A stretch of DNA of 62,177 bases, from the IMG/VR virus record IMGVR_UViG_3300022208_000003, positions 1 to 62,177 of that record. One strand, 5' to 3'. This document shows positions 1-62,177 of this stretch, in pieces (the first letter of the stretch is position 1; each line of letters begins with the position of its first letter). Source of the stretch: a virus. The notes beneath the pieces are model-generated. The model made no database searches, was not told the origin of the DNA, and was given only the letters and a program-made list of their open reading frames with translations. Made by a program: the position numbers and the translations under genes.

Positions 1-117
1 ATTGGGATAAACGTTAGCATCGCTAATGCGCTTAATATTTGCCTAAAGGTTCCTATTTTCATCATCCCCTCCGTTGTAGTAGTCAACAAAAAATAGCCCG
101 GCATTTCCGGCGCCGGG
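1..117. repeat. partial tandem copy of the 244-360 segment
   Basis: Bases 1-117 are identical to 244-360. They hold the 5' end of the small membrane-protein gene found at 138-305 and the linker upstream of the next copy. The contig therefore begins inside a second, truncated copy of a 243-bp unit. Either the cassette is tandemly duplicated in part of the population or the assembler entered a repeat loop; sequence alone cannot decide. Confidence 0.85.
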
Positions 118-137
118 GAGCTATGTCGTTGTAAAAA
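58..137 (-). repeat. cassette linker copy A (terminator hairpin plus RBS)
   Basis: Read on the minus strand: a shared post-stop segment, a GC-rich hairpin (97-117, arms CCCGGC/GCCGGG) followed by a T run, then TTGTTGACTACTACAACGG, GGAGGGG and ATGATG. The same linker recurs at 301-380, 61676-61743 and 62051-62130, with shortened forms at 723-764 and 936-961. It looks like a rho-independent terminator followed by the ribosome-binding site of the next gene. Bases 58-184 are also the exact 127-bp contig overlap. Confidence 0.8.
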
Positions 138-305
138 TCAGCATTTAACCGAAAAGCTCAGTAATTGTATTGCCAATATAGTGTACCCAATAATTATTAA
201 TTTTTCGACAATATCACCATTATCTTCAAATCCGTATACTAAGATTGGGATAAACGTTAGCATCGCTAATGCGCTTAATATTTGCCTAAAGGTTCCTATT
301 TTCAT
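138..305 (-). CDS. small two-helix membrane protein, cassette gene
   Basis: Encodes 55 aa (MKIGTFRQILSAL...). Two hydrophobic stretches (about residues 9-24 and 36-50) separated by an acidic segment (FEDNGDIVEK) predict two membrane helices. The second of two adjacent ATGs is chosen because GGAGG lies 5 nt upstream. It resembles the cassette gene at 765-935 in length, layout and the closing pattern (AIQLLSFSV versus VIQLMSLTV), so the two are probably paralogues. Function unknown; it sits in an array of linker-flanked small genes. Confidence 0.65.
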   Translation of the reverse strand: MKIGTFRQILSALAMLTFIPILVYGFEDNGDIVEKLIIIGYTILAIQLLSFSVKC

Positions 306-380
306 CATCCCCTCCGTTGTAGTAGTCAACAAAAAATAGCCCGGCATTTCCGGCGCCGGGAAGATCCGTTGTGGTCAAGA
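301..380 (-). repeat. cassette linker copy B
   Basis: Same order as copy A: post-stop segment with GTTGTGGT, hairpin at 340-360, T run, GTTGACTACTACAAC and the GGAGGGGATGATG ribosome-site/start block. It is identical to copy A from the start codons through the hairpin and diverges only between hairpin and the stop of the gene at 381-722. Confidence 0.8.
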
Positions 381-722
381 TCAGCTTAAATTAAAGATGA
401 ATAGATCAATTTTTTTATCAAAATAATAATTAAATTTCATAGATCTAGAATAATCTATTGAATAATATTTTAGAAATGATCTTGCCATTATTGACCTTGA
501 ATTTCCCCTTTTAACTATCTCGAAAGAGTTTTCATCGTTATCATTTATAAATTTTATGCCGACTTTATTATCTTTTTTATTATAATACAACTCAGCATAT
601 TTATAATTATTAATATCATGTTTGTCAACGAATGAAGAATTAAACGAAATAGTTCCATTTAACCATATTGATATTATTGGGTTTTTACTCTTCATCCCTT
701 TATGTTCAAATTTTTCAAACAT
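381..722 (-). CDS. hypothetical cassette protein
   Basis: A 113-aa protein, Asn/Lys/Tyr-rich and with no predicted membrane segment. It is markedly more AT-rich than the flanking structural genes, suggesting separate acquisition. AAGGAGG lies 5 nt before the ATG. The stop codon is directly followed by the shared linker. I do not recognise a family; the alternating hydrophobic pattern suggests mostly beta structure. Confidence 0.6.
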   Translation of the reverse strand: MFEKFEHKGMKSKNPIISIWLNGTISFNSSFVDKHDINNYKYAELYYNKKDNKVGIKFINDNDENSFEIVKRGNSRSIMARSFLKYYSIDYSRSMKFNYYFDKKIDLFIFNLS

Positions 723-764
723 CCTCCCCTCCTTAGTAGTCAGTCAACAAAAAAAGTCAGCCTG
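723..764 (-). repeat. shortened cassette linker copy C (no hairpin)
   Basis: On the minus strand it reads GGCTGAC, seven Ts, GTTGACTGACTACTAAGG, then GGGGAGG and ATG. Compared with the full linker the GC-rich hairpin is missing, while the T run and the TTGACTGACTACTA block shared with copy E are kept. Confidence 0.6.
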
Positions 765-935
765 CTATTCATTCGGCACTGTCAAGCTCATTAACTGTAT
801 TACCCAAATTGGAACACCGATAAGCCTAATTTTTAATGCGATATCCTCCCCTGCGTACACTGCTGAAAATATCATCAAAAAAAACATTATTAGTGCCATA
901 ATGCCAAGGATTACTTTAAAACTACTTATGCTCAT
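765..935 (-). CDS. small two-helix membrane protein, cassette gene
   Basis: 56 aa (MSISSFKVILGIMALI...), two strongly hydrophobic segments (about 7-27 and 37-51) with a short acidic hinge (AGEDIAL). It is a probable paralogue of the gene at 138-305. The second ATG of the ATGATG pair is preferred for its 5-nt distance to GGAGG. Function unknown; membrane location inferred. Confidence 0.65.
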   Translation of the reverse strand: MSISSFKVILGIMALIMFFLMIFSAVYAGEDIALKIRLIGVPIWVIQLMSLTVPNE

Positions 936-961
936 CATCCCCTCCGTTGTAGTAGTCAAAA
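936..961 (-). repeat. cassette linker copy D (RBS end only)
   Basis: Only the downstream part of the linker is present on the minus strand: TTGACTACTACAACGGAGGG followed by GATGATG. The hairpin portion is replaced by unrelated sequence from the upstream small gene. This is the upstream edge of the array. Confidence 0.65.
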
Positions 962-1120
962 TTAATCCATAAAAGGATTAACAATTTTCCCGCAGTACTG
1001 CTCAATCCATCGCTGGAATATCCACGCGCACCGAGTTTTCTGACACCCACGGCGGAGCGCTCCGGTACCCCAGAGAGTACGCTTGTGTTCTTTTTGCAGT
1101 CGTTTTGAGAATTTATTCAT
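962..1120 (-). CDS. small basic hypothetical protein
   Basis: 52 aa (MNKFSKRLQKEHKRTLWGTG...), highly basic with an aromatic C-terminal half. The ATG overlaps the stop of the upstream gene (ATGAATAA), the usual coupling arrangement in this genome, and the frame stays open to the linker. No family recognised; it could be fortuitous. Confidence 0.4.
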   Translation of the reverse strand: MNKFSKRLQKEHKRTLWGTGALRRGCQKTRCAWIFQRWIEQYCGKIVNPFMD

Positions 1121-1343
1121 CGTAATCAAGAACCTCACGAGCTAATTTAAAAGCTTCAACGTATGACTTTGCCTGTTCTTCTGCTTCAGCGAAAGATCCG
1201 GTGAGGCAAGCCGAAACGTCAACAGTTAAGCATTTCTTAATAGTTCCGTCCTCTGATATTCGATTTCTACTGCTTATTTTCAGGTATGGAGACCACCCTT
1301 TTTTGCAGACAGTAACGCTATCTCCATCGTGATTTACTCGCAT
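1113..1343 (-). CDS. hypothetical phage protein
   Basis: 76 aa. GGAGG precedes the ATG by 9 nt. The protein has a basic N-terminal half and an acidic helical C-terminal half rich in Ala and Glu (AEAEEQAKSYVEAF). It is soluble by inspection. No family recognised. Its stop overlaps the start of the 52-aa gene at 962-1120. Confidence 0.6.
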   Translation of the reverse strand: MRVNHDGDSVTVCKKGWSPYLKISSRNRISEDGTIKKCLTVDVSACLTGSFAEAEEQAKSYVEAFKLAREVLDYDE

Positions 1344-1440
1344 ATTATATTTCCTCCATCAGTTTTTAAAATAAGGATTTTCTTATTTCATTTTACGGCG
1401 TAGGTTGAAATAAGATGTTTCCATTTTGGAAATAACTCAT

Positions 1441-1656
1441 TTACCATTCATCATATAATGTCAAATCTTTGCTTTCTCCGCATGCACACTTGACAATCAC
1501 TATTGTTCCTAACCCTGTAGTAGTAAAACACCAGGTTAATCTTCCGCCTATTGCTCCTATCTTTTTACCTCCAAGTTGGTCATCTTCTAGGTGACAATCA
1601 TGAATTTCAACAAAATTTTCAGCTATCATCCTTTGTTTATTTGTTAACTCGAACAT
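1441..1656 (-). CDS. hypothetical protein with CxC motif
   Basis: 71 aa, starting MFELTNKQRMIAENFVEIHD after GAGGGG. The C-terminal half is Gly-rich beta-like and ends near VKCACGES, a possible metal-binding CxC. No family recognised. The 97 bp upstream (1344-1440) of the 1113-1343 gene hold no gene that I can support. Confidence 0.55.
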   Translation of the reverse strand: MFELTNKQRMIAENFVEIHDCHLEDDQLGGKKIGAIGGRLTWCFTTTGLGTIVIVKCACGESKDLTLYDEW

Positions 1657-1700
1657 ATTCCCCTCTAGTTATCTTTTTGTTCTTCCGTTTTTTCTTCTGC

Positions 1701-1901
1701 TTATTGTATCTGCTTCTTGCTCTCCTTGCATGTGTTGACATATTTCCCCCATCCAATTACTTTTTTGTATTCGTAGTTGCGCCGGAAAAGCTTGTCTGCT
1801 ATTACATTGCAAACTATGAAAATAGCTATTACAACAATAACTATTGCTGCTATCATGGCGATACTCTCGCGCAAGGTAAAATATGAAATCGCCCAATCCA
1901 T
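1701..1901 (-). CDS. small single-pass membrane protein
   Basis: 66 aa with one long hydrophobic helix at about residues 13-36 and a basic C-terminal tail, suggesting an N-out/C-in anchor or a short stress/lysis-type membrane protein. GGAG lies 7 nt upstream of the ATG. Gene lies immediately downstream of 1903-2124. A different frame is also open here but lacks a comparable ribosome site. Confidence 0.5.
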   Translation of the reverse strand: MDWAISYFTLRESIAMIAAIVIVVIAIFIVCNVIADKLFRRNYEYKKVIGWGKYVNTCKESKKQIQ

Positions 1902-1902
1902 A

Positions 1903-2124
1903 TTAGTTCTCCATCGTTACCCATTCTCGCTTAAACATCTCTTTTGAGTGCCCACGCACCCAGCATCCGGTATCAACCACAGTACCTATTTTCGATTGCT
2001 CTGTGGTTCCGTTTGCGATAAACGCTGCACGGTGCTGATCGCCGATATTTTCGACAACATAAAATGCCGGCATCCTTACCTCGTCAAACCAGCGGTCGAA
2101 CGCTCCTGGTGTGTCGGTTGTCAT
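1903..2124 (-). CDS. hypothetical phage protein
   Basis: 73 aa from the ATG that overlaps the preceding stop (TAATG) and follows GGAGATGGGGTA. Contains FYVVENIGDQ and GCWVRGHS segments but no motif I can assign. An earlier in-frame start would overlap the upstream gene by about 100 nt and is less likely. Confidence 0.55.
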   Translation of the reverse strand: MTTDTPGAFDRWFDEVRMPAFYVVENIGDQHRAAFIANGTTEQSKIGTVVDTGCWVRGHSKEMFKREWVTMEN

Positions 2125-2447
2125 TACCCCATCTCCTTTAAAAGTTTGTACGCCATCTCCTCGGTAAAAAACGAGTATCGGTAACCGTCTTGCTGGTACC
2201 ATTTCCCATTGATCATTAGGCGATAGCACTTGTCAGTATGGCTGATATTTAACAAAGTTCCTGTGGCGCAGTACTGACTATCCTTGTAATAAAAAATGCA
2301 ATTCTTCCGCTGATCTGAATACGGAGCAAACTTATCAGACCATTGCTTGGCCGGATAGAGCTCAATGACTATTTCCTTCTTAAAACGCCCCGAGTTTTGG
2401 GGGCGTTCTTTGGATAGTTTTAGCACGGAGGCTCGTGGCTCTCTCAT
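2124..2447 (-). CDS. hypothetical phage protein next to exonuclease
   Basis: 107 aa, basic N-terminus, aromatic-rich middle (YYKDSQYCATG, GKWYQQDGYRYSF) with predicted mixed fold. Its ATG overlaps the exonuclease stop (ATGA), so it is translated with the recombination genes. No family recognised. Confidence 0.6.
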   Translation of the reverse strand: MREPRASVLKLSKERPQNSGRFKKEIVIELYPAKQWSDKFAPYSDQRKNCIFYYKDSQYCATGTLLNISHTDKCYRLMINGKWYQQDGYRYSFFTEEMAYKLLKEMG

Positions 2448-3052
2448 TTGTCGGCCTCGATATCGGCAGCAGCATCTTGTATTTGTCCAACAATCTCGCC
2501 AATTGCCATTTCGAGTAATTGATTAAATTCATCATCGCGTTGTACTCTGATTATGAAAGGCTTTATTCCTGGATAGTAGCTCATAAAGTCCCACCACTTG
2601 CGCCCGGTGACGTAAAGTGATCCATGGACCTGCCGGTGGTACTCAGCAGGCAGCTTGCCGGATCTCAGGTATTTTATGTGCGTGCTTAGCTTTGGGCATT
2701 TTATTTCAAGGCCGCCGTCGTCACCAATAAGGCCATCAGGAGAGCAACCACACTGCGGGCTTTCTTTTGCGATAAATCCAACCTGCCTGACCTCAACGTC
2801 TCGCGTGAACTCGTATAGCTCACGTGCTTCTCCCTCAAGATCAATCCCGCGTTGCATCCATTCGTTCTTAAAACCATCCTCAGTATGACCAAGCAGACGT
2901 TCCCCGACCAGTTGATTGACGTAATCTTTGCACGAGGAGCTAAAAGAGCCGTTTGCTTGTATTATTTTACCGAAATTTGAAGCTGTTGGGATACCTGCTC
3001 TCGCTGCATGCCATTCTGGTGTTCCCTGTTCTATTTCGTCATAAATGATCAT
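2444..3052 (-). CDS. YqaJ/lambda-type recombination exonuclease
   Basis: 202 aa. Matches the YqaJ viral recombinase (lambda Exo) family: N-terminal Q9-G-T-P-E-W14 motif, then S104-P-D-G-L, and GGLEIKCP giving the PD-(D/E)xK catalytic set D106, E116 and K118. Such enzymes resect one strand of a double-stranded end to make a 3' tail for annealing. Its start overlaps the stop of the Erf gene, so exonuclease and annealase are made together, as expected for a two-component phage recombination system. Confidence 0.93.
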   Translation of the reverse strand: MIIYDEIEQGTPEWHAARAGIPTASNFGKIIQANGSFSSSCKDYVNQLVGERLLGHTEDGFKNEWMQRGIDLEGEARELYEFTRDVEVRQVGFIAKESPQCGCSPDGLIGDDGGLEIKCPKLSTHIKYLRSGKLPAEYHRQVHGSLYVTGRKWWDFMSYYPGIKPFIIRVQRDDEFNQLLEMAIGEIVGQIQDAAADIEADK

Positions 3053-3744
3053 TTTTTTGACCTCAAGGCGGTTAACGCTTTACTGTATACCTGCCGAGGT
3101 ATAGCCTCAACCGATGGACACCTGATATACTTCAAGAATGCCTCCTTATCGGCAGATTTTTCCTTGATGAGGTCGTTGATTATTCCTTGCTCTTCCTCAG
3201 TGATAAATTGAACATGCTGATTTCCATCGCGGTCCTCATCTGCTATGGCAAGATTGAAAATCATTATCGTTAAATATCTGCGAGCGTAAGAGATTGAGGA
3301 TCCCCTGGCGTGGGTGTCTGTCTTGTTGACCTTGCCGGCTATTCCCTTATTGTCAAGCGGACAATCATATTGGTAATTTTTACTGAAACCGTCTTTATGC
3401 GAAACCTCGCATTTAACCAGTAGATGCCCTTCTATTTCAGATTTTCCGGTGTCAAATGATAATGCGAATCCATGGGCAGTATATACAGGTATTATCAACC
3501 TGTTTATCGCCTCAAGCCTCGCATATTTTGAATTTGTCTGCTGATTGCTTGCATCCTTGACTATCGGACGGATCTCTTTTTGCGCTTCACTCATCGCCCT
3601 ATTGAAAGAGATCATGGCCTCTCTTTCCATGCTTCTCTCGTGCAGCTCAAAAAGCTTCTCCATCTTGGCAACATCCAAATCTGGATTCATTGCCGCATCG
3701 AGTATCGGCGAGCCTGTTTGCGTTGTCGGTAAATTGTCGCTCAT
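3049..3744 (-). CDS. erf: ERF-family single-strand annealing protein
   Basis: 231 aa. Carries the ERF superfamily core: N-terminal helix (FNRAMSEAQKEI), SKYARLEAINRLI, and the conserved SYARRYLTIMIFNLAIADED followed by DGN at about residues 151-174. Erf proteins bind single strands and pair complementary DNA. First gene behind a near-consensus promoter at 3772-3799, with GGAGGGAAT before the ATG, and coupled to the exonuclease. It would support recombination of terminal repeats and between the repeated linkers of this genome. Confidence 0.93.
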   Translation of the reverse strand: MSDNLPTTQTGSPILDAAMNPDLDVAKMEKLFELHERSMEREAMISFNRAMSEAQKEIRPIVKDASNQQTNSKYARLEAINRLIIPVYTAHGFALSFDTGKSEIEGHLLVKCEVSHKDGFSKNYQYDCPLDNKGIAGKVNKTDTHARGSSISYARRYLTIMIFNLAIADEDRDGNQHVQFITEEEQGIINDLIKEKSADKEAFLKYIRCPSVEAIPRQVYSKALTALRSKK

Positions 3745-3771
3745 ATTCCCTCCCGGTGGTTAGTTTCTCTC

Positions 3772-3799
3772 ATTATACAACACGGACTTGTCTTGTCAA
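3772..3799 (-). promoter_or_regulatory. strong sigma-70-type promoter for erf-exo operon
   Basis: Minus strand TTGACA (3794-3799), 16 nt, TATAAT (3772-3777): both hexamers are consensus. Start of transcription would fall about 20 nt before the erf ribosome site. It lies between the HNH gene and erf. Confidence 0.85.
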
Positions 3800-3817
3800 T
3801 ATTATTTGAGTGATGTT

Positions 3818-4057
3818 TTATATTCTGTTGACTCCGTGGGCTTTGCCATGGCAATGGATGCAAAGCGTGACGAGATTTTCCATGGTGTCCGGCCCACCGT
3901 GTGACCTGAAAATTATGTGGTGAGGAACATCAAGTGGATACCCGCCAGGGCAATCAGGATCTTGGCACGTGTAATCGTCACGTTCTATCACTGCCGCGAA
4001 TAGGTCTTGCAGCGGTTGCCCTTTTAATCTGATCGGCTTTTTCTTCGGATATTGCAT
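3818..4057 (-). CDS. HNH endonuclease domain protein
   Basis: 79 aa. C-x4-C (CQDPDC), then VPHHIIFRSHGGPD, N, and CIHCHGKAH form the HNH ββα-metal core with zinc cysteines. Small phage HNH proteins act in packaging or as free-standing homing nucleases; here it sits in the early recombination operon, not next to terminase, so the role is open. The ATG overlaps the stop of the ninB-like frame (TAATG). Confidence 0.85.
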   Translation of the reverse strand: MQYPKKKPIRLKGQPLQDLFAAVIERDDYTCQDPDCPGGYPLDVPHHIIFRSHGGPDTMENLVTLCIHCHGKAHGVNRI

Positions 4058-4560
4058 TATATTTCAATTACCTTTGGTCTTTTATTAGTTAGCCCAAGAA
4101 GCCAATCGTGAACATCCTTCTTCGGAATTGTGATTGGTATTTGCTCATGGATTGCGTAAAACTTTATTCTCGTGAGATATTTTGCCATTGGTTTTGATTT
4201 AAGACCTCTTGTCGATATCTCTCGTGCAAGAGCCTTTGCCGCTTTTTCGTATTTTTCAGTACCTTTTTCTAAGAGATTTACCGCCTCAACTAGGCATGGA
4301 AAATAATCTCACATTTCAAGTTTTATGTTGATAAGGTACCGCTCTTTGAAATACTCATGCATATTTTCAGGAGTCCGACCGTAATATTCACCTATTTCCG
4401 TGTTCCACATCCATAGGGTTCTATTTTGGTGACCTGTTTTATTGTCATCAAACTTAAGGACCTTCACCGTCCACCTTTCGTCCTCGGGCAATTCCTCGAT
4501 TACCTTCAGGACTTCGATGCGGTCGGACGGTGAGGTTATGGTGTATTCTGTGGGTTTCAT
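4057..4560 (-). pseudogene. NinB-like recombination protein with internal UGA
   Basis: One frame of 168 codons resembles lambda NinB-type proteins: N-terminal strand region, WTVKVLKFDDNKTGHQNRTLW, helical EIGEYYGRTPENMHEYFKE. Codon 84 is TGA (4309-4311). The frame continues without further stop for 83 codons (DYFPCLVEAVNLLEKG... to ...RPKVIEI) and ends with a TAATG overlap to HNH. No start with a ribosome site follows the TGA. Either a recent nonsense mutation, a sequencing/assembly error, or readthrough. Confidence 0.65.
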
Positions 4561-4709
4561 TTATAATTAACTTTGAACGGAGTTTCACACATCAAACATT
4601 CGGTGCGCTCTAAATCCTCAGCAAACTCTGTGTTGACAAAATCGCATTTTGGGCATGTCCATTCCCAGTAAGTTTCAGGAATAAATTTTACCGATTCTAC
4701 CTCTTCCAC
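4557..4709 (-). CDS. small zinc-ribbon protein, GTG start
   Basis: 50 aa beginning at GTG preceded by AAGGAGGGGAGA. Two CxxC pairs (CPKC and CLMC) 18 residues apart form a zinc ribbon. Its stop overlaps the ninB-like start (ATGA). It is the first gene of the leftward early operon after the control region. Confidence 0.65.
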   Translation of the reverse strand: MEEVESVKFIPETYWEWTCPKCDFVNTEFAEDLERTECLMCETPFKVNYK

Positions 4710-4724
4710 TCTCCCCTCCTTTCA

Positions 4725-4745
4725 CGGGCGGCACGATGCCGCCCG
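4725..4745. other. perfect 9-bp GC hairpin beside a ribosome site
   Basis: CGGGCGGCA-CGA-TGCCGCCCG forms a 9-bp stem with a 3-nt loop. On the minus strand it ends 5 nt before the AAGGAGGGG of the zinc-ribbon gene. The overlap with TCCTTTCACGGG (4718-4728), which also occurs at 5359-5370, suggests a regulatory site. It has no T run, so it is unlikely to be a simple terminator. Confidence 0.55.
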
Positions 4746-4962
4746 GACTAATAACAGTTGACAGTCTATGATACTTGCCGAGCTATATTTTCAACCGGCT
4801 CGGCTATTCGGTTTTTCGCCGGCGGCGTACAAATTAAATATTGGAATCAAATGCATAAACAACCATATCGCAATCCTCTAATTAAGTTGACATGCTTTCA
4901 GCCGGCATGGTTTCGGCTTATTCAATATTAGTACCGCGCTTTGGAGTGGCGCGGCTCACTCT
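4746..4962. other. non-coding stretch with a possible rightward terminator
   Basis: No gene can be supported here. GCCGAGC (4777-4783) and GCTCGGC (4798-4804) form a 7-bp stem followed by TATTCGGTTTTT on the plus strand, a weak terminator-like element. The rest is AT-rich spacer with no good promoter. Confidence 0.35.
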
Positions 4963-5160
4963 TCATGCATCCACAAAATTGCCAATTGGCCAGCCCATAC
5001 ACCGTCCACCCCGGTGCGGTTCCTGGCGGCTATGCCTGTTCCGATTTTTTTGGCTTTCGTACCTCAACACCGGCTGGCCTCGCGGTGTTGCCTCCACACG
5101 CTCCTCCGGGTGGCCGGCCTGGAGGATTAGGTGGAGGATGGTTAGTAGGAGGGTGATCAT
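4963..5160 (-). CDS. possible small protein with hydrophobic N-terminus
   Basis: 65 aa starting MITLLLTILHLILQ then a basic Arg/Gly/Pro-rich tail. The ATG overlaps the stop of the upstream 53-aa gene (ATGA), the coupling used throughout this genome. Base composition (GC-rich) differs from neighbours and the opposite strand is also open, so it may be spurious. Confidence 0.35.
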   Translation of the reverse strand: MITLLLTILHLILQAGHPEERVEATPRGQPVLRYESQKNRNRHSRQEPHRGGRCMGWPIGNFVDA

Positions 5161-5318
5161 TCTTCAATAACCATCATCTCATCATGTCCAATTGAGAATA
5201 TATAATTTCTATATTTAGTTATCACACAGAAATAACCTGCAACAATTGCTTCTGTTATGTCTGTGACATCTTCGATTACTGTTGGGCTCATCTTTTCTTT
5301 TTGTATCGTTACCTTCAT
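5157..5318 (-). CDS. small hypothetical early protein
   Basis: 53 aa (MKVTIQKEKMSPTVIEDVTD...), with a ribosome site GAGGGAAGTT directly before the ATG, beta-rich and acidic. First leftward gene behind the control region. No family recognised. Confidence 0.55.
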   Translation of the reverse strand: MKVTIQKEKMSPTVIEDVTDITEAIVAGYFCVITKYRNYIFSIGHDEMMVIEE

Positions 5319-5352
5319 AACTTCCCTCATCGTTAAATTTTGATCATGCCTA

Positions 5353-5381
5353 ACCGTATCCTTTCACGGGGACTATGTCAA
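5353..5381 (-). promoter_or_regulatory. candidate leftward early promoter
   Basis: TTGACA (minus; 5376-5381) with a 17-nt spacer and a weak -10, TACGGT (5353-5358). The spacer is filled by a repeated operator-like element (5358-5373). It would drive the 53-aa gene and the early leftward operon. The weak -10 suggests need for an activator or low basal use. Confidence 0.5.
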
Positions 5382-5438
5382 CAATAAAATTCACCACAGA
5401 TAATTTTTTTAGTGGTTGACTTATCCTTTTGTGGGGAG
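5358..5438. promoter_or_regulatory. operator-like direct repeats between divergent promoters
   Basis: ATCCTTTCACGGGGAC (5358-5373) and ATCCTTTTGTGGGGAG (5423-5438) match at 12 of 16 positions, and each fills the -35/-10 spacer of one of the two divergent promoters. A third partial copy is at 4718-4728. This is the arrangement expected of binding sites for a repressor controlling both directions, possibly the small protein encoded at 5464-5649. Confidence 0.6.
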
Positions 5439-5444
5439 TATTAT
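5416..5444 (+). promoter_or_regulatory. rightward promoter
   Basis: TTGACT (5416-5421), 17-nt spacer, TATTAT (5439-5444), followed by GGTAAGGAGG and the ATG at 5464. The spacer is an operator-like repeat. It drives the rightward genes to 7432. Confidence 0.8.
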
Positions 5445-5463
5445 TGATAGGTAAGGAGGTATT

Positions 5464-5649
5464 ATGGAGACGAAAGATATAATCAAAGCTCTACGCAAGG
5501 CCGGGCATGCGGATAAGGATGTCGTGAAGGAGCTCGGCACGGTGAAGCTAAAAACTTACTGGAATTGGTTCAATGAGACAACGAGCCCAAGTAAGGCAAA
5601 TAAGAAGCTCTTGCGTCAATTAGCTGCTGGGAAGGGGGTGAAGGTGTGA
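5464..5649 (+). CDS. small regulator-like protein, first rightward gene
   Basis: 61 aa. Helical throughout: IIKALRKAGHADKDVVKELG then LKTYWNWFNE..., consistent with a compact helix-turn-helix of Cro-like type but without a textbook match. AAGGAGG is 6 nt before the ATG. Its position directly behind the operator-bearing promoter suggests autoregulation. It could bind the repeated elements at 5358 and 5423; this is inference. Confidence 0.65.
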   Translation: METKDIIKALRKAGHADKDVVKELGTVKLKTYWNWFNETTSPSKANKKLLRQLAAGKGVKV

Positions 5650-5906
5650 ATCGATGCCTATTACCACAATCAGAACAGGCCGAGCTTCGCGCCGGAGTGT
5701 CATTGGCACAAGCAGATTACGACGAGGCTAAATCGCGCTTACGTCTTTCTATTTTGAATGTATCGCCTAGCATGACCAAGGCACAACTTGATATGATTGA
5801 ATTGCGTATCGATGCGTTTGAAAGTGCTCTTATTGATTTGGTCAGCTCGCAAAACATAGCAATTAAAGCCGGATTGACGGCTGAGGGGGAACGATGGGAA
5901 AAGTAG
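5646..5906 (+). CDS. hypothetical helical protein, GTG start
   Basis: 86 aa starting at a GTG that overlaps the previous stop (GTGTGA); GGGGGTGAAG lies upstream. Almost all alpha-helical with heptad-like spacing (QADYDEAKSRLRLSIL). No family recognised. Overlaps the next gene by 13 nt. Confidence 0.6.
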   Translation: MNRCLLPQSEQAELRAGVSLAQADYDEAKSRLRLSILNVSPSMTKAQLDMIELRIDAFESALIDLVSSQNIAIKAGLTAEGERWEK

Positions 5907-6226
5907 ACGAATCGATAGTTAAAATTTCTCGTGATCCGAGATGCCTATTAACATTTATTGCGCATCAACCATACGATTTGTATGGAAAACATTCAGAATC
6001 ATTCGCATTCTCAATCCACGAGGATGCATTGAGAGCATTGGTTAGCGAAGAATCATGGGCATTGCTTGATACTGGAGGAGAGCTCCATTTTAAGCTGGTA
6101 GAGGTGGAGTGGGTCAACGAGTTGGAACAATTCATAAAGAATGGTGTTGAATTTGGATATATTACCATTCCAGAAGAAGGAGATCCGGCCAGAGATATAA
6201 TTGATGAGATTATCGGTGATAAATAA
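5894..6226 (+). CDS. hypothetical acidic phage protein
   Basis: 110 aa, acidic, mixed alpha/beta (ESFAFSIHEDALRALV, YITIPEEGDPARDIID). GAGGGGGAACG before the ATG. Ends one base before the VRR-NUC start (TAATG). No family recognised; context suggests an early DNA-metabolism role. Confidence 0.6.
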   Translation: MGKVDESIVKISRDPRCLLTFIAHQPYDLYGKHSESFAFSIHEDALRALVSEESWALLDTGGELHFKLVEVEWVNELEQFIKNGVEFGYITIPEEGDPARDIIDEIIGDK

Positions 6227-6567
6227 TGGGACACAGAGAAACACCATTCCAAAAGAAGTGCCTAGACTGGCTAAATTCATCTACTAAACGCAAGTTTGCC
6301 CGTACCAATTCAGGGCAAGTAAAAGTACGTGGCGGGTGGATGCACCTTTGCGAGCGTGGTTGGGGAGATATAACAGGCGTTGCTTATGGCTATCCTGTAA
6401 TGGTTGAGTGCAAAGTTGACGGGGTGACGACCGATAAGAAGCGAGTAGAAGACCAGGAGAGAATCAGGAGAGAATGGATGGAAGCCGGCGGAAGATATTA
6501 CCGGGTTAAAACTTTAGATGAGCTCAAGATGGTTATCGGAGAGCTCGAAAGATCAATACCTTTTTAG
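6226..6567 (+). CDS. VRR-NUC domain nuclease
   Basis: 113 aa. Shows the VRR-NUC signature: FARTNSGQVKV, then GWGDITGVAYG-PVMVECKV with D-x(n)-ExK catalytic residues, followed by the conserved Q (EDQERIRREW). The family is a virus-type PD-(D/E)xK nuclease fold implicated in Holliday-junction cleavage. It would complement the Erf/exonuclease pair coded on the other strand. Ends with SIPF and the repeated CCTTTTTAGGGG junction. Confidence 0.88.
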   Translation: MGHRETPFQKKCLDWLNSSTKRKFARTNSGQVKVRGGWMHLCERGWGDITGVAYGYPVMVECKVDGVTTDKKRVEDQERIRREWMEAGGRYYRVKTLDELKMVIGELERSIPF

Positions 6568-6576
6568 GGGGATGAA

Positions 6577-7002
6577 ATGGGGACAAACTTTTACGCATGC
6601 AAGAATGTATGTGAGTATTGCGGCATAGAGGAAAGTCAATCCCACATTGGGAAGAGCAGTATGGGATGGTGTTTCTCTCTGCATGTAATTCCCGAAGAGG
6701 GAATTAATACTCTCGGAGACTGGAAGACTTACCTTTCAAAAGAAAATGTAATTATAAAAAACGAATGTGATGACATCATAACGTTTGAGCAAATGATTGA
6801 TTATATCGAGAATAGACATGGAGGTGATAGAATCTTAGGGGAAGGCGACCCGCCATATGGGTATAAATCATGGAGGATATTCTTCGATCAAAATCATGCT
6901 GAAATAGGACCAAGAAATCTACTTAGACACTTGGTAGATGGCAAGCATTGCGTTGGCCATGGAGAAGGAACTTTTGATTATATAACTGGTGAATTTTCTT
7001 AG
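6577..7002 (+). CDS. conserved phage protein with Cys-rich N-terminus
   Basis: 141 aa beginning MGTNFYACKNVCEYCGI and containing HIGKSSMGWCFSLHVIPE, an arrangement common to an uncharacterised phage/bacterial family that begins MGTNYY and carries a CxxC plus the HIGK-S-GW-FSLH motif. Function unknown. Preceded by the GGGGGATGAA linker. Confidence 0.65.
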   Translation: MGTNFYACKNVCEYCGIEESQSHIGKSSMGWCFSLHVIPEEGINTLGDWKTYLSKENVIIKNECDDIITFEQMIDYIENRHGGDRILGEGDPPYGYKSWRIFFDQNHAEIGPRNLLRHLVDGKHCVGHGEGTFDYITGEFS

Positions 7003-7012
7003 GGGTGATTAA

Positions 7013-7183
7013 ATGAACGGGGAAAAAGCAAAACAAATAAGAAAAGCTATTTACGAAGACAAGTCTCACCGTATGCGTTCTTATCGTAGGGACGAAAAAA
7101 AATGGTGTGTATTAAACGTTGGGCTTAGGAAGGTATATCAAAACGCAAAAAAGATATACCTCAAAACCGGAGAGATTTTTTAA
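7013..7183 (+). CDS. small basic hypothetical protein
   Basis: 56 aa (MNGEKAKQIRKAIYEDKSHR...), strongly basic, probably nucleic-acid binding by charge alone. Preceded by the same TTAGGGGTGATTAA linker as its neighbours. KQIRK/RKVY segments are helical. No family recognised. Confidence 0.6.
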   Translation: MNGEKAKQIRKAIYEDKSHRMRSYRRDEKKWCVLNVGLRKVYQNAKKIYLKTGEIF

Positions 7184-7210
7184 AGGTCAATATCTTTTTA
7201 GGGTGATTCA

Positions 7211-7432
7211 ATGAAACCAACAGAAATTACTTACGAGAGGCTTATAAACACTGGAAATTTCTCACACGAGAAATATTCAATAACAATAGCCCTTGACGAA
7301 AATGATAGCCCGACAGATGCCTATCAAAAAGCGCGGAATGCCATCGAAAAGCAGATAAATAGGCCTAGTGCCAGTGAGTTTGCTGTTGCAAAAATTGTTG
7401 CTGAGTATGAAAAAGAGGATATCCCTTTTTAG
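7211..7432 (+). CDS. conserved small phage protein
   Basis: 73 aa beginning MKPTEITYERLINTGNFSHE followed by KYSITIALDEND and an amphipathic helix (AYQKARNAIEKQI). This N-terminal pattern recurs in uncharacterised phage proteins next to recombination genes. Ends DIPF at a CCCTTTTTAGGGG junction almost identical to the end of the VRR-NUC gene. Its stop overlaps the convergent gene at 7429. Confidence 0.6.
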   Translation: MKPTEITYERLINTGNFSHEKYSITIALDENDSPTDAYQKARNAIEKQINRPSASEFAVAKIVAEYEKEDIPF

Positions 7433-7590
7433 GGGGATGGATCACGCAACTCAGCCTCATGATACTCGATCCCTACCGTAGGAGCTTTTTGCTTGACACC
7501 ACACATGCTTACTATCCCTGCAACTATTAGCAGGGATAGGAGTGTTCCAAGAACAAAAAGAAGAAAGTTTATGGTACTATTCCGCCTCAA
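7429..7590 (-). CDS. small membrane protein nested at end of lipoprotein gene, TTG start
   Basis: 53 aa from TTG with GAGGAG 7 nt upstream, overlapping the last codons of the 7577 gene. One membrane segment (about residues 8-29) ending in a Cys (IVSMC), then a charged tail. The pairing with a lipoprotein resembles overlapping inner/outer spanin genes, but the membrane topology order is atypical. Below 60 aa and easily missed. Confidence 0.5.
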   Translation of the reverse strand: MRRNSTINFLLFVLGTLLSLLIVAGIVSMCGVKQKAPTVGIEYHEAELRDPSP

Positions 7591-8026
7591 TTTCGATCTC
7601 CTCTTTTTCCTCTGGTGCTAAAATCTCTGTGGTTGATTCGACTTTGCCGGCAGAGCCTGATCCATTATTGCTCACGTAATCCCCGCCGACATCGTATCTC
7701 GTGCCGTTTCCTGACCTGGCAACCTCAATAAACGCCCAAGGTATAGCACTCATCAAGACTGTCCGTCCAACAGAGCCTATTATTGCAGATGGTTTTTCCG
7801 GGGCCTCCGGGATTATAAGATCCATTTTCTTTTGGCAGACGGTAAGCGCAACGGCGACTGTTCCGCCGGGATCATTCTTAACCTTTTCCAGGGCATCTGC
7901 ACAGGCTTGAGCAATTGCCGAATTCTCTACGGCGATTGATTCGTTTGATTCTCTGATCGAGTCATAATAATTTTGTGTTCCGCATCCAGGTAAAAACAAA
8001 AGAATAATAGCAATCAGCCTCTTCAT
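7577..8026 (-). CDS. phage lipoprotein, spanin-like candidate
   Basis: 149 aa. Signal peptide MKRLIAIILLFLPGC with lipobox Cys, so an outer-membrane or periplasmic lipoprotein is expected. Then a helical segment (NESIAVENSAIAQACADALEK) and an acidic Glu-rich tail (EEKEEIEIEAE). Starts at the ATG behind GGAGGGGAAT. Located at the downstream end of the tail operon, where lysis genes are common; role inferred only. Confidence 0.6.
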   Translation of the reverse strand: MKRLIAIILLFLPGCGTQNYYDSIRESNESIAVENSAIAQACADALEKVKNDPGGTVAVALTVCQKKMDLIIPEAPEKPSAIIGSVGRTVLMSAIPWAFIEVARSGNGTRYDVGGDYVSNNGSGSAGKVESTTEILAPEEKEEIEIEAE

Positions 8027-8049
8027 ATTCCCCTCCAAGGAAAAATTTG

Positions 8050-8098
8050 TTTTACACTTTACATCGATTTCTGATATGGTAAAGTGTATGGTGTAAAA
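8050..8098. repeat. imperfect inverted repeat in intergenic region
   Basis: TTTTACACTTTAC (8050-8062) and GTAAAGTGTATGGTGTAAAA (8079-8098) are inverted copies around a 16-nt centre. It lies in the gap between two leftward genes and could be an operator or an RNA stem. No consensus promoter is evident. The core TTTTA-CACTTT recurs in the portal leader near 38812. Confidence 0.5.
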
Positions 8099-8146
8099 TA
8101 CAATCTATATATGGTTATGTCTGTTTTAAAAAAAGTTATTATTATT

Positions 8147-8455
8147 TTATCCGCCTCCACTTTTCTTTTCTTTCTGCTCGACAAGTTTTTTTAGTTGCTC
8201 TTCTATATTACCAAGTCTTCTATCAAGAGCATCTAATTGTGTTTTTGTTGAAGCATTCTGTATTAGTATCTGTGTAACAGCATCTTCATTTTTCTTTGAT
8301 CTGCCTTCGTTGTTGTATATTTTCTCCTTATCTCCACCATAAGAAGACGTTGCAGATATTATTAGGGCAGTTATGGTCGAACATGCAACAGCGATAGACG
8401 CGATCCTAGCCATATCACTCCAGGGACCTCCCCCCTCTTTATCCTTTCCACCCAT
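8147..8455 (-). CDS. membrane-anchored coiled-coil protein (holin/spanin candidate)
   Basis: 102 aa. One hydrophobic segment at about 15-36 (MARIASIAVACSTITALIISA) after a Gly-rich start, then a coiled-coil (TQLDALDRRLGNIEEQLKKLV) and a Lys/Gly tail. Layout fits an inner-membrane protein with a periplasmic coil. Overlaps the fibre gene stop (TAATG). Confidence 0.6.
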   Translation of the reverse strand: MGGKDKEGGGPWSDMARIASIAVACSTITALIISATSSYGGDKEKIYNNEGRSKKNEDAVTQILIQNASTKTQLDALDRRLGNIEEQLKKLVEQKEKKSGGG

Positions 8456-9339
8456 TAGAAACCTCTGTTAACCAAGATACAATCGTACTGTGCCGAACTT
8501 TCCTCCTCATTCAACCTAAAAACGAGGTAATCAAGACTGTTTGGAGCTGTTGATAATGTCGGGGAAGGAACGTCGGTACTAAATCTTACCATCGTGCCCC
8601 AAGTTACCGTCCGAGATCCTACCCCATCCTGACGAAGCCTTAATACTATCTCCTGGCCATCTATTCCGTTGATAAAATTTATCGTCGGATCGCCGGTTAG
8701 AGTGACGTCGGCAACGTTGTAAGAGTCAAGATCGAGATTTATCGTTGCCCCGTAAGAAACAACCGTAGTGTCTACTTGACCACTCCTGATCGTAACGTTT
8801 GTACGATCATTTACGGCGTCATCAGAGGCTACGACGGGATTTCCTGCAAAGTTTAGCGTTGCCCGTCTCGTTAAGGCCGTCCCGCCTTGATTTTTTATAT
8901 AATGAGGCCTTACGGGGAGGTGCACAAAAAATATATCGTTTGAGGAAGTATTTCGATAGGCCAGAACGACTCTGCCGAGCGTAAGGAAATTTGAAGCAGC
9001 TCCAGTTGCGACGGTAGCGAGTGCTTTGCTTAGTACAGCTCCGTTAGTCTCGCTAAGCGTGACATAAAAAAATTGATTATCGCTTATCGTTATTGAGCTT
9101 GCCGCGATAGTATTCTCAATTGCTTGGCCGTCTGCCCGATTAAAGACAATCCTAATGGTTCCGTCCCATGATAGAGTGTTAGTGCTCGGACTCCAGGTGA
9201 AGTTTCCGTCACAGTGGACTATAAGATTTCCTGTCGCATAGGTTATTGCTTTATCGAGCTCCGACAATGGAGCGTTCATATCAGGGGCAGAAAACCCTGT
9301 TGAATCGTCTACGTAAGCTGTATGGAGATTAGTTCCCAT
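8455..9339 (-). CDS. tail tip / fibre protein
   Basis: 294 aa, beta-rich with Thr/Ser/Val strands (TLSWDGTIRIVFNRADG, VTLTGDPTINFINGIDGQE). The C-terminal half has the layout of phage tail-fibre stalk-to-tip domains with a repeated strand-turn pattern, and ends CILVNRGF. Located downstream of the baseplate genes, so it is probably a distal, host-contacting component. Confidence 0.65.
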   Translation of the reverse strand: MGTNLHTAYVDDSTGFSAPDMNAPLSELDKAITYATGNLIVHCDGNFTWSPSTNTLSWDGTIRIVFNRADGQAIENTIAASSITISDNQFFYVTLSETNGAVLSKALATVATGAASNFLTLGRVVLAYRNTSSNDIFFVHLPVRPHYIKNQGGTALTRRATLNFAGNPVVASDDAVNDRTNVTIRSGQVDTTVVSYGATINLDLDSYNVADVTLTGDPTINFINGIDGQEIVLRLRQDGVGSRTVTWGTMVRFSTDVPSPTLSTAPNSLDYLVFRLNEEESSAQYDCILVNRGF

Positions 9340-9538
9340 TCATAAATCCTTTAAGCATTTCGCCAACTTTTGGATTTGTTTTAGCTACCATATCAAACAC
9401 TTGGTTCTTTTGTCGCTCGTTAATTTCAAGCGCTCTTTTCTGGGCTGACCTGGCATCTGAGATAAAGCATTCTATTAGAGAATTTGTCTTTTTCTGCTCT
9501 TCGATTAATATCTTTAGCAAATCTTTAATATCATTCAT
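9329..9538 (-). CDS. small helical tail-associated protein
   Basis: 69 aa, helical (LLKILIEEQKKTNSLIECFI), coiled-coil-like. Overlaps both neighbours. Could be a fibre assembly chaperone by position and size; no family recognised. Confidence 0.5.
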   Translation of the reverse strand: MNDIKDLLKILIEEQKKTNSLIECFISDARSAQKRALEINERQKNQVFDMVAKTNPKVGEMLKGFMNGN

Positions 9539-10620
9539 TACATTGGATCTCCTGAAATATCAAGAAGAACTATTACCGTGATCCCTGTCGCATAGCTCCC
9601 AGATACGGTAAAAGTTATAGACGCTGTTTGATCGGTACTATCGTGGTTTCGTGTATAGCCAAAAACTGTGGAAGCACTCACCCCCATATATTTGCTAATG
9701 TATGTCGAGGATGAATTGCCGGCCTGGTCATCAACCTCTCCTGTCCCTGATGATATAGTCGCGGTGATATACCACCCGAGACCGGTTCCTATTATCTGGT
9801 TTCCATATTGATCGTATGCCGTAACTGTAATCGTTGTGCTGGTTTCGCCCCAGTCTAGTGTTGAGTCTGCAGCAACTACCGTCAAGCTTGTGAGAGTTGG
9901 CGGGTAGTAAGTCTGATTAAACGCTGATTTTTTAATTGCCGTTGTAGCTGCAGTTATCAATATCCAGCCAACTTGGAGATGGTTGCTAGGTACAGATGGA
10001 AGCGAAGGGCTATCTGAGGCAGTGCCCTTGACGACGTCAAAAACCAAATCAGAACCGACAACAACCAAATCGTAACGAGCCCCACTCAAAGGGGCAGCAT
10101 CGATATTTAGTATCTCGGCAACGCTCCCCATTTTTAGGCCATAGCCCATTATCATTTTTGCCGGAGAAGTCATTTTGAGATAGATGACAGCTGATGTCGT
10201 CCCGGAAAATCTTACCCTTCCGTCGCTTACAGCAACTTTCATTACGTCGCGATTTGGAATTTCTAGAAGCTGCAATCCTGTTGTGATTGCATCTGGAGGA
10301 GTAGGGATAACCGGTCCTGGTGACCCTGCCTGTGGGCTGGCAAGAACCATGGAACTATCAAATATTTCAAGCCTCCCACGGTTTCCTCCGGTGTGTCTTA
10401 ATTGTACACCTTGCCCGACACGCAACCATAAAGGCTTTTCCTTGCTATTTTTTGTGTAATAACAAGTTATTAGCTCATCTGATCCCTGTATCTTAACGGT
10501 TGCAGTGCTGCCACTAACACTATAAAGCGTTGCGTATTTGGTCTCTGTGTGATTTTGCGCCTCCTCCCTCATTTTATTACGTAGAGGCTTTTTACCGTAA
10601 AATCTCACGTAATCACCCAC
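9538..10620 (-). CDS. tail/baseplate protein with C-terminal Ig-like domain
   Basis: 360 aa. N-terminal ~75 residues look like an OB-type domain (ATLYSVSGSTATVKIQGSDE), then a middle beta region, and a C-terminal invasin-like Ig domain (LTSLTVVAADSTLDWGET...ITVTAYDQYGNQI) typical of surface-exposed phage domains that aid adhesion. Overlaps the 1443-aa baseplate gene by 16 nt. Confidence 0.7.
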   Translation of the reverse strand: MGDYVRFYGKKPLRNKMREEAQNHTETKYATLYSVSGSTATVKIQGSDELITCYYTKNSKEKPLWLRVGQGVQLRHTGGNRGRLEIFDSSMVLASPQAGSPGPVIPTPPDAITTGLQLLEIPNRDVMKVAVSDGRVRFSGTTSAVIYLKMTSPAKMIMGYGLKMGSVAEILNIDAAPLSGARYDLVVVGSDLVFDVVKGTASDSPSLPSVPSNHLQVGWILITAATTAIKKSAFNQTYYPPTLTSLTVVAADSTLDWGETSTTITVTAYDQYGNQIIGTGLGWYITATISSGTGEVDDQAGNSSSTYISKYMGVSASTVFGYTRNHDSTDQTASITFTVSGSYATGITVIVLLDISGDPM

Positions 10621-13600
10621 CCGTTAAGTTCATCAAAAAATCCTCCGTCATTTTCTCCGCCATCACGAGATGATTTTCTAAACCTCCTCGTAATATCGGT
10701 AACGAACATCTTCATATTCTCCCCGGAAAACGGATGAGGAAAAACTATCGTGTCGCCTTCTTCATCTTGGAGATGCGCTATTTTCTTAATTCCAAGAGAA
10801 TTTCTTTGTAGCCTCACAATCATTATCTCAAAGTCAGCTACGAATTGGCAATCTGCTGTTGAATAGCAAAGGTCATCGTTTATTTGCTGCTCAACTACGT
10901 AACCGGTCTCCGTTTGATTAACGCTATCATCGGCAACCGCCTCAAGGCTGTATCTTACGTCTCCGTATGGGAACCCGTGGATTACGTAAGAGAAAGAGGT
11001 AACAGATCCAAGTATATTGAGAGCCCACCAGCACGCAAACGCCCTGATAAATGACCCCACAGGAATAGTATAAGCTCCAATCGGAATATCACCGATAAAG
11101 TACGCTGCAACAAGCAAGGCAAGGGCGAGAATAAGTTCAAGGACTAAATTTGGGCAATCAACAACAACTATACAATACAACCCGTTTGGATCTTCGAAAG
11201 TAAGCTCCTCAGTAACCGATCCATCAAAAGCAAATGCCGCGCTCGTAGCAGTTTCAACAACTTCAAGCCTAATATTTTGAGCTCTGCGGTTTCTATCTTC
11301 AGAATAATAAACGGTATAAGATTTAGACCCTCCCCACCAGCCGACTGTTCCGTTAAGATCGGCAAGCGCTTCTTCCTCAGTTGAAAGCTGACTGCCGGTT
11401 TGCTCTTGACCGAAAACACGTATTCTATTGATATTGTTACTATAAGTATTGTCAGGATTGAAGGTTAATAGTTTTGTCGTGTCATAATACGTGTGATCTG
11501 TAGAGTTAGATTCATCAATCTTTCTTGCAGTATACACCCCGTCAACGTCTATTGTAAAATAATATCCGAATCTATTACAAATTTTATTTATAACCTCTTC
11601 GACTGTAACGTCTACAAACTGATGCGACAGAGTGTCAAGAGACATTGTCGGCATGCTGATATCTCCTGAATCAATTCCGGCATAGTTTTGCAAAATGCTT
11701 GAAATAATAGCTTGAGGAGTTGAGCTGTAAGATGAGCTTACAAGTATTTTCTTATCTGTCCAAAACGTTCTATCGTCTTCACACTTTACCTGCAGTTTAC
11801 TGTATGTTCCCCTCTCGTAGCTTGTAGTTGCAGAGGTTACATAAAATTCTCCCATGTTTTGCCAGACAGGTGTTCCGCTAATGTTCTCGCCAAACTGGAG
11901 AGTTATTTTCCGCCCTTTTTTAAACGCTTGCCGGTAAATTGAACTTGTGTTGAAAGGGTCAAAAAGATGGCCATGTGAGCACGAAAATTCAAGCGTGTTT
12001 GGAGACCCGTCAATTGATCTCTTAACTACTACGTCTTGATCAGTAACCAGGTAATTGTTAAGCGTTATCGCTGATCCGTCTACGTCCCACTTTATCGCAT
12101 AGTCTGCAGTAGGCCGGCGATCGTTACTCTGCCAAAAGCAAAACATCGTATCATCAGCGTCAACAGATCCAACAGTGTCAAAGTCCCCCAAACCCTGAAC
12201 AAGGATAAGCTCTGGGTCCCAATCCCAATGGTCAACGTTATAAGTTCCTGTTTGATAGTAACTCTTAATTATAGAACCAACACTGGGAAACATGACAACG
12301 CCTGAATAAGGCTCTGAGATACCATGGTAGCCTGCGAATATATATCCGTTTACAGAGTCGTAAGCGCTGCAGCGAAACGAATAATTTCCATCAGGGATCA
12401 TGTCTGAAATCGTTTCGTTGCTGAATAATTGCCACGAGTTACTAGATATATTGTAAATTGATACGCCGTAGTCAAAATGAGTTATTATTAGCGTATTTGA
12501 TTCGCCCGGCTCGATGGATGTTATCTGGTAATCGTCAATAGTAGCCCAGGTTGGACGGTGATAAGTACATTGCCTGGTGGTAAGATTTATTTTTAAAAGA
12601 CCGCGAAGATTTTCTTGTCCATACCCTGACTCATAAGGGAATGACGCGAAGAGATATCCGCCATGATAGCAAATATTCTCAACTCCCCATTTAGGAAAGT
12701 TTGGATCGTTTGCGTTTCGATAATCATCGAGATATACTCCGGCAGCGCTATAAACTCTTAAGCCACCGCCACCGAACAGATTGTAATTTCCACATATAAA
12801 AATGTACCCATCACTTGGGTATGCTCTCATTTCGCATTCGTTTATAAAGCCTAAACTTACACTTCCTTGTTCTTCCACCAGAACAGTATAGGTAAAAGGA
12901 GGAGAGGTATCGCTAAGATTAAAATATCCGATCTGCAAGTCAACACTCGCTCCGGTATAAAACAACCAAAATAAATAAAGTTTTCCGCTTGCAGAGTCAA
13001 CTTGAGCGGTGCGGAGGTATTGAGCGTTTCTGTATTGAGTCCAATCGGTATTTTTTATATATCCTTCTGCGGCATAGTCTCGAAAATAATATTTTGTTAT
13101 CGTATTATCTTCGCCATTTAGCAGATTAAGCGCGTTTGATGCTTGATCATAAACAGGTATTAGATGAGCATCTCCGATATATCGGCCATAGAGAGAGCCC
13201 ATGGTTTCGTCAAGACGCGGGGAAGTAGTTGTACGGTCCCAGTATGTTTCGGTAGACCAGTTTTCAACGTCAATCTTTACTATACTTTGTACGAGTTTAG
13301 TCCCTGTAAACGAGTACATACAAACTGCATACAGCATGCTGTTTGCCGCATCCCAACTAAGCTCATACGCCCAATCGCTATAAGCCCCGCTTGGCCAGCC
13401 TGCTGCCGAATTATCTATCCTGAGAGAGCCTATAATCCTTGTGTAAAGAGCGTAAAGGACCCCAGTGTTTCTTAGGACCGCAAGACAATGATTCGAAGTA
13501 TTTGAAAACGTGGTTGAGAAAGTGATTGCCGTCGGCGCGTCCCAAGTCGATCCGTCGTCAGAACTTGTCATGTAATAGATGTTTGTCAGGTTTGCCATGC

Positions 13601-14936
13601 TATCATTAACAGCGTCTGTGTAGGCAAAAAACATCATTATATCGTCGTTATTAAGCCTCGTCAGAGTAGGACTATCCTTAAGGCGCGATGGTTCAAGCGC
13701 GCCAAGATTTATTGCTGATTCACTGCCCCACGTAACAAAGTCAGCAGATGTCCTCTCGTAAATTGCATATGAACTTCCTCCTGAAACAGCTTCAATCGTA
13801 GCGTTTATTCCACCTGAAAATGCAGTGTAAGAATAATGATCAGTGTCTGGTGTTAGAGCAATACTGTTTCCTGCTGTCCCGGCAACCAAGGCATAAAGTA
13901 TTATTTGAGTGTTAACCCTAACTCCATCAGCCGAGGCGTTTGCCGTGGTTCCTGTTCCGTATCTTACCCCCTCGCCTAGCCCTTCGTAGGTAGTGTCGAG
14001 TATTGCGCAAAGTAAATTCTGTTGGGTAATCTCCAGGCTTAGCTCGTCAATTACAACCTCGTTGGGGTTGCCCCCGCCAACAAGAGCATCTTTAAACGTA
14101 TATGTTGTGGCGCCAACAATTACCGTATTCCCATCATGAGGGAGGCTTGTCATCGTGAGAGTCGCAGAAGCCTCAACAGCGTTGAATGCCTTGAAATCAA
14201 ACACTTGTCCTGCGCTATAGCTTCCGGCTGTAAATGTAATCGTTGCTCCATCAGAAAGAGATTGAGCGGCGCCAGTCATCTGGATAGGCGCACTATACGA
14301 CGTACCTGTTTTCTTCCACTTAAACCATGCTGTCGTCTGAGTACCGCTCTGGGTGACGTACATTGTAAACGTGGTCGGCACTGTTCCGGTATAAGTTCCT
14401 CCACTTGTAGGCTGAGTATAAGAGGAATCTCTTGCGTAAACCAAAAGATAATTCGATGCCGTCCTTTTTACCCAAAAGTGAGAAAAATTAAGTATCGTGC
14501 TGTAAGTTGCTATTGTTCCAGATGAAACGTTTGTTCCTGAAGTGGTTATTATTTTATATTTAAGTAGTTTATTGGCTCCGTGATCAATATAAATTATCCC
14601 TAGATTCCCGTTATCGAGCTGCTCAACCGTTGCCCCATATACTAGAGCTTGTAGGTTTATAGTAAATGCTGTTTCAAAAAATGTTCTGTCGGAATCTGAG
14701 ATATAAAATTTTAGGCCACGGTTGTTGACGTCAAGAAGATAATGGTAGCAAACGAGAATACGGCCGTCAGCCAATGCGAGAGAAACAGGAGCTGTTTCTA
14801 CTTCAGAGGTACCGGTGAGGAATGTTCCATCAAAAGGAATATCGGCGAGCTTTTGGCCGGCAATCAAATTTATGAGAGGTTTGCGCGATGTATAATCCTG
14901 CGCTGCTTGTAGCCCGCCGGCTAGAGTGATAGCCAT
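10605..14936 (-). CDS. large tail hub/tip protein with propeller-like N-terminus
   Basis: 1443 aa. Roughly residues 1-880 show repeated W/Y-rich blades with Asp-box-like turns (SDSDRTFF, SSDDGSTWD, SWDAANSMLYA), suggesting sialidase-type propeller(s). Around residues 250-380 this is interrupted by a domain with VIVGATTYTFKDAL and VAGTAGNSIALTPD, known as a separate module in phage tail proteins. About residues 950-1190 resemble siphovirus tail-hub domains (ITLQFGENISG, KLQVKCEDDRTFW, VEEVINKICNRFGYYF). A very hydrophobic stretch near 1265-1310 (LVLELILALALLVAAYFIG) may be membrane-active. Confidence 0.7.
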   Translation of the reverse strand: MAITLAGGLQAAQDYTSRKPLINLIAGQKLADIPFDGTFLTGTSEVETAPVSLALADGRILVCYHYLLDVNNRGLKFYISDSDRTFFETAFTINLQALVYGATVEQLDNGNLGIIYIDHGANKLLKYKIITTSGTNVSSGTIATYSTILNFSHFWVKRTASNYLLVYARDSSYTQPTSGGTYTGTVPTTFTMYVTQSGTQTTAWFKWKKTGTSYSAPIQMTGAAQSLSDGATITFTAGSYSAGQVFDFKAFNAVEASATLTMTSLPHDGNTVIVGATTYTFKDALVGGGNPNEVVIDELSLEITQQNLLCAILDTTYEGLGEGVRYGTGTTANASADGVRVNTQIILYALVAGTAGNSIALTPDTDHYSYTAFSGGINATIEAVSGGSSYAIYERTSADFVTWGSESAINLGALEPSRLKDSPTLTRLNNDDIMMFFAYTDAVNDSMANLTNIYYMTSSDDGSTWDAPTAITFSTTFSNTSNHCLAVLRNTGVLYALYTRIIGSLRIDNSAAGWPSGAYSDWAYELSWDAANSMLYAVCMYSFTGTKLVQSIVKIDVENWSTETYWDRTTTSPRLDETMGSLYGRYIGDAHLIPVYDQASNALNLLNGEDNTITKYYFRDYAAEGYIKNTDWTQYRNAQYLRTAQVDSASGKLYLFWLFYTGASVDLQIGYFNLSDTSPPFTYTVLVEEQGSVSLGFINECEMRAYPSDGYIFICGNYNLFGGGGLRVYSAAGVYLDDYRNANDPNFPKWGVENICYHGGYLFASFPYESGYGQENLRGLLKINLTTRQCTYHRPTWATIDDYQITSIEPGESNTLIITHFDYGVSIYNISSNSWQLFSNETISDMIPDGNYSFRCSAYDSVNGYIFAGYHGISEPYSGVVMFPSVGSIIKSYYQTGTYNVDHWDWDPELILVQGLGDFDTVGSVDADDTMFCFWQSNDRRPTADYAIKWDVDGSAITLNNYLVTDQDVVVKRSIDGSPNTLEFSCSHGHLFDPFNTSSIYRQAFKKGRKITLQFGENISGTPVWQNMGEFYVTSATTSYERGTYSKLQVKCEDDRTFWTDKKILVSSSYSSTPQAIISSILQNYAGIDSGDISMPTMSLDTLSHQFVDVTVEEVINKICNRFGYYFTIDVDGVYTARKIDESNSTDHTYYDTTKLLTFNPDNTYSNNINRIRVFGQEQTGSQLSTEEEALADLNGTVGWWGGSKSYTVYYSEDRNRRAQNIRLEVVETATSAAFAFDGSVTEELTFEDPNGLYCIVVVDCPNLVLELILALALLVAAYFIGDIPIGAYTIPVGSFIRAFACWWALNILGSVTSFSYVIHGFPYGDVRYSLEAVADDSVNQTETGYVVEQQINDDLCYSTADCQFVADFEIMIVRLQRNSLGIKKIAHLQDEEGDTIVFPHPFSGENMKMFVTDITRRFRKSSRDGGENDGGFFDELNGWVIT

Positions 14937-15301
14937 TATACCTCCGATAGAATCAATAGTGTAAGTTTCACATTAAGCCTCTTTCCATTGGTATCGCGGC
15001 CCATAAAATAAGTACTGTCAAGACTGGTTAATTCTACATTGTAGGTTGAGCCTCCACCGTCGTTTGGATCGAAAACAACCGCCGAGTCTGCCTCATAGAT
15101 CGCTTTGAGAGTGTTAAACTCAGGGTTGTTCATGTAAGGCCAAGTCAACTCAATTTCTTTGCCGACGATATCAAGCCCCCAAGAAAAATGCGCGACTCCT
15201 GAATAGGTGAGGACAAAGGTGTTGTACCTCACGTCCTCCACTGGTGTCATGGATGCCGGATTTCTCGTGAATGTTAAAGCTCCAACGCTTATAAGCCCCA
15301 T
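14936..15301 (-). CDS. distal tail protein-like
   Basis: 121 aa, beta-rich (GALTFTRNPASMTPVED, HFSWGLDIVGKEIELTW). Position between tape measure and hub gene matches distal tail/minor tail proteins that cap the tube. Overlaps both neighbours by a stop/start overlap. Family assignment by position only. Confidence 0.6.
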   Translation of the reverse strand: MGLISVGALTFTRNPASMTPVEDVRYNTFVLTYSGVAHFSWGLDIVGKEIELTWPYMNNPEFNTLKAIYEADSAVVFDPNDGGGSTYNVELTSLDSTYFMGRDTNGKRLNVKLTLLILSEV

Positions 15302-18300
15302 TAGCTAAACCTCTTGACAACGTCCATTACGGTTGATTCTATGCCGCCCTGCAGTTCTGATCTAAATCTTTTCGAGAAGCTTGGATCTAGGGCGATGGGA
15401 ACGCTTATGTTGACTCCCCCTCCCCCCTCTTGTGCAGATCCACCCATCTTCCAGCGCTCGTAATCTGCGAGTTGTTTATTTTGTGCGTTTACGTCTTTGC
15501 GGGATGTTACCCTTTCTCCGGTCTGCAGTATTGCAGGGAACTCGTCAGGCTTTAACCCATTATGCAGTTTTGGAGGCTGATAGGCAGGAGACATTCCGCT
15601 GTGAAATTTAGGCGGTCTATATGAAGGCTCCATTCCATCATGGAAAAATCCTCCACCTCCTCCACCTCCACCAGTAAAAGCCATTATAGATCTAACTAGC
15701 AATGCTCTTATCTGAATCCTTAGAAGGTCGGCAAGGATAGATTTTGCCATATCTTCGACTGAAGTCTTTCCAGTAGTTGCCAATTCAACCAAAGAATCTT
15801 CTATTGTCTGCAGAGATCTGGTCGCAAATCCTTTCGCTTGCTCAAAACTATTAAGAACGCTTTTTGAATATTCGTTCCAAGCTTCCTTCATCCCATCAAC
15901 CCAAGTTTTATCTTGGAGTAGGTTTTTCTGCTCGATAATAGCCGCGTTTATCTGCTGTATCTGCATAAGCTGCTCTTGACGTGCAAGAGTTGCTTCAGCA
16001 GATGTCCCGATAACTTGGTCGTGGAGTTGCTGGCGAATGGCGAGCTCTTGTTGTAGGACTTCAAGAGTTTGCGCGGCAGCTTCCGGTTCTGTTATTTGAT
16101 CAGCAGCCTTCTTTAGTTCTATTGCCCCTTTTTCAAGTTCGAGGCGGTTAAACATTACCTCTTGAAGTTGCTGTTCTTTTTTTATTCTTTCTTCGTATTC
16201 TTTGTTAAGGGCTTCCGTGATTTTTTGTATCTCTGAGGAAACAATTGATTGTCTCGCTTCTTGATATGTATTGTTTAAATTTTCAAGAGCTTTTTGATAC
16301 TCAACTGATTTGTCAGAATTTCTTTTATACCAGTCTCCAAGAGTCTGGAGGTCCATTTTGTATTGTTTTTGAAGCGATTGCAGCGGAAGAAGTCTATCTA
16401 ATAATGCGTCTTGTTCTTCACGGTATTTCTTTTCTGCTGCAGCAAGCTCTTGAAGAATCTTAGCGCGTTCTCTTTCTGCAAAAGCCGCATCTTTTTGTTT
16501 TCTTGAGTATTCATCAGTTGACTCGGCCAACATTTGAGCAATTATTTTTGCCCGGTCAGCCATTTTCTCATCAAACTCGATGTTTATTTTTACCTTTTCA
16601 TCTTTAAAGTTTTTACCTATCTCATCTCTCATTTTACCTGCAATTTCACGCAGCCTATCTGCCGCGTCTTTACTGATAAAATCAAGCCCTTTTGCCATTA
16701 ATTCATTTGTTTTTGCTTGCTTAAGCAATAGTAAATCAAAAACTCCACTCCATCCATTACTTATCCCTGCAATTACTATTTTTGCGACTCTTTCAAGCTC
16801 ATAAAATCCTCTTATTGTCCAATCTACAAAGTAGACTCCGGCGATACGTGCAATCTCGAAGTTATCTACTAGCAGTTTTCCTACTTCCCAACCTACAAAC
16901 CCGGCGAAAGCTATATTGACTGCGCTGTTTAGGTTTAAAAAAGATCCTCTCGACTTCTTGGCTGCATCGCTTGCCTTGTTCATGGCAGCTGTATTAGCTG
17001 CCGAAGCCGTGGCTAAACTTGCCTGAGCTGATGCGCTTTTGTTCGTTGCCGCTTGTAATTCAGCTTGGGCTGCTGCAAATTTTGTTGTTGCTGCTGCCCC
17101 CAATGCTTGCTCGTCTGCTATCGCTTTTGCTTTGGTGGCTGCTATGCTTTCACCTGTTGCTGTTGCAAGCGCTTGCTGAGCTGATGCATTCGCTACCGTA
17201 GCCGCCCTAAGCTCCGCCTGGGCGACGGCTGCTTCTCTTGAAGCAACGGCAAATCTTTGCTCTAAGATAGCATTATCATTCAAAACATTTGCTTCCTGCA
17301 ACAGGGTTGTTATCTGATTTTTCTCAATATTTATTTGGTCAAATTTTGCCTGTGCAGATGCCAAAGACGCTTCCGTATTTGCAGCTTGAGCCTTAGCATT
17401 ATTCAATGCCATTGCAGCAGCCTCGGCATTTACGGAAGCTTGTGCAGCAGTTGCCGCTGTGCTTTCTTGGATAGCCGTTGCAGTTGCAACGCTTACCTCA
17501 CCAAGTTGCATGTCTGCAGAAATTATAGAGTATTTTGCCTGCAAAGACTCAAGGTCGGCTTTTGCAGCGGCTGCGTTTGCTTCTGCTGCCGCTAAGGTCT
17601 CCTTCGCCGCAGTTGCTTCTGCCGCAGCTTTCATAGCCGTGGCTTGTGCGCTGTTGAGCATCACTGCATTCCCGGAAGCAACAGCATTATTGAGCTGTAC
17701 GGTTGCGGCGGCAGAATTATACATGCCCTTTATCCACGCACCAATTCCGGCAATTACGCCTGGGCCGATAAAGAGAGCATAATAGGCAGCTACTACTTTT
17801 ATAGAGCCTGCAGCGGCCGACGCGATCAACGACATAGCGCTGGCTATCTTCTCAATATCGGTTGAATCGAGCCCCTTAATCGATGAAGTTATATTTTCTA
17901 TTCCGTCAACCAGCGCATCTGTCATTCCGCTGGCTTTATCGAATTCTCCGACAAATTTCTGCCAATGGTTATTCGCAACCGTCAATGCCTGCCCTACAGT
18001 TTGAGGCATTTGGGCAAATTCACGGTCAATAGCTTCCCTTTGGCTAAGAATAGCGTCTATAACCCTTTTTGCTGTTAGCTCTCCTTCACTTCCCATTTCG
18101 CGCAATTTGCCAATAGAAACTCCCAATCCATCAGCTATCAATTGCGCAACTCTCGGGGTTTGCTCAAGAACAGAGTTCATTTCCTGGCCACGAAATGCGT
18201 TTGCTGCAAGTCCTTGTGATAACTGGATAAGAGCACCTGTCGATTCTGCTGTTGTTGCACCTGAAACGGTAAGAGCTTTATTTATTGATTCTGTAACCTG

Positions 18301-18678
18301 GAGCATATCGTTTTGTGATGCTCCAGTGGTTTGGGCTGCCCTAGCCATCCTGGCATAAAGGGTAAGAGTTCCTTCAAAAGCGTTTCTAGTATCGTTTGAT
18401 ATATCGAAAAGTCTTTTTTGGGCATCGGTAAACTCTTCCTGACTGCCGGTAACGAGCTTAAGACGACCCTCAAGGAGCCTCATGGTATCGGCAGTCTTAA
18501 CAATATCCTTTGCCAAATTAGCAATCTGAATACCGGCAAATATGCCGCCGATAGACGCGGCTGTTTTGGCGGCAAGTTTCTCCATCCTTCCGAATGAACT
18601 TTGAACTTGCCGCTCACCTTTACGGAGATCAGTCGCGTCTATTCCAAGGTTTACTATTAGTGTTCCGATAGTGGCCAT
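15301..18678 (-). CDS. tape measure protein
   Basis: 1125 aa. N-terminal ~250 residues match the tape-measure domain: LKLVTGSQEEFTDAQ, LYARMARAAQTTGASQ, ALTVSGATTAESTGALIQLS, FRGQEMNSVLEQTPRVAQLI. Then a long Ala/Gln coiled-coil (about 340-560), a hydrophobic span near 575-615, and helical C-terminal region with a Gly-rich hinge (GGGGGGG near 1020). At about 1.5 Å per residue the length predicts a tail near 170 nm, so a siphovirus. Followed upstream by the frameshifted chaperones, the classical order. Confidence 0.93.
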   Translation of the reverse strand: MATIGTLIVNLGIDATDLRKGERQVQSSFGRMEKLAAKTAASIGGIFAGIQIANLAKDIVKTADTMRLLEGRLKLVTGSQEEFTDAQKRLFDISNDTRNAFEGTLTLYARMARAAQTTGASQNDMLQVTESINKALTVSGATTAESTGALIQLSQGLAANAFRGQEMNSVLEQTPRVAQLIADGLGVSIGKLREMGSEGELTAKRVIDAILSQREAIDREFAQMPQTVGQALTVANNHWQKFVGEFDKASGMTDALVDGIENITSSIKGLDSTDIEKIASAMSLIASAAAGSIKVVAAYYALFIGPGVIAGIGAWIKGMYNSAAATVQLNNAVASGNAVMLNSAQATAMKAAAEATAAKETLAAAEANAAAAKADLESLQAKYSIISADMQLGEVSVATATAIQESTAATAAQASVNAEAAAMALNNAKAQAANTEASLASAQAKFDQINIEKNQITTLLQEANVLNDNAILEQRFAVASREAAVAQAELRAATVANASAQQALATATGESIAATKAKAIADEQALGAAATTKFAAAQAELQAATNKSASAQASLATASAANTAAMNKASDAAKKSRGSFLNLNSAVNIAFAGFVGWEVGKLLVDNFEIARIAGVYFVDWTIRGFYELERVAKIVIAGISNGWSGVFDLLLLKQAKTNELMAKGLDFISKDAADRLREIAGKMRDEIGKNFKDEKVKINIEFDEKMADRAKIIAQMLAESTDEYSRKQKDAAFAERERAKILQELAAAEKKYREEQDALLDRLLPLQSLQKQYKMDLQTLGDWYKRNSDKSVEYQKALENLNNTYQEARQSIVSSEIQKITEALNKEYEERIKKEQQLQEVMFNRLELEKGAIELKKAADQITEPEAAAQTLEVLQQELAIRQQLHDQVIGTSAEATLARQEQLMQIQQINAAIIEQKNLLQDKTWVDGMKEAWNEYSKSVLNSFEQAKGFATRSLQTIEDSLVELATTGKTSVEDMAKSILADLLRIQIRALLVRSIMAFTGGGGGGGGFFHDGMEPSYRPPKFHSGMSPAYQPPKLHNGLKPDEFPAILQTGERVTSRKDVNAQNKQLADYERWKMGGSAQEGGGGVNISVPIALDPSFSKRFRSELQGGIESTVMDVVKRFS

Positions 18679-19363
18679 TATTTCTTTTTCATGCTCTTGA
18701 AAATATTTATTGCTGCCTGGTTATCCGCTCGCTCGTCTTTTTCTTCTTTATCTAGCTCCGTCGTTATCATAAAATCCTCTATACCAACGATCCTAGAGTC
18801 TTTACCTCTCATTCCATTTGCGAACTTTGCCGCGACAAGTGCAAGGTTTTGGTCCCGATGCCTGTCTCCCCATGGTTCAAGGTTGAAATAAGCCATCCAC
18901 TCGGCAATCTGGCCGGCAGTCAATACCCTCAACAAGTGGTCTGGGTGAGGGAACCCCAGGGCCAGTGCTAGTCTGAAGTAGAATCTTCGCTCTGGCCTGC
19001 TGATGAGTTTTTTGTGAGATCATCCACATCTTCTTTTGACATGCCGTTTATCCGCTGAGCGACTGCGAATACACGGTCAAGCGCTTTAGCCGATTTCTTT
19101 GCAAGGGCTCTCACGTCTTCAGGGTTAGGGAATAAGAGTCGTCCATTTTCATTGATCATGGTAGATGCACAGAGCTTTGCCCGGAAATTCTCCATGTTCG
19201 TTTCAACATCTTTTCCTTTTCTGGAAACAATCATTTCCTCGAATTTGTCCCTTTCTGCACCAGTCAGCATTTTGACTGTTATCTGTCCGCCCCATTCAGG
19301 AACATCAACCACTTCGGTCTTGATGTCCTGAGCCTGAAGAATTTGATCTTTCGATAAAAACAT
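18678..19363 (-). CDS. tail assembly chaperone GT (-1 frameshift product)
   Basis: Fusion of the 18968-19363 frame with the -1 frame via slip at A-AAA-AAC (19007-19013). After the slip the product runs KLISRPERRFYFRLALALGF then PHPDHLLRVLTAGQIAEWMA, the typical T domain of lambda-type GT proteins, with Trp/Tyr-rich start and acidic-basic C-terminus (KEEKDERADNQAA). The T frame is open from the slip to 18678 with no good independent start. It binds the tape measure during tail assembly in known phages. Confidence 0.88.
18968..19363 (-). CDS. tail assembly chaperone G
   Basis: 131 aa, the in-frame product. Contains ITVKMLTGAERDKFEEMI and LCASTMINENGRLLF, found in phage tail chaperones. Helical and acidic at the end. 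Made in excess of the GT fusion, as in lambda. AAGGAGTAAAT precedes the ATG. Confidence 0.88.
   Translation of the reverse strand: MFLSKDQILQAQDIKTEVVDVPEWGGQITVKMLTGAERDKFEEMIVSRKGKDVETNMENFRAKLCASTMINENGRLLFPNPEDVRALAKKSAKALDRVFAVAQRINGMSKEDVDDLTKNSSAGQSEDSTSD
19007..19013 (-). other. slippery heptamer for -1 ribosomal frameshift
   Basis: Minus strand reads A-AAA-AAC in the G frame (ACA AAA AAC), a canonical X-XXY-YYZ slip site. It lies 13 codons before the G stop, and the -1 frame encodes the T domain. No strong downstream stem was confirmed by eye. Confidence 0.88.
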
Positions 19364-19393
19364 ATTTACTCCTTGGTTAGATTGATTGCTTGA

Positions 19394-19813
19394 TTAGCTG
19401 CTAATGGTGACGTCTCCGGTTATCTTATAGGTTACGTCAACCGTGATTACCTCGTCAGGTCCGGGGACAGATCCACCAAGATCTGTTACAAACGCAGAGA
19501 AATCAATTGTTGTATTCCCGGTATCACCGAAGACTATCTGGTAATTTACCGCGCTGGTAGACTCGAAATCAGTATTCATGTCTATATAATCGTTTCTGGT
19601 GAAATACTGGGTAAGAGTCACTTCGCCTGAATCGCGCATACCTACTTGGAATTCTTTGATTGTCGAATCGAGATCTGATACGTCAATCGGAGCTCTTGTT
19701 CGAGATGGAAGGGAGATTGATTGTACCTCGCCAAGGGCGGTGAATACTTCGTTGCTTGTCCCATCACCTCTCTTAAAGGTCGTTCCTCGTCCTACTACTG
19801 CGTTAACACTCAT
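19394..19813 (-). CDS. major tail tube protein
   Basis: 139 aa. Typical siphovirus tube fold: GRGTTFKRGDGTSNEVFTA at the N-terminus, then GEVQSISLPSRTRAPIDVSD and FQVGMRDSGEVTLTQYF, ending in beta strands (VTYKITGDVTIS). Upstream of G/GT in the standard order. Should be the most abundant tail protein. Confidence 0.88.
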   Translation of the reverse strand: MSVNAVVGRGTTFKRGDGTSNEVFTALGEVQSISLPSRTRAPIDVSDLDSTIKEFQVGMRDSGEVTLTQYFTRNDYIDMNTDFESTSAVNYQIVFGDTGNTTIDFSAFVTDLGGSVPGPDEVITVDVTYKITGDVTISS

Positions 19814-19822
19814 GTTTTCCTC

Positions 19823-20209
19823 CTAAGCTGAGGTACGTTGTATTCTAAAATTGGCCGAGAAATACGGCCTGTTACTCTCGTCTTTTCCGGTGTATATGAT
19901 ATCCCCCTCTTGATTTATAAGGGCATATCGTGCGCCGTTTATAGTTGTTTGCAATGTGTGCAAATGTTCACATATCGCGATAATGCTTGCATTTGCCGAT
20001 TGATACCCGCCGGCAGCTCCCCGAACCATTATTTGAATGCCAGGTTGTTGCCATTCCTGCCAGATACCAGGATTGCGCCCTGTGCCAAGGGCAACAACCG
20101 TGCATGCGCTTGGAGAGTCCGGAAAATCGCCGATAAATAGGTCAGTTTGAAACGATCCTAATCCTTGGGCTACAAGCAAATCTTTTATGTCTTCTGTCGC
20201 TGGATTCAT
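19823..20209 (-). CDS. tail terminator / minor tail protein
   Basis: 128 aa. Resembles the phage 'minor capsid' tail-terminator family: N-terminal helix (ATEDIKDLLVAQGLG), DLFIGDFPDSP, PGIQIMVRGAAGGYQSA and a helix (IIAICEHLHTLQ). Located between the gp10-like connector gene and the tail tube gene, as expected for the protein that ends tail polymerisation and joins the head. Confidence 0.75.
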   Translation of the reverse strand: MNPATEDIKDLLVAQGLGSFQTDLFIGDFPDSPSACTVVALGTGRNPGIWQEWQQPGIQIMVRGAAGGYQSANASIIAICEHLHTLQTTINGARYALINQEGDIIYTGKDESNRPYFSANFRIQRTSA

Positions 20210-20622
20210 TTGACAAAAACGTATCGTCTAATATCTTCTAAAATGTGCGGAATATTTTCAAATGCCGCCTTTTCTAAAAACTTAGGCTCAGCTTTACCTT
20301 GCGGGTCCCAAAATTTGCCTCGGTCTGCAGATGACCCTGGTTTTTTTGGCCGTGGTTTGCCCTTTAACGTGCCAGGCATCTCATGAACCCAAGGAGCATA
20401 AATGGCGGTATATCCGACTATTGCATATGGTCCTTTAGGTCCTCTAAATGGATCTGCAAAAGCGCTTGCCCTGAGAATTCCGTCATCTCTTGGTGTCTTC
20501 TCCTGTGATGCCCTCTTCACCCTCTGAGCCGCAACAGAAATACCTTTTGCAGAACGATTCTCAATCTTTTTTATTTCCCTGTTGAGATTGCGCACAACTT
20601 TATCGAGACCCTTTAAACTCAC
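20206..20622 (-). CDS. HK97 gp10-like head-tail connector
   Basis: 138 aa. Starts with KGLDKVVRNLNREIKKIE, then AAQRVKRASQEKTPRDDGIL and AIVGYTAIYAPWVHEMPGT, the gp10 pattern of basic helix followed by an aromatic strand region and HE/HW-type turn. Overlaps both neighbours by ATGA. Confidence 0.82.
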   Translation of the reverse strand: MSLKGLDKVVRNLNREIKKIENRSAKGISVAAQRVKRASQEKTPRDDGILRASAFADPFRGPKGPYAIVGYTAIYAPWVHEMPGTLKGKPRPKKPGSSADRGKFWDPQGKAEPKFLEKAAFENIPHILEDIRRYVFVK

Positions 20623-20972
20623 ACTAAAACCTCACGATATATCGTTCCGCCGCGTAAATCTTCGGTCTCTGCCTTGCCTTTTATCTCCCAAGCATCGTTT
20701 TCCCCTGGAAGCTCAGAGCTAGTCAGATCGTTTAATGTTGTTTTAGCGATCATTCCGCCAAGAGAGAGATCTTGTCCGACCATGATCACGGCACTACTTA
20801 TCATTTCGGTGAAGGTTCCTAGGCTTTTCGTTTTCCCGATATACTTCCTCTGCTCATCGTTCCACCTAACAGATATTTCTACCGGGTCATCATAAAGATA
20901 CCCTGCGTACCCATCAGGCTGAGGGTTGCCCCAATAAACGGCGGTGTGTATAAGCGCTTGTTCTAGGTTCAT
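20619..20972 (-). CDS. head closure / stopper protein
   Basis: 117 aa, beta-barrel-like (AVYWGNPQPDGYAGYLYDDP, VEISVRWNDEQ). Genes at this position between adaptor and gp10-like protein are head-tail stoppers that keep DNA inside the capsid. Assigned from position plus overall pattern. Confidence 0.65.
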   Translation of the reverse strand: MNLEQALIHTAVYWGNPQPDGYAGYLYDDPVEISVRWNDEQRKYIGKTKSLGTFTEMISSAVIMVGQDLSLGGMIAKTTLNDLTSSELPGENDAWEIKGKAETEDLRGGTIYREVLV

Positions 20973-21355
20973 TCTTCGTATGAAAAGTCTATGGTTCCAA
21001 GGGTTGCGCGTTTTCTTGTTGATGTCTCTGCAAGTTTTCCGGTAGGATCAAGTAACATAGCGTTTTGCCCATACGTTGTGGCATTTAATCCAAGCCCAAA
21101 CGCACCGGAATATTTTGACCTCGCTTTATCAACTGCTTTTTCAGATTCTCTTGGATCGATTGAGTGAAGAAAATGGGCGGTGATATTACGCTCAATTTCC
21201 TTGAGGATGTCATCCGAAACCGTGGTATCTCCAGAAAAAACATTGGTAACATAAAGATTTGCCATATTGATGAAAATATCAATTTGGGTATCTGTTATGC
21301 TGCTACCAAGAATTATTATGCTTCTTACTTCAGTTGCAGTTACCCGTCCCATCAT
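20969..21355 (-). CDS. head-tail adaptor
   Basis: 128 aa. Helical N-terminal half (TATEVRSII, TDTQIDIFINMANLYV) and DDILKEIERNITAHFLHSID, the layout of gp6/gp15-type adaptors that sit on the portal. The ATG chosen overlaps the previous stop (AATGATG). Confidence 0.7.
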   Translation of the reverse strand: MMGRVTATEVRSIIILGSSITDTQIDIFINMANLYVTNVFSGDTTVSDDILKEIERNITAHFLHSIDPRESEKAVDKARSKYSGAFGLGLNATTYGQNAMLLDPTGKLAETSTRKRATLGTIDFSYEE

Positions 21356-21606
21356 TCCACCGTTATTGTCTGGCAATCAATATCAGCTTGTTCGTTAAGT
21401 GTTTGCCTTTGTGTTTCCAAAACACTAACTCTGTATTGCTTAACAAGATTTACCGTGTATTCACGGTCAATTCTCTTGGCAAACTGAACCTTAGTTTCAG
21501 GATTCGGTAATCCGTCAATTTCTGTTTGGTAGTTATAAGCGAAACAGTACGCCTCAACTACCTCGTTAACCAAATCGGTCGGTATCGTTTTAGTAAAAGT
21601 TGCCAT
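21352..21606 (-). CDS. small hypothetical structural protein
   Basis: 84 aa, mainly helical (LVNEVVEAYCFAYNYQ, FAKRIDREYTVNLVKQYRVS). Lies between the fibre-like gene and the adaptor, coupled to both. No family recognised. Confidence 0.55.
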   Translation of the reverse strand: MATFTKTIPTDLVNEVVEAYCFAYNYQTEIDGLPNPETKVQFAKRIDREYTVNLVKQYRVSVLETQRQTLNEQADIDCQTITVE

Positions 21607-23522
21607 TATTTTATATTTACCTGCCTACTTCCAATTGTATCTATTTGGTAATGGACACCAACAGATGATAATACGGCATCATATGCGTATGTATCTGCTG
21701 AATCTGTAGGGTCCCTGAATACTCTTATGAGAAGATGAGATCCAATTAATTTTCCTGTTCCTGATATTGTGTATTCATCTGTTTTTAAATGCTGCCATGC
21801 TACTCCACCAGCAGCATCAACAAGACTTACCGTGTAATTACTTCCTGGTGTTGAGTCTATATTGTCCCAGTAGTATTCGACTTGCCACTTAACGTTCCCA
21901 GTATCTGAAGTTGTTGGCCTCCAATGGATATGTAGATATATATCAGTGCCTTCCTTGTAGCCATGAAGTATCTCTTGTTCACCAAATTGTAGCTCTTCTG
22001 TGAGGTTTACCCCGTTAAAGGCATACCCTTTAAAACCGGTACTATTTAAGGTAATTAGATCTGGCGCGGTTGCTCCTGGGAGAGCATATAATGCATTGAA
22101 ATTTATATCATTATATACAACAGTTTGTAGCTCTATTGTTTTTTGTGATCCTGTATGGATCAACAAGTCGCTTGCCGTAACCTCATCAGTCTTTATATTG
22201 GCGTCCGCTCCGTCGTAATAAAGAGAAAAATCATATCCTGCGCCAAAATAAAGCTTTTTGCTATCTTGTATTAATGCAACCTCTCCATCCGCTTGAACCT
22301 CAAAAATAGTTGTCCCTGGGTTATCAGTGGCTTGTAAAAGATTTGCAGATTGAGACGCTGCAGCCCTAATAGAAAATCCTATATTAGTTGAATTTCTATT
22401 TTCTATACTAAGATTCGCATTAGGAGATGTTGTTCCAAGCCCAACTCTAAAAGTTGAAAAATCACCATAAATTAATGGGTTGTTTGTATCTGTATTTGAT
22501 ATATAAAGCTTATTGTTTCCAGACTCAGATCTGCCGGCATTATATCCAAGGAAAACGCACCCCGAAACGTTGTAGGTGAAACCAGTACCGTTACCGACAA
22601 ACGTATTGGTAATTCCGCTTGTTATCCCATATCCGGCGTAAGCTCCGATAAGAACGTTATGATTGCCGGTAGCAAAGTACCCAGCAACCGCCCCAATAAA
22701 CGTACAACTTCCTCCTGTTGTTAGTGTTCTTCCGGCCGTTATGCCAACGAGAGTGTTTGCGTTACCTGTTGTTAGGTTTTTCCCTGCCTCAAACCCCAAA
22801 ACAGAATTCCCGTATGACGGAACAGTTACAGACTCAAGAGCTGAAATACCAAGGGAGGTGTTCATCGTGTTGGCAAGCAGGGCCCGCTCTCCATCTACGA
22901 AAATTATATCGTTCGTCGTATTTGGTAGGTAATAATACCCAGGGTAAACAGTTCCCCCAGTCAAGCTCCCATCTGCAACGTTATCGAGATAATCGGTAGT
23001 TACGTTGTCGTTTAACGTGGCAAGTAGTTTAAAGTGAAATACGGCACTTGTGGCTATTGTGCGGTAAATTCTTCTTGCCGTTACTCGATAATCAGAGCTT
23101 GTGGGGATATTGCTTATTTGCACCTGACCATGCGTTGCGTCGGCCACGATATAATCAGTAAATGCCGTTGCTTGGGTCTCCCCTATAGCTGTAACAAACG
23201 ATACAAAATATCTATGTGATCCAGGCGTGATATTCCCAACAACCTCAAGAAGCGTTACTGTCGCAGGGGTCGATGGAGGAATAACCGTGTCAAAGAGTAG
23301 CCCTGTGTCTGTCTGGATATAATGATCTGACGTTGTGCCGGCTACATGTAGCGCCTTGTTAGGGGTATTTGTACCTATGCCTACCCTTACGTTTACCGGG
23401 TCGTAATACAGCCCGTCGTTATCCTCGGCGAGTTTTTTATTCGCATCGATATAAAGGATGCTTCCATAAGTTCCATTATGGATAAGCGTTCCTATTCTTG
23501 TTCGATACTTAATTTCAAGCAT
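21606..23522 (-). CDS. tail-fibre-like protein with hexapeptide-type repeats
   Basis: 638 aa. The middle (about 225-345) has repeats of the form N-x-x-x-G-x-x-AG (NTLVGITAGRTLTTGG, FIGAVAGYFATG, VLIGAYAGYGITSG), a beta-helical pattern seen in adhesins and fibres. The C-terminal region (HIHWRPTTSDTGNVKWQVEY) is a jelly-roll-like segment seen in phage receptor proteins. Unusually, it sits among the connector genes rather than downstream of the hub. Confidence 0.68.
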   Translation of the reverse strand: MLEIKYRTRIGTLIHNGTYGSILYIDANKKLAEDNDGLYYDPVNVRVGIGTNTPNKALHVAGTTSDHYIQTDTGLLFDTVIPPSTPATVTLLEVVGNITPGSHRYFVSFVTAIGETQATAFTDYIVADATHGQVQISNIPTSSDYRVTARRIYRTIATSAVFHFKLLATLNDNVTTDYLDNVADGSLTGGTVYPGYYYLPNTTNDIIFVDGERALLANTMNTSLGISALESVTVPSYGNSVLGFEAGKNLTTGNANTLVGITAGRTLTTGGSCTFIGAVAGYFATGNHNVLIGAYAGYGITSGITNTFVGNGTGFTYNVSGCVFLGYNAGRSESGNNKLYISNTDTNNPLIYGDFSTFRVGLGTTSPNANLSIENRNSTNIGFSIRAAASQSANLLQATDNPGTTIFEVQADGEVALIQDSKKLYFGAGYDFSLYYDGADANIKTDEVTASDLLIHTGSQKTIELQTVVYNDINFNALYALPGATAPDLITLNSTGFKGYAFNGVNLTEELQFGEQEILHGYKEGTDIYLHIHWRPTTSDTGNVKWQVEYYWDNIDSTPGSNYTVSLVDAAGGVAWQHLKTDEYTISGTGKLIGSHLLIRVFRDPTDSADTYAYDAVLSSVGVHYQIDTIGSRQVNIK

Positions 23523-24865
23523 TAAATAACCAACTTAGTTGTAAAAGTTATTGCTTTCCCGGAAGATGCGCAATACGCATAAAGTTGCTGTCCGTTCCCT
23601 AATCTATCAGATGCGGTGTCTCCTGGTGGTAATTCAATTCCGTTTGCGTTTGTATTTTGATATCCTAAAAATATCGAAGTATCGCTTCCGTTATAAAGAG
23701 TTATATCGTAACTTGATGCCGGAGCTGCCGACGGAACCGCGTAGGCTGTGTTCGCATTTGTCAAAGTAACACTCGAATTTGTCCCAGCTCCTAATGGTCG
23801 CAATGATAGCGATTGTTCAACAGCGGTTTCAAGCTCCTCCATAGAAATCTTAAGATTACCACCTGCTGTTGCCTGGATATTAGTATAGTCACCATTAGGC
23901 TTTTTAGCGGTGAGAACAGATCTTATAATTGGTGCAGGATGATCATCTTTAAGCGCATAGTTAATGCTATGCGAATGACCCTCTTCAACCATTACCGTGA
24001 ATAATGTTGAATGTAGGCTGAATGATCCCTGCGGAGTTGCTCCATTCGTGTATTTAGGTCGATAATACGCAAGCTCAAGCTCAGATGGGTAATGATGCCC
24101 ATTTGGGGTATTACTTAAAATACTAAAAGAGTGCGAATGATCAACAGTGCTTCCATCGCTTGAAAGCTCTATCGTCAACGTCCCTGACTGGTCTGTTGTT
24201 ATGTCAATGATAGCTTGAACAAAATCATTTGTTCCAACCCATTCTCCTGTCCATGTTTGACCTGCTCCTAGTGGCGTTGATGTCTGGTTAGCCCTATCAA
24301 CATATTTCGAATGCACATGAACTGATAAAGACTTCTCTACAAACATCCAATTTATTTTTATTGGGTCTGCTGTATGGAATTCAACTCTAGCAGTACACCA
24401 GGTAAGAAGCGGCCAGTCGTACTCGGCTGATTCAAGATCAGTATTATCAGCTGAATTATCGCAAGTAAAAAGAGTTACTCCACTCCTATCCTTGAGAATT
24501 ATTTTTACATTTGAAAAAGTTCCACCAACAGGAGCACAGAATTTTATTCCGGCGTTTTCGATTGGCCTAAGAAGTTTTACCTCAAAATATTTTGGATTTG
24601 TCGAGCTTGTATCTTGGAATGTTGTGTCAAGACTGTCAACAAGGTCGGTTATTTCTCCTAAGAATGTCCCAATAGACGACCCGCTTGTGTCTAAGTCAGA
24701 TGCGTATACAGACCCTAAATTTAAAGATAACGGCTCGTTTGGAGATCCAAATAGAACATCGTAGAGATTTACACGATCAGCCTCTTCGTTGCCGGAAGCC
24801 TTGTAAAACCATCCGGTAAAAGGCGGGACGTAATGCTTGAATGTTCTGATGAGTCCTGTGCTCAT
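23522..24865 (-). CDS. virion-associated fibre/decoration protein
   Basis: 447 aa, beta-rich with Asn/Ser/Thr (GTLTIELSSDGSTVDHSHSF, GTNSSVTLTNANTAYAVPSA). The HSHS and 'ALKDDHPAPIIRSVL' segments lie in the middle. The C-terminal ~110 residues look like a small beta sandwich. It overlaps the fibre gene downstream and the sulfotransferase upstream by ATGA, so it connects the tail and glycan modules. Confidence 0.55.
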   Translation of the reverse strand: MSTGLIRTFKHYVPPFTGWFYKASGNEEADRVNLYDVLFGSPNEPLSLNLGSVYASDLDTSGSSIGTFLGEITDLVDSLDTTFQDTSSTNPKYFEVKLLRPIENAGIKFCAPVGGTFSNVKIILKDRSGVTLFTCDNSADNTDLESAEYDWPLLTWCTARVEFHTADPIKINWMFVEKSLSVHVHSKYVDRANQTSTPLGAGQTWTGEWVGTNDFVQAIIDITTDQSGTLTIELSSDGSTVDHSHSFSILSNTPNGHHYPSELELAYYRPKYTNGATPQGSFSLHSTLFTVMVEEGHSHSINYALKDDHPAPIIRSVLTAKKPNGDYTNIQATAGGNLKISMEELETAVEQSLSLRPLGAGTNSSVTLTNANTAYAVPSAAPASSYDITLYNGSDTSIFLGYQNTNANGIELPPGDTASDRLGNGQQLYAYCASSGKAITFTTKLVI

Positions 24866-25533
24866 TTTTTACCCCATAGAGCAGGTTCAACAAACGCTTT
24901 GACCATTTCTTCTCGATACTCAAGGCCTAACCATTTAATAACTTCTTCGATCTCACTGAAATCTCCACCTATCATCTTTGACGGCCAAACCTCACGAAGA
25001 TTCAGCCCGGCAATTTTCATTTGAGAGAAACGTTTTTCATGCTCTTCCACCCATCGCAACCAGCCAACAACATCACGGTAAGCCCGCATGAAGCTGGTCT
25101 GCATGCATGACCTTGCAATATCGTTTTTATCGCGGCGAACGATTATCCATTTAGCATCAGGAAAAGCCATATGCCAGAGCAGCCAGATAAGGCACATCTT
25201 CGCGCCTTTGTAGAAATACGGCCCACCCTTGTAACCTTCCTCGGAGAACACGGTCATCACCTTAGCTCGCCATCTATCAGCCTGTTCTTGGTTGACGTTG
25301 AATATCTGCTGTGTAGACGGTAGGGGTTTTTGCCCAAGCTGATCGCATTCTATTCCTTTTAGATAAGGCTTAACGATTGTCTGGCGGATGCGGTCATTTT
25401 CAAACATGCCCTTTTTGTTGTACTTGTTTGGCCCGTTCATCCTGCCGCCAAACGCACCACATACGTTTATTACTCCGGCGGTCATAGAGGTTCCGGACCG
25501 AGCAGCACCGGTTATAAGGATAGGGCTGTTCAT
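24862..25533 (-). CDS. sulfotransferase-family protein
   Basis: 223 aa. N-terminal ITGAARSGTSMTAGVI is the PAPS-binding loop of sulfotransferases (G-x(2)-RSGTS), followed by a second conserved region WIIVRRDKNDIARSC (3'-phosphate-binding RR/RD). The presumed reaction moves sulfate from PAPS to a hydroxyl on a glycan or lipid. Coupled (ATGA) to the fibre-like gene and to the methyltransferase-glycosyltransferase fusion. Confidence 0.82.
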   Translation of the reverse strand: MNSPILITGAARSGTSMTAGVINVCGAFGGRMNGPNKYNKKGMFENDRIRQTIVKPYLKGIECDQLGQKPLPSTQQIFNVNQEQADRWRAKVMTVFSEEGYKGGPYFYKGAKMCLIWLLWHMAFPDAKWIIVRRDKNDIARSCMQTSFMRAYRDVVGWLRWVEEHEKRFSQMKIAGLNLREVWPSKMIGGDFSEIEEVIKWLGLEYREEMVKAFVEPALWGKK

Positions 25534-27947
25534 TTCCAGTACCTCTTTACGATATCAAGATGCTGCATGTTGTGGGGCTTTTGGTTGCCGTGGAAGCAGA
25601 TAATCTTTGCGTCCGGCGGCACACCTGTTGAGCAGTGTCTTTTATAGCTATGGATAGGCATAAAATCGTTGATTGGTTTTATATCGACTCCTGCTCCCTG
25701 TAAGGTGCGGAATATATAAACCTGGTCCCATCCTTTACCTTGCCGATGGTCCTTAAATTTATCGATTATATACCTGAAATCACCATGCCAAGCCATAACC
25801 CCTGAAGCCCAGTTACCAGCCCTTTTCCTTGCAGGGTTAAAAGGAACCAGCATTCTGAATTCGCCTTCAGGCATTTTCTTAACCGAGTCAACAAGCTCGG
25901 TGATATCGTCAATTATTACCGTATCAAGATCTATATAAAGGACCGGTCCTTTAAGCCTAAACAGCTCGAGCTTTGACCACCAGCCCTCAAGCTCGTTGAT
26001 AAGCTTTATACTATCTGTAAGGACATCTTCAGAGTCAGTAAAAGTCACAAAGTCGTATTTTGTTTTAACGAATCTATTTGCCATACTTTCAAGCTTTTCG
26101 GCATATAGATTATCAAATACTCCTCCGGTTTTAAGCACGCACGCGATAGTTACAGGAGAATTTCTCTTTATCAATTCTCCTGATTCGCATTTTCCAGTGA
26201 ATCTATTTACAGCCTGATTTATATCTACAACCGGTTTAACCTGTGGCGGCAACCTATCTGGCGGGTTAAGTTCTTTATTGTCATGATTGATCACGATTTG
26301 CCTTCTTTCGTAATCTTTCCCTTCAAGGATAGAGGTTGTAGTGTAAAGTAAGCTTTCAACTTCCAATCCTCTAGTATTTTCAATAAAATAAGTTTTGTTC
26401 TTTACATCGTCAGGTGCGCAATGCCAGGCGAATTGCCGATTATAGTAATCATTCCAGATTATCAATGTTTTCAAATTGAAACATGCAGCCGATATCGTAA
26501 GGCCTGACGGGTAACCGATAACCATTTCAGCACCACGCATGAGGCCGAAAAGCTTTTGAATCGTGGTCTTTCCTGTCAGATCAACGTATTCGGTTGTTTG
26601 CCTCATGACCTTTTGCAACCCAATGTCTTCTGAATCCCACTTCGCCCCTGTAAAAACTATGGTACAGCCTGTTTTTTGATGCAGTAAGTTTAAATATTCA
26701 GCTATTCGTGGGATTTCGAATTGTCTTGACCAGTAAGAATAAGTACCAAAAAGAGGCCAATAAACAACAATATACTTTCCATATATTTCTTGGCATTCTC
26801 GCTTGAAATTTTCTTGCTCAAGAGAAATGAACATTGGAGGGCGCCAGTTTGTTGCAAGGTCTTGGTCTATATCCTCCATCCTTTTGCCGATTCTAAGATG
26901 ACCGTTATATGAGATAAAAAAATCACATCCAAGTATATCCTTAAAGATCGTCCTGCCTTCCCTTGCGTATGCCTCGCGCCATATTTCTTTATGTGGTCCG
27001 TTTGCGTGTTTAACCTCTCCAGTTACGTTAAGGAAAGGGAACATCTCAAGGAACGGAAACGACCTCTTGTGTCCGTTATGAGCCTTATCTCTTGGTGAAG
27101 CGATAAAGACGTCAGGAAGCCCTAACTTTTCCCTCTCAAGAAAAGCCTGAAGCTTTGTTACCGACCAAAAAGAATCACCTAGTCCTGGAGGAAGTAGTAT
27201 TGTAGGCCTATCCTGGGAAGGTTTAGAGCAAAAGAAAACCACCTTTGACGATATAGGTTTCTTTATATTTTCTACCTTAAACCCCGCATCTTTCAGCAAT
27301 AGCTCGAGCTGTCCTGCGGTAAAATACCAAAGATGCTCCTTTTTCCAATGGTGCGCCCCGTCTTCCGCGTAAAAGTCCGGAATATCGATTATGCATGTAC
27401 CGCCTTGGTCGGTAACCCTGAACAGCTCGGCAATGAATGATTTGGGATCAAGCGTATGCTCAAGGACGTCATGGCAAGTTACGATTTTGAAGTGGTCTGT
27501 CGGGAAATGTATTTCCTCAAATTCTTTGCGATAAATGAATGAATTGTCTTTCAGGGAAGCGTAATCAGCTATCTCACAACCAAAAGCGGATGCACCTCTT
27601 GCCCGGCACTCATCAACAAAAGCCCCAGAGCCTGCCCCAACGTCAAGAATCCTCTCTTCAGCTCCGGAAATTATTCCGTATAGATTGCACCTTTTGCGTG
27701 CAAGTTTACGGTCATGCCCATAGCTCTTAGCCTGGTACTTTTTAGAAACAGGTTGATATTTTGAGTAAAACTTTATGGATTCACTTTTCGTGCAATAAGG
27801 AGGTGCTGTCTGGTGGATTACTCCACATTTTGAGCAGATCTCTACCGACATGTTATCTTTAGCCGGCACCGTCTCGCCTAACTCTGTAACCTCGTAATAT
27901 GGCCTTGTAGATCGCTCGGCCTTATCGTTTCCGCAAAAGCAATTCAT
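25530..27947 (-). CDS. methyltransferase-glycosyltransferase(-glycosyltransferase) fusion
   Basis: 805 aa with at least three parts. Residues 1-45: four Cys (C3, C5, C38, C41), likely a zinc knuckle. About 95-240: class I SAM methyltransferase (LDVGAGSGAF at 101-110; VLEHTLDP). About 248-545: fold like glycosyltransferase family 9/heptosyltransferases (LLPPGLGDSFWSVTK start; VIGYPSGLTISAACF near 476-490). About 597-805: GT8-like domain with DxD (D673-L-D675) and a C-terminal ICFHG. The combination of C-type methyltransferase with two sugar transferases in one chain is unusual. Probable role: building or decorating a surface glycan. Confidence 0.78.
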   Translation of the reverse strand: MNCFCGNDKAERSTRPYYEVTELGETVPAKDNMSVEICSKCGVIHQTAPPYCTKSESIKFYSKYQPVSKKYQAKSYGHDRKLARKRCNLYGIISGAEERILDVGAGSGAFVDECRARGASAFGCEIADYASLKDNSFIYRKEFEEIHFPTDHFKIVTCHDVLEHTLDPKSFIAELFRVTDQGGTCIIDIPDFYAEDGAHHWKKEHLWYFTAGQLELLLKDAGFKVENIKKPISSKVVFFCSKPSQDRPTILLPPGLGDSFWSVTKLQAFLEREKLGLPDVFIASPRDKAHNGHKRSFPFLEMFPFLNVTGEVKHANGPHKEIWREAYAREGRTIFKDILGCDFFISYNGHLRIGKRMEDIDQDLATNWRPPMFISLEQENFKRECQEIYGKYIVVYWPLFGTYSYWSRQFEIPRIAEYLNLLHQKTGCTIVFTGAKWDSEDIGLQKVMRQTTEYVDLTGKTTIQKLFGLMRGAEMVIGYPSGLTISAACFNLKTLIIWNDYYNRQFAWHCAPDDVKNKTYFIENTRGLEVESLLYTTTSILEGKDYERRQIVINHDNKELNPPDRLPPQVKPVVDINQAVNRFTGKCESGELIKRNSPVTIACVLKTGGVFDNLYAEKLESMANRFVKTKYDFVTFTDSEDVLTDSIKLINELEGWWSKLELFRLKGPVLYIDLDTVIIDDITELVDSVKKMPEGEFRMLVPFNPARKRAGNWASGVMAWHGDFRYIIDKFKDHRQGKGWDQVYIFRTLQGAGVDIKPINDFMPIHSYKRHCSTGVPPDAKIICFHGNQKPHNMQHLDIVKRYWK

Positions 27948-28585
27948 TAATATCTCGTTCTGGTTATGGTAAATTCTCTTATCTGCAAGGTTTCTCTTGC
28001 TTTACAGAGTTCAAATATCGTTTTCGCCGCTTCGGCAGGGTCTATCAGCTTGTCGTGATCTTCTCTGTTTTTTGTCATGTCTGTTGCCATAGCCCCGAGG
28101 TAGACATCAACTATCCTCCCCCCGGCTTCAGAAACGTCAATATTCAATGACTCTGACAACCCGCGTATTCCAAACTTGCTAGCGCAATACCCTGATTCAC
28201 CGTTACTTGCTGTCTTGCCGGCAAGGCTATTGATATTCACAAGCAGGCTGAGCGGCCAGAGCTTCTTAATAAGCAAAGACGGAATAACAAGGTTTGTTGC
28301 GAGGATGTAATCAAGCTCTGCTTCGCTTAGATTTTTAAACTTTTTATTCTCGTAAGCAGCTGCATTATTTATAAATATATCAATGTTCTGGTCATATATT
28401 TTTTTGAATAGGTCCTTTACGTTATCCCTGTTCCCAAAATCACCATAGACGTATTCTGCGCCATCTATCCTTGGTATTTCGTTTTTCCTAGCATGAAGCA
28501 CGAGCTCATATCTATTATCGTGGAATACTTTTGCCAATTCATGGCCGAGCCCACGTGATGCTCCTGTGATGAGAACCTTTTTCAT
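27947..28585 (-). CDS. short-chain dehydrogenase/reductase
   Basis: 212 aa. Classical SDR: LITGASRGLGHELAK (TGxxxGxG, residues 6-13), NNAA, and the S-x-Y-x3-K active site (NINSLAGK...YCASK). Predicted NAD(P)H-dependent oxidoreduction of a sugar intermediate. A little shorter than the usual 240-260 aa. TAATG overlap with the fusion gene. Confidence 0.88.
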   Translation of the reverse strand: MKKVLITGASRGLGHELAKVFHDNRYELVLHARKNEIPRIDGAEYVYGDFGNRDNVKDLFKKIYDQNIDIFINNAAAYENKKFKNLSEAELDYILATNLVIPSLLIKKLWPLSLLVNINSLAGKTASNGESGYCASKFGIRGLSESLNIDVSEAGGRIVDVYLGAMATDMTKNREDHDKLIDPAEAAKTIFELCKARETLQIREFTITRTRY

Positions 28586-28791
28586 TCGATAGCGCCTTTT
28601 GAATTTCCTATCGTTTTTACTATCTCATCACCCTGACCTTCAGTTATATAAATATCAACTTTAGCCATGAGAACATCTTCAGAATTGGCATCAATTACCA
28701 CTCTTCTGACCATTTCAGAATCTAAATTTAATATTTTGCATATTGATATCGCTGTTTTTTTGCCAATACATGGTAATTTTTTATCGTCCAT
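28582..28791 (-). CDS. small conserved phage protein
   Basis: 69 aa (IGKKTAISICKILNLDSEMV then RRVVIDANSEDVLMAKVDIY). This helix followed by beta-strand pattern occurs in uncharacterised phage proteins. Preceded by AAGGATTAATA. Odd in a sugar cluster; possibly an inserted gene between SDR and transketolase. Confidence 0.55.
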   Translation of the reverse strand: MDDKKLPCIGKKTAISICKILNLDSEMVRRVVIDANSEDVLMAKVDIYITEGQGDEIVKTIGNSKGAIE

Positions 28792-28811
28792 TATTAATCC
28801 TTTTGGTTATT

Positions 28812-29294
28812 TCATATAAACGGGAGCCTATCGTTTTTGAGGCATATTACCGACGGGCCGCCATCGATGTAAGCATCAAGCATAGCCTTTTCTGTTTCGA
28901 AAGAATTGCGAGGGAAATAGCCTTTCGTGTTCTTCAACAAGGCAACCAATCCTTTTGCGTTAAGCGCTCTGTGTGATGCCCCTTGAGACGGATAATCATC
29001 GTTACCTATCAGCATGACCGGTAAATTTTGCTCGTCAACATCGAGTTTTATTTGTTCAAATGGTCTTTCAAGGAGAAACGGAGTAAGCGTATAAAATACC
29101 GGCCTCAATCCTTCCGATGCCATGCCGGCGGCAATGCTCATCGTTGATTGTTCGGTGAGTCCAAAATTATAAAAACGATCAGGAAACCTCGTTTTAAACT
29201 CATCCATTTCCTGATGGACGTCACATGTCAGAAGTACAATTCTTTCATTCTTCTCGGCAAGGTGAACTATGGTTTTCCCGAACTGTCGCCTCAT
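28812..29294 (-). CDS. transketolase, C-terminal (pyrimidine-binding) subunit
   Basis: 160 aa. Corresponds to the Pyr domain of split transketolases: IVLLTCDVHQEMDEF, then NFGLTEQSTMSIAAGMASEG, containing the conserved Glu (TEQ) that activates thiamine diphosphate. The usual third C-terminal domain is absent. Partner of 29291-30037, coupled by ATGA. Confidence 0.86.
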   Translation of the reverse strand: MRRQFGKTIVHLAEKNERIVLLTCDVHQEMDEFKTRFPDRFYNFGLTEQSTMSIAAGMASEGLRPVFYTLTPFLLERPFEQIKLDVDEQNLPVMLIGNDDYPSQGASHRALNAKGLVALLKNTKGYFPRNSFETEKAMLDAYIDGGPSVICLKNDRLPFI

Positions 29295-30037
29295 GACAAT
29301 TCCTCCATAGCCTTATTCTTTTGCCATCCACTCGGCCAGCATGCATGCCACGCCGGATTATTTTCCATGAACGATACCCCTGCACCCTTTACGGTCCTGG
29401 CGGCTATTATGTTTGGGCTATCATACGTCTTGCTTAACTCCTCTCTGAGCTGCTCGATATCATGTCCGTCAACGATTGAGTAATTCCACCCGGCAGACTC
29501 AAAAACACTCCACACAGACCTTAACGGGAGAACGTTGTTTATCTCGCCAGATCCCTGTATATTGTTCCAGTCAACTATCACGCAAAGATTATCAAGGTTG
29601 TATTTTGCCGCGATCAGCATTGATTCCCAGGTTGTCCCCTCCTGGAGCTCTCCGTCTCCCATGAGCACGTAAACAATGCCTTCCTCGCCTTTTTGCTTCT
29701 TGGCCATTGCAACACCTATTCCGAGCGGCAAGCCATGGCCTAGGCTTCCAGTGGTAAACAGTACGCCGTTATGCGGGTCTCTTGACGGGTGTCCGGTAAG
29801 GCGTGGGTTAAATCCTTTCTCCCGGAGAATTACGTACCATGGCCAGCATGAATGGCCTTTTGAGAGGATAAACCTATCTTCAGCAGAAAGAGCCCCTTCG
29901 TAAAGAGCCCTAAGGATCTCAACGCAAGAGAATGAACCGCCGAAGTGATATCCACCGTTTGCAAGGGCAAGCTCAATTGTCTCTCGTCGCAATCTCTTTG
30001 AACGGTCGTCTAATTTAACAGTCCCTGAATAATTCAC
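29291..30037 (-). CDS. transketolase, N-terminal (ThDP-binding) subunit
   Basis: About 248 aa from a GTG at 30037, the more likely start since the longer frame overlaps the upstream gene far more. Contains SKGHSCWPWYVIL, GSLGHGLPLGIGVAMA, and the ThDP/Mg motif GDGELQEGTTWE...N (GDG-x(n)-N). Two-subunit transketolases in surface-sugar clusters transfer two-carbon units to make unusual sugar precursors. Function in the phage is inferred. Confidence 0.86.
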   Translation of the reverse strand: MNYSGTVKLDDRSKRLRRETIELALANGGYHFGGSFSCVEILRALYEGALSAEDRFILSKGHSCWPWYVILREKGFNPRLTGHPSRDPHNGVLFTTGSLGHGLPLGIGVAMAKKQKGEEGIVYVLMGDGELQEGTTWESMLIAAKYNLDNLCVIVDWNNIQGSGEINNVLPLRSVWSVFESAGWNYSIVDGHDIEQLREELSKTYDSPNIIAARTVKGAGVSFMENNPAWHACWPSGWQKNKAMEELS

Positions 30038-30815
30038 TGTTCCACGCTGATATTGGGTAGTAGTTGATAACGTCAGGCCTATCAGTTTTGTTTGGCCTAT
30101 CAAGACTTGTCGGAAACTTATCTCTGCTCTCTGTTACCTCACCGACAAGATCTTTTCTCACAAGACTAAGCTCTAAAAGAGGAGGGAAAGACCATGCGTC
30201 AAGATTTACCATCTGAAGAGAGTTATTCGCATGTATATGGAATATATGAAAGTTTTCAAGTATTTTATCAATTCCAGCATTATATTTTTGGAATATATCG
30301 ATATTGCATTGTTCGAAAAAGTCTCCGATTATCATGTGAAAATAAGGAGAATGTCCGTTCTCTTTATGCTCGACATGAAAGACGTGCATTTCAATCAATA
30401 TCTGGCTGAATCTCTTTAGGTCTTCAGCCTTGATCTCTCTCAATAACTCCCATTCATGGCATTCAATATCTACTTTGAGGAGAGAATTGCCGGTATGCTC
30501 TTTGAACCCTTCAGGGTATAGCTGATTCGCGTATTTCTTTATATGTACAAATTTGTCGTTTACTTCAGGTAACTTTTGTATTGTCGGATCACAGAGTAAG
30601 CATGATGTAGTATTAGGAAATCTATATAAAAAATCAGCCTCAAAAGAGACGTCGTTACCAACACCAAAAGTCATTATCTTTTCAGTTTTGTCGCATATCT
30701 CTTTTAATGCGACATACCCGCCATCGTTAGGACCACCTATACGGGTCTTTGTCAATCCGACATCAACAACGGATATCTTTCTGAAGAAATCGCCAATAGG
30801 CCGCATATCAGCCAT
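30015..30815 (-). CDS. FkbM-like methyltransferase
   Basis: 266 aa, start chosen at the ATG overlapping the previous stop with GGAG 8 nt upstream. SVVDVGLTKTRIGGPNDGGY and LLKVDIECHEWELLREI match the FkbM-type SAM methyltransferase layout (LKIDVEGHEWxVL). Probably O-methylates a sugar. The last 22 codons overlap the transketolase start region. Confidence 0.72.
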   Translation of the reverse strand: MADMRPIGDFFRKISVVDVGLTKTRIGGPNDGGYVALKEICDKTEKIMTFGVGNDVSFEADFLYRFPNTTSCLLCDPTIQKLPEVNDKFVHIKKYANQLYPEGFKEHTGNSLLKVDIECHEWELLREIKAEDLKRFSQILIEMHVFHVEHKENGHSPYFHMIIGDFFEQCNIDIFQKYNAGIDKILENFHIFHIHANNSLQMVNLDAWSFPPLLELSLVRKDLVGEVTESRDKFPTSLDRPNKTDRPDVINYYPISAWNSELFRDC

Positions 30816-31822
30816 TAATTCATCTCCACAATGCATCTCCCGGCTTTACCGGTGCGCATGGTTGCTATTGCTTGGTTAATATCATCGAGTTGGAAGCGAT
30901 TGGTTATCATTTTTGATAATTCAAATCGTCCTTCCCGGTACATCTGAAGATAACGGTTTATATCTTTGTCAGGGTCAGTGAGCCCTCCTTGGCTATCGAG
31001 TATCGTCTTTCCGCAGTAATGCTGCCGTGCGTTTGAGAAAACAATATCAGCTCCTGTGTAAGGCTGTCCAACAAGGATAAGCTTGCCTCCCGGTTTGACC
31101 ATTTTGAGCCCCTGTTCAATGACAAGGCAGTTCCCGGTACAATCAACGAAAACGTCAACAGGTCGTTCCCAGAATTTATTCTCGCTCCTAACTGTTTTTG
31201 TTGCACCGAACTCCTCCGCCATTTCTAGCTTTTCATCGTGGATATCGATTGCCACTATCCGTCCGGCGCCAACAAGCTTTGCCCCCTGGATCACGTTAAG
31301 CCCAACACCACCAACTCCGGCAACCGCGATTGACTGGCCTATCTTAAGCTTTGCCTCGTTATTGATAAGCCCAAACCCGGTAGTAACAGCGCAGCCCATG
31401 AGTGCCCCTATATCGGCAGGGATATCGTGCCCTATTTTGGTAACTCTGTTTTCGGAAACAATAGCTGATGTAGCAAAGGTGGCGATAGGGCCAGAGCCGA
31501 CGTTGAGCTTGTTGCTGCTCTTGTATCGTGCCGGCACCGCATCTATTCCAGATCCCTTACGCCAGTGCATGACAACACGATCACCTTTCTCAACCTTGCG
31601 TACACCTCCTCCGACTCCCATTACTCTCCCGCAACCTTCATGCCCGAGCATGTGCGGCAAGTACGGGTCAGCTCCGGCAGCTCCTGTTATCTCGCCTATC
31701 TGAGCACCACAGATACCAGAGGCTTCAATCCTGACAAGAACCTGCCCCTCCATTATTTCCTGAGGTTCAAGTTCCATGACTTGGAGTGGAGAATTTTGTT
31801 CAACCAATACTGCGGCTCTCAC
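30815..31822 (-). CDS. zinc-type medium-chain alcohol/sugar dehydrogenase
   Basis: 335 aa. MDR signatures: ICG (C38), GHE at 60-62 with catalytic zinc ligands C38, H61 and C144, and the Rossmann motif AVAGVGGVGL near 166-175. The structural-zinc four-Cys lobe is absent. Probably oxidises or reduces a sugar or polyol. GTG start overlaps the upstream stop. Confidence 0.86.
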   Translation of the reverse strand: MRAAVLVEQNSPLQVMELEPQEIMEGQVLVRIEASGICGAQIGEITGAAGADPYLPHMLGHEGCGRVMGVGGGVRKVEKGDRVVMHWRKGSGIDAVPARYKSSNKLNVGSGPIATFATSAIVSENRVTKIGHDIPADIGALMGCAVTTGFGLINNEAKLKIGQSIAVAGVGGVGLNVIQGAKLVGAGRIVAIDIHDEKLEMAEEFGATKTVRSENKFWERPVDVFVDCTGNCLVIEQGLKMVKPGGKLILVGQPYTGADIVFSNARQHYCGKTILDSQGGLTDPDKDINRYLQMYREGRFELSKMITNRFQLDDINQAIATMRTGKAGRCIVEMN

Positions 31823-32466
31823 AAAGTGTCCTCCAGTTTGACTTTCTGGAATTGCTCAATCAGAGAAACCGGTGAGCAGTTTAGGATTTCAATTCCTAAA
31901 GCTTTAGCATCTTCCGCGATTTTATCGAAATGTCGAAGATATCGTTTAAATGGATGGTGCAACGGGTCTTCGTAGCCGTAATCAGAATGAAAATTCTTGT
32001 TTTTATCAACGATTCTCATGTCAAATCCAAGAAGAACGATTCTTTTTACACCGAACCAAAACGCGATATTTATTGCGCTTGAGCCTGAATTTCCGTTCCA
32101 TGATATGCGGTCTCGCCTTGATGATTCGAGTCCGCTCGGCTTGCCTCGGGTAACCCTTTTTACCCCAGGCCATCCGTGATCAGGGACGCGACCACAGCTT
32201 GATATCTTGAGGCCTTTGTATTCAAGTAGGTCTTTCCTGATCGCTGAATATAGCGAGCAATCTCCGAAGTAAACCACGTCAACCCAAGGATAGTATCGAA
32301 AGGCAACGTTTACTCCTATCGTGCGCTGATCTTGCAACGGGGAAAGATCCTGATCTTTTAAAGATGGACCACCGCCGATGATATACGCTGTCTCGCCAGA
32401 CCAGATAGGAGGAATTTTAAACGGCTGCCGTGGGGTAAAATCGACTTGCCTTTTTGCAGCCGTCAT
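31819..32466 (-). CDS. DUF115/MptE-like glycan-associated protein
   Basis: 215 aa. AYIIGGGPSLKDQDLSPLQD and GVNVAFRYYPWVDVVYFGD are typical of the DUF115-like group found in phages and in flagellin/surface glycosylation loci (often nucleotide-sugar or glycosyltransferase related). IVLLGFDMRIV and NFHSDYGYEDP match the second half. No Shine-Dalgarno was obvious; overlaps the 32417 gene. Confidence 0.7.
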   Translation of the reverse strand: MTAAKRQVDFTPRQPFKIPPIWSGETAYIIGGGPSLKDQDLSPLQDQRTIGVNVAFRYYPWVDVVYFGDCSLYSAIRKDLLEYKGLKISSCGRVPDHGWPGVKRVTRGKPSGLESSRRDRISWNGNSGSSAINIAFWFGVKRIVLLGFDMRIVDKNKNFHSDYGYEDPLHHPFKRYLRHFDKIAEDAKALGIEILNCSPVSLIEQFQKVKLEDTL

Positions 32467-32866
32467 AATTCATGCAGTCCGAACAGTTTTCGAATTCGTC
32501 GAAGTCTTTTCCGAAAGTGCCTTCTTTTAATGGACAATCATTATCGCTGATATCGAGAAGTTTTCTCGCATCTGCGGCAGTGATTGGCTTACTGTTAACC
32601 GGCTTCTTGGTGGCCGAGTTAATCACGTTATAACCGCCTTCAACTTTTTTGGGGTACATAGCGTAATCAACCGACGGCTCTACCTCCGGCTCCGGATCTT
32701 TCGGCATCTCTCCTGAAGTGGCAATATAATTTAATTTTTCACTTCCGAGGAAATCAACTGTCTCGTGCTCTCCGGGAACTTCTTCTCCAGGCTTGATGGT
32801 TTTCCATCCGTAGCCCGGCACTATTACCCGGTGTATGCCGACATTTAATTTTCGTCTTAATTTCAT
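32417..32866 (-). CDS. hypothetical virion-region protein with C-terminal Cys motif
   Basis: 149 aa. N-terminal half reads like a small capsid-associated strand domain (RVIVPGYGWKTIKPGEEVP), middle is Pro/Glu-rich, and the end has a cysteine cluster (CPLK...NCSDCMNYDGC) that may bind metal. Lies between capsid gene and glycan module. No family recognised. Confidence 0.55.
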   Translation of the reverse strand: MKLRRKLNVGIHRVIVPGYGWKTIKPGEEVPGEHETVDFLGSEKLNYIATSGEMPKDPEPEVEPSVDYAMYPKKVEGGYNVINSATKKPVNSKPITAADARKLLDISDNDCPLKEGTFGKDFDEFENCSDCMNYDGCKKASRFYPTAAV

Positions 32867-32909
32867 ATTAATCCTTGGTTAGATTATCACCGTTCAGGCC
32901 GGTTTACCT

Positions 32910-33980
32910 TTATGCTGAAAGTACGGTAACGCCGCAGTTACCGTTCTGGTCTGCGCGAATTTGCGGGACCATAATGGTCATTACTTTGTACTCGGTAGCC
33001 ATGCCGCCATGCGTGTCCCATTCAACCGTAGTCAAAGGAAGACCCTCTACGATTCGAACGGTATCGGCGGTAAGTTGTACAAGAACTACTTTGTTTGCCG
33101 TCAAAGAGTCTACAACCTTAACGGTCTCAATACCGCCGATCTCAAGAATACGCTGGCGGATAGTTTTGTCAGACTCAGCTTTGAAATCGTCGTCAAGCGT
33201 GGTCTCATAAGCCGTAGGAACATACAGCGCCCATGGTCCATAATGACGTGCATCAATGGAGGCCTGTTTCATTGCGCGGACATCGTCAAGAATCAGGGAG
33301 CCGGTCTTTGCAGAAGCGTCCCAGTTTACCGACAGGGTTACCGTGTTGCGGTTCGGATGATCGGTGTAGCCATACAGGGTGCTGCCACCATAGGCAAACG
33401 TACTTGCTCCGGTGAACAGGGTTGACTCAACGTGCTCAGCGACTACACGAGCAGCCAACATGCCGGCGGTAGTGTCAACCGGATCTCCACTGGTACGGGA
33501 AGCCGCCAGCACCCGAGCGTTGAAAGAAAACTCTTTGTGAGTAATTGGGAGTGGCAAATACTTGAGGTCGTATTTCGGCCGATCTTTCTGGCCATCTACC
33601 ACGGCATCCATATCGAGGTGCGCAGCGGTCATCTCGCTGAGATCCTCATACTCAAGAACGGTTTTCCCTAGACCGTTTGATAAGCGAAGTACCAAACCTT
33701 TTGCGTACAGATCGGCAACACCGACAAGGCGAGTCTTTGCAGCCTCAACGATCTGGCTGTCCATCTGCTTCCACTCGTCTTTCCGGAGAGTGGCGTTTGC
33801 CATTATCGGAATTGCTTTTGCCTTGCCGTTGACAATTTTTGTCACGTAAGACCGCCCATCATTTCCGATCCACGGACGAAGGACATTAGCGTCCATGCCG
33901 TTAGCCATCAGCTTTTTGCCTACTGGGCCAAAATCTCCAATGCTAGGAGAAGAAAGCTCAATCATAGCGTTGTTAGTCAT
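32910..33980 (-). CDS. major capsid protein (HK97-fold, encapsulin-like)
   Basis: 356 aa. Pattern VADLYAKGLVLRLSNGLGKT, LEYEDLSEMTAAHLDMDAV and RPKYDLKYLPLPITHKEFSF match phage capsid proteins of the HK97/encapsulin-like group. The C-terminal half (VVLVQLTADTVRIVEGLPLT) is the A-domain. Strong ribosome site AAGGAGG. The decoration protein and the protease/scaffold gene lie just upstream in transcription. Confidence 0.88.
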   Translation of the reverse strand: MTNNAMIELSSPSIGDFGPVGKKLMANGMDANVLRPWIGNDGRSYVTKIVNGKAKAIPIMANATLRKDEWKQMDSQIVEAAKTRLVGVADLYAKGLVLRLSNGLGKTVLEYEDLSEMTAAHLDMDAVVDGQKDRPKYDLKYLPLPITHKEFSFNARVLAASRTSGDPVDTTAGMLAARVVAEHVESTLFTGASTFAYGGSTLYGYTDHPNRNTVTLSVNWDASAKTGSLILDDVRAMKQASIDARHYGPWALYVPTAYETTLDDDFKAESDKTIRQRILEIGGIETVKVVDSLTANKVVLVQLTADTVRIVEGLPLTTVEWDTHGGMATEYKVMTIMVPQIRADQNGNCGVTVLSA

Positions 33981-33992
33981 CGTTATTCCTCC

Positions 33993-34475
33993 TTAGACAA
34001 TCCGGACTTTGATTCGTGCCGTAGTGGGATCTGCTCCGGAGGAACCGGACATATCAACCGCCTCTATGGCCTGTGCCACAATCGGCATTGTGTAAATTGT
34101 TTGAGCTTCTTTGCTCTCTGCGATATCTGCAACGTGTACTTGCAAGGTTCCATTGCCTGCAGACTCCAAGAAAGATCCGATAGAAGCGCTTTGACCGTCT
34201 GCCAGCAAGGCGTAAATCACGTCTCCTCGACGAGGATAAACGTATTTGACACGAGCGGCAGCGGCGTATGCATCGGTGATATCTTTACCCTGCAAATCGT
34301 CTTCCACAGCGAACATAGGAACAGCGTTCTGTGCAGCGTTTGCGTGTACCCTTACTTTTCCGGTGGACATCAACTCAATAAGGTGCCCCGGAGTAATCGC
34401 AGCGTTTGCGATTGCTTCCCGAGTGACGAGATTCTCGCCCTCGAGAACGATTGTTTTATATGCGGTATCAGCCAT
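33993..34475 (-). CDS. head decoration-like protein
   Basis: 160 aa. VLEGENLVTREAIANAAITPG and GHLIELMSTGKVRVHANAAQ fit capsid-stabilising decoration proteins that sit between protease and major capsid gene. Beta-rich, no Cys. Expected to bind capsid faces; family by pattern and position. Confidence 0.68.
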   Translation of the reverse strand: MADTAYKTIVLEGENLVTREAIANAAITPGHLIELMSTGKVRVHANAAQNAVPMFAVEDDLQGKDITDAYAAAARVKYVYPRRGDVIYALLADGQSASIGSFLESAGNGTLQVHVADIAESKEAQTIYTMPIVAQAIEAVDMSGSSGADPTTARIKVRIV

Positions 34476-34486
34476 TTTCTTACTCC

Positions 34487-34972
34487 TTACTGAGTCGGGC
34501 TATCGAAATTGAGAGAAGTCATTACGTAGGGCTCTTCCTCGGTTTTGCCGGTTCCGGTTACCCCTCCGCCGCCTTGGCCGAGATACGAATATTGATGTGA
34601 AACAGCAGGCTTGGCAGCGAGAGCTGCAATACCAGCGAGAGCGGTATCGTCCATAGACTTAAGTTGCTCTTCGGTAAACGGATTCGCCTCATTTGCCAGG
34701 ATAGTGGCGATCATCTCGGTTCGTGCCTTGTCGAGCTGTTTAAGACCGGCGTTAAGCACTTCGCGAATCTTCGGTGGGGCTGCAGCTAAATAGCTTTCCA
34801 TCGTGATAGGTCCTTCTTTTTTTGTTGCTGCTTCAGCCATTGCCTCGAAATGACCAAGCTGATCAGCAGTTAATCCTTCGAGCCATTCCGCATCGGCATC
34901 GTTAAAGGTTGTGTTTTTGTTTGCAATCAGCGCCCGTACTTTTTCCGGGCAGCAGGGCTCTTTGTTTGCCAT
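34487..34972 (-). CDS. nested scaffold protein from internal start
   Basis: 161 aa in the same frame as the protease C-terminus. An internal AAAGGAG 8 nt before ATG GCA AAC is a strong ribosome site and gives a helical Lys/Glu/Ala-rich protein (GLTADQLGHFEAMAEAATKK). This is the same plan as lambda C/Nu3, where the scaffold is made from inside the protease gene. Inference from the ribosome site and layout. Confidence 0.65.
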   Translation of the reverse strand: MANKEPCCPEKVRALIANKNTTFNDADAEWLEGLTADQLGHFEAMAEAATKKEGPITMESYLAAAPPKIREVLNAGLKQLDKARTEMIATILANEANPFTEEQLKSMDDTALAGIAALAAKPAVSHQYSYLGQGGGGVTGTGKTEEEPYVMTSLNFDSPTQ

Positions 34973-36418
34973 TTGCTTTTCTCCTTTGCTGTTACCCTGT
35001 ACGGGCAGGTATTCGGTTTTCTTGTATACTTCGACTCTCATGGTGTCGATTGTCACTCTACCGTTTTGCTCGGTATAAAACTGTTTGTACAGCCTTGTTC
35101 CGAGGTTTGATTCTTCTCGGTAAATAAAGTACATCGGGAACACTGCCTCGATGTAATTTATCTTATAAATTTCTTGCTTCTCGCTCCTTGGAGAATCGAG
35201 AGAGTCTACATATCGGCCTAATTGATTTCTGATCTCATCGTGGCTGGTTTCGTTTGCTGAAATCTTAACGGCAGACAGCAGATCATACTTATCTGCATAA
35301 ACTCCAGCCTCAGCAGTTGCCATCGCTATCTTGGCAAGATATTCTTCAGGCTCAACATTGACATCTATTGAAGAAATAGCCTCTTGCACCCTTATAGCTC
35401 TACGGTGAGCATCAAGATGAGACTTGATAGCGCTCGATGCCTCTTGACCTGATCTTGCACCTTGAGCAGCAGCCCATGCTGCATTTAATCCACCCTTATG
35501 GAGGTACATTGTTCCGGTCGTGTAAACTCCGGCGTCACTTGGATTACCTCCTCCTTGCACCCAGTGATGAGGATAACCCCAGGTAGATTTCTGCCCTTCA
35601 CTGCCCATGTTGGCAAATGCCACACGTGGAAGTTTTGTTTTGTCCACTGACCCCCAAGAAGGCTCGCTATCAGCTACGCTGTTATTGTGCTTGAAATTTA
35701 CGGTAAGCTTTGCGTGTGGGCGGATTCCGCACCCATCATTACGGCTACACGCTCCTGTCTGGCCGGGAAGCAATGCGAGGTGATCAGGCGTAATAGAAAG
35801 AATTTCGACTGCGTAATCTTCATCATTCCACTTGCCGGCAGATTCATTAACCTCGGCAAAAAGACCGGTGCTTACTTCCATGGTCCCGGAATCGAGTTCA
35901 TCAATAATTGACTCTCGTAAAACCTTGGCCACGTTTACATCGATGCACACTTCGGCCTTGAGCTTACCGCCGTCGTAAAACGTGTTACGGATAAAACCTA
36001 TAGATTGCACTCCGTCGGAATTGGCTGAAATATAGTTTCCTTCTTGGTCCTGCGGATGAAATACCGGAACCGGCATTCCATTCCACTGGGAAGCGCATTG
36101 CTGAAGCACGGCAGACGGATAAAAAGCCGGACTACCTACAGCCCCGTGATGCACCCCCTCAACGAGCATCGTTACCGGATAAACACGGTGCAACGTTCCG
36201 TTTATCGTCTCATCCCTGCCAAGAGTGGTAAGGTTGATGGAAAACTCTAAGAACCTGGAGTTAAGGTTTGGAGTCTTATTGCGGTCTTTCCATGATTGTT
36301 TACATATGGCCACGCGCTGGTCACGGTTTTGATACTCAGATACCATGGTCTCGTCAGCCATGCACCGCGTGGTAAAATCACTTTCTTTTTCTGTTTTTCT
36401 TGGCTGTGGTATAGGCAT
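34487..36418 (-). CDS. prohead protease fused to scaffold (DUF2213-like)
   Basis: 643 aa. N-terminus PxPRKTEKESDFTTRCMADE is a conserved packaging-protein tail. Residues ~55-225 match DUF2213-type protease: H121 (VFHPQDQEG), S183 (EVSTGLF) and ITPDHLALLPG at 209-219. A middle region (MGSEGQKSTWGYPHHWVQGG) is typical of this family. The last ~160 residues are helical, scaffold-like, and have their own ribosome site at 34972. Cleaves scaffold during capsid maturation in relatives. Confidence 0.78.
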   Translation of the reverse strand: MPIPQPRKTEKESDFTTRCMADETMVSEYQNRDQRVAICKQSWKDRNKTPNLNSRFLEFSINLTTLGRDETINGTLHRVYPVTMLVEGVHHGAVGSPAFYPSAVLQQCASQWNGMPVPVFHPQDQEGNYISANSDGVQSIGFIRNTFYDGGKLKAEVCIDVNVAKVLRESIIDELDSGTMEVSTGLFAEVNESAGKWNDEDYAVEILSITPDHLALLPGQTGACSRNDGCGIRPHAKLTVNFKHNNSVADSEPSWGSVDKTKLPRVAFANMGSEGQKSTWGYPHHWVQGGGNPSDAGVYTTGTMYLHKGGLNAAWAAAQGARSGQEASSAIKSHLDAHRRAIRVQEAISSIDVNVEPEEYLAKIAMATAEAGVYADKYDLLSAVKISANETSHDEIRNQLGRYVDSLDSPRSEKQEIYKINYIEAVFPMYFIYREESNLGTRLYKQFYTEQNGRVTIDTMRVEVYKKTEYLPVQGNSKGEKQMANKEPCCPEKVRALIANKNTTFNDADAEWLEGLTADQLGHFEAMAEAATKKEGPITMESYLAAAPPKIREVLNAGLKQLDKARTEMIATILANEANPFTEEQLKSMDDTALAGIAALAAKPAVSHQYSYLGQGGGGVTGTGKTEEEPYVMTSLNFDSPTQ

Positions 36419-36440
36419 GATATTCTCTCGTAAGTTACTG

Positions 36441-37358
36441 TTATTCTTCTATATACGGTAAGCAGACGCACCGGCAGTTTGGGTGAACGGGAATTATTCC
36501 CTCTGCTTCATTTAGGCTAAATATTTTACCATTAAGACCGGCGCAAACTTTACACACCCTACCGTCTCCAGCAGTGCTGAACTCTGCTTGAATCTTTATT
36601 CCTTGAATTTCAAGGTTACGATACTCCTGAATAGTTGCAAGATGATGCGCCCTTATAACCTCGGTGCGGGCAATCATTAGCGCCCTGGTTATCCCTATTC
36701 CTTCGACTTTAGCGGCGATCTCTTGAGCTATTCGTTCAGTTCCCCAGCCTTGAATAATTCCATCGGCAAGGATTCGGGAAATCTGCTGGTCCATTGCGGC
36801 GGTAACGCCTTCAAGCTCGCTATAGACCCTCGAATAGATAACCGCTGCGCGCTCTGAATGGATCGGCGAGTTGAACGATACGTTCACCTCGTCTATATAC
36901 TCGTTTCCGATATCAGGAACCTGTAACCCTGAATTTCGTGCTTCTTGTCGTGCCCGGCGGATTCCCTGCTTGTATGCTGTATCGATATAGAGATTCGCCC
37001 ACAGTCCGGTAATAGATTCTCCTATCCTGTCTCTTGTGGTGATCTCGAAAATGTTTTCCTGTACCTGAGTTGCGAGCCAGGCCATAAAGGCAGCAAGCTT
37101 CTCGTCATCACGCTTAAATTCAAATTCACGTACACCGGTTGCGGCTAGGGCTGCAGGTTGATTCTTTATTCCGAAACAATCATTTTTGACGACCGATTCT
37201 CTGATAAGTCGGTTAACCTTGCGGAATCTTCGTGTAATATCGGCGACAAATCTATCTCGAAGAGACTTTGTACGAGTCGGGTCTATCTGCCGAGCATTAA
37301 CTTTTAATGCCCTATGATGACCACACGAACAAATGTTCACATCGTTACTCGGAAACAA
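36441..37358 (-). CDS. Mu F-like (SPP1 gp7) minor head protein
   Basis: 305 aa. The C-terminal third has the signature ARTEVIRAHHLATIQEY followed by FSTAGDGRVCKVCAGLNGK and IPVHPNCRCVCLP, diagnostic of the phage Mu F/SPP1 gp7 family. The Cys/His residues may bind zinc. N-terminal region begins with a CSCGHH motif. Acts in capsid assembly or DNA ejection; directly downstream of the portal gene, overlapping it by 14 nt. Confidence 0.9.
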   Translation of the reverse strand: MFPSNDVNICSCGHHRALKVNARQIDPTRTKSLRDRFVADITRRFRKVNRLIRESVVKNDCFGIKNQPAALAATGVREFEFKRDDEKLAAFMAWLATQVQENIFEITTRDRIGESITGLWANLYIDTAYKQGIRRARQEARNSGLQVPDIGNEYIDEVNVSFNSPIHSERAAVIYSRVYSELEGVTAAMDQQISRILADGIIQGWGTERIAQEIAAKVEGIGITRALMIARTEVIRAHHLATIQEYRNLEIQGIKIQAEFSTAGDGRVCKVCAGLNGKIFSLNEAEGIIPVHPNCRCVCLPYIEE

Positions 37359-38796
37359 CTTCTTCCTCTTCAGGTATAGGTTCTTCCGTCATTTGCTCTT
37401 CGAATTCTCGGCCTTCTTCGTCCTCTTTTTGGAGGTCTCTAAGTAACCTCTCAGCTTCATCGCGAATACGGTTAACCTTCTCCTCCGGAAAATCCATTAT
37501 CTCGCTGAGAAATACATCAAGCGGAATAGACTCGTTACCTGGAGAAGAATAGAATTCACGTATTGCCTGGGAAACAGTCTTGCCGACCTCAGCTTTGTCC
37601 TTTGGAGTGGGTGCGGTTAACGGAGGCCATTCAATCGAGTACTCTTCACCGGGCGGTCCTTCCATTACTCCAAGCTCAATCATCTTGTCGATAAAAGGCC
37701 GGAGGATAACGTTTTCGTTAAAATCAACACGTCTTGTTTCGACTCTCGAAGTCCATGCCTCGTCGTCTTGAGTGGATGCAAGCTCTCCACGCTCTGAGCC
37801 CATCAAGATACGTTTCGGCATTGCCTTTGCTGCCCCGATAAGATCAATCTGGATGTCAAAAGCATCCCGAGGTGAAGCAATATTAGGCTCAAGAGACTTA
37901 ACGTCTAACCCCTGCAATTTCATGTATCGCTGAAGGCCGTGGACGTATTTGTCGATTTCTGCTGTAAGCTCGGCTGCCTTTTCGGTAATATCGTATTCCT
38001 TATCGGCAATAAATGCCAAACCCCTCATCGCTCCCTGCCAAAACATCTCAGCGCTTCCGCCGGAAATCAGTTCAAGGTTATTGAGTAGGTTGTAAATAGG
38101 CTCAAGCTCAGGAGTGCCTGATATCTCAGATTCGAGCAGGTTTCTTGCGATATGGATTACACGGGAATGGTGAACTTCAAGTTCTCTAAGCTGGACAGCA
38201 TCCCCAATATATGCAGGCTCTGAGAAGCTTATGCGATATGATTCAGGGCGGTTGTAGCGCGGGCTTTTTGGGTCTGGATCGAGTTTATTTATTACGGCAG
38301 ACCATTGCCCATAAGGCTGAAGGTAAAGTATTTCAGAAGCTCTTTGAACAGGCTCTCGCGGGTCTCTTCCATCATTGAATCCTATCATCAAAACAGAATA
38401 ATTGCCTATTCCTGATAGGATGTCTGCTCGTTTGAATACGCTATAGATCTTGAACTTCTTGACAAGCTCTTTCCAGCTTTTTCCAAAGGATGATTCGCTT
38501 TCCGATTCGTCGGTGATCTCGGGAATTTTCTCCCACGATTCGTCAGGCATAGCTTTAACTATACGCTGCGCTATGTCTTGACGGCGGTATTTTGCAAGGA
38601 AATTTTCGTGCGTGAGGCCTTCAAGTGAAGGATATCCGAGAGTTTCGTAAAGATCTCTCTTATTGCCGAAAGATTTACCCAATCTCGCAGCTACAGCGGA
38701 TCTCTGCTGGATAACGGAGGAAAGAATTTCAAGCTTTTTGGCTTGTACGAGCAGCTTCTTTTGCTCAAGCTGCTCTTTGGAAAGCTTATTGGCCAT
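37345..38796 (-). CDS. portal protein (DUF1073-like)
   Basis: 483 aa from the ATG behind AAGGTGAGC. N-terminal RRQDIAQRIVKAMPDESW and WKELVKKFKIYSVFKRADIL followed by GNYSVLMIGFNDGRDPREPV are characteristic of DUF1073 portal proteins, ending in acidic coil (EDEEGREFEEQM). It forms the dodecameric DNA channel. Its ribosome site can pair with an upstream CACCTTAG. Confidence 0.85.
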   Translation of the reverse strand: MANKLSKEQLEQKKLLVQAKKLEILSSVIQQRSAVAARLGKSFGNKRDLYETLGYPSLEGLTHENFLAKYRRQDIAQRIVKAMPDESWEKIPEITDESESESSFGKSWKELVKKFKIYSVFKRADILSGIGNYSVLMIGFNDGRDPREPVQRASEILYLQPYGQWSAVINKLDPDPKSPRYNRPESYRISFSEPAYIGDAVQLRELEVHHSRVIHIARNLLESEISGTPELEPIYNLLNNLELISGGSAEMFWQGAMRGLAFIADKEYDITEKAAELTAEIDKYVHGLQRYMKLQGLDVKSLEPNIASPRDAFDIQIDLIGAAKAMPKRILMGSERGELASTQDDEAWTSRVETRRVDFNENVILRPFIDKMIELGVMEGPPGEEYSIEWPPLTAPTPKDKAEVGKTVSQAIREFYSSPGNESIPLDVFLSEIMDFPEEKVNRIRDEAERLLRDLQKEDEEGREFEEQMTEEPIPEEEEVVSE

Positions 38797-38805
38797 GCTC
38801 ACCTT

Positions 38806-38870
38806 AGCGTAATTTTAACACTTTGTGTGTTTACGATACACTAAGGTGATAATAATAAGCAAGTATTTTT
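38806..38870 (-). promoter_or_regulatory. leader with inverted repeat over portal ribosome site
   Basis: On the minus strand, CACCTTAG and, about 35 nt later, CTAAGGTG form an 8-bp inverted repeat whose 3' arm contains the portal Shine-Dalgarno AAGGTG. In between are GTGTATCGTAAACACAC and TGTTAAAATT. A weak promoter (TTGCTT, 18 nt, TATCGT) overlaps. Could sequester the ribosome site or be a regulator site. Confidence 0.5.
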
Positions 38871-38891
38871 TTGATTTTTTTCTTGACAGGG

Positions 38892-39146
38892 TTATTTTTT
38901 GTGAGGCATTTCCTCAATCTTAATGGTTGTTGTCTCTTTTATCCAATCTCTTTCTACCGCCTCAAGTCTCTCAAGGAGCAATTTTTTAAGCTCCCCTTTA
39001 AAGTCTGTGAAACCGTCATATTTTTCGTATCTTCTTATTATTTTTTTCTTTTCAGTATCATACAAAACAAACTGAAAAGTTGCACCAGTAGGGTCATTAA
39101 TAGCAATAGCGCCAGCCGGATCACATAATATTCTAATCTCCCTCAT
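38892..39146 (-). CDS. hypothetical phage protein
   Basis: 84 aa from the ATG behind GGAGGGGAAA. Beta N-terminus (REIRILCDPAGAIAINDPTG) and a helical C-terminus (FKGELKKLLLERLEAVERDW). Role unknown; between portal and KdsB. Confidence 0.55.
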   Translation of the reverse strand: MREIRILCDPAGAIAINDPTGATFQFVLYDTEKKKIIRRYEKYDGFTDFKGELKKLLLERLEAVERDWIKETTTIKIEEMPHKK

Positions 39147-39161
39147 TTTCCCCTCCAAAGT

Positions 39162-39893
39162 TTATTCACAAAGAGTCATCTTGTTAGCCATCACCAAATC
39201 CTCCGGCGTATTCACATCAACCCCGCAATCAAACTGCGATATAGCCACGTGGATGTAAAAATCCTCATAAATCACCCTGAGTTGTTCGAGCTTTTCCTTC
39301 TTCTCAAGCTGACTTTGTGGCGTATTGACGAATCGCTGAAGAGATGAATTACGATAGGCATAAATACCTATATGGTTAAGCCAAGTGCCATCGCCGTTTC
39401 TTTCAGCGTAAAAAGGAGTCCGGGTGAAAGATAAAGCTTTTCCTTTTCTATCGATCACGACTTTGACATTATTCTTATCGTAAAATCCGTTTGTATCATC
39501 TCTTTTTCTTGCCGCCGTCACGATGTCGTAATGATCATGCCCCACTATCTCGTCAATAAGCTGCTCAATGAGCCGAGGCGAGATAAACGGAACGTCTCCC
39601 TGAACGTTGACTACGATGTCGTTATCATCAAGGTTTTGTTGCCGTGCTGCTTCTGCTACCCTATCGCTTCCGGAATGATGAATTCCTGTTATTGCCGATA
39701 ATGCTCCGGCTGAATTGGCCATTCCGGCTATGTGAACGTGATCTGTAGCCACTATCACGTCGTCTACTCCGTTAACCATAAGGCACTGCGCAACTACTCG
39801 CTCAATCATGGTCTTGCCTCCGATCATGGCGAGTGGTTTTCCAGGAAATCGAGAGCTTGCGTGCCGTGCTGGAATTATGATTACTTTTTTCAT
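39162..39893 (-). CDS. kdsB: 3-deoxy-manno-octulosonate cytidylyltransferase-like
   Basis: 243 aa. N-terminus IIIPARHASSRFPGKPLAMI is the CTP-binding loop of KdsB, followed by VNVQGDVPFISP (Mg/CTP region), TAARKRDD, and YRNSSLQRFV with the later NTPEDL motif. Normally activates KDO with CMP for lipopolysaccharide core; length and motifs are full. Why it lies beside the terminase rather than with the other sugar genes is unclear. Starts in an ATGA overlap. Confidence 0.9.
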   Translation of the reverse strand: MKKVIIIPARHASSRFPGKPLAMIGGKTMIERVVAQCLMVNGVDDVIVATDHVHIAGMANSAGALSAITGIHHSGSDRVAEAARQQNLDDNDIVVNVQGDVPFISPRLIEQLIDEIVGHDHYDIVTAARKRDDTNGFYDKNNVKVVIDRKGKALSFTRTPFYAERNGDGTWLNHIGIYAYRNSSLQRFVNTPQSQLEKKEKLEQLRVIYEDFYIHVAISQFDCGVDVNTPEDLVMANKMTLCE

Positions 39894-40093
39894 TGTGCCT
39901 CATTATCGTTAATTTTATTTAATCTTGGCTCAATAAAATCACACAACGCGGCTGATATAATTTTTGCTGCTCCTTCTTCATCTAAAGCATGTACAACGCA
40001 CTTATGCCCCTCAATCCCTCTCGATATTCCCTCTAGAAAATAGAAAACTTCTTCACAAAAATTATCGACATCAAGCTCGTACTTGTTAATCAT
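39890..40093 (-). CDS. small hypothetical protein
   Basis: 67 aa, acidic helical (YELDVDNFCEEVFYFLEGIS, AAKIISAALCDFIEPRL). Ribosome site GGAGGGGAA. Coupled to kdsB. No family recognised; could be a small partner of the nucleotidyltransferase or terminase. Confidence 0.55.
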   Translation of the reverse strand: MINKYELDVDNFCEEVFYFLEGISRGIEGHKCVVHALDEEGAAKIISAALCDFIEPRLNKINDNEAQ

Positions 40094-40101
40094 TTCCCCT
40101 C

Positions 40102-40509
40102 CTATTTAATAGCGCCATCACCAATATACCAAACATCAATCGGCAACCCAAAGTGCTTAATCGTGCTGTTCATCCTAATCAAATACTTTACATCCTTCTC
40201 GCTCTCCATGATCAAGACGATGCCGGCACGCTTCCCTGTCTGGAGAGAATAGTAAAGGCTTTGCCCTATAGCCTCGGTCCATTTAGGAGCGAAATCCATT
40301 TCGACGGCAGAGGTTTGGGTAAGACAATCCACCCTTGTGCCATCAGGAAGAGCAACCTCCATCTGGCCGCGATGCTCGCACCATTGTTGCTGATAGTATT
40401 TTTCAGGGTTAAGATGCCCGGCGCTTGAGACTTTGTTGAAGGCCAGGACGAATAAGACTATCACCCATACGGCGAATAGTAGTTTCCCTAGATTTAATGG
40501 TTTTTTCAT
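40102..40509 (-). CDS. secreted/membrane nuclease-like conserved protein
   Basis: 135 aa from the ATG behind GGGGATAGGGAA. N-terminal membrane or signal helix (FAVWVIVLFVLAF), then WCEHRGQMEVALPDGTRVDC and VEMDFAPKWTEAIGQSLYYS ending KRAGIVLIMES. This resembles a proteobacterial family with a PD-(D/E)xK-like D-x(n)-E-x-D pattern, located on mobile elements. Enzymatic role unproven. Confidence 0.65.
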   Translation of the reverse strand: MKKPLNLGKLLFAVWVIVLFVLAFNKVSSAGHLNPEKYYQQQWCEHRGQMEVALPDGTRVDCLTQTSAVEMDFAPKWTEAIGQSLYYSLQTGKRAGIVLIMESEKDVKYLIRMNSTIKHFGLPIDVWYIGDGAIK

Positions 40510-40513
40510 TTCC

Positions 40514-42163
40514 CTATCCCCATGTTCCAGCACGTTTGATTTTAGACGGCACCGGGAAGAACGCCATATTAACCGCGTCTGCAAGATCCGGGCTCTTTAC
40601 ACCGTTTGGATTTTTGTCGACCAGTATGCGTCCCTGTCCGTCATGGCTAAATGTAGGCTGTGAAAGCTGCTGGATAAGCTTGTCGTAGCCCGATATCGTG
40701 GAATCGATTGATATTAATTCATCAATCGGATAACTTTCATTATTATATACTACTTTATAAGTTTTTTCAAACCTTGTTCTCAGCGACCAGTAAGCCTGGG
40801 CTTTAAGGTTTTTGAACGTATCGCTGTTTTTTGGAGATTCTTTGTCGCCTTTTATCGTGTTTTCGTCCGGGTTGAGTACTCTTGCGCTCGCCGCCCATGG
40901 GATGATCTCCAGTTTTCCGAAATTGAATTTACCCTCACGCCGGAGACGGTTAACTTCGCTTTTGGCGGTTGCTCCTACCCCTATACAATCGTAGCAGATG
41001 GTGTTGATTAAGCGCTGGCGGCATTCTACCACGGCCTTTAATGTCGCTTGGCCGGCATCGCCTGTCTGCCATTCGTCGAGGTTGGTAAGGACTATCCCTT
41101 TGCGTATGGCTAAGGCTTTTGAGTCACCTTCTTCTTCGTCGGCTAGGTCAAGGCCGGCAAAAGATAGGCCGGATAATGCTTCTGGGTGTTTTAGGTGGAA
41201 ATCGATGGCGGCTTTTACCCAAGCGGCTTTTATTAGAACTCCGGTTATTGATGCTGTTCTGTCGCGGTCTACCTCTTGAGCGAAGATATGTAAAAGCCCT
41301 TCTCGTTCAGCCTTATCGCGTCTTTTTTGGTACCATTGTTCATCTTTTAGCGGGTGGCTCCTCCAATCAAAGATGAACACTCTTGTTGTCCCTGGTTTAA
41401 TCTTTTTGCCAGTTTCCCACTCTTCTCCCTGTTGACGCTTGCGAGCAATAATATTTGCGTTGCCGTTTACTGATGAAATATCAATACGCACTTCAGTTGT
41501 GGCAGATAAGCTTGCTTCAATCATCTCTAATCTTTCAATGTGTTCAGCTTCATCTACCAGGTATAGGCTTTTTCTTCCCCCACGCCCCAGATTTGTGCCT
41601 GCTTCACCGGTAATGGTAGAACCATTCTCTGGATTTATTATTTTCATGAAAGAGAAATGTTTTTGTTCTGAAAATCCTTCAGGCAACAAAAAACTAGGAA
41701 GGTATCTAATCTGCATCCTAACCTTCTCCAGGACACTGTCTGGGTCCCCTATCTTATCCACAAGGATCTCTTTTCTACTACCCCATCCGACGCTACTACC
41801 CTCCTCAAATAGCCACAGGTAAACAGTGTAGGCAGTCCCGCACCAAGTCATACCGGCATCCCTTGTCTTCTCAACTATACCAGACTCTTGGTCAATATAG
41901 CATTCATGGAGGAATTGAATAAATTCTATTTGCCGAGGGAAAAGAACGAAAGGCATTATGGTTGGGAGATCCTCACTGCTTGCATTGCGAGGATCATAAG
42001 TAATGCCGAAGTCTTGTATGAATTCAACAGGCTTTCCGCGATAATATTCCTTGCACCCTAGCTGAAGGATCGGATCTGATTGAATTTTAATGATCCTCGC
42101 CTGTCGCTCCATGAAGATTTCGGTATAGCTTTTATAGGGCCAAGCATTACTCATTATTAACAC
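40514..42163 (-). CDS. terminase large subunit
   Basis: 549 aa counted from the GTG at 42163 (an ATG at 42154 is an alternative start). ATPase: Walker A-like VEKTRDAGMTW at 97-107 and Walker B LYLVDEAEH at 200-208. Nuclease (RNase H fold): LDLADEEEGD near 338-346, YDCIGVG near 395-402, and SPDLADAVNMAF near the end. It pumps DNA into the prohead and cuts the concatemer. The small subunit is separated by about 4 kb (46132-46536), which is unusual. Confidence 0.92.
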   Translation of the reverse strand: MLIMSNAWPYKSYTEIFMERQARIIKIQSDPILQLGCKEYYRGKPVEFIQDFGITYDPRNASSEDLPTIMPFVLFPRQIEFIQFLHECYIDQESGIVEKTRDAGMTWCGTAYTVYLWLFEEGSSVGWGSRKEILVDKIGDPDSVLEKVRMQIRYLPSFLLPEGFSEQKHFSFMKIINPENGSTITGEAGTNLGRGGRKSLYLVDEAEHIERLEMIEASLSATTEVRIDISSVNGNANIIARKRQQGEEWETGKKIKPGTTRVFIFDWRSHPLKDEQWYQKRRDKAEREGLLHIFAQEVDRDRTASITGVLIKAAWVKAAIDFHLKHPEALSGLSFAGLDLADEEEGDSKALAIRKGIVLTNLDEWQTGDAGQATLKAVVECRQRLINTICYDCIGVGATAKSEVNRLRREGKFNFGKLEIIPWAASARVLNPDENTIKGDKESPKNSDTFKNLKAQAYWSLRTRFEKTYKVVYNNESYPIDELISIDSTISGYDKLIQQLSQPTFSHDGQGRILVDKNPNGVKSPDLADAVNMAFFPVPSKIKRAGTWG

Positions 42164-42169
42164 TTACCC

Positions 42170-42370
42170 TCAACATGGATTACATTCTCTATTCTCAACG
42201 ATCATTCCTGATTCCGTGTCAACTACATGGTACCAGTCGATATCGTCAGCAGTATATTTTAGAACTCCCTCAACCCCTGCCGCATCCCTGCTATCAAACG
42301 ACCCGAGGTAGTCGAACATTCCACCTTTAGGGTAGAATTGGCTCCCTCCAAATAGTATGAATCTTTTCAT
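42170..42370 (-). CDS. small hypothetical protein
   Basis: 66 aa. KRFILFGGSQFYPKGGMFDY then a D/E-rich centre and a final CNPC. Ribosome site GAGAGGGAAATG. Similar small 'FILFGG' proteins occur in phage accessory regions, function unknown. Confidence 0.6.
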   Translation of the reverse strand: MKRFILFGGSQFYPKGGMFDYLGSFDSRDAAGVEGVLKYTADDIDWYHVVDTESGMIVENRECNPC

Positions 42371-42379
42371 TTCCCTCTC

Positions 42380-42607
42380 CTATGTTTCCTCAGCATTTTC
42401 AACTATATCAAGAATTGCTTTGATTATCTCTTCCTTCGAATAGCTTGAAAGCTTTTCCTCCATATCTTTTCGTGAACACGTTGGATGATGATAGGTAGAT
42501 TTTTGTACGTGATATTCAAGATCTCCTATTTTGATCGAACCACCAGCATAAGGCATATCAAGGTCGATCCTGTCGTTTCCTATCTTAGCTTCACTTTGTG
42601 AGCACAT
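42380..42607 (-). CDS. small hypothetical protein with Cys near N-terminus and centre
   Basis: 75 aa behind AAGGAGGATGGAAA. Beta-rich start (RIDLDMPYAGGSIKIGDLEY), HHPTCSRK centre and a helical Glu-rich end. No family recognised. Confidence 0.55.
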   Translation of the reverse strand: MCSQSEAKIGNDRIDLDMPYAGGSIKIGDLEYHVQKSTYHHPTCSRKDMEEKLSSYSKEEIIKAILDIVENAEET

Positions 42608-42677
42608 TTTCCATCCTCCTTAACTTCACACGCACAAAACGTAATTGTCTTCCATCATCATGCCATCTCATAGACCG

Positions 42678-42854
42678 TTAATCAGGCCTATCATTCCATA
42701 TAGCGACGGCCTCCACCTCATTTTCGGCCGTTTTTGTCGGTCCGATAAGTCCACATGCTCGACAACGAACTACAAGGAAAGAATTTTCCGGATGCGGCTC
42801 GACACCTAAAAGATCTGTCCGCTTGCAAAATGGGCATGGTTTTGGCTTTTCCAT
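42678..42854 (-). CDS. Lar-family restriction-alleviation-like zinc protein
   Basis: 58 aa. CPFCKRTD at the start, then VVRCRACGLIGPTKT and AIWNDRPD are the Lar/RalR-type zinc-ribbon signature (CPFC, CxxCG-GP, ...AIxxWNxR). Lar proteins reduce host type I restriction. It begins where the 22-residue duplicated peptide stops (TAATG). Too short to be noticed by length filters. Confidence 0.78.
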   Translation of the reverse strand: MEKPKPCPFCKRTDLLGVEPHPENSFLVVRCRACGLIGPTKTAENEVEAVAIWNDRPD

Positions 42855-42922
42855 TATCCTATCCCCTCCTCATTAGCTCCATATACAACCATTATATTAT
42901 ACTCAATGATGGTTTCATTCAT
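42854..42922 (-). CDS. 22-aa peptide, duplicated tail of another gene
   Basis: Encodes MNETIIEYNIMVVYGANEEG plus two residues, overlapping stop and start codons on both sides. It repeats the C-terminus of the gene at 43722-43931 (FMNETIIEYNIMVVYGAKEE). The underlying 51-bp DNA repeat has one mismatch. Probably a relic of recombination used as a coupling peptide. Confidence 0.4.
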   Translation of the reverse strand: MNETIIEYNIMVVYGANEEGIG

Positions 42923-42926
42923 GAAA
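42876..42926. repeat. 51-bp direct repeat, copy 1
   Basis: Matches 43741-43791 with one mismatch (G/T). It contains the 3' end of one gene and its junction to the next. Confidence 0.85.
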
Positions 42927-43113
42927 TTTGAATACTCACAATTATTCCGTCTTCAAATTCAATCGTAGTACCTTTTCCGCCATTGCTAGCGAATAACGCC
43001 AATGGAATTCTTCTCACACCTAAGCTCTCTAGCGATCCGACTTTTTGCACGGCAACTCTTACCGTCTCCCCTTCCCTCTTCAGCTCACTAAGAATCTCGT
43101 CAATACGCATCAT
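42919..43113 (-). CDS. small hypothetical protein
   Basis: 64 aa with ATG at 43113. RIDEILSELKREGETVRVAV then LALFASNGGKGTTIEFEDGI. Resembles small phage regulators in size but no match recognised. The stop overlaps the 22-aa peptide. Confidence 0.55.
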   Translation of the reverse strand: MMRIDEILSELKREGETVRVAVQKVGSLESLGVRRIPLALFASNGGKGTTIEFEDGIIVSIQIS

Positions 43114-43408
43114 TTTCCCGTCCAATAACCTTCCTCTCCAGAGCTCCAGAACCCTCAAACAACAACGTCTTATTTTCACCGCTACAATTATCTATAACGG
43201 CAGATCCTGTGTACCCATGACTTTCAACGGTGACGTAATCGTTTTCATGACAGCTTTGCAAGATATGTAATATTGATTCTTCATCCTCAAAAAAAGCAAA
43301 CCCTCTCCAATATCTCAAACCAGGCTTACCGCCAATTCCGTAGTCTTGCGAAAAACTAAGTTTGATCATACAGGGGATGCCGTTGATTGTTCCGTTTTTC
43401 TCGCTCAT
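43100..43408 (-). CDS. hypothetical phage protein
   Basis: 102 aa. Beta-rich (MIKLSFSQDYGIGG, LRYWRGFAFFEDEES) with IDNCSGENKTLLFEG near the end. ATGA overlap with upstream gene. No family recognised. Confidence 0.55.
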   Translation of the reverse strand: MSEKNGTINGIPCMIKLSFSQDYGIGGKPGLRYWRGFAFFEDEESILHILQSCHENDYVTVESHGYTGSAVIDNCSGENKTLLFEGSGALERKVIGRENDAY

Positions 43409-43725
43409 TATTCCAACCCCACATCATCATCAGCGGTGCTATTTCTTAGCCCCCAGAGCCCTTCCCTGTATCTGTATATCGTTACTTCCTCACCTTCAGA
43501 TATAACCATCAGCCCATGCTTTTTACAGAGGGCTTCATACTCCCTGTAAAACGCTTCGTAATTTTCCGGAAGTTTGCCATCCCACGATTCACACCAGCCG
43601 TCCTTCTTGCCTTGAGCGTATTCAATGACGTCAAGATCAGCCTTCTTGCATCTTACTAGGTCGTTTTCTATATTTTCGACATTAGATCTTTCAAGGTTTA
43701 TGCACGTATCGCACCATCTATTCAT
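43408..43725 (-). CDS. Cys-rich hypothetical protein
   Basis: 105 aa. WCDTCINLE at N-terminus, VRCKKADLD, DGWCESWDG give C-x2-C and two more Cys, the common four-Cys zinc layout of small phage proteins. The C-terminus is charged and beta (EGEEVTIYRYREG). Confidence 0.6.
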   Translation of the reverse strand: MNRWCDTCINLERSNVENIENDLVRCKKADLDVIEYAQGKKDGWCESWDGKLPENYEAFYREYEALCKKHGLMVISEGEEVTIYRYREGLWGLRNSTADDDVGLE

Positions 43726-43931
43726 CCCCCCTCCTCCTTGGCTCCATATACAACCATTATATTATACTCAATGATTGTTTCATTCATGAAAGACTTAGAT
43801 CCAACCGGGATGAAGGTTATAGACTCAACTCCATTCTCCTTTTGGATCTTTTCAATATTATTTCTCGTGTAATGATAAATTTCAAACCTTTTGCCATTAC
43901 CTACCTTGGTTTGTATCGGTGTTAGCTCCAT
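43722..43931 (-). CDS. hypothetical protein, source of duplicated tail
   Basis: 69 aa from the ATG behind AAGGAGGGATGG, better supported than an earlier start. IYHYTRNNIEKIQKENG and SITFIPVGSKS. Its last 22 codons are duplicated at 42854-42922. Function unknown. Confidence 0.6.
   Translation of the reverse strand: MELTPIQTKVGNGKRFEIYHYTRNNIEKIQKENGVESITFIPVGSKSFMNETIIEYNIMVVYGAKEEGG
43741..43791. repeat. 51-bp direct repeat, copy 2
   Basis: Matches 42876-42926 at 50 of 51 positions, here within the C-terminal codons of the gene at 43722-43931. Confidence 0.85.
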
Positions 43932-43970
43932 CCATCCCTCCTTAACCCTGGCAATCCCCATGGTGATCAT

Positions 43971-44264
43971 TCAATAACCCCATTCAACTCTTTTGCATGT
44001 CGCACCTTGTGATTCAAGCCATGGGACTAGCTTGGTTTTGAAACACTCAGGACACATGTCAACAATGTAGTTTGTACCACATCCTCCATCAGGATAAGAG
44101 CTTCCATCCTTCTGTCTAACTACAACCTCAATCTCAACTTCGTTTACTTCGTAACTTGATGATTCCCAATCTCCCCTACTTGCTATCTTACCGCAAAGAT
44201 CGCACTTTGTTTCAACCAGCTTTTCTACTATGCTAGTAACTTTTTCTTCCTTATAAATTCTCAT
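43971..44264 (-). CDS. zinc-finger protein (four Cys)
   Basis: 97 aa. VETKCDLCGKIAS and later DMCPECFKTKL form two CxxC pairs about 50 residues apart. The centre is acidic (VNEVEIEVVV). Likely a metal-binding accessory factor; common in phage early/accessory regions. Ends directly before the 43722 region. Confidence 0.62.
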   Translation of the reverse strand: MRIYKEEKVTSIVEKLVETKCDLCGKIASRGDWESSSYEVNEVEIEVVVRQKDGSSYPDGGCGTNYIVDMCPECFKTKLVPWLESQGATCKRVEWGY

Positions 44265-44303
44265 TTCGTTCCCCTACCTTTATTTCGTTAAGACGCGCAA
44301 CTT

Positions 44304-44663
44304 TCATTTCTTTTTCTTCTTATTTTTTATCCTCACCGTCACCAATAACCCTCTTTCGTTAAAAACCTTTTTTGTTTTCGCCTTTCTTTTCTTCTTCTTA
44401 TGCTGTAGATTTCTTTTCTTTTTGGCTGGAAGTTTTCCATGCTCGCCCATATGGCATCTATTACATAGCAATATTAAATCGTCAGGCTCTTCATCAAATA
44501 ACCTTTCATACGTTATATGATGTACCTGCTTTCCATTCTTTCCGCATAACTCGCATTTCCCACCCCTAAGGATAATGATATCAGCTCTTATTTTGGCCCA
44601 TTCAGCCGATATGATATAAGCTTTATACTTCTTCTTGCGATCTGTTATATTTTTCCAATGCAT
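44304..44663 (-). CDS. HNH endonuclease, Lys-rich tail
   Basis: 119 aa. CELCGKNGKQVHHITYERL ... NRCHMGEHGK is an HNH core with zinc Cys. Basic tail (KKKKRKAKTKK) suggests DNA binding. The ATG sits immediately after the terminator of the RNA at 44667-44801 and has no visible Shine-Dalgarno, so the real start may lie further in. May be a homing endonuclease or nicking accessory. Confidence 0.72.
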   Translation of the reverse strand: MHWKNITDRKKKYKAYIISAEWAKIRADIIILRGGKCELCGKNGKQVHHITYERLFDEEPDDLILLCNRCHMGEHGKLPAKKKRNLQHKKKKRKAKTKKVFNERGLLVTVRIKNKKKKK

Positions 44664-44666
44664 AAA

Positions 44667-44801
44667 ACAAAAAAGGCTTTACCAACGGTACCGATTCCTT
44701 GAGAGAAAAACCGGTAGGGAACCCGTTGATAAAGCCTTCTTAGCCCCTCAAGTATTTTTTTAAAAGCTCCATCGTTTCCCAGGCGACTTCATAGCTTTGA
44801 C
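44667..44801 (-). ncRNA. structured small RNA unit 1
   Basis: A promoter (44808-44835) is followed by about 135 nt with no convincing gene, ending in a long terminator (arms 44723-44738 and 44673-44688, then T run). A second stem TACCG/CGGTA lies inside, and its loop CTCAAG (44698-44703) can pair with CTTGAG (44747-44752) to make a pseudoknot; G-U pairs extend it to 9. Upstream are AAAGCT and AGCTTTT, a 6-bp stem. Similar layout to the RNA at 52052-52183. Confidence 0.6.
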
Positions 44802-44807
44802 ACTTCC

Positions 44808-44835
44808 ATTATACAGGTTTCGTTGTGGTTGTCAA
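44808..44835 (-). promoter_or_regulatory. strong promoter for RNA unit 1
   Basis: Minus strand TTGACA (44830-44835), 16 nt, TATAAT (44808-44813). Overlaps the 3' end of the 44832 gene. No ribosome site or gene follows before the terminator. Confidence 0.85.
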
Positions 44836-45074
44836 CCTTTCTCGTCAACATTCCTATCAGCTTCAAAACCTTTAGCTATAGAAATCAATATTGCCCTTAT
44901 TTCGGCAAATTCATTTTCGGTCATTTTTCGAGACACTGAAACTTTCTCATTGCCTACTACGATTTCATAATCTTCTGTTGAGATAATATTTGTTCCGATT
45001 AAAACGCAATTATTATGGGTGCAGGTAGATCCATCGCCGATTATTACGTTATTTTTTCCAGGACACTTGTTCAT
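44832..45074 (-). CDS. small hypothetical protein with hexapeptide-like start
   Basis: 80 aa. NNVIIGDGSTCTHNNCVLIG has alternating V/I-G strands like a short left-handed beta turn, then a helical charged end (KMTENEFAEIRAILISIAKG). Overlaps the promoter of RNA unit 1. No family recognised. Confidence 0.6.
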   Translation of the reverse strand: MNKCPGKNNVIIGDGSTCTHNNCVLIGTNIISTEDYEIVVGNEKVSVSRKMTENEFAEIRAILISIAKGFEADRNVDEKG

Positions 45075-45115
45075 TCATACACCTCAATACCAGGCTTTTT
45101 TGGTGCCCATCTCAT

Positions 45116-45271
45116 TTATTTCACATCCCACTCATCGCACAAACTAATATCCTGATGCTGTACCTCCACCCCACTGGAACACTCCGATTTAACCGTTCTG
45201 GAATTGCTCCCGTCGACGATGAACTTCTTTAACTTGTGGTGTTTACAGGTTCGGCAGGTTTTTTCTTTCAT
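45116..45271 (-). CDS. small Cys-containing protein
   Basis: 51 aa (MKEKTCRTCKHHKLKKFIVD...). Begins with CRTC and contains two further Cys (SECSSG, SLCDEW), a small zinc-knuckle layout. Overlaps the end of the 45243 gene. Confidence 0.5.
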   Translation of the reverse strand: MKEKTCRTCKHHKLKKFIVDGSNSRTVKSECSSGVEVQHQDISLCDEWDVK

Positions 45272-45425
45272 TGATTATTGATTCTCCTTGTTTAATAATA
45301 GTTAAATTACCATCATAAGGAGGATGAGATCCGATGCCAATTACCTCTTTAATCTCGACCCATTCCCCGACAAACTCTTCGCCTGGGTTGAGCTTCACAG
45401 CGTCACTCCCCATCGTAGATGACAT
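45243..45425 (-). CDS. small hypothetical protein
   Basis: 60 aa, MSSTMGSDAVKLNPGEEFVG with beta-strand pattern (GEWVEIKEVIGIGSHPPYDG). No family recognised. Overlaps both neighbours. Confidence 0.5.
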   Translation of the reverse strand: MSSTMGSDAVKLNPGEEFVGEWVEIKEVIGIGSHPPYDGNLTIIKQGESIINERKNLPNL

Positions 45426-45594
45426 TTAAAGAAATTATAACAATTTCTCGTGCTTTTAATCTATCCTTAATTTTATCATAAAGAATTTTGTATTCATCAT
45501 TATTCTTAACGCGCCTAACATCTTCCACTGATCCGCTTGAATGAACTAATTTTCCATTACGGTTATGTAATACGCAATAATTATACAAAACCAT
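45403..45594 (-). CDS. small hypothetical protein
   Basis: 63 aa from MVLYNYC; the upstream stop is 2 nt away and GGAGG is 10 nt upstream. Contains NRNGKLVHSSGSVEDVRRVK and a basic helix. No family recognised. Confidence 0.5.
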   Translation of the reverse strand: MVLYNYCVLHNRNGKLVHSSGSVEDVRRVKNNDEYKILYDKIKDRLKAREIVIISLNVIYDGE

Positions 45595-45596
45595 GA

Positions 45597-45827
45597 TTAT
45601 GCATACCTCCAATACCCACTGCAAATCACCCTGCCATCGTCAGGATAGATAATCGTCACGACCTCGTCGCGCTTGCAGCCATAAGGATATTCATCACCGA
45701 TAGCGCACCGGCACGTGTTGCAGTACTCAGAGCCTTTCGCTGGGTTTTTGCCGGCAGCCTCCATACGTTCATCTGCTTCTTCGAATGCTCTTATTTCGAA
45801 TAGGTCTCCGGTGTGTTCGTTATTCAT
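45597..45827 (-). CDS. Cys-rich small protein
   Basis: 76 aa. NTCRCAIGDEYPYGCKRDEV carries three Cys in a zinc-like pattern; helical N-terminus (EIRAFEEADERMEAA). GGAGGGGAA before the ATG overlaps the previous stop. Confidence 0.55.
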   Translation of the reverse strand: MNNEHTGDLFEIRAFEEADERMEAAGKNPAKGSEYCNTCRCAIGDEYPYGCKRDEVVTIIYPDDGRVICSGYWRYA

Positions 45828-46135
45828 TTCCCCTCTTCCTCAAATCGAATCAGTGCGTCGTAGAGATATTTTGGGATTTCTCTCCACCAGAAACATCCAA
45901 ACACATCTTTACCTCCACCAAAAAAACTTCTACCATCGCTCTTTACATAACATAAATAGCAACAGGTTATTTTTATAGGAGGATCATTTTCAGTGAATCC
46001 AGTGCACGTTTCGTCACCATCTACATCGTAAAGGCCTCTATCAACTTCTACAGAAGATAAGCATCTCATGTCTCCATGAGGGTCTTTTCTCAGAGAAGAA
46101 TACTTACATGCATCGCAATACTTGAACCCCATCAC
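45824..46135 (-). CDS. Cys-rich hypothetical protein
   Basis: 103 aa. CDACKYSSL, MRCLSS, DETCTGF and ITCCYLCYVK give many Cys in CxxC-like spacing, similar to small phage zinc proteins. Ends with an acidic helix. Overlaps terS by ATGA. Confidence 0.58.
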   Translation of the reverse strand: MMGFKYCDACKYSSLRKDPHGDMRCLSSVEVDRGLYDVDGDETCTGFTENDPPIKITCCYLCYVKSDGRSFFGGGKDVFGCFWWREIPKYLYDALIRFEEEGK

Positions 46136-46536
46136 TCTTCTCCCTTTACCATTTCAGCGTAGAGCCGTGCTGCATCCTTCGGGCTCATTTGCAAGGTAAT
46201 AACCTTGTGTTCAGGCTTATCAGCGCTTCCTGTGTTTTCTGTCCTCTCGGTAAACCCGTGATTGGTAGAAAGGATGAGCCTTGTTATAGTCGGGTTGTAT
46301 TCGTTATCAAGCCCACCCTCGCATAGTCTTGAACACTGCTTTGTTTTGCATACCTCAAGTAGCCATGCAAGGTGCTCACTTTCTTTAGCCCAATCATAAA
46401 TCCTTGACCTGGGAATAAACACATCGTTTCTAGCGCAAAACGATGATACAAAAGGCCTATCAGTAGTCTGAATGTACTCCTCAAACATGCCGATTATTTT
46501 AAGTTTTTCCCTGTCAGTATACTGCCGCCCAGGCAT
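46132..46536 (-). CDS. terminase small subunit-like protein
   Basis: 134 aa. N-terminal DNA-binding HTH (REKLKIIGMFEEYI...FIPRSRIYDWAKESEHLAWLL) and central helices (KTKQCSRLCEGGLDNEYN then PTITRLILSTNHGFTERTE) match phage TerS DNA-packaging subunits. It recognises the packaging site. Far from the large subunit. Preceded by three 10-bp repeats in the upstream gene end. Confidence 0.78.
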   Translation of the reverse strand: MPGRQYTDREKLKIIGMFEEYIQTTDRPFVSSFCARNDVFIPRSRIYDWAKESEHLAWLLEVCKTKQCSRLCEGGLDNEYNPTITRLILSTNHGFTERTENTGSADKPEHKVITLQMSPKDAARLYAEMVKGEE

Positions 46537-46590
46537 GTGTCCTACCCGTTTAAATTAATCATTATTATCAATATTTTAAAAAATGATGAT

Positions 46591-46620
46591 TTTTGTCACT
46601 TTTTGTCACTTTTTGTCATA
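46591..46620. repeat. three 10-bp direct repeats upstream of terS
   Basis: TTTTGTCACT twice and TTTTGTCATA once in tandem, one helical turn apart; on the minus strand GTGACAAAAA. They overlap the last codons of the 46606 gene and lie about 60 nt before terS. Candidate packaging (pac/cos) or regulator site. Confidence 0.6.
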
Positions 46621-46806
46621 ATCTTCTTGTTTGTCTCTATACGATAAAGCATCATGAAGCTTATGGTAGACATATTTATTATTCGTCATAACCTTAATAT
46701 CAAGATCGATATTAAAAGACCTGGCGACAACTCCCATGAGCCATAACCCAAACCGGCTTCTCCCGATGCCGGTTACCTTGACGTGTAATTCACCTATTGT
46801 TTCCAT
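46606..46806 (-). CDS. small hypothetical protein
   Basis: 66 aa; the ATG overlaps the upstream stop (TAATG). ELHVKVTGIGRSRFGLWLMG then IDLDIKVMTNNKYVYHKLHD. Basic end encoded inside the direct repeats (DYDKK). No family recognised. Confidence 0.55.
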   Translation of the reverse strand: METIGELHVKVTGIGRSRFGLWLMGVVARSFNIDLDIKVMTNNKYVYHKLHDALSYRDKQEDYDKK

Positions 46807-47009
46807 TATTTTTTTATACACATTGGATAAGTTTTAACATGCCCATACGGTGTGTTCCCTGCTGAATTATCAGTTATCTTCAGCCTTTTTGAATTAGCTA
46901 CACACTCTTCCATTGTTTCATATACTGGTGATAATTCAACAACCTGTCCAAATGCCCCGCCTGCTTCAAATCCAGCGGTAATAGACAAAATCAAAACAAT
47001 CTTAAACAT
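46806..47009 (-). CDS. secreted small protein
   Basis: 67 aa with a cleavable-looking signal (MFKIVLILSITAGFEAGGAFG) and two Cys in the mature part (CVANSKRLK, PMCIKK) that could pair. Ribosome site CGGAGGGGAAATG. Likely exported; possibly a superinfection or host-surface factor. Confidence 0.58.
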   Translation of the reverse strand: MFKIVLILSITAGFEAGGAFGQVVELSPVYETMEECVANSKRLKITDNSAGNTPYGHVKTYPMCIKK

Positions 47010-47026
47010 TTCCCCTCCGTAGCAAA

Positions 47027-47185
47027 TTATTGTTTTTCCACGGCGTTTATTCTGCACGTGCATTCGTGGTGGTAATCATATGAGACTATAATATCGTACT
47101 CATCTATTATTTCCACCACAACGGCTGGCTTCCTCGTTGCTTTGTGAACCACGACATCGCCTATTTCAAATGGTTTTTCCGGCAT
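47027..47185 (-). CDS. small SH3/KOW-like protein
   Basis: 52 aa. FEIGDVVVHKATRKPAVVVE reads as a small beta-barrel (like KOW/SH3) followed by IIVSYDYHHECTC. Ribosome site AGAGGTAGAG. Function unknown. Confidence 0.52.
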   Translation of the reverse strand: MPEKPFEIGDVVVHKATRKPAVVVEIIDEYDIIVSYDYHHECTCRINAVEKQ

Positions 47186-47288
47186 ACTCTACCTCTTTAC
47201 GGTTAAATTATTGATAGATAAACTTTAATTATCATTCTACCTACATGGGAGAATGATTGCCGTTATTGGCTACCGTAAAAAGGATTGG

Positions 47289-47495
47289 TTACATTTTTCT
47301 ATATTTTACCACAGGTTCGTCAATTTTGAAAACTTTTTCAACGAGATAGAGGCGCATCATTGAATTTACTCCGACGGCAAACAGTATCATCCCGACGGCG
47401 AGCTTTACGCTTACCGATGACATGATAGTGATTCCGGCTACAAATTGCACTAGAGCCACAAGATGCTCAATCACTCTTGCCTTGTCTTTTTGCAT
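47289..47495 (-). CDS. small two-helix membrane protein (paralogue pair)
   Basis: 68 aa. Two predicted helices (VALVQFVAGITIM; VKLAVGMILFAVGVN) with a basic end. Paralogous to the next gene: VSVKLAVGMILFAVGVNSMM matches VSPKVAIGVFIVLWGNNIML. The two genes overlap. Holin, anti-receptor or stress role possible; none proven. Confidence 0.6.
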   Translation of the reverse strand: MQKDKARVIEHLVALVQFVAGITIMSSVSVKLAVGMILFAVGVNSMMRLYLVEKVFKIDEPVVKYRKM

Positions 47496-47679
47496 GAAAT
47501 TTAGCCACCATTCTGTCTATATTTTCTGTGTCACTGGTATTTCTGTTTAGCATAATATTATTGCCCCATAATACTATAAAAACGCCAATTGCTACTTTAG
47601 GGCTAACAGTATAAATAATTACTCCACCAGTAATTCCCAATATTATTGATAAAATATCATTTAGTATCTTTTTTTGCAT
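47467..47679 (-). CDS. small two-helix membrane protein (paralogue pair)
   Basis: 70 aa with helices IILGITGGVIIYTV and KVAIGVFIVLWGNNI and a basic tail. Paralogue of the 47289 gene. Tandem small membrane proteins of this type are a feature of this genome's accessory regions. Confidence 0.6.
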   Translation of the reverse strand: MQKKILNDILSIILGITGGVIIYTVSPKVAIGVFIVLWGNNIMLNRNTSDTENIDRMVAKFHAKRQGKSD

Positions 47680-47752
47680 CTTTCGCCGCCTTTATCTCGC
47701 ATTTTGCGCATAGGCTAAATTCTGTTAGCTCTCCGCATTTACATGTGTTCAT
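47657..47752 (-). CDS. very small Cys protein
   Basis: 31 aa: MNTCKCGELTEFSLCAKCEI then a Lys-rich tail. Four Cys as CxC-x(10)-CxxC form a mini zinc site. Overlaps neighbours on both sides; no clear ribosome site, so tentative. Confidence 0.35.
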   Translation of the reverse strand: MNTCKCGELTEFSLCAKCEIKAAKDAKKDTK

Positions 47753-47933
47753 TTTTTGTTAATTTTAATAATTTGCACTCAAACATCCATCTTGGCTTAA
47801 GAAAAAATACATATTTTAATTTATATAAAAAATTAGAATCGCAATAATTACACCAACCTAATGGAGGTCTCAACTGTTCACGATGACCGTCGTATCGATA
47901 ATATAAATATTTTTTAATGATATTATGCATCAC
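47739..47933 (-). CDS. small basic Cys/aromatic protein
   Basis: 64 aa. YLYYRYDGHREQLRPPLGWC, then NYCDSNFLYKL and a basic end. Looks like a small nucleic-acid or membrane-edge protein. No family recognised. Confidence 0.5.
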   Translation of the reverse strand: MMHNIIKKYLYYRYDGHREQLRPPLGWCNYCDSNFLYKLKYVFFLKPRWMFECKLLKLTKNEHM

Positions 47934-47962
47934 TTCTCACATCCACCATCACAAGTTTTACT

Positions 47963-48157
47963 CTATTCCCACGCCGAGCACCCAACAGGACCTTGATAGC
48001 CTATTTCATGGAAAATGTTGATGAATTTTGAATTACACACATAACTATTGCCTGTAATTCCACTTATTCGCGATTTCTTAATAACTTGTTTTTCGAAATC
48101 TTCTCTTGAAGAAATTATTTTACCATTTTTACAAGTATCGCAAAGTTGAGTTTTCAT
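47963..48157 (-). CDS. small Cys-containing protein
   Basis: 64 aa. LCDTCKNGKI at the start, SYVCNSKF, and GPVGCSAWE at the end: four Cys in a zinc-like order. The last codons overlap the next gene. Confidence 0.52.
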   Translation of the reverse strand: MKTQLCDTCKNGKIISSREDFEKQVIKKSRISGITGNSYVCNSKFINIFHEIGYQGPVGCSAWE

Positions 48158-48324
48158 TTCTCACACCATCCCGTACAAGTCTTCCCCCAGCAGTAATCAT
48201 TACAAAGGCAGGGTATATCCAAGCACTCTGCCCGGTCCTTGCCACTTCGCCCGAGATTGCACCGTCCTGCATTTGGACACTTGGAATCGTCTTGGAGTAT
48301 TTTAAGCTCTATTCGACCGGCCAT
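48154..48324 (-). CDS. Cys-rich small protein
   Basis: 56 aa from the ATG in a TAATG overlap. Eight Cys in the last 45 residues (CPNAGRC, AECLDIPCLCNDYC, TCTGWC), suggesting a disulfide or metal-rich knot. Unknown function. Confidence 0.5.
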   Translation of the reverse strand: MAGRIELKILQDDSKCPNAGRCNLGRSGKDRAECLDIPCLCNDYCWGKTCTGWCEK

Positions 48325-48551
48325 TAAGTTGTACCTGAAGTTTTGTATTCGATTACTAGATCTCCGGTATACGTTGTTTCCCACCATGGGGTTGTCGGTA
48401 TCCATGGTGCTGGATAATAATGATAAATAAAAGTTGGGGACTCCTGGGGGAATATATCATTCAAAACTTTCTGGAGATTTTTTGCCTCATCAAGAGATAG
48501 CTTGAGCTCTTCTCCTTCCCTTATTTTTATTGTGATGTGCCCTAATTCCAT
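48324..48551 (-). CDS. hypothetical protein
   Basis: 75 aa. HITIKIREGEELKLSLDEA then KNLQKVLNDIFPQE and a Trp/Pro/Thr-rich end (YHYYPAPWIPTTPWWETT). GGGGGGATGGTAA before the ATG. No family recognised. Confidence 0.55.
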   Translation of the reverse strand: MELGHITIKIREGEELKLSLDEAKNLQKVLNDIFPQESPTFIYHYYPAPWIPTTPWWETTYTGDLVIEYKTSGTT

Positions 48552-48685
48552 TTACCATCCCCCCTTATCGGATATACTTTAACCAGTCGTTTTCTGTTCT
48601 TTAGTCTTGTTTTTAGCTCTTTTTTCAGAGCTAACATTCGGCTTTTGATAATAAGCTCTCCTGTAGCAATCTCTACCCCTGCCAT
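48542..48685 (-). CDS. small basic hypothetical protein
   Basis: 47 aa, MAGVEIATGELIIKSRMLAL and a very basic helix (KKELKTRLKNRKRLVKVYP). Overlaps both neighbours. Ribosome site unclear, so tentative. Confidence 0.4.
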   Translation of the reverse strand: MAGVEIATGELIIKSRMLALKKELKTRLKNRKRLVKVYPIRGDGKWN

Positions 48686-48792
48686 ATGCAAATACCTACC
48701 ATAATTGGAGAGAGTATAAATAAACCAATAATAATTCCGAATATTGATCCTCCAATAACGCCAGATTCAGGCTTCCAAAATTTTATCATCAT
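48673..48792 (-). CDS. very small membrane protein
   Basis: 39 aa with one hydrophobic helix (GGSIFGIIIGLFILSPIMVG). GGGGAG lies 6 nt before the ATG. Sits directly downstream of the lytic transglycosylase, so it may be a holin or lysis regulator. Confidence 0.45.
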   Translation of the reverse strand: MMIKFWKPESGVIGGSIFGIIIGLFILSPIMVGICIWQG

Positions 48793-48819
48793 CACCATCT
48801 CCCCTTATCAGATCGTGAG

Positions 48820-49314
48820 TTACAGTTCCTTCTTGTAATTTTCGATTCGTTTGATGTAGTTGATTGTCTCCTCTGCATGCCTACCTGTTACTTTTGGCAA
48901 AACCTCCGCCAAACTCTCCCATTTATCAGGAATATTGGCTAGCTTCTGGGCTTTGAGGATGTTGCCAAGGCCAGCGTTGTAAGAGGCAAACATGTAGCGG
49001 ATTCGTTCCAAACCTTTTTCCGCCTTCCATATATCGTATATTCGGCGGTCGTAATAAATACCGGCAGTTATATTGATAGCCGGGTCATAGGGATCATTCC
49101 TTAGCCCAAGTGAGCTGCGGATCTCCTGCCATGTAAACGGCATGAGCTGCATTAGCCCCATTGCTCCTACCGGACTTACGGCACTCGGATTAAGACTACT
49201 CTCTGCTAATGCTTGGGCTTTAAACCACTTCCAGCCAATATTGGTATCTTTGAAATAACTGCTTGCTGTCATGGTAAAAAACCAATCATATTGAGTAGTA
49301 TAGTTTTCTCTCAT
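48820..49314 (-). CDS. lytic transglycosylase endolysin
   Basis: 164 aa. Goose-type/SLT signature: AQALAESSLNPSAVSPVGAM with catalytic E38 in ES, then GLMQLMP (53-59) and ASYNAG...NYI. Cleaves the glycan strands of peptidoglycan from the cytoplasm side after holin action. No signal peptide seen. Overlaps the dNTP hydrolase gene. Confidence 0.88.
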   Translation of the reverse strand: MRENYTTQYDWFFTMTASSYFKDTNIGWKWFKAQALAESSLNPSAVSPVGAMGLMQLMPFTWQEIRSSLGLRNDPYDPAINITAGIYYDRRIYDIWKAEKGLERIRYMFASYNAGLGNILKAQKLANIPDKWESLAEVLPKVTGRHAEETINYIKRIENYKKEL

Positions 49315-49607
49315 TATTTACATCCATCTATCCAGAGCAGAAATAAAAGACAACATCCAGCATGCGCAAGATGATGCTGTCCGCTCTCTTCGTCGAATAT
49401 CTCCCCACTCCACCATGCATCAATATGCCTCATCATTGCCGCAAAATACCTACGCTTTGCATCAGGCACATCTTGCCATTGCTCAGGTCCATATTTTTCA
49501 GCCCCAAACGTTAACACGTCGACGATCATTCTTATCGGTCCGAACGGTAGGAGATCCCACATCGGCTTTCCGTTGTCGCGTTTAAGTTCATCTCCCCTTT
49601 CGCCCAT
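49314..49607 (-). CDS. DUF5664-type dATP/dGTP diphosphohydrolase-like
   Basis: 97 aa. KRDNGKPMWDLLPFGPIRMI, TFGAEKYGPEQWQDVPDAKR and AMMRHIDAWWSGEIFDEESG with HLAHAGCC match the phage DUF5664 family, annotated as dATP/dGTP diphosphohydrolase N-terminal domain. It would cleanse or bias nucleotide pools. No PurZ-type partner was seen, so a modified-base role is not supported. Confidence 0.75.
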   Translation of the reverse strand: MGERGDELKRDNGKPMWDLLPFGPIRMIVDVLTFGAEKYGPEQWQDVPDAKRRYFAAMMRHIDAWWSGEIFDEESGQHHLAHAGCCLLFLLWIDGCK

Positions 49608-49897
49608 TATTCACCATCTCCATACATCATCTCAGCCGCCTGCATCAAGACCTTCTCGACCTCCTCTTCGTCAAATTCTCTCCGGTAAATATCCTGGATC
49701 GCATGCAGTAACTCGTGGACAACAGAAGTGGTAAATATTTCTTCAAAGGATATCGGATATTCCTTGTCTACAGACGTATTCACCATGGCCTCAATATTCA
49801 CGGCTATTTCCGTTACCGGTTCTCTTACAGATCCTGTGAGGTATCCAGCAAACGCCGGTATTTCGTTGTTAGGTGTTATTCTTACTTTAATTTCCAT
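49607..49897 (-). CDS. zincin-like metalloprotease domain
   Basis: 96 aa. VVHELLHAIQDI contains HExxH, with preceding beta strands (RITPNNEIPAFAGYLTGSVR). Third zinc ligand would be an Asp/Glu downstream (REFDEEEVEKVL). Small phage zincins may act on host surface or in lysis. Function unproven. Confidence 0.6.
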   Translation of the reverse strand: MEIKVRITPNNEIPAFAGYLTGSVREPVTEIAVNIEAMVNTSVDKEYPISFEEIFTTSVVHELLHAIQDIYRREFDEEEVEKVLMQAAEMMYGDGE

Positions 49898-50190
49898 TAG
49901 CTTATACCGTTACGTTCGAATTGAATCCAGGCTCTTCCGTATTCCCAATAACATAGACCAGAAATAACATCTAAATTAACCTTGCTATCTCTCCATGGTC
50001 TAATGAGATTACCAAACTCCATTTTTAAAACCAATCTCCACCTCGGTAGCTCACCTCCTCCCGGCATAGGCTTTTCCTCGTTACGCCCTGGGCAGGTTTC
50101 GCACTCCAGGTCTAGTTCCTGTGCTCTATTACAACGGAAATCACAGGCCGGAAGGCATTTTTTTGGTATTATTTCCACCCAAACCCCCAA
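49897..50190 (-). CDS. Cys-rich hypothetical protein
   Basis: 97 aa. CLPACDFRCNRAQELDLECE then TCPGRNEEK give five Cys, followed by a Pro/Trp-rich region (RWRLVLKMEFGN). Coupled to both neighbours. Confidence 0.52.
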   Translation of the reverse strand: MGVWVEIIPKKCLPACDFRCNRAQELDLECETCPGRNEEKPMPGGGELPRWRLVLKMEFGNLIRPWRDSKVNLDVISGLCYWEYGRAWIQFERNGIS

Positions 50191-50600
50191 CTAAACGGAA
50201 GCTTCAATCCCTCGATTCCGCCGGCTTGTACGCCTTCAAACATAAGCTTTCCAAGCCCTATTGAATGCGCTGCGGCGACGTCTTTCATTAGCTCGGTATC
50301 GGCGTATAACTTGGCAAGGTCATCCCCTAGTTTTCCAAGCCAGTACCTGACATCGTGCCAGAAACAAGCTGGATAAATCGAAACTTGTTCAAGAGAAAAT
50401 CCTTTACGCTTAAGAAACGAATCAGGCCAGCAGCTACAGCCATCAGACGAGAATGGGCTTATCTGCCAATCATTGATCATAATCTCATCCAACGAAACGA
50501 TGATGTCTTTTTTGTCAAACATAGAAGCTAGGCGCAATAGCTCCATATTGATTACTTCAACTCCTATTTCAGGCAGTTCCGGTAATTCTATGGTTCTCAT
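50169..50600 (-). CDS. phospholipase A2-like / DUF1353-type protein
   Basis: 143 aa. CSCWPDSFLKRKGF followed by YPACFWHDVRYWLGKLGDDL and KLYADTELMKDVAAAHS. The C-x-x-HD-x-x-Y ... D pattern resembles the PLA2/DUF1353 active site (Ca-dependent His-Asp). Might attack membranes during lysis or infection. Family uncertain. Confidence 0.55.
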   Translation of the reverse strand: MRTIELPELPEIGVEVINMELLRLASMFDKKDIIVSLDEIMINDWQISPFSSDGCSCWPDSFLKRKGFSLEQVSIYPACFWHDVRYWLGKLGDDLAKLYADTELMKDVAAAHSIGLGKLMFEGVQAGGIEGLKLPFSWGFGWK

Positions 50601-50767
50601 TTCTCCTCCGGTAATTCACATCTAAGGTTATGCTGGCACGATATGCACGGCTCCTCATCATCGTTTCCACGCCTAAATTTACAGGCGCAACATGGGAAAC
50701 ATAATTGGAACTCGTTATCGTCACATTCAAACTTATCGTGCTTTACTACGTAATCTCTTAACGCCAT
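50597..50767 (-). CDS. small zinc-type Cys protein
   Basis: 56 aa from the ATG behind GGAGGGGAAA. CCACKFRRG and CISCQHNLRC are two Cys clusters. Likely metal-binding. No family recognised. Confidence 0.52.
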   Translation of the reverse strand: MALRDYVVKHDKFECDDNEFQLCFPCCACKFRRGNDDEEPCISCQHNLRCELPEEK

Positions 50768-50789
50768 TTCCCCTCCAAGGTTAATCCAA

Positions 50790-50838
50790 CCGCCCACAGG
50801 TCGAGAACTTCGGAGATTTGTGATTTTTTTTGGGCGGT
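50790..50838 (-). other. long inverted repeat upstream of small gene
   Basis: ACCGCCCA (50790-50797) and TGGGCGGT (50831-50838) form an 8-9-bp stem around about 33 nt on the minus strand. It lies between a Cys-protein gene and the gene at 50597-50767. Could be an attenuator or RNA-binding site; no T run follows. Confidence 0.45.
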
Positions 50839-50848
50839 TGAAACTTTA

Positions 50849-50989
50849 TTACTGCTTTTCTTTACCGCAAACAGTACAGCGGTAGACCTTAACGCCTACC
50901 GGGCCTTTGCCTGTCAGGTTGAATACACGGTTTCCGTTGCCGTGTAATTTGTCTTGTCCGTCGTGCTTGCATGTGCATTTTTGAATCAT
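50849..50989 (-). CDS. small zinc-ribbon protein
   Basis: 46 aa. KCTCKHDGQDKLHGNGNRVF and a second CTVC pair form a zinc ribbon, like small phage/archaeal ribbons. GAAGAGGTGC before the ATG. Too short for usual length filters. Confidence 0.55.
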   Translation of the reverse strand: MIQKCTCKHDGQDKLHGNGNRVFNLTGKGPVGVKVYRCTVCGKEKQ

Positions 50990-51000
50990 TTTGCACCTCT

Positions 51001-51339
51001 TCAATCACTACTACCACCGCATGACGATCCACCATCATACGATGACCCGCCCGAGTAGTAGGATGAGCTGTCACTTACAGAAATATCACCATGATAATCA
51101 CTGCCACCGTGTGAACAATCGTCACCACTTAAAGATGCGCCGACAATTGCCCCTACGATACTTCCTCCAACAGCATAGCCTAAAAGTTCCGAGTCAGTCG
51201 CAGCGGCGACGATTGCACTTGTGCCAAAATCCTCTTCCGAATGGTTGTCATTCCTGGCGCTTGTTTTTAAACGAGTTGTTTCACTTCGTTTACGTTTAAC
51301 TTTCTTTTTCCTTTTGAATAACATTTTAAACCAATTCAT
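51001..51339 (-). CDS. Ser/Gly-rich protein with small membrane segment
   Basis: 112 aa. Basic start (FKRKKKVKRKR), a Gly-rich hydrophobic segment (LLGYAVGGSIVGAIVGASL), then a Ser/Gly/Asp tail (SSYYSGGSSYDGG). Common layout of uncharacterised phage and host proteins. AGGAGAGGAA before the ATG. Confidence 0.55.
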   Translation of the reverse strand: MNWFKMLFKRKKKVKRKRSETTRLKTSARNDNHSEEDFGTSAIVAAATDSELLGYAVGGSIVGAIVGASLSGDDCSHGGSDYHGDISVSDSSSYYSGGSSYDGGSSCGGSSD

Positions 51340-51378
51340 TTCCTCTCCTATTTTACCATTGCCTGGTGAGTATGTAGC

Positions 51379-51582
51379 TTACTGCGTTATTTTCCTCAAA
51401 ATCTTAGCAAACTTTTCGTGCTGCTCTATCACGCTCAAAAATACTCCACATAAATCAAGGTCGTCTCCGTCGTCACACATACTATCATAATCGGCCTTGC
51501 CCTCAGCCACAGCGTTTTAGTGATATTTGAGCACAGCATGCACTTCGCCTAGCTCTTGTTCGCTTAATTCGACTATTTTCAT
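51379..51582 (-). pseudogene. small phage protein interrupted by in-frame TAA
   Basis: One frame of 68 codons: MKIVELSEQELGEVHAVLKY then H, TAA (51517-51519), then NAVAEGKADYDSMCDDGDD and LCGVFLSVIEQHEKFAKILR. It reads like a common helical phage protein family. Ribosome site is weak. Probably decaying or recoded. Confidence 0.5.
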
Positions 51583-51598
51583 TTGAGGCCGTTTTACG

Positions 51599-51949
51599 TC
51601 TTCGGGTTTTCCTGTTTATCCTATTGATGGCATGGGGAGGAAATTAGCAAATATTACTTGCCTTTCACCGGTTGAGAGCTCCACAGGCATTATAACGCAA
51701 TATTTAAACTAATCGCCTCCCAATACCATCAAATAATTGGCGTCCGGTTTGGTTGTTCTAAGACGCCATCGACTTTTTACTTTTACTCCAATCACCTTAA
51801 AGATGCCGCCCTGCTATTTGCAGGACGGCTGCCAACCTGCGATGCGCGAGAAGGCTGCCGGTACAGCTAGAATAATCCGGCCTTTTAGAGGGTCTAGCAT
51901 CTGTAAGATGATCGAAGACTTTTTACTACGTTCTCTTTGAGATTGAGTT
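51599..51949. other. 351-bp stretch with no supported gene
   Basis: Only two short frames with internal stops are seen on the minus strand (for example LRTTKPDANYLMVLGG) and a weak plus-strand frame. The area may be a decayed gene; no ribosome site or promoter found. Confidence 0.4.
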
Positions 51950-52026
51950 GGAGCCGCCTCCAGGATTCGAACCCGGAACATTCTCATTACAAATGAGAGG
52001 TTCTTCCATTTGAACTAAAGCGGCTC
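51950..52026 (-). tRNA. tRNA-Thr(UGU)
   Basis: The minus strand folds as a cloverleaf: acceptor GAGCCGC/GCGGCTC, anticodon stem TCTCA/TGAGA with loop TTTGTAA, anticodon TGT (51989-51991), T arm with GGTTCGAATCC. Reads threonine ACA codons. CCA is not encoded. Located beside the structured RNA, without integrase nearby. Confidence 0.92.
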
Positions 52027-52051
52027 AAAAACTTGTCAAAGCACGAAACCA

Positions 52052-52183
52052 AACACAAAAAAAGCGCTTTATTAGAGTGGGCTGATCGGTCGGATGACCA
52101 GCCTTGGCGTCACTCTAATAAAGCGCTTTAATATCTCCGACCATTTTTCCGCCAGCTCCCCGGTGCCACCCGGATCTAAGCTT
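52052..52183 (-). ncRNA. structured small RNA unit 2
   Basis: About 130 nt from a strong promoter to a terminator made of a perfect 19-bp inverted repeat (52061-52079 with 52111-52129) followed by seven Ts. The apical loop has TCCGACC (52088-52094) complementary to GGTCGGA (52136-52142) upstream: a 7-bp pseudoknot. An AAGCT/AGCT stem is near the 5' end. Same plan as the RNA at 44667-44801. No gene of useful length is inside. Confidence 0.65.
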
Positions 52184-52189
52184 TGTGTT

Positions 52190-52218
52190 ATCATAGCGTT
52201 ATTTTTCGGCATTGTCAA
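52190..52218 (-). promoter_or_regulatory. strong promoter for RNA unit 2
   Basis: Minus strand TTGACA (52213-52218), 17 nt, TATGAT (52190-52195). It overlaps the last codons of the lipoprotein gene. Confidence 0.82.
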
Positions 52219-52732
52219 CAGATTCAAGATTAATAATGACGCTTTTTACCGAAATAGGCTGATCACTTACGTGCACGATCTGCCCGCCTGATATGTAGTG
52301 CTGATGGTAAACTCCTTTTGTGTCCCACCAAAAAATGTAAGGGATTGAGCTTCCATATGTTCCATCGTCTTGAATACGAGGCATTACAAAATCTCCTTGC
52401 CATTCTCCGGTATCTCCTTTTTCGAAATGAACTTCACTTGTCAACCGCTTGCCGCTCGAAGTCACCTTCCCATCAACTGTTGAATAAAAAATGACTTGCC
52501 CTGAGTAAGCCGAAATCAAGTAAAGGTGCTTAATGGCTCCAGGCTTGTTATCTTCCTCGACTCGCCGTTTCACGTTTTCCTGTTCAACCGTCATTCCGCT
52601 TGGGCCGGTTTTTACGCTGGCAGATACCTTGCGAACTCCGGAGTCGGAAACAGGTCCTCTTTTAGCTGAGGTTTCGTTGCAGCCGACGACAATAAAAGAT
52701 AACGACACGATCAAAACTAATATTCGCTTCAT
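52199..52732 (-). CDS. conserved lipoprotein
   Basis: 177 aa. Signal peptide with lipobox (VLIVSLSFIVVGC). C-terminal half has IKHLYLISAYSGQVIFYSTV and VTSSGKRLTSEVHFEKGDTG with FWWDTKGVYHQHYISGG, a motif set seen in uncharacterised mobile-element and phage lipoproteins. Coupled with 52733 (membrane coiled-coil) upstream. Function unknown. Confidence 0.68.
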   Translation of the reverse strand: MKRILVLIVSLSFIVVGCNETSAKRGPVSDSGVRKVSASVKTGPSGMTVEQENVKRRVEEDNKPGAIKHLYLISAYSGQVIFYSTVDGKVTSSGKRLTSEVHFEKGDTGEWQGDFVMPRIQDDGTYGSSIPYIFWWDTKGVYHQHYISGGQIVHVSDQPISVKSVIINLESVDNAEK

Positions 52733-53233
52733 TTAGTTCTCCAAGTAAGGCTTGTATTCGCGAGGAAGTGTTTTTGTCGCCCCTTCCGGCAATGAGCCGG
52801 CATTCGCAAAAGCCCAATTGAATTTCGACATTTGAGCGTTGTATTCCGCAGACAATTGGTTATAGCTCGCCTTTACCCCTGCGACCTCAGACCTCCATTG
52901 AGACATCTGCTCGCGGTCAGTGCGAGGCCAATCTTTTCGAGCCACCCCCTCGTAATCGCTATTCATGCCGTCAATACGTTGCTGATAAACACCGATACTT
53001 GCTATTTTGTTATCAAGCTGCGCCGAGCAATCCTTGAACCATTCGTATTTCTGAAGCATGGCACGTGGCCCGAATTGCTCTTTAGCAACCTGTGTTGCTT
53101 CGCCAAATACTCCAAAAACTGTTCCGATTCCCCACACACAGGCGATTAGTACCGCGATGACGAGGATAATCTTTAATCCTCCCTGTAATGGTCCTTTTTC
53201 AACTGCTTTTTCAACTGAATCCCAGTCCTTCAT
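52733..53233 (-). CDS. membrane-anchored coiled-coil protein
   Basis: 166 aa. Membrane helix at about 19-45 (LKIILVIAVLIACVWGIGTV), then a long helical periplasmic part with QLDNKIASIGVYQQRIDG and YNQLSAEYNAQMSKF. Typical partner of the lipoprotein: the two are found side by side in mobile elements. Role unknown, likely envelope. Confidence 0.68.
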   Translation of the reverse strand: MKDWDSVEKAVEKGPLQGGLKIILVIAVLIACVWGIGTVFGVFGEATQVAKEQFGPRAMLQKYEWFKDCSAQLDNKIASIGVYQQRIDGMNSDYEGVARKDWPRTDREQMSQWRSEVAGVKASYNQLSAEYNAQMSKFNWAFANAGSLPEGATKTLPREYKPYLEN

Positions 53234-53364
53234 TATTCCTCCACATATTCAGTTTCATAGTTTGGGCTTAAATTTTCTTGCACAATCGGAGCAGCAATCG
53301 CCGCCAATATCCCGATAATGGCAATAACAATCAACAACTCAATCACCGTAAATCCTTTCTTCAT
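53233..53364 (-). CDS. miniature type IV pilin/prepilin-like protein
   Basis: 43 aa from the ATG behind [27 protein letters not shown] has the prepilin-peptidase site G-F, Glu at position +5, and the hydrophobic helix of type IV pilins, ending [10 protein letters not shown]. Only ~17 residues follow ([14 protein letters not shown]), so no globular head. Could incorporate into or interfere with host pili or be a membrane anchor. Confidence 0.72.
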
Positions 53365-53374
53365 TCCCCCTCCG

Positions 53375-53656
53375 TTATTTCCCCAATTCGTCAACTTTTT
53401 TGTTAAAAAACCTGTCCCAGCAATCTTCACACTCTACGGCCTCGTCGCCTTCGCAGTCGACCCCTTCAGGGCAAATATACCTGAGTAACTTCTTATAGTT
53501 CCCAAGCATATATTCTATTTTAACCGCCAACTTCTCCGTGCTAGCCGCTACCCCGGTATTAACGTAAATTTCTTGTAACCAGTTTTTACCGTCGATAGAT
53601 CGTTCTATACAGATTCCGTAGCCTATACTAGGCCTAGACCTAAATTGTTCGCTCAC
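53375..53656 (-). CDS. hypothetical protein, GTG start, Cys-rich end
   Basis: 93 aa from GTG behind [30 protein letters not shown] then [20 protein letters not shown] with four Cys in the last third, a zinc-like layout. No family recognised. Confidence 0.55.
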
Positions 53657-53666
53657 TTCCCCTCCG

Positions 53667-53831
53667 TTATCTTGCCGCCCTATCAGCCTTATGTCCAATG
53701 CCTACCAAGCCAAAAACTCCGCCTACCATCACCAGTATTTCGGCGTATTGTTCGTATTCCCCGCCTACCGCCTTAAGCGCTGCCGACAGTCCGATAATTG
53801 TGGCTCCGGTCCATGTCTTCCATCCTTTCAT
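53667..53831 (-). CDS. holin-like small membrane protein
   Basis: 54 aa. MKGWKTWTGATIIGLSAALK and ILVMVGGVFGLVGIGHKADR: two hydrophobic segments and a basic tail, matching a widespread phage holin-like small protein (KNWKTWxG ... GLVGIGHKxxK). Overlaps the Rrf2 gene stop by ATGA. Candidate partner of the lytic transglycosylase. Confidence 0.58.
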   Translation of the reverse strand: MKGWKTWTGATIIGLSAALKAVGGEYEQYAEILVMVGGVFGLVGIGHKADRAAR

Positions 53832-54199
53832 TCGTCCTCCACCAGGTCTGCTATTGTTATCTCGTCAAATCCAGCCATTAACTCGTTTTCTGACCGCTCC
53901 ATGTACCAGTCGATCTTTCCGCCGCCGTTGCGGTTAAAATGGAATGGCCCGCCGCAGATCTCCAAAACTTCAAGCAGCGTGATTTTATCAGGGCTTTTTA
54001 TTAGCACTGGTCCACCCCGGCTGCCCTGCCTGATTTCAATCAGGCCCCTCTTGCTTAGGTCTTGTAGAATCTTGGCGAGAAAATGGGTTGAAATCCCTTC
54101 CGCGTCAGCAATTTCTTGACGACTTACGACAATTCCTACTCCTGCCCTTGCCAAGTAACGCATGGCCTGGAGTGCGTATATTTGCTGGTTTGTAATCAT
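53828..54199 (-). CDS. Rrf2-family transcription regulator
   Basis: 123 aa. Winged-helix start YALQAMRYLARA, ISTHFLAKILQDLSKRGLIE and RQGSRGGPVLIKSPDKITLL then EVLEICGGP: a clear Rrf2 pattern. The Fe-S Cys cluster of IscR is absent, so it is not an iron-sulfur sensor of that type. Phage Rrf2 regulators are rare. Confidence 0.85.
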   Translation of the reverse strand: MITNQQIYALQAMRYLARAGVGIVVSRQEIADAEGISTHFLAKILQDLSKRGLIEIRQGSRGGPVLIKSPDKITLLEVLEICGGPFHFNRNGGGKIDWYMERSENELMAGFDEITIADLVEDE

Positions 54200-54210
54200 T
54201 TCCCCTCCAA

Positions 54211-54873
54211 TTATTCCGGATATCTTTCCAGGTATTTTTTCATTGCATCACCATAGCCATCCCAGGTATCGACTCCGTGTCTTATAAGGCAATCAAGCTC
54301 GTAGTCTCTTTTTTTGAGTCTTGCCAGTTCAGCTTTTTCTACGACGAGATAATCTCCACCAGGATGCCGATTGCATAGGTCCTCAAGCTCAGAAAGCTTT
54401 GCTTTCTTTTCGGCTATTTCTAAAATCAATTTATCGTTTTCCTTTGCCGCTGAAATCCTAGCAATATTTATTGCCTCGATTTGTTTTTTAAGATTTTCGG
54501 CGAGTTTTTCGTTTTTACTTGTCTCAATCTCAAGAGCTTTTTTCCTATTGGCAAGCTCTCCAACAGCAAGAGCTAAATAATGAAGCTCTTCAACCGCCTT
54601 CTTTGTCTTTTCCCCGACCTTAGCCATCGGTTCTTCGACAAAGATAGCGTTTACGAGCCGCTGCGATCCATGGTGCTCGTAAGGAATATCCCTTTCAAGA
54701 GTTGGCCCTCCAACACAATAAATTTCCATTGCTTTCCCCTCGTAGACAGGAGTCACGAGGTATTTTGTCTTTCCTTGGCTATCGGTGACGCAATCGTCTA
54801 GGACTACCTGTTCCCCTAGTTCATTGTAATAATACCTTCCTATTACCGCCTCTTGCCCATCAGTTGTTACCAT
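54211..54873 (-). CDS. coiled-coil phage protein
   Basis: 220 aa. N-terminal ~90 residues look like a small beta domain (DCVTDSQGKTKYLVTPVYEG). Then two coils: KKALEIETSKNEKLAENLKK and KLILEIAEKKAKLSELEDL. Charged C-terminus. Its stop junction is nearly identical to the C-terminus region of the next gene. Confidence 0.6.
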   Translation of the reverse strand: MVTTDGQEAVIGRYYYNELGEQVVLDDCVTDSQGKTKYLVTPVYEGKAMEIYCVGGPTLERDIPYEHHGSQRLVNAIFVEEPMAKVGEKTKKAVEELHYLALAVGELANRKKALEIETSKNEKLAENLKKQIEAINIARISAAKENDKLILEIAEKKAKLSELEDLCNRHPGGDYLVVEKAELARLKKRDYELDCLIRHGVDTWDGYGDAMKKYLERYPE

Positions 54874-55066
54874 TTCCCCTCCAATTATTCTGGATATCTT
54901 CCCATTGATTCATATGATCACTAATAATATTAGCGAGCTTCTGTTTAAACCTTGAAGCTCCAGCGAAGTCGCAACACACTGAAGCGTGTAGCAAAGATTC
55001 GTTTCCGTATTTTTGCTCTGCCATCCACTCATACAGCTTCTCTGCAAGTTTTTCTGCATCAGACAT
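54860..55066 (-). CDS. small helical protein
   Basis: 68 aa. MSDAEKLAEKLYEWMAEQKY and a FKQKLANIISDHMNQWEDIQ helix, two Cys in the middle. The last residues read through the GGAGGGGAAATG linker in another frame (NNWRGNGN). GGAGGGGAAATA before the ATG. First gene behind the structured leader. Confidence 0.5.
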   Translation of the reverse strand: MSDAEKLAEKLYEWMAEQKYGNESLLHASVCCDFAGASRFKQKLANIISDHMNQWEDIQNNWRGNGNN

Positions 55067-55192
55067 TATTTCCCCTCCAAATATTTAAGCGGGAGGCGGC
55101 CGCACCGTACGGCCGCCTCCAAATTTAGCCGGACTACCCGGCAAGCTCGGACCTCGTGTTGTAGCCGACAATCGAAAATGTTTTCCCGAGCT
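55067..55192 (-). ncRNA. structured leader of the minus-strand operon
   Basis: After the promoter the minus-strand RNA can form AGCTCGG/CCGAGCT (55186-55192 with 55144-55150), GCCGG/CCGGC (55128-55142) and a strong GC hairpin GGAGGCGGCCG/CGGCCGCCTCC (55092-55120) before the GGAGG of the 54860 gene. No T run, so not a terminator. May be a riboregulator, attenuator or tRNA-like; none of the known riboswitch consensus motifs is recognised. Confidence 0.55.
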
Positions 55193-55198
55193 GTCTTT

Positions 55199-55226
55199 AT
55201 AATACCAGACTAAAACTATTTGACAA
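55199..55226 (-). promoter_or_regulatory. promoter of leftward accessory operon
   Basis: Minus strand TTGTCA (55221-55226), 16 nt, TATTAT (55199-55204). Drives the structured leader and genes from 55066 to about 52199. Confidence 0.75.
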
Positions 55227-55264
55227 GGGTTTTTTATTTTTTTTATTTGTGGTGTCTTTTTTTG

Positions 55265-55293
55265 TTGACTATGCACCTAGCTTCGGTTATAAG
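55265..55293 (+). promoter_or_regulatory. rightward promoter P1 with ACCTAGCTTCGGT operator
   Basis: TTGACT (55265-55270), 17-nt spacer, TATAAG (55288-55293). The spacer carries ACCTAGCTTCGGT (55275-55287), a variant of the palindrome ACCGA-N3-TCGGT. Followed by AAGGAGAACGGAA and the first rightward gene. Confidence 0.8.
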
Positions 55294-55332
55294 TAGGCAT
55301 ACTCAAGATTAACACTACCAAGGAGAACGGAA

Positions 55333-55572
55333 ATGAAACTGACAAGCGAAATAGTAAAAAGAGCATGGGACACCCGCCGGAAAGCAGCAAAAAAACATAA
55401 CTGCAAAATTATGGAAATCTCCTTGTCTGAATGCCTAAAGTTCGAAATTGCCTGCGCGAAAGCAATAAAAAAACAAAACGAGGATATTAAAAAAATCAGA
55501 GAAGAACTAAGCAAAGACCCGGTATGGATAACCGACGAAGACGGCTGGCATTATATGCCGGTTTATTGTTGA
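55333..55572 (+). CDS. small hypothetical protein of rightward block
   Basis: 79 aa. MKLTSEIVKRAWDTRRKAAK, a Cys-Lys middle and ITDEDGWHYMPVYC end. Basic helical, may bind nucleic acid. Driven by P1. No family recognised. Confidence 0.6.
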   Translation: MKLTSEIVKRAWDTRRKAAKKHNCKIMEISLSECLKFEIACAKAIKKQNEDIKKIREELSKDPVWITDEDGWHYMPVYC

Positions 55573-55648
55573 GTTTGTCTATCAAAAACCGCAAAATATG
55601 AGTCACAAAGTGTTTTGTGGCTCATCAATTAACATCAAGGAGAAGGAA
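55573..55648 (+). repeat. hairpin linker (right block, copy 1)
   Basis: GAGTCACAAA / TTTGTGGCTC (55600-55623) stem, followed by CATCAATTAACATCAAGGAG and AAGGAAATG. Similar to linkers at 56145 and 56497. Confidence 0.65.
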
Positions 55649-55885
55649 ATGACGCCAATCAAAGAAAAGCTCGAAACTATCACCACAATTTACGGATCTT
55701 TCTCAGCGTTTTACCGAGACTGGAAGATCCCACAACAGACGGCCCAGTCTTGGACTGAAAAAGGTAGGAAGGCTACTTCTGTAGTCCATGCTTTGCTTGA
55801 CGCGGTCATAATTGTGGAGAGGCAGGCAAAAGTTATCAGTCAGCTACAACAGAAAATAGCCGAACTCGAAAAAAAAATAACCTAA
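55649..55885 (+). CDS. putative HTH regulator (YdaS/Cro-like)
   Basis: 78 aa. EKLETITTIYGSFSAFYRDW then IPQQTAQSWTEKGRKATSVV, an HTH-like arrangement ending in a coiled-coil (VISQLQQKIAELEKK). Could be the repressor that binds the ACCGA-N3-TCGGT operators; inference from position. Confidence 0.55.
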   Translation: MTPIKEKLETITTIYGSFSAFYRDWKIPQQTAQSWTEKGRKATSVVHALLDAVIIVERQAKVISQLQQKIAELEKKIT

Positions 55886-55909
55886 TGCTCTTTTTTTTTA
55901 TTTTCCCTC

Positions 55910-55938
55910 TTGACTCTATACCGAGCTTCGGTTATATT
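55910..55938 (+). promoter_or_regulatory. rightward promoter P2 with ACCGAGCTTCGGT operator
   Basis: TTGACT (55910-55915), 17 nt, TATATT (55933-55938). Operator ACCGAGCTTCGGT at 55920-55932. It lies between two genes of the block. Confidence 0.82.
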
Positions 55939-55985
55939 GTAATTAAAGGATGAGGGAAAAACAACAAAAACAAAAGGAGCAAACG

Positions 55986-56144
55986 ATGAAAAGAATGATG
56001 AACATCCCGGCAAGCAAAGAGTACGACGGAACCTTCCAGACGAAAGAAGACGGAATGGCGATAATCAAGGCGGTCGCCACAGTGAAAGGATGGCCGGCAA
56101 TCGTCCTAACAAGAGAGCTGGATAGCTGGAAAGATCGATTCTAA
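55986..56144 (+). CDS. small hypothetical protein
   Basis: 52 aa behind AAAAGGAGCAAACG. MKRMMNIPASKEYDGTFQTK then VKGWPAIVLTRELDSW. Second gene of the block. No family recognised. Confidence 0.6.
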   Translation: MKRMMNIPASKEYDGTFQTKEDGMAIIKAVATVKGWPAIVLTRELDSWKDRF

Positions 56145-56187
56145 GAAAAACGCCCCCGAAAGGGGGCATCATTTAACGGAGAAGGAA
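56145..56187 (+). repeat. hairpin linker (right block, copy 2)
   Basis: GCCCCCGAAAGGGGGC (56152-56167), then ATCATTTAACGGAGAAGG and AAATG. Same arrangement as at 56497. The GAAA tetraloop is a stable cap. May be a weak terminator with coupled ribosome site. Confidence 0.78.
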
Positions 56188-56496
56188 ATGAATATATACG
56201 ACTTTATAGGTGGTACGGCAAAAAAATTTAAGTTAGGTGATCTGGCCATAGTTAAATGGCCTGATTCTTGTCATACCTGCAAGGATTCACAAGCTGAATA
56301 TAGGATAGGAACAATAGTAAAAATTGTCGAAATAATAAAAGGACCAGGAGACGAGTATTATCATTGCTTGTCACTCGGAGATTTGGCACTTAATGATTGC
56401 GATGAAGGTTGGTATTACTATGATAGAGAATTATCTGAATTGGAATCAAAGTCTGAATCTTACGAAATCGAAGAAAAAATCGAACTGATTGACTAA
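56188..56496 (+). CDS. small Cys-containing hypothetical protein
   Basis: 102 aa. GDLAIVKWPDSCHTCKDSQA then IVKIVEIIKGPGDEYYHCLS: SH3/KOW-like small barrel with a CHTC site. Acidic end. No family recognised. Confidence 0.6.
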   Translation: MNIYDFIGGTAKKFKLGDLAIVKWPDSCHTCKDSQAEYRIGTIVKIVEIIKGPGDEYYHCLSLGDLALNDCDEGWYYYDRELSELESKSESYEIEEKIELID

Positions 56497-56548
56497 GACG
56501 AAGAGAAATACCCCGGAAAACCGGGGCATCATTTAACGGAGAACGGAA
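56497..56548 (+). repeat. hairpin linker (right block, copy 3)
   Basis: CCCCGG-AAAA-CCGGGG (56511-56526), then the same CATCATTTAACGGAGAA string and CGGAAATG. Only one base differs from copy 2 after the stem. Confidence 0.78.
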
Positions 56549-56770
56549 ATGAAATACCAAGATTGGTCACGAGTAGAGTCAAGAGAAAGTTCGGACTGTT
56601 CAGCGGAATTATTTGTGCAGACTGACGAAAAGCAGGGACCTGAGGTGTGACATGCCAGAGTTGTTGTCACTCCATTTTCCACGCATTGTCCGACCTGTGG
56701 AGAGATTTGGGCATGCGATTCAATATCCGTATGCCCTGGATGCGGTGAACAATATCCTGAGGAGTGGTAA
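56549..56770 (+). pseudogene. zinc-ribbon gene interrupted by in-frame TGA
   Basis: One frame of 74 codons: MKYQDWSRVESRESSDCSAE and continuing to codon 33, then TGA (56648-56650), then HARVVVTPFSTHCPTCGEIW and CPGCGEQYPEEW. The second part contains both CxxC pairs of the zinc ribbon. No new start with ribosome site follows the TGA. Third such case here (with 4309 and 51517). Confidence 0.6.
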
Positions 56771-56780
56771 ATAAACTCTC

Positions 56781-56809
56781 TTGACACAATACCGACCATC
56801 GGTTAATAT
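56781..56809 (+). promoter_or_regulatory. rightward promoter P3 with ACCGACCATCGGT operator
   Basis: TTGACA (56781-56786), 17 nt, TAATAT (56804-56809). Operator ACCGACCATCGGT at 56791-56803. Leads directly into a terminator; no gene between. Confidence 0.78.
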
Positions 56810-56819
56810 AGTACCATGA

Positions 56820-56853
56820 GAGAAGGCCTCAAAAAAAGAGGCCTTCTCTTTTT
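56820..56853 (+). terminator. rho-independent terminator
   Basis: GAGAAGGCCTC, seven A loop, GAGGCCTTCTC, then TTTTT: perfect 11-bp stem. Ends the rightward block and lies about 11 nt after the expected start from P3, so P3 would make an RNA of about 40 nt. Confidence 0.9.
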
Positions 56854-56854
56854 A

Positions 56855-57346
56855 TCAAATCCTCGGAATCCCGTCATCTCCTACAAATATCTTGACAGGC
56901 CATCCATTAAAAGACCATTCCAGTTTATCTAGACACCAGTAAGCTGTTGCGCCAATCTGTAGCTGAGTCCTTACCAGCCGATATAGTTCTGATTGTTCCT
57001 GATTCATCCACATGCGAATATCATCAGTACCATACTTTTTTAGCCTACGGATAAAGCATTGGCGAGTTATGCCGAGAATATCAACAATTTCATCTATAGT
57101 TCCTTTATAGTAGCTAAAAGGGCTCTCATAGATATTATCGTCTCGTTTTCTACCTCTACTTCTATATTTAAGATCTTCCTTATGCTTCCAGGTCCGAGGG
57201 TCATCAACCCCCCATCGCGCAATCCGTGTGCGAAAATTACTCGGGCTGCATCCAAGTCTATCTGCACACTTTTTACAATCTCCTTCCCACCCTTCAGGAC
57301 TTTGATAAATTCTTCCAATCTTAACTCTTGATTTTTTCATCAACAT
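56855..57346 (-). CDS. DNA-binding-like protein with internal duplication
   Basis: 163 aa. Two ~35-aa repeats: GDCKKCADRLGCSPSNFRTR...WGVDDPRTW and GTIDEIVDILGITRQCFIRR...YGTDDIRMW. Each looks like an HTH of homing-nuclease-associated type. Basic. No nuclease core seen. Could be a free-standing DNA-binding relic of a homing element. Confidence 0.62.
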   Translation of the reverse strand: MLMKKSRVKIGRIYQSPEGWEGDCKKCADRLGCSPSNFRTRIARWGVDDPRTWKHKEDLKYRSRGRKRDDNIYESPFSYYKGTIDEIVDILGITRQCFIRRLKKYGTDDIRMWMNQEQSELYRLVRTQLQIGATAYWCLDKLEWSFNGWPVKIFVGDDGIPRI

Positions 57347-57410
57347 AGGATAACCTCACTTTGTCGCATTCCTCTCAGTTTCTGGTTTGCTTCATTTCCC
57401 CATCCGGTTT

Positions 57411-57436
57411 CCCCGGACTTGACACCTTGTCCGGGG
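57411..57436 (-). terminator. hairpin downstream of 57449 gene
   Basis: Minus strand CCCCGGAC-AAGGTGTCAA-GTCCGGGG, 8-bp GC stem, followed by AAACCGG; no clear T run, so a partial terminator or processing site. Confidence 0.5.
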
Positions 57437-57448
57437 ATTACTTCATCT

Positions 57449-57802
57449 TTATACTTTCCCATTATAATTAGTTCCGTAAATTTTATCGCAGATCAGAAGA
57501 GATTCGCTATCTCTCTTTGATATTCCTGATTCTCCACCAAAAAGCATACACCTGCTATCTTGGGCAGAATGCTCCCAAAAATCACACTCCACCCACCCTG
57601 TTCCGTCGTAACAGTGCCCGCGCATGCTCCCGCTTGTACTTTCCGGTCCTGCGGTTTTTATCACAATGTTTCCACCTGCCTTTACCGATTCTTTACTAAG
57701 CGCTTCTTCAACTAGCTTGGTTATCACCGCTCGGTCTGCTTTTGCGAGCACACGATACCCATTTTTAGTTTTTAATTTATCGAACCATTCTTTTAGTCCC
57801 AT
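57449..57802 (-). CDS. hypothetical protein
   Basis: 117 aa from the ATG with AGGAGGAAAAG. KNGYRVLAKADRAVITKLVE and GWVECDFWEHSAQD. Mixed fold; a Cys-rich second half. No family recognised. Confidence 0.58.
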   Translation of the reverse strand: MGLKEWFDKLKTKNGYRVLAKADRAVITKLVEEALSKESVKAGGNIVIKTAGPESTSGSMRGHCYDGTGWVECDFWEHSAQDSRCMLFGGESGISKRDSESLLICDKIYGTNYNGKV

Positions 57803-57956
57803 TCTTTTCCTCCTGGTAAACGCTTTCCATTGCATCCCACCACGCATCATCAGATTCATTTTCCCAACAAATCTGGCAGCCTCCACATTCTATTTTTCCG
57901 TTGATTGATATAGACCAATTGTCGTCGTTTTCTATTCCACACTTAGGGCAATTCAT
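57777..57956 (-). CDS. small zinc-ribbon protein
   Basis: 59 aa. MNCPKCGIENDDNW and ECGGCQICWENE, two CxxC pairs. The ATG overlaps the previous stop (TAATG) with GAGGATGAAT upstream. Confidence 0.6.
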   Translation of the reverse strand: MNCPKCGIENDDNWSISINGKIECGGCQICWENESDDAWWDAMESVYQEEKNGTKRMVR

Positions 57957-58537
57957 TAATTCATCCTCATAACCCCACCATTGCCGCCATCAAAAACAAG
58001 AGGGATCACCCCTTGCTCGTTATGCGGAAAAAACAGCTTTGCATTTGGGAGGTTTTTGCATAAATCAACCAAACATTCTGCAATCATGGTTCCTTCTATT
58101 ACTATTGCCGAATATTTTCCGAAATGTGATCCTTCCCCGTTGCAATCTTCGCATTTTATTGAGTCGCCTGGAATTTTGCCCCATTCATGGCAAGTTTTGC
58201 AATCACACCAATATTCATGATATCCGCTGGTAAAATTAATCTGTCCTTCTCCGTCGCACTCGTAGCAATTATCTACTTTTCCAGAACCATTACATGTCCT
58301 GCATTTAATCTTTTCTCTTAGTTTTATTTCTGAAACGTTTACCCACCTTCCCTCTTTGTCAGGGTTGATATTGATTTCTCTTACCGGGGGAGCTTCCTGA
58401 TTTTCTGCATATCTCTCATCTCTCGGCACCGATATAAGCATGTTCCCATTTGTGGCATACGTTCTATCGTCTATGCTCCAAGGTTTTTCAATAAATGGAC
58501 GCTCTCTATCGCAAAAAAGCTCTAAATCTATAACCAT
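57956..58537 (-). CDS. DnaJ-type zinc-finger protein
   Basis: 193 aa from the ATG with GGAGGAAGAATGAG. Central CRTCNGSGKVDNCYECDGEG and WCDCKTCHEWGKIPGDSIKC with CEDCNGEGSH are four CxxCxGxG-like zinc modules as in DnaJ central domain. J-domain is absent. Possibly binds DNA or client proteins. Confidence 0.72.
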   Translation of the reverse strand: MVIDLELFCDRERPFIEKPWSIDDRTYATNGNMLISVPRDERYAENQEAPPVREININPDKEGRWVNVSEIKLREKIKCRTCNGSGKVDNCYECDGEGQINFTSGYHEYWCDCKTCHEWGKIPGDSIKCEDCNGEGSHFGKYSAIVIEGTMIAECLVDLCKNLPNAKLFFPHNEQGVIPLVFDGGNGGVMRMN

Positions 58538-58538
58538 C

Positions 58539-58793
58539 TCATTCTTCCTCCGGAAAAAATATCTTCCCATCGCCGTCAAGAATATCCTTGGCAGTTATCA
58601 AGTCGAATCCTTCACCTCCTGCAGATTCGAATTCGGCCTTCATTTCACCAAGAAAATAACGACACATCTCAAGCGTGAAATCCCAATCTGCTGCCTCGCT
58701 ATCAATGTGTTTTATGATCTCTTCAGACTGCTCTCTATCCATATTAGAGACAACCTCTTTTATATCAAGTTCTACATTGCACCATGTTTTCAC
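58539..58793 (-). CDS. acidic hypothetical protein
   Basis: 84 aa. WCNVELDIKEVVSNMDREQS, EEIIKHIDSEAADWDFTLEM, and FEPEEE-like end. Acidic helical. Coupled to the DnaJ-type gene. Confidence 0.55.
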   Translation of the reverse strand: MKTWCNVELDIKEVVSNMDREQSEEIIKHIDSEAADWDFTLEMCRYFLGEMKAEFESAGGEGFDLITAKDILDGDGKIFFPEEE

Positions 58794-58817
58794 TTCATAT
58801 CCTCCATCTCTTTTCTC

Positions 58818-58997
58818 CTATTGAATCCTCTTAGGCTTTATCCTAATCAAACCGTGCCATTTTACCACCCACCTCTCCATGCTATCGCACCCATAACCTC
58901 TAGGTTCGTAGCTTTCAGGCATAAATCCATAACAAGCAAAACACTTTACTCTCGTGCAATATTCTTCGGAGAGATCGTCTTCGTCGTCGTATAGCAT
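58818..58997 (-). CDS. small Cys protein, uncertain start
   Basis: 59 aa: MLYDDEDDLSEEYCTRVKC and FACYGFMPESYEPRGYGCDS, four Cys. The upstream frame (NDTCS) stays open without a start, and the only ribosome site (GAGGAAATG) feeds a different frame. Either the start is missed or the gene is frameshifted. Confidence 0.42.
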   Translation of the reverse strand: MLYDDEDDLSEEYCTRVKCFACYGFMPESYEPRGYGCDSMERWVVKWHGLIRIKPKRIQ

Positions 58998-59055
58998 TGA
59001 GCAGGTATCATTTGTGATACTTCTTGTGTGGTCATTTCCTCACTTCTTTATCCGT

Positions 59056-59445
59056 TTATTTTGATTCGGTATTTTGGCTCTTCTGGTTTTCCTTTTCCTT
59101 TGCTATCCTTTGGGCTTCTTTAAGTATATTTTCCGATTTTTCCATGCTCATTCCAGTAGACCCCATCCATCCTCCAATTAGCGCCATCAGAAAATCGAAT
59201 CTGAATTCCGCTTTCTCCATGATATTCTTGTTCTCCGATTCCAGGGAGGAGAGTTTGTTTAAAATCATTGACTCTGTTTCTTCCACCTGAATAAAATTTA
59301 AGTCCGTCTGTTCGTCCAGTTTTGTTAAATTGGATTCCAAGTTTGCTATTCTCTCTATTATTTTCGCTTCCCTTTCTCGCTCCTTATTGTGGAGTTCCTT
59401 CCAGGATTCTTCAACAACTTTACGGTCTTGTTCCGATATGTCCAT
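59056..59445 (-). CDS. coiled-coil protein sharing tail with nested gene
   Basis: 129 aa. KELHNKEREREAKIIERIAN then SNLTKLDEQTDLNFIQVEE coils; MALIGGWMGSTG in the middle. Ends KENQKSQNTESK, almost the same as the nested gene in the replication protein (EENQKSQNTEPK). GAGTGAGGAA before the ATG. Confidence 0.6.
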   Translation of the reverse strand: MDISEQDRKVVEESWKELHNKEREREAKIIERIANLESNLTKLDEQTDLNFIQVEETESMILNKLSSLESENKNIMEKAEFRFDFLMALIGGWMGSTGMSMEKSENILKEAQRIAKEKENQKSQNTESK

Positions 59446-59449
59446 TTCC

Positions 59450-59848
59450 TCACTCCTCTATCCGTTTTTCTTCCATTGATTTCATAAGCCCGCCACTCAT
59501 ATCCATAATCTTCTTGCCGCGCTGCTCGTATTTCTCAGCGTATTTTTCGGCAAGCATTTGAACGTCTGATTTAAGGGCTATCCCCCACATCAAGTGTCCG
59601 TTTGCATCTATTCCTTGAGGGTAATAGCCATGTTCCTCCCTAAGCATCGAATAAAGCAAAGCAACACGTGACAACTCATCATCAGATAGTTGACATTTTT
59701 TCTCGTATTTGTTAGATTGTTTTTCCGAATAGTATTTGTAATGCGTTTCCAGCAGGTACATATCCTCCTGCGTTATTGCCTGCTGAGGCGTTTTCTTTGT
59801 GCTCACCAGAGGAGGTCTCTCGTAACAAGGGGTTTCCGTATTTTTCAT
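59450..59848 (-). CDS. hypothetical protein overlapping replication gene
   Basis: 132 aa. Contains ITQEDMYLLETHYKYYSEKQ and REEHGYYPQGIDANGHLMWG, suggesting a conserved phage family with a small alpha/beta core. AAGGAAATCT before the ATG. The first 46 codons overlap the end of the replication gene in another frame. Confidence 0.6.
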   Translation of the reverse strand: MKNTETPCYERPPLVSTKKTPQQAITQEDMYLLETHYKYYSEKQSNKYEKKCQLSDDELSRVALLYSMLREEHGYYPQGIDANGHLMWGIALKSDVQMLAEKYAEKYEQRGKKIMDMSGGLMKSMEEKRIEE

Positions 59849-61445
59849 AGATTTCCTTCTTCATCTCCTCTTTGCTTTTAAAACGCCGTTTTTGAGACGA
59901 TTGACTTTCCATGGGGTAATCCTCCCACCTTCTATCAGTCAACCAACCTTGACACCATTTTGGCGTTCCTCCACGCTGTATGATGCCGTCCCTCTCCCAC
60001 GCTTCTTTTTTGGCGGCGTAAATTATCCACTTTGCCTTTTCAGGGGAATAATCTTTTATGTCCAGCCAAGAGTCGGCGGCTGCGGCTTTTCCTTTCTTGT
60101 AGTCGAATGCGATCCAGAATTCTTCGAAGTCGGCAAGACGTTGTCCTTTTAGCCAGCGGTTCTTTTTGGTTCGGTATTTTGGCTCTTCTGGTTTTCCTCC
60201 AGCATCTCCTGATATTTTTCCTCCGCATTCCCGAATAAATTCTCTGTCGGGATTTGTATCTCCTCCGCCAAGGCAGATATCAGGCACGCAACCTTTACTT
60301 TCTCCGTTTCCTGGTTTTTTATCCTCCTCTCCGCATCCTGTAAGGCTTGGTCCATACGTTTCATCACTACCGTATGAATTTTTACAGTTTTGATCTCCAT
60401 TTCCAGTTCTGCAATCCTTTCTTCTTGCTCCTTCATTTCCTTCCATGCCGCATCCAGCCCCCTGCGGAGTTCCTTGTTCTCCGATTCCAGCTCTTCTCCC
60501 ATCTCTTCCAGACAGTTTATTCTCTTCAGCGCTTCCCTTGCCTCTCCTTTCATCTCCTCTTGTTCCAACTCCAGGGAGGAGAGTTTTGCTTCCAGGTTGT
60601 TGATTGCCATCACAAATGCATTTCCGCTTCCCATTGCCTATTCCTCCGTCCTTATCGTTGACTTCGTTGTTGTTGCTGTCATTTTCATAATCTAAGGTGA
60701 TTGTTATTTCGTTTGGTACTTTTCCAAAACCTCTATCGCCTTGTCCTGATATTCCGACGCTTGATGTTGGATCTTTTCTGTCCTTTCTATCAGCTTCCCA
60801 AGTTCTATATCGTGCTTGATCGTTATGGCTATCGCAATCAGTAGAACTATGGTCAGGCATATGTTTGCTATTTCCATTTTCATCCTCGATAGTGAGATTG
60901 GCTGATTCGGGTACCGAATCGGCTATATTATCTTTTAAAGAAGGAGAAGGAGAAGGAACAGGGGATGGAGTAGGAGTAGGAGATGGGGCATTGCCCTCCG
61001 CATCGATCCGCATGCCATCAGCATCATTCTGCAATGCATCCCGCATGCCCTCCGCATTATCATCAAGATTTTCCTCTATTTTTTTCTCTTTCTTTCTCCA
61101 TCTTACTAAAGCTGCCTTTCTTGCTAGTTCTGATCTTTCGTCAGCATGGAATGCATAACTTTGATGCTCTTTCCAGTCATGTATATAATAAACACCTTCT
61201 TTGAAATCCATGAATCCTATATCGACAAGGGCATCACAAAATTGTTTTGGATCTCCACCCCAATTCGCATCCATTGCGATATCTTCATGATCCATATCTT
61301 TAAGTATGCCCTTAGGTTTATTTACGGCCACACTTAACCATAAATCTATCAGAGATAAGACAGCAGTCTTTCCCAATCTTGATTCGAGTTTTTTACGTTT
61401 ACGATGGGTTAAAAACGACGTTTGCAGTCTTATATCTGTGTTCAT
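59712..61445 (-). CDS. phage replication initiator (O/DnaD-like) with long disordered linker
   Basis: 577 aa from an ATG overlapping the HTH stop (ATGA). N-terminal ~120 residues: winged-helix replisome organiser (LESRLGKTAVLSLIDLWLSV, FCDALVDIGFMDFKEGVYYI, then WKEHQSYAFHADERSELAR). C-terminal ~110 residues: FEEFWIAFDYKKGKAAAADS ... WCQGWLTDRRWEDYP, as in phage O proteins. Between them is a long Gly/Ser/Asp/Pro-rich stretch (PSPTPTPSPVPSPSPS) in which two other genes are overprinted. No helicase loader found next to it. Confidence 0.78.
   Translation of the reverse strand: MNTDIRLQTSFLTHRKRKKLESRLGKTAVLSLIDLWLSVAVNKPKGILKDMDHEDIAMDANWGGDPKQFCDALVDIGFMDFKEGVYYIHDWKEHQSYAFHADERSELARKAALVRWRKKEKKIEENLDDNAEGMRDALQNDADGMRIDAEGNAPSPTPTPSPVPSPSPSLKDNIADSVPESANLTIEDENGNSKHMPDHSSTDCDSHNDQARYRTWEADRKDRKDPTSSVGISGQGDRGFGKVPNEITITLDYENDSNNNEVNDKDGGIGNGKRKCICDGNQQPGSKTLLPGVGTRGDERRGKGSAEENKLSGRDGRRAGIGEQGTPQGAGCGMEGNEGARRKDCRTGNGDQNCKNSYGSDETYGPSLTGCGEEDKKPGNGESKGCVPDICLGGGDTNPDREFIRECGGKISGDAGGKPEEPKYRTKKNRWLKGQRLADFEEFWIAFDYKKGKAAAADSWLDIKDYSPEKAKWIIYAAKKEAWERDGIIQRGGTPKWCQGWLTDRRWEDYPMESQSSQKRRFKSKEEMKKEIYEKYGNPLLRETSSGEHKENASAGNNAGGYVPAGNALQILFGKTI
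60149..60634 (-). CDS. coiled-coil gene overprinted inside the replication gene
   Basis: 161 aa in another frame, strong GGAGG 9 nt before ATG. NNLEAKLSSLELEQEEMKGE and EELESENKELRRGLDAAWKE give a long coil; ends ENQKSQNTEPKRTAG. It lies within the Gly-rich linker of the replication protein. Similar coil and tail to 59056-59445 suggest insertion by recombination between repeats of about 28 bp. Confidence 0.65.
   Translation of the reverse strand: MGSGNAFVMAINNLEAKLSSLELEQEEMKGEAREALKRINCLEEMGEELESENKELRRGLDAAWKEMKEQEERIAELEMEIKTVKIHTVVMKRMDQALQDAERRIKNQETEKVKVACLISALAEEIQIPTENLFGNAEEKYQEMLEENQKSQNTEPKRTAG
60704..60877 (-). CDS. small membrane protein overprinted inside the replication gene
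   Basis: 57 aa in the same alternative region. MEIANICLTIVLLIAIAITI is a membrane helix, then DIELGKLIERTEKIQHQASE coil. GAGG lies 6 nt before this ATG. A membrane protein with a coil followed by a coiled-coil gene, all inside a replication gene, recalls small lysis or exclusion pairs. Confidence 0.55.
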   Translation of the reverse strand: MEIANICLTIVLLIAIAITIKHDIELGKLIERTEKIQHQASEYQDKAIEVLEKYQTK

Positions 61446-61630
61446 GCAGCTTTTTCCGAGATAAGAGGTTTCATCTTTTCTTTTATACCTATTGCTGTCA
61501 AATCCGGTATGCGTTGTCTTCCAGCTTCCCACCCGCAATACCCACTTATAGATACCCCAAGATGGTTGGCCATTTCCTGCTGAGTGAGCTCTGCCCTTCC
61601 CCTTAATTCTTTTAGATCTTCTCCGGTCAA
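61442..61630 (-). CDS. XRE-type HTH regulator, TTG start
   Basis: 62 aa from TTG with GGAGG 7 nt upstream. LKELRGRAELTQQEMANHLG then VSISGYCGWEAGRQRIPDL is a classic Cro/CI helix-turn-helix. Short like Cro. Controls its own promoter (61661-61688) and the replication gene, by analogy. Confidence 0.85.
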   Translation of the reverse strand: MTGEDLKELRGRAELTQQEMANHLGVSISGYCGWEAGRQRIPDLTAIGIKEKMKPLISEKAA

Positions 61631-61660
61631 TTAAATCACCTCCTTTTTTAGAATTAATTA

Positions 61661-61688
61661 ATAATAGCATATTTTAGTAGTCAGTCAA
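61661..61688 (-). promoter_or_regulatory. promoter of HTH-replication operon
   Basis: Minus strand TTGACT (61683-61688), 16 nt, TATTAT (61661-61666). Embedded in a cassette linker (copy E), so the linker terminates the upstream cassette gene and starts this operon. Confidence 0.8.
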
Positions 61689-61743
61689 CAAAAAAATAGC
61701 CCGGCATTTCCGGCGCCGGGGCTCCGTTGTGGTAAGAATCAGC
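61676..61743 (-). repeat. cassette linker copy E
   Basis: Hairpin 61700-61720, T run, GTTGACTGACTACTA. Identical hairpin to copies A, B and F; the RBS end is replaced by the promoter of the HTH gene. Confidence 0.8.
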
Positions 61744-62055
61744 CTAAACCCAACCCTTTTCGAGAGTCAATAGCCGTCTTGAGCTCATTTGTTTTTGTAA
61801 TATGCGGTACCATGCAGGCCATTTTGACACTGCCCCAGGCATCCCAGGGAGTAACTTGCAATAAAACGCCATGCACCTGTAACCAATCTCAGGATTGTGA
61901 GCTGGAGCAAAAAAACCAAATTGCAGTCCATGCCAACCTTTAGGCATGAATCCTTGGCCTATAAAAACTGCTGTGTATCTGATCTGCATGCGCAGTAAAG
62001 TATTGGCGCACTGTCCACTTATTACGTTTTTGTCAATAATGATAAAACGATTCAT
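61744..62055 (-). CDS. hypothetical cassette protein
   Basis: 103 aa from the second ATG after GGAGGGG. RFIIIDKNVISGQCANTLLR then HGLQFGFFAPAHNPEIGYRC and a basic Trp-rich end. No family recognised. Last gene of the array before the HTH operon. Confidence 0.58.
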   Translation of the reverse strand: MNRFIIIDKNVISGQCANTLLRMQIRYTAVFIGQGFMPKGWHGLQFGFFAPAHNPEIGYRCMAFYCKLLPGMPGAVSKWPAWYRILQKQMSSRRLLTLEKGWV

Positions 62056-62177
62056 CATCCCCTCCGTTGTAGTAGTCAACAAAAAATAGCCCGGCATTTC
62101 CGGCGCCGGGGAGCTATGTCGTTGTAAAAATCAGCATTTAACCGAAAAGCTCAGTAATTGTATTGCCAATATAGTGT
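62051..62177. repeat. terminal 127-bp overlap, identical to 58-184
   Basis: Exact copy of 58-184, containing cassette linker copy F and the 3' end of the 138-305 gene. A 127-bp exact end overlap equals a common assembly k-mer length and indicates a circular or circularly permuted genome. Confidence 0.95.

Follow-up and report, generated by a model that had tools for sequence, protein, structure and literature searches.

Near-identical linkers join an array of small genes between the annealing and replication operons of an uncultured 62-kb phage

The window analysed here, a stretch of 62,177 bases that is a whole IMG/VR record classed as linear, carries an array of small minus-strand genes joined by recurring linkers. 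We give an even chance to the reading that this array forms the 3' end of an early operon running leftward, whose gene units multiply and change content by recombination through linker homology. The record comes from an uncultured tailed phage, with TerL, portal, major capsid protein (MCP), Erf-like annealing protein, RecE-like exonuclease and RepO-like initiator; its nearest TerL proteins (~50% identical) belong to Rhizobium, Pseudanabaena (cyanobacterial) and 9NA-type phages, and no link to T4 was detected. The array lies on the minus strand between the Erf/exonuclease operon and the HTH-RepO operon, and its order, read from the Erf operon, is 765-935, 381-722, 138-305, the contig edge, 61744-62055, the HTH gene and RepO. 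The features are as follows.

3772-3799, minus: sigma70-type promoter, 12/12 match, upstream of Erf
3049-3744, minus: Erf-like single-strand annealing protein
2444-3052, minus: RecE-like exonuclease
932-959, minus: start leader of 765-935, 28 nt identical to the leader of 138-305
765-935, minus: small gene, 56 aa, hydrophobic, paralogue of TMp1, no family match
723-764, minus: variant linker between 765-935 and 381-722, without the GC hairpin, with a T7 run and the GTTGACTGACTACTAA leader
381-722, minus: small gene, 113 aa, AT-rich, weak match to PHROG 36252 (E 6e-4)
306-383, minus: linker between 381-722 and 138-305, with post-stop segment, terminator-like hairpin, leader and RBS
340-360, minus: terminator-like hairpin CCCGGCGCCGGAAATGCCGGG and T run, identical at 97-117, 62090-62110 and 61700-61720
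138-305, minus: small gene (TMp1), 55 aa, hydrophobic, stop TGA inside the post-stop motif GCTGAT
63-140, minus: linker joining 138-305 to the contig-start TMp1 copy
1-62, minus: 5' portion of an additional copy of TMp1, at the contig start; same sequence as 244-305
62131-62177, minus: 3' portion of an additional copy of TMp1, at the contig end; same sequence as 138-184
62056-62133, minus: linker joining the contig-end TMp1 copy to 61744-62055
61744-62055, minus: small gene of 103 aa without a homologue and with a weak coding signal, ACTACAACGGAG and ACCACAACGGAG on either side
61631-61743, minus: last (fifth) linker, with post-stop segment, the same hairpin, TTGACTGACTACTAA, promoter TTGACT-16-TATTAT (61688-61661) and a strong RBS
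61442-61630, minus: HTH (XRE-like) regulator, small, 62 aa
59712-61445, minus: replication initiation (RepO-like) protein

A preliminary description of this DNA had placed four minus-strand small genes at 765-935, 381-722, 138-305 and 61744-62055, and open reading frames were found at exactly these positions. It had also proposed that two of them are paralogues, which was borne out by the comparison of 138-305 with 765-935 (18/55 identical residues, with a score of 60 where 2000 shuffles gave 32 at most); the pair shares 33% identity in protein and 57% in gene DNA, and the product of 765-935 is probably a two-helix membrane protein, judged by its sequence. The other gene bodies are unrelated, with non-paralogous similarity at background, in agreement with the claim that the gene contents differ. 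By codon statistics the annotated frame scored better than the other two minus-strand frames in 4/4 genes, while for 765-935 and 138-305 one antisense frame scored about equally well. Because the coding signal of 61744-62055 is weak, with a small margin in the codon statistics and GC content flat across the three codon positions, it may not be a real gene. Profile and family searches returned no confident family for the array genes and nothing among defence families; tblastn of three array genes against phages and a search of plasmids gave no match, and the sole match in Rfam was a tRNA. Elsewhere in the record, 30815-31822 (minus), amid the structural genes, matches a zinc-containing alcohol dehydrogenase superfamily PHROG over its full length (phrog_2640, E 1e-80), and 25530-27947 (minus) encodes an 805-aa protein with both methyltransferase-like and glycosyltransferase-like matches.

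Three modules recur in the linkers, namely a start leader, a hairpin and a post-stop segment. The start leader consists of TTGACTACTACAACGGAGGGGATGATG with an RBS and two start codons; 26-28 nt of it are the same before 765-935, 138-305, 61744-62055 and the contig-start TMp1 copy, while 381-722 is preceded by a variant, TTGACTGACTACTAAGGAGGGGAGGATG, that agrees at 23/28 positions. The hairpin and its T run are identical at 30/30 positions in four copies (331-360, 88-117, 62081-62110 and 61690-61720); the motif, CCCGGCG...GCCGGG and then a T run (CCCGGCGCCGGAAATGCCGGG with CTATTTTTT), fits the intrinsic-terminator pattern on the coding strand and was predicted to fold at -11.6 to -12 kcal/mol in the four linkers. 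The post-stop segments (GCTGATnnTTACCACAACGGA) are just 61-73% alike (15/23, 19/26 and 16/25), and their TGA serves as the in-frame stop of both 138-305 and 381-722. Only a weak fold and the T7 run were found between 765-935 and 381-722, and only an AT-rich hairpin, overlapping the end of ORF 962-1138, upstream of 765-935; these two boundaries, which have no GC hairpin, count against recombining cassettes. Of the earlier claim that one nearly identical linker separates the genes, the hairpin and three of the four leaders were as described, but the post-stop segments and the variant 765-to-381 linker were not. The linkers are the only source of 24-mers with at least three copies in the 62 kb, and because of this count and the expectation of ~5e-8 for a random shared 28-mer, their repetition is not due to chance. 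Within the whole record CAACGGAG occurs five times, in four leaders and one post-stop segment of the array and nowhere else, so that 61744-62055 is also flanked by a short direct repeat.

The linkers are nearly identical while the genes are not, as had been claimed, and this holds even for the paralogues: since 138-305 and 765-935 retain only the identity given above and share 28/28 nt of leader, the leader did not diverge with its gene, and the sequences indicate that linker and gene histories are decoupled. An RBS alone cannot account for the conservation of TTGACTACTACAAC, so either the linker is continually spread and homogenised by recombination, or it is bound by a strict function in cis. 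The contig edges bear on this choice. The contig end (62051-62177) repeats 58-184 exactly over 127 nt and no further, 127 being a typical assembly k-mer, and the contig start (1-117) repeats 244-360 exactly. Because both edges fall within a repeat, they point to another copy of the 138-305 cassette that was left unassembled: were the genome to close across the edge, a second TMp1 gene would be formed from 62131-62177, 59 nt of missing sequence (the counterpart of 185-243) and 1-62. The TMp1 cassette unit measures 243 nt, with zero differences over the parts sequenced at the contig edges. The cassette thus appears to be tandemly duplicated at the edge, in uncertain copy number; such an exact tandem cassette favours recombination over a strict cis function, although the duplicated unit is drawn from contig ends without reads, which counts against recombining cassettes.

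A sigma70-type consensus promoter was found in the last linker only (TTGACT-16-TATTAT), where by its sequence it is the consensus promoter for the HTH/RepO operon; none is recognisable at the other leaders, which may have promoters of other classes. Given the 12/12 promoter before Erf and no sigma70-type promoter at the internal leaders, the array is most simply regarded as the tail of the Erf-exonuclease operon, which the promoter at 3772-3799 probably drives. With the operon promoter upstream of Erf, each hairpin would attenuate read-through, and the last would insulate the array from the HTH/RepO genes, whose own promoter directly follows that hairpin. The number of terminator-like sites in 1-5500 was not above that in shuffles, a further point against recombining cassettes. 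At 5350-5460 a divergent region, in which TCCTTT..GGGGA motifs recur close to a plus-strand promoter, resembles a repressor/Cro-like control region.

Under the reading that we prefer, the recombining unit would comprise leader, RBS and start codons, a small accessory gene, a post-stop segment and an intrinsic-terminator-like hairpin. Homologous recombination or strand annealing between near-identical linkers of ~60 nt could then duplicate units in tandem, delete them and possibly replace the gene lying between two linkers. The preliminary description had cast the linkers as recombination handles aided by the Erf/exonuclease system. What holds of this is that duplication and recombination by way of the linkers may reasonably be inferred, because the linkers far exceed the genes in identity, a tandem cassette lies at the contig edge, and the genes for the Erf annealing protein and RecE-like exonuclease lie 2-3 kb from the array in the same direction. 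Recombining cassettes are also favoured by the linkers' standing as the sole 24-mers in at least three copies, by the repeat of the 243-nt TMp1 unit, by the placing of the hairpins on the coding strand and by a promoter that follows the last hairpin only. Against them count that no linker-bearing relative was found, that gene exchange was never seen, and that the linkers could also stay identical if they were a cis element under strong functional constraint.

No close relatives of the phage were found in any collection searched. Relatives identified by TerL alignment reached 56% identity at most, and those identified by MCP reached up to 66-70%, but were fragments of 8-23 kb; single-query searches of IMG/VR with Erf, TerL and RepO yielded no relatives, and the portal gave no match among genomes. 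Exact scans for the linker found no match in IMG/VR (28-, 31- and 18-mers) or in GTDB genomes (20-mer); these scans exclude the window's own record, and maybe near-identical ones, and so have no positive control. Only chance-level matches of 14-22 nt were found between the linker and 42 TerL-related virus records, and none in 9 MCP-related records. With no linker-bearing relative found, the comparative data neither support nor refute gene swapping between phages.

Two known kinds of repeated element resemble these linkers. Arbiol in 2010 and Comeau in 2014 reportedly described PeSLs as promoter(early)-stem-loop composite motifs of T4-type phages. The likeness lies in a conserved stem-loop with expression signals, repeated between small accessory genes and proposed as a homology handle for shuffling; the stem-loop terminator between genes has its counterpart here in the hairpin and T run of four linkers, and in the last linker terminator and promoter are fused (TTGACTGACTACTAA...TATTAT). 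Whereas each PeSL copy has an early promoter, a consensus stands here in the last linker only (61688-61661), and the internal linkers consist of leader, RBS and start codons with no recognisable promoter. The phage here also differs in being a 62-kb phage without a detected T4 link, in which PeSL-like shuffling is a proposal. According to a published account, PeSLs mediate gene shuffling between related T4-like phages (PMC4503421). The SAS/ESAS elements of cluster K mycobacteriophages comprise a 13 bp SAS, present 11-19 times per genome at the RBS of several non-structural genes unrelated to one another, and about half of the copies follow directly on an inverted repeat; they occur only in the non-structural half of the genome and nearly all share one orientation, and the inverted repeats of ESAS are not regarded as RNA hairpins (PMC3203893). 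Here, too, a repeat lies within a few nt of the start codons of several unrelated genes in one orientation, and the longer duplicated leaders are likewise outside structural genes; a GC hairpin lies upstream of the leader at 138-305, 61744-62055 and the contig-start TMp1 copy, and is absent before 381-722. The leader here, TTGACTACTACAACGGAGGGGATG in direct reading, is not the SAS consensus GGGATAGGAGCCC, nor is this a cluster K genome, its TerL being nearest to those of Rhizobium, cyanobacterial and 9NA-type phages; in addition, the hairpin here is terminator-like with a T run, and the genes are contiguous in an array. By analogy, PeSLs seem the closest functional precedent and SAS/ESAS the closest anatomical one, and because membership in each fails on one tested feature, we regard the array as a variant working like both.

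Integrons share with the array a row of small genes with little homology and a common element between them. The R boxes of integron attC sites read GTTRRRY / RYYYAAC. The linker ends GTTGACT / CCACAAC, read by eye and set against this consensus, each break it, and the linkers carry an RBS and start codon, as integron elements do not. No Phage_integrase match was found in the record, while the same search matched all 14 control genomes, and no resolvase was detected in it. With no tyrosine recombinase or resolvase in the record and the mismatch to the attC boxes, integron membership was rejected; an integrase may be supplied from elsewhere. The analogy with an integron-like gene store without an integrase is weak, and PeSL or SAS/ESAS fits better. 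Phage morons, too, are accessory genes that bring along expression signals and a terminator; the genes here differ in having no promoter each and in forming a tandem array with a shared linker. The array looks like an unusually tidy example of the known repeated regulatory linkers that aid duplication and shuffling of small genes in phages.

Other repeated leaders occur in the genome, and an upstream comparison placed the longer ones (at least 30 nt) outside structural genes, with only short RBS-like matches elsewhere. A second family, of hairpin, CATCA(A/T)TTAAC and GGAGAAGGAAATG, lies between small plus-strand genes at 55598-55651, 56151-56190 and 56510-56552; its stems differ yet pair and its leaders are conserved, and with no T run these are not obvious terminators. 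Promoter-like sites at 55264-55292, 55910-55938 and 56781-56809 (plus) hold an ACCGA-GCTT/CCAT-CGGT palindrome between -35 and -10, imperfect in the first copy, which suggests a common repressor operator. On the minus strand, a 64-nt block with a TATAAT-type promoter and RBS, 95% identical at 42863-42926 and 43728-43791 (865 nt apart), precedes two different genes, and a 34-nt leader is duplicated (94%) at 54190-54230 and 54864-54904 in front of two adjacent genes; of these, the second (54211-54873) has a match in a host RecBCD inhibitor family.

It is possible, though we consider it distinctly short of probable, that the linker is held identical by selection as a cis element, that is, a terminator or attenuator joined to a leader under protein or RNA control, for example through GTTG-N7-CAAC by the RBS; its repetition would then reflect shared control, with recombination incidental, as proposed for SAS/ESAS. 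The leader is indeed preserved at 28/28 between diverged paralogues, predicted folds pair it both with its own bases and with the RBS (UUUGUUG/CAACGGA), the plus-strand set (55598-55651, 56151-56190 and 56510-56552) keeps one leader under different stems, and the next gene encodes a small HTH regulator, for which GTTG-N7-CAAC was considered a candidate operator. However, the hairpin loop and the whole stem are also 100% identical, where pairing alone would need to be kept, the plus-strand family demonstrates that stems are able to change, and the leader of 381-722 is clearly different. An ordinary recent tandem duplication of one gene-terminator unit, with some copies later replaced or diverged and no continuing shuffling system, we consider unlikely: the identical 243-nt TMp1 unit, the paralogue pair and other duplicated leaders such as 42863-42926/43728-43791 (95%) are in keeping with it, but pure duplication cannot yield 381-722 and 61744-62055, which have no similarity to the TMp pair, and the linkers look younger than the divergence of the paralogues. 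That strain variants or repeats were stitched in assembly, making the linker repeats partly chimeric, is very improbable, since even though the contig ends break exactly in a repeat with a 127-nt overlap, the contig runs unbroken through 244-959 (three genes with their linkers) and through 61640-62110, and the linker variants differ consistently with the upstream gene.

How phages gain and rearrange many tiny genes is an open question, for which PeSLs and SAS/ESAS are known hints. Recombination through the linkers might go further, and we put forward only as a doubtful extension that this is an integrase-free phage cassette array, in which the linkers give RBS, start codons, a stop-bearing post-gene segment and a terminator, any DNA between two linkers becomes an expressed gene, and Erf and the exonuclease swap, duplicate and delete cassettes at a high rate; if so, array content would vary at the population level. 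A compact array of this kind, in which long identical linkers sit next to annealing genes of the phage itself, would offer a tractable place to measure whether such linkers work as handles for recombination, and it would extend the linker-handle idea beyond T4-type and cluster K phages.
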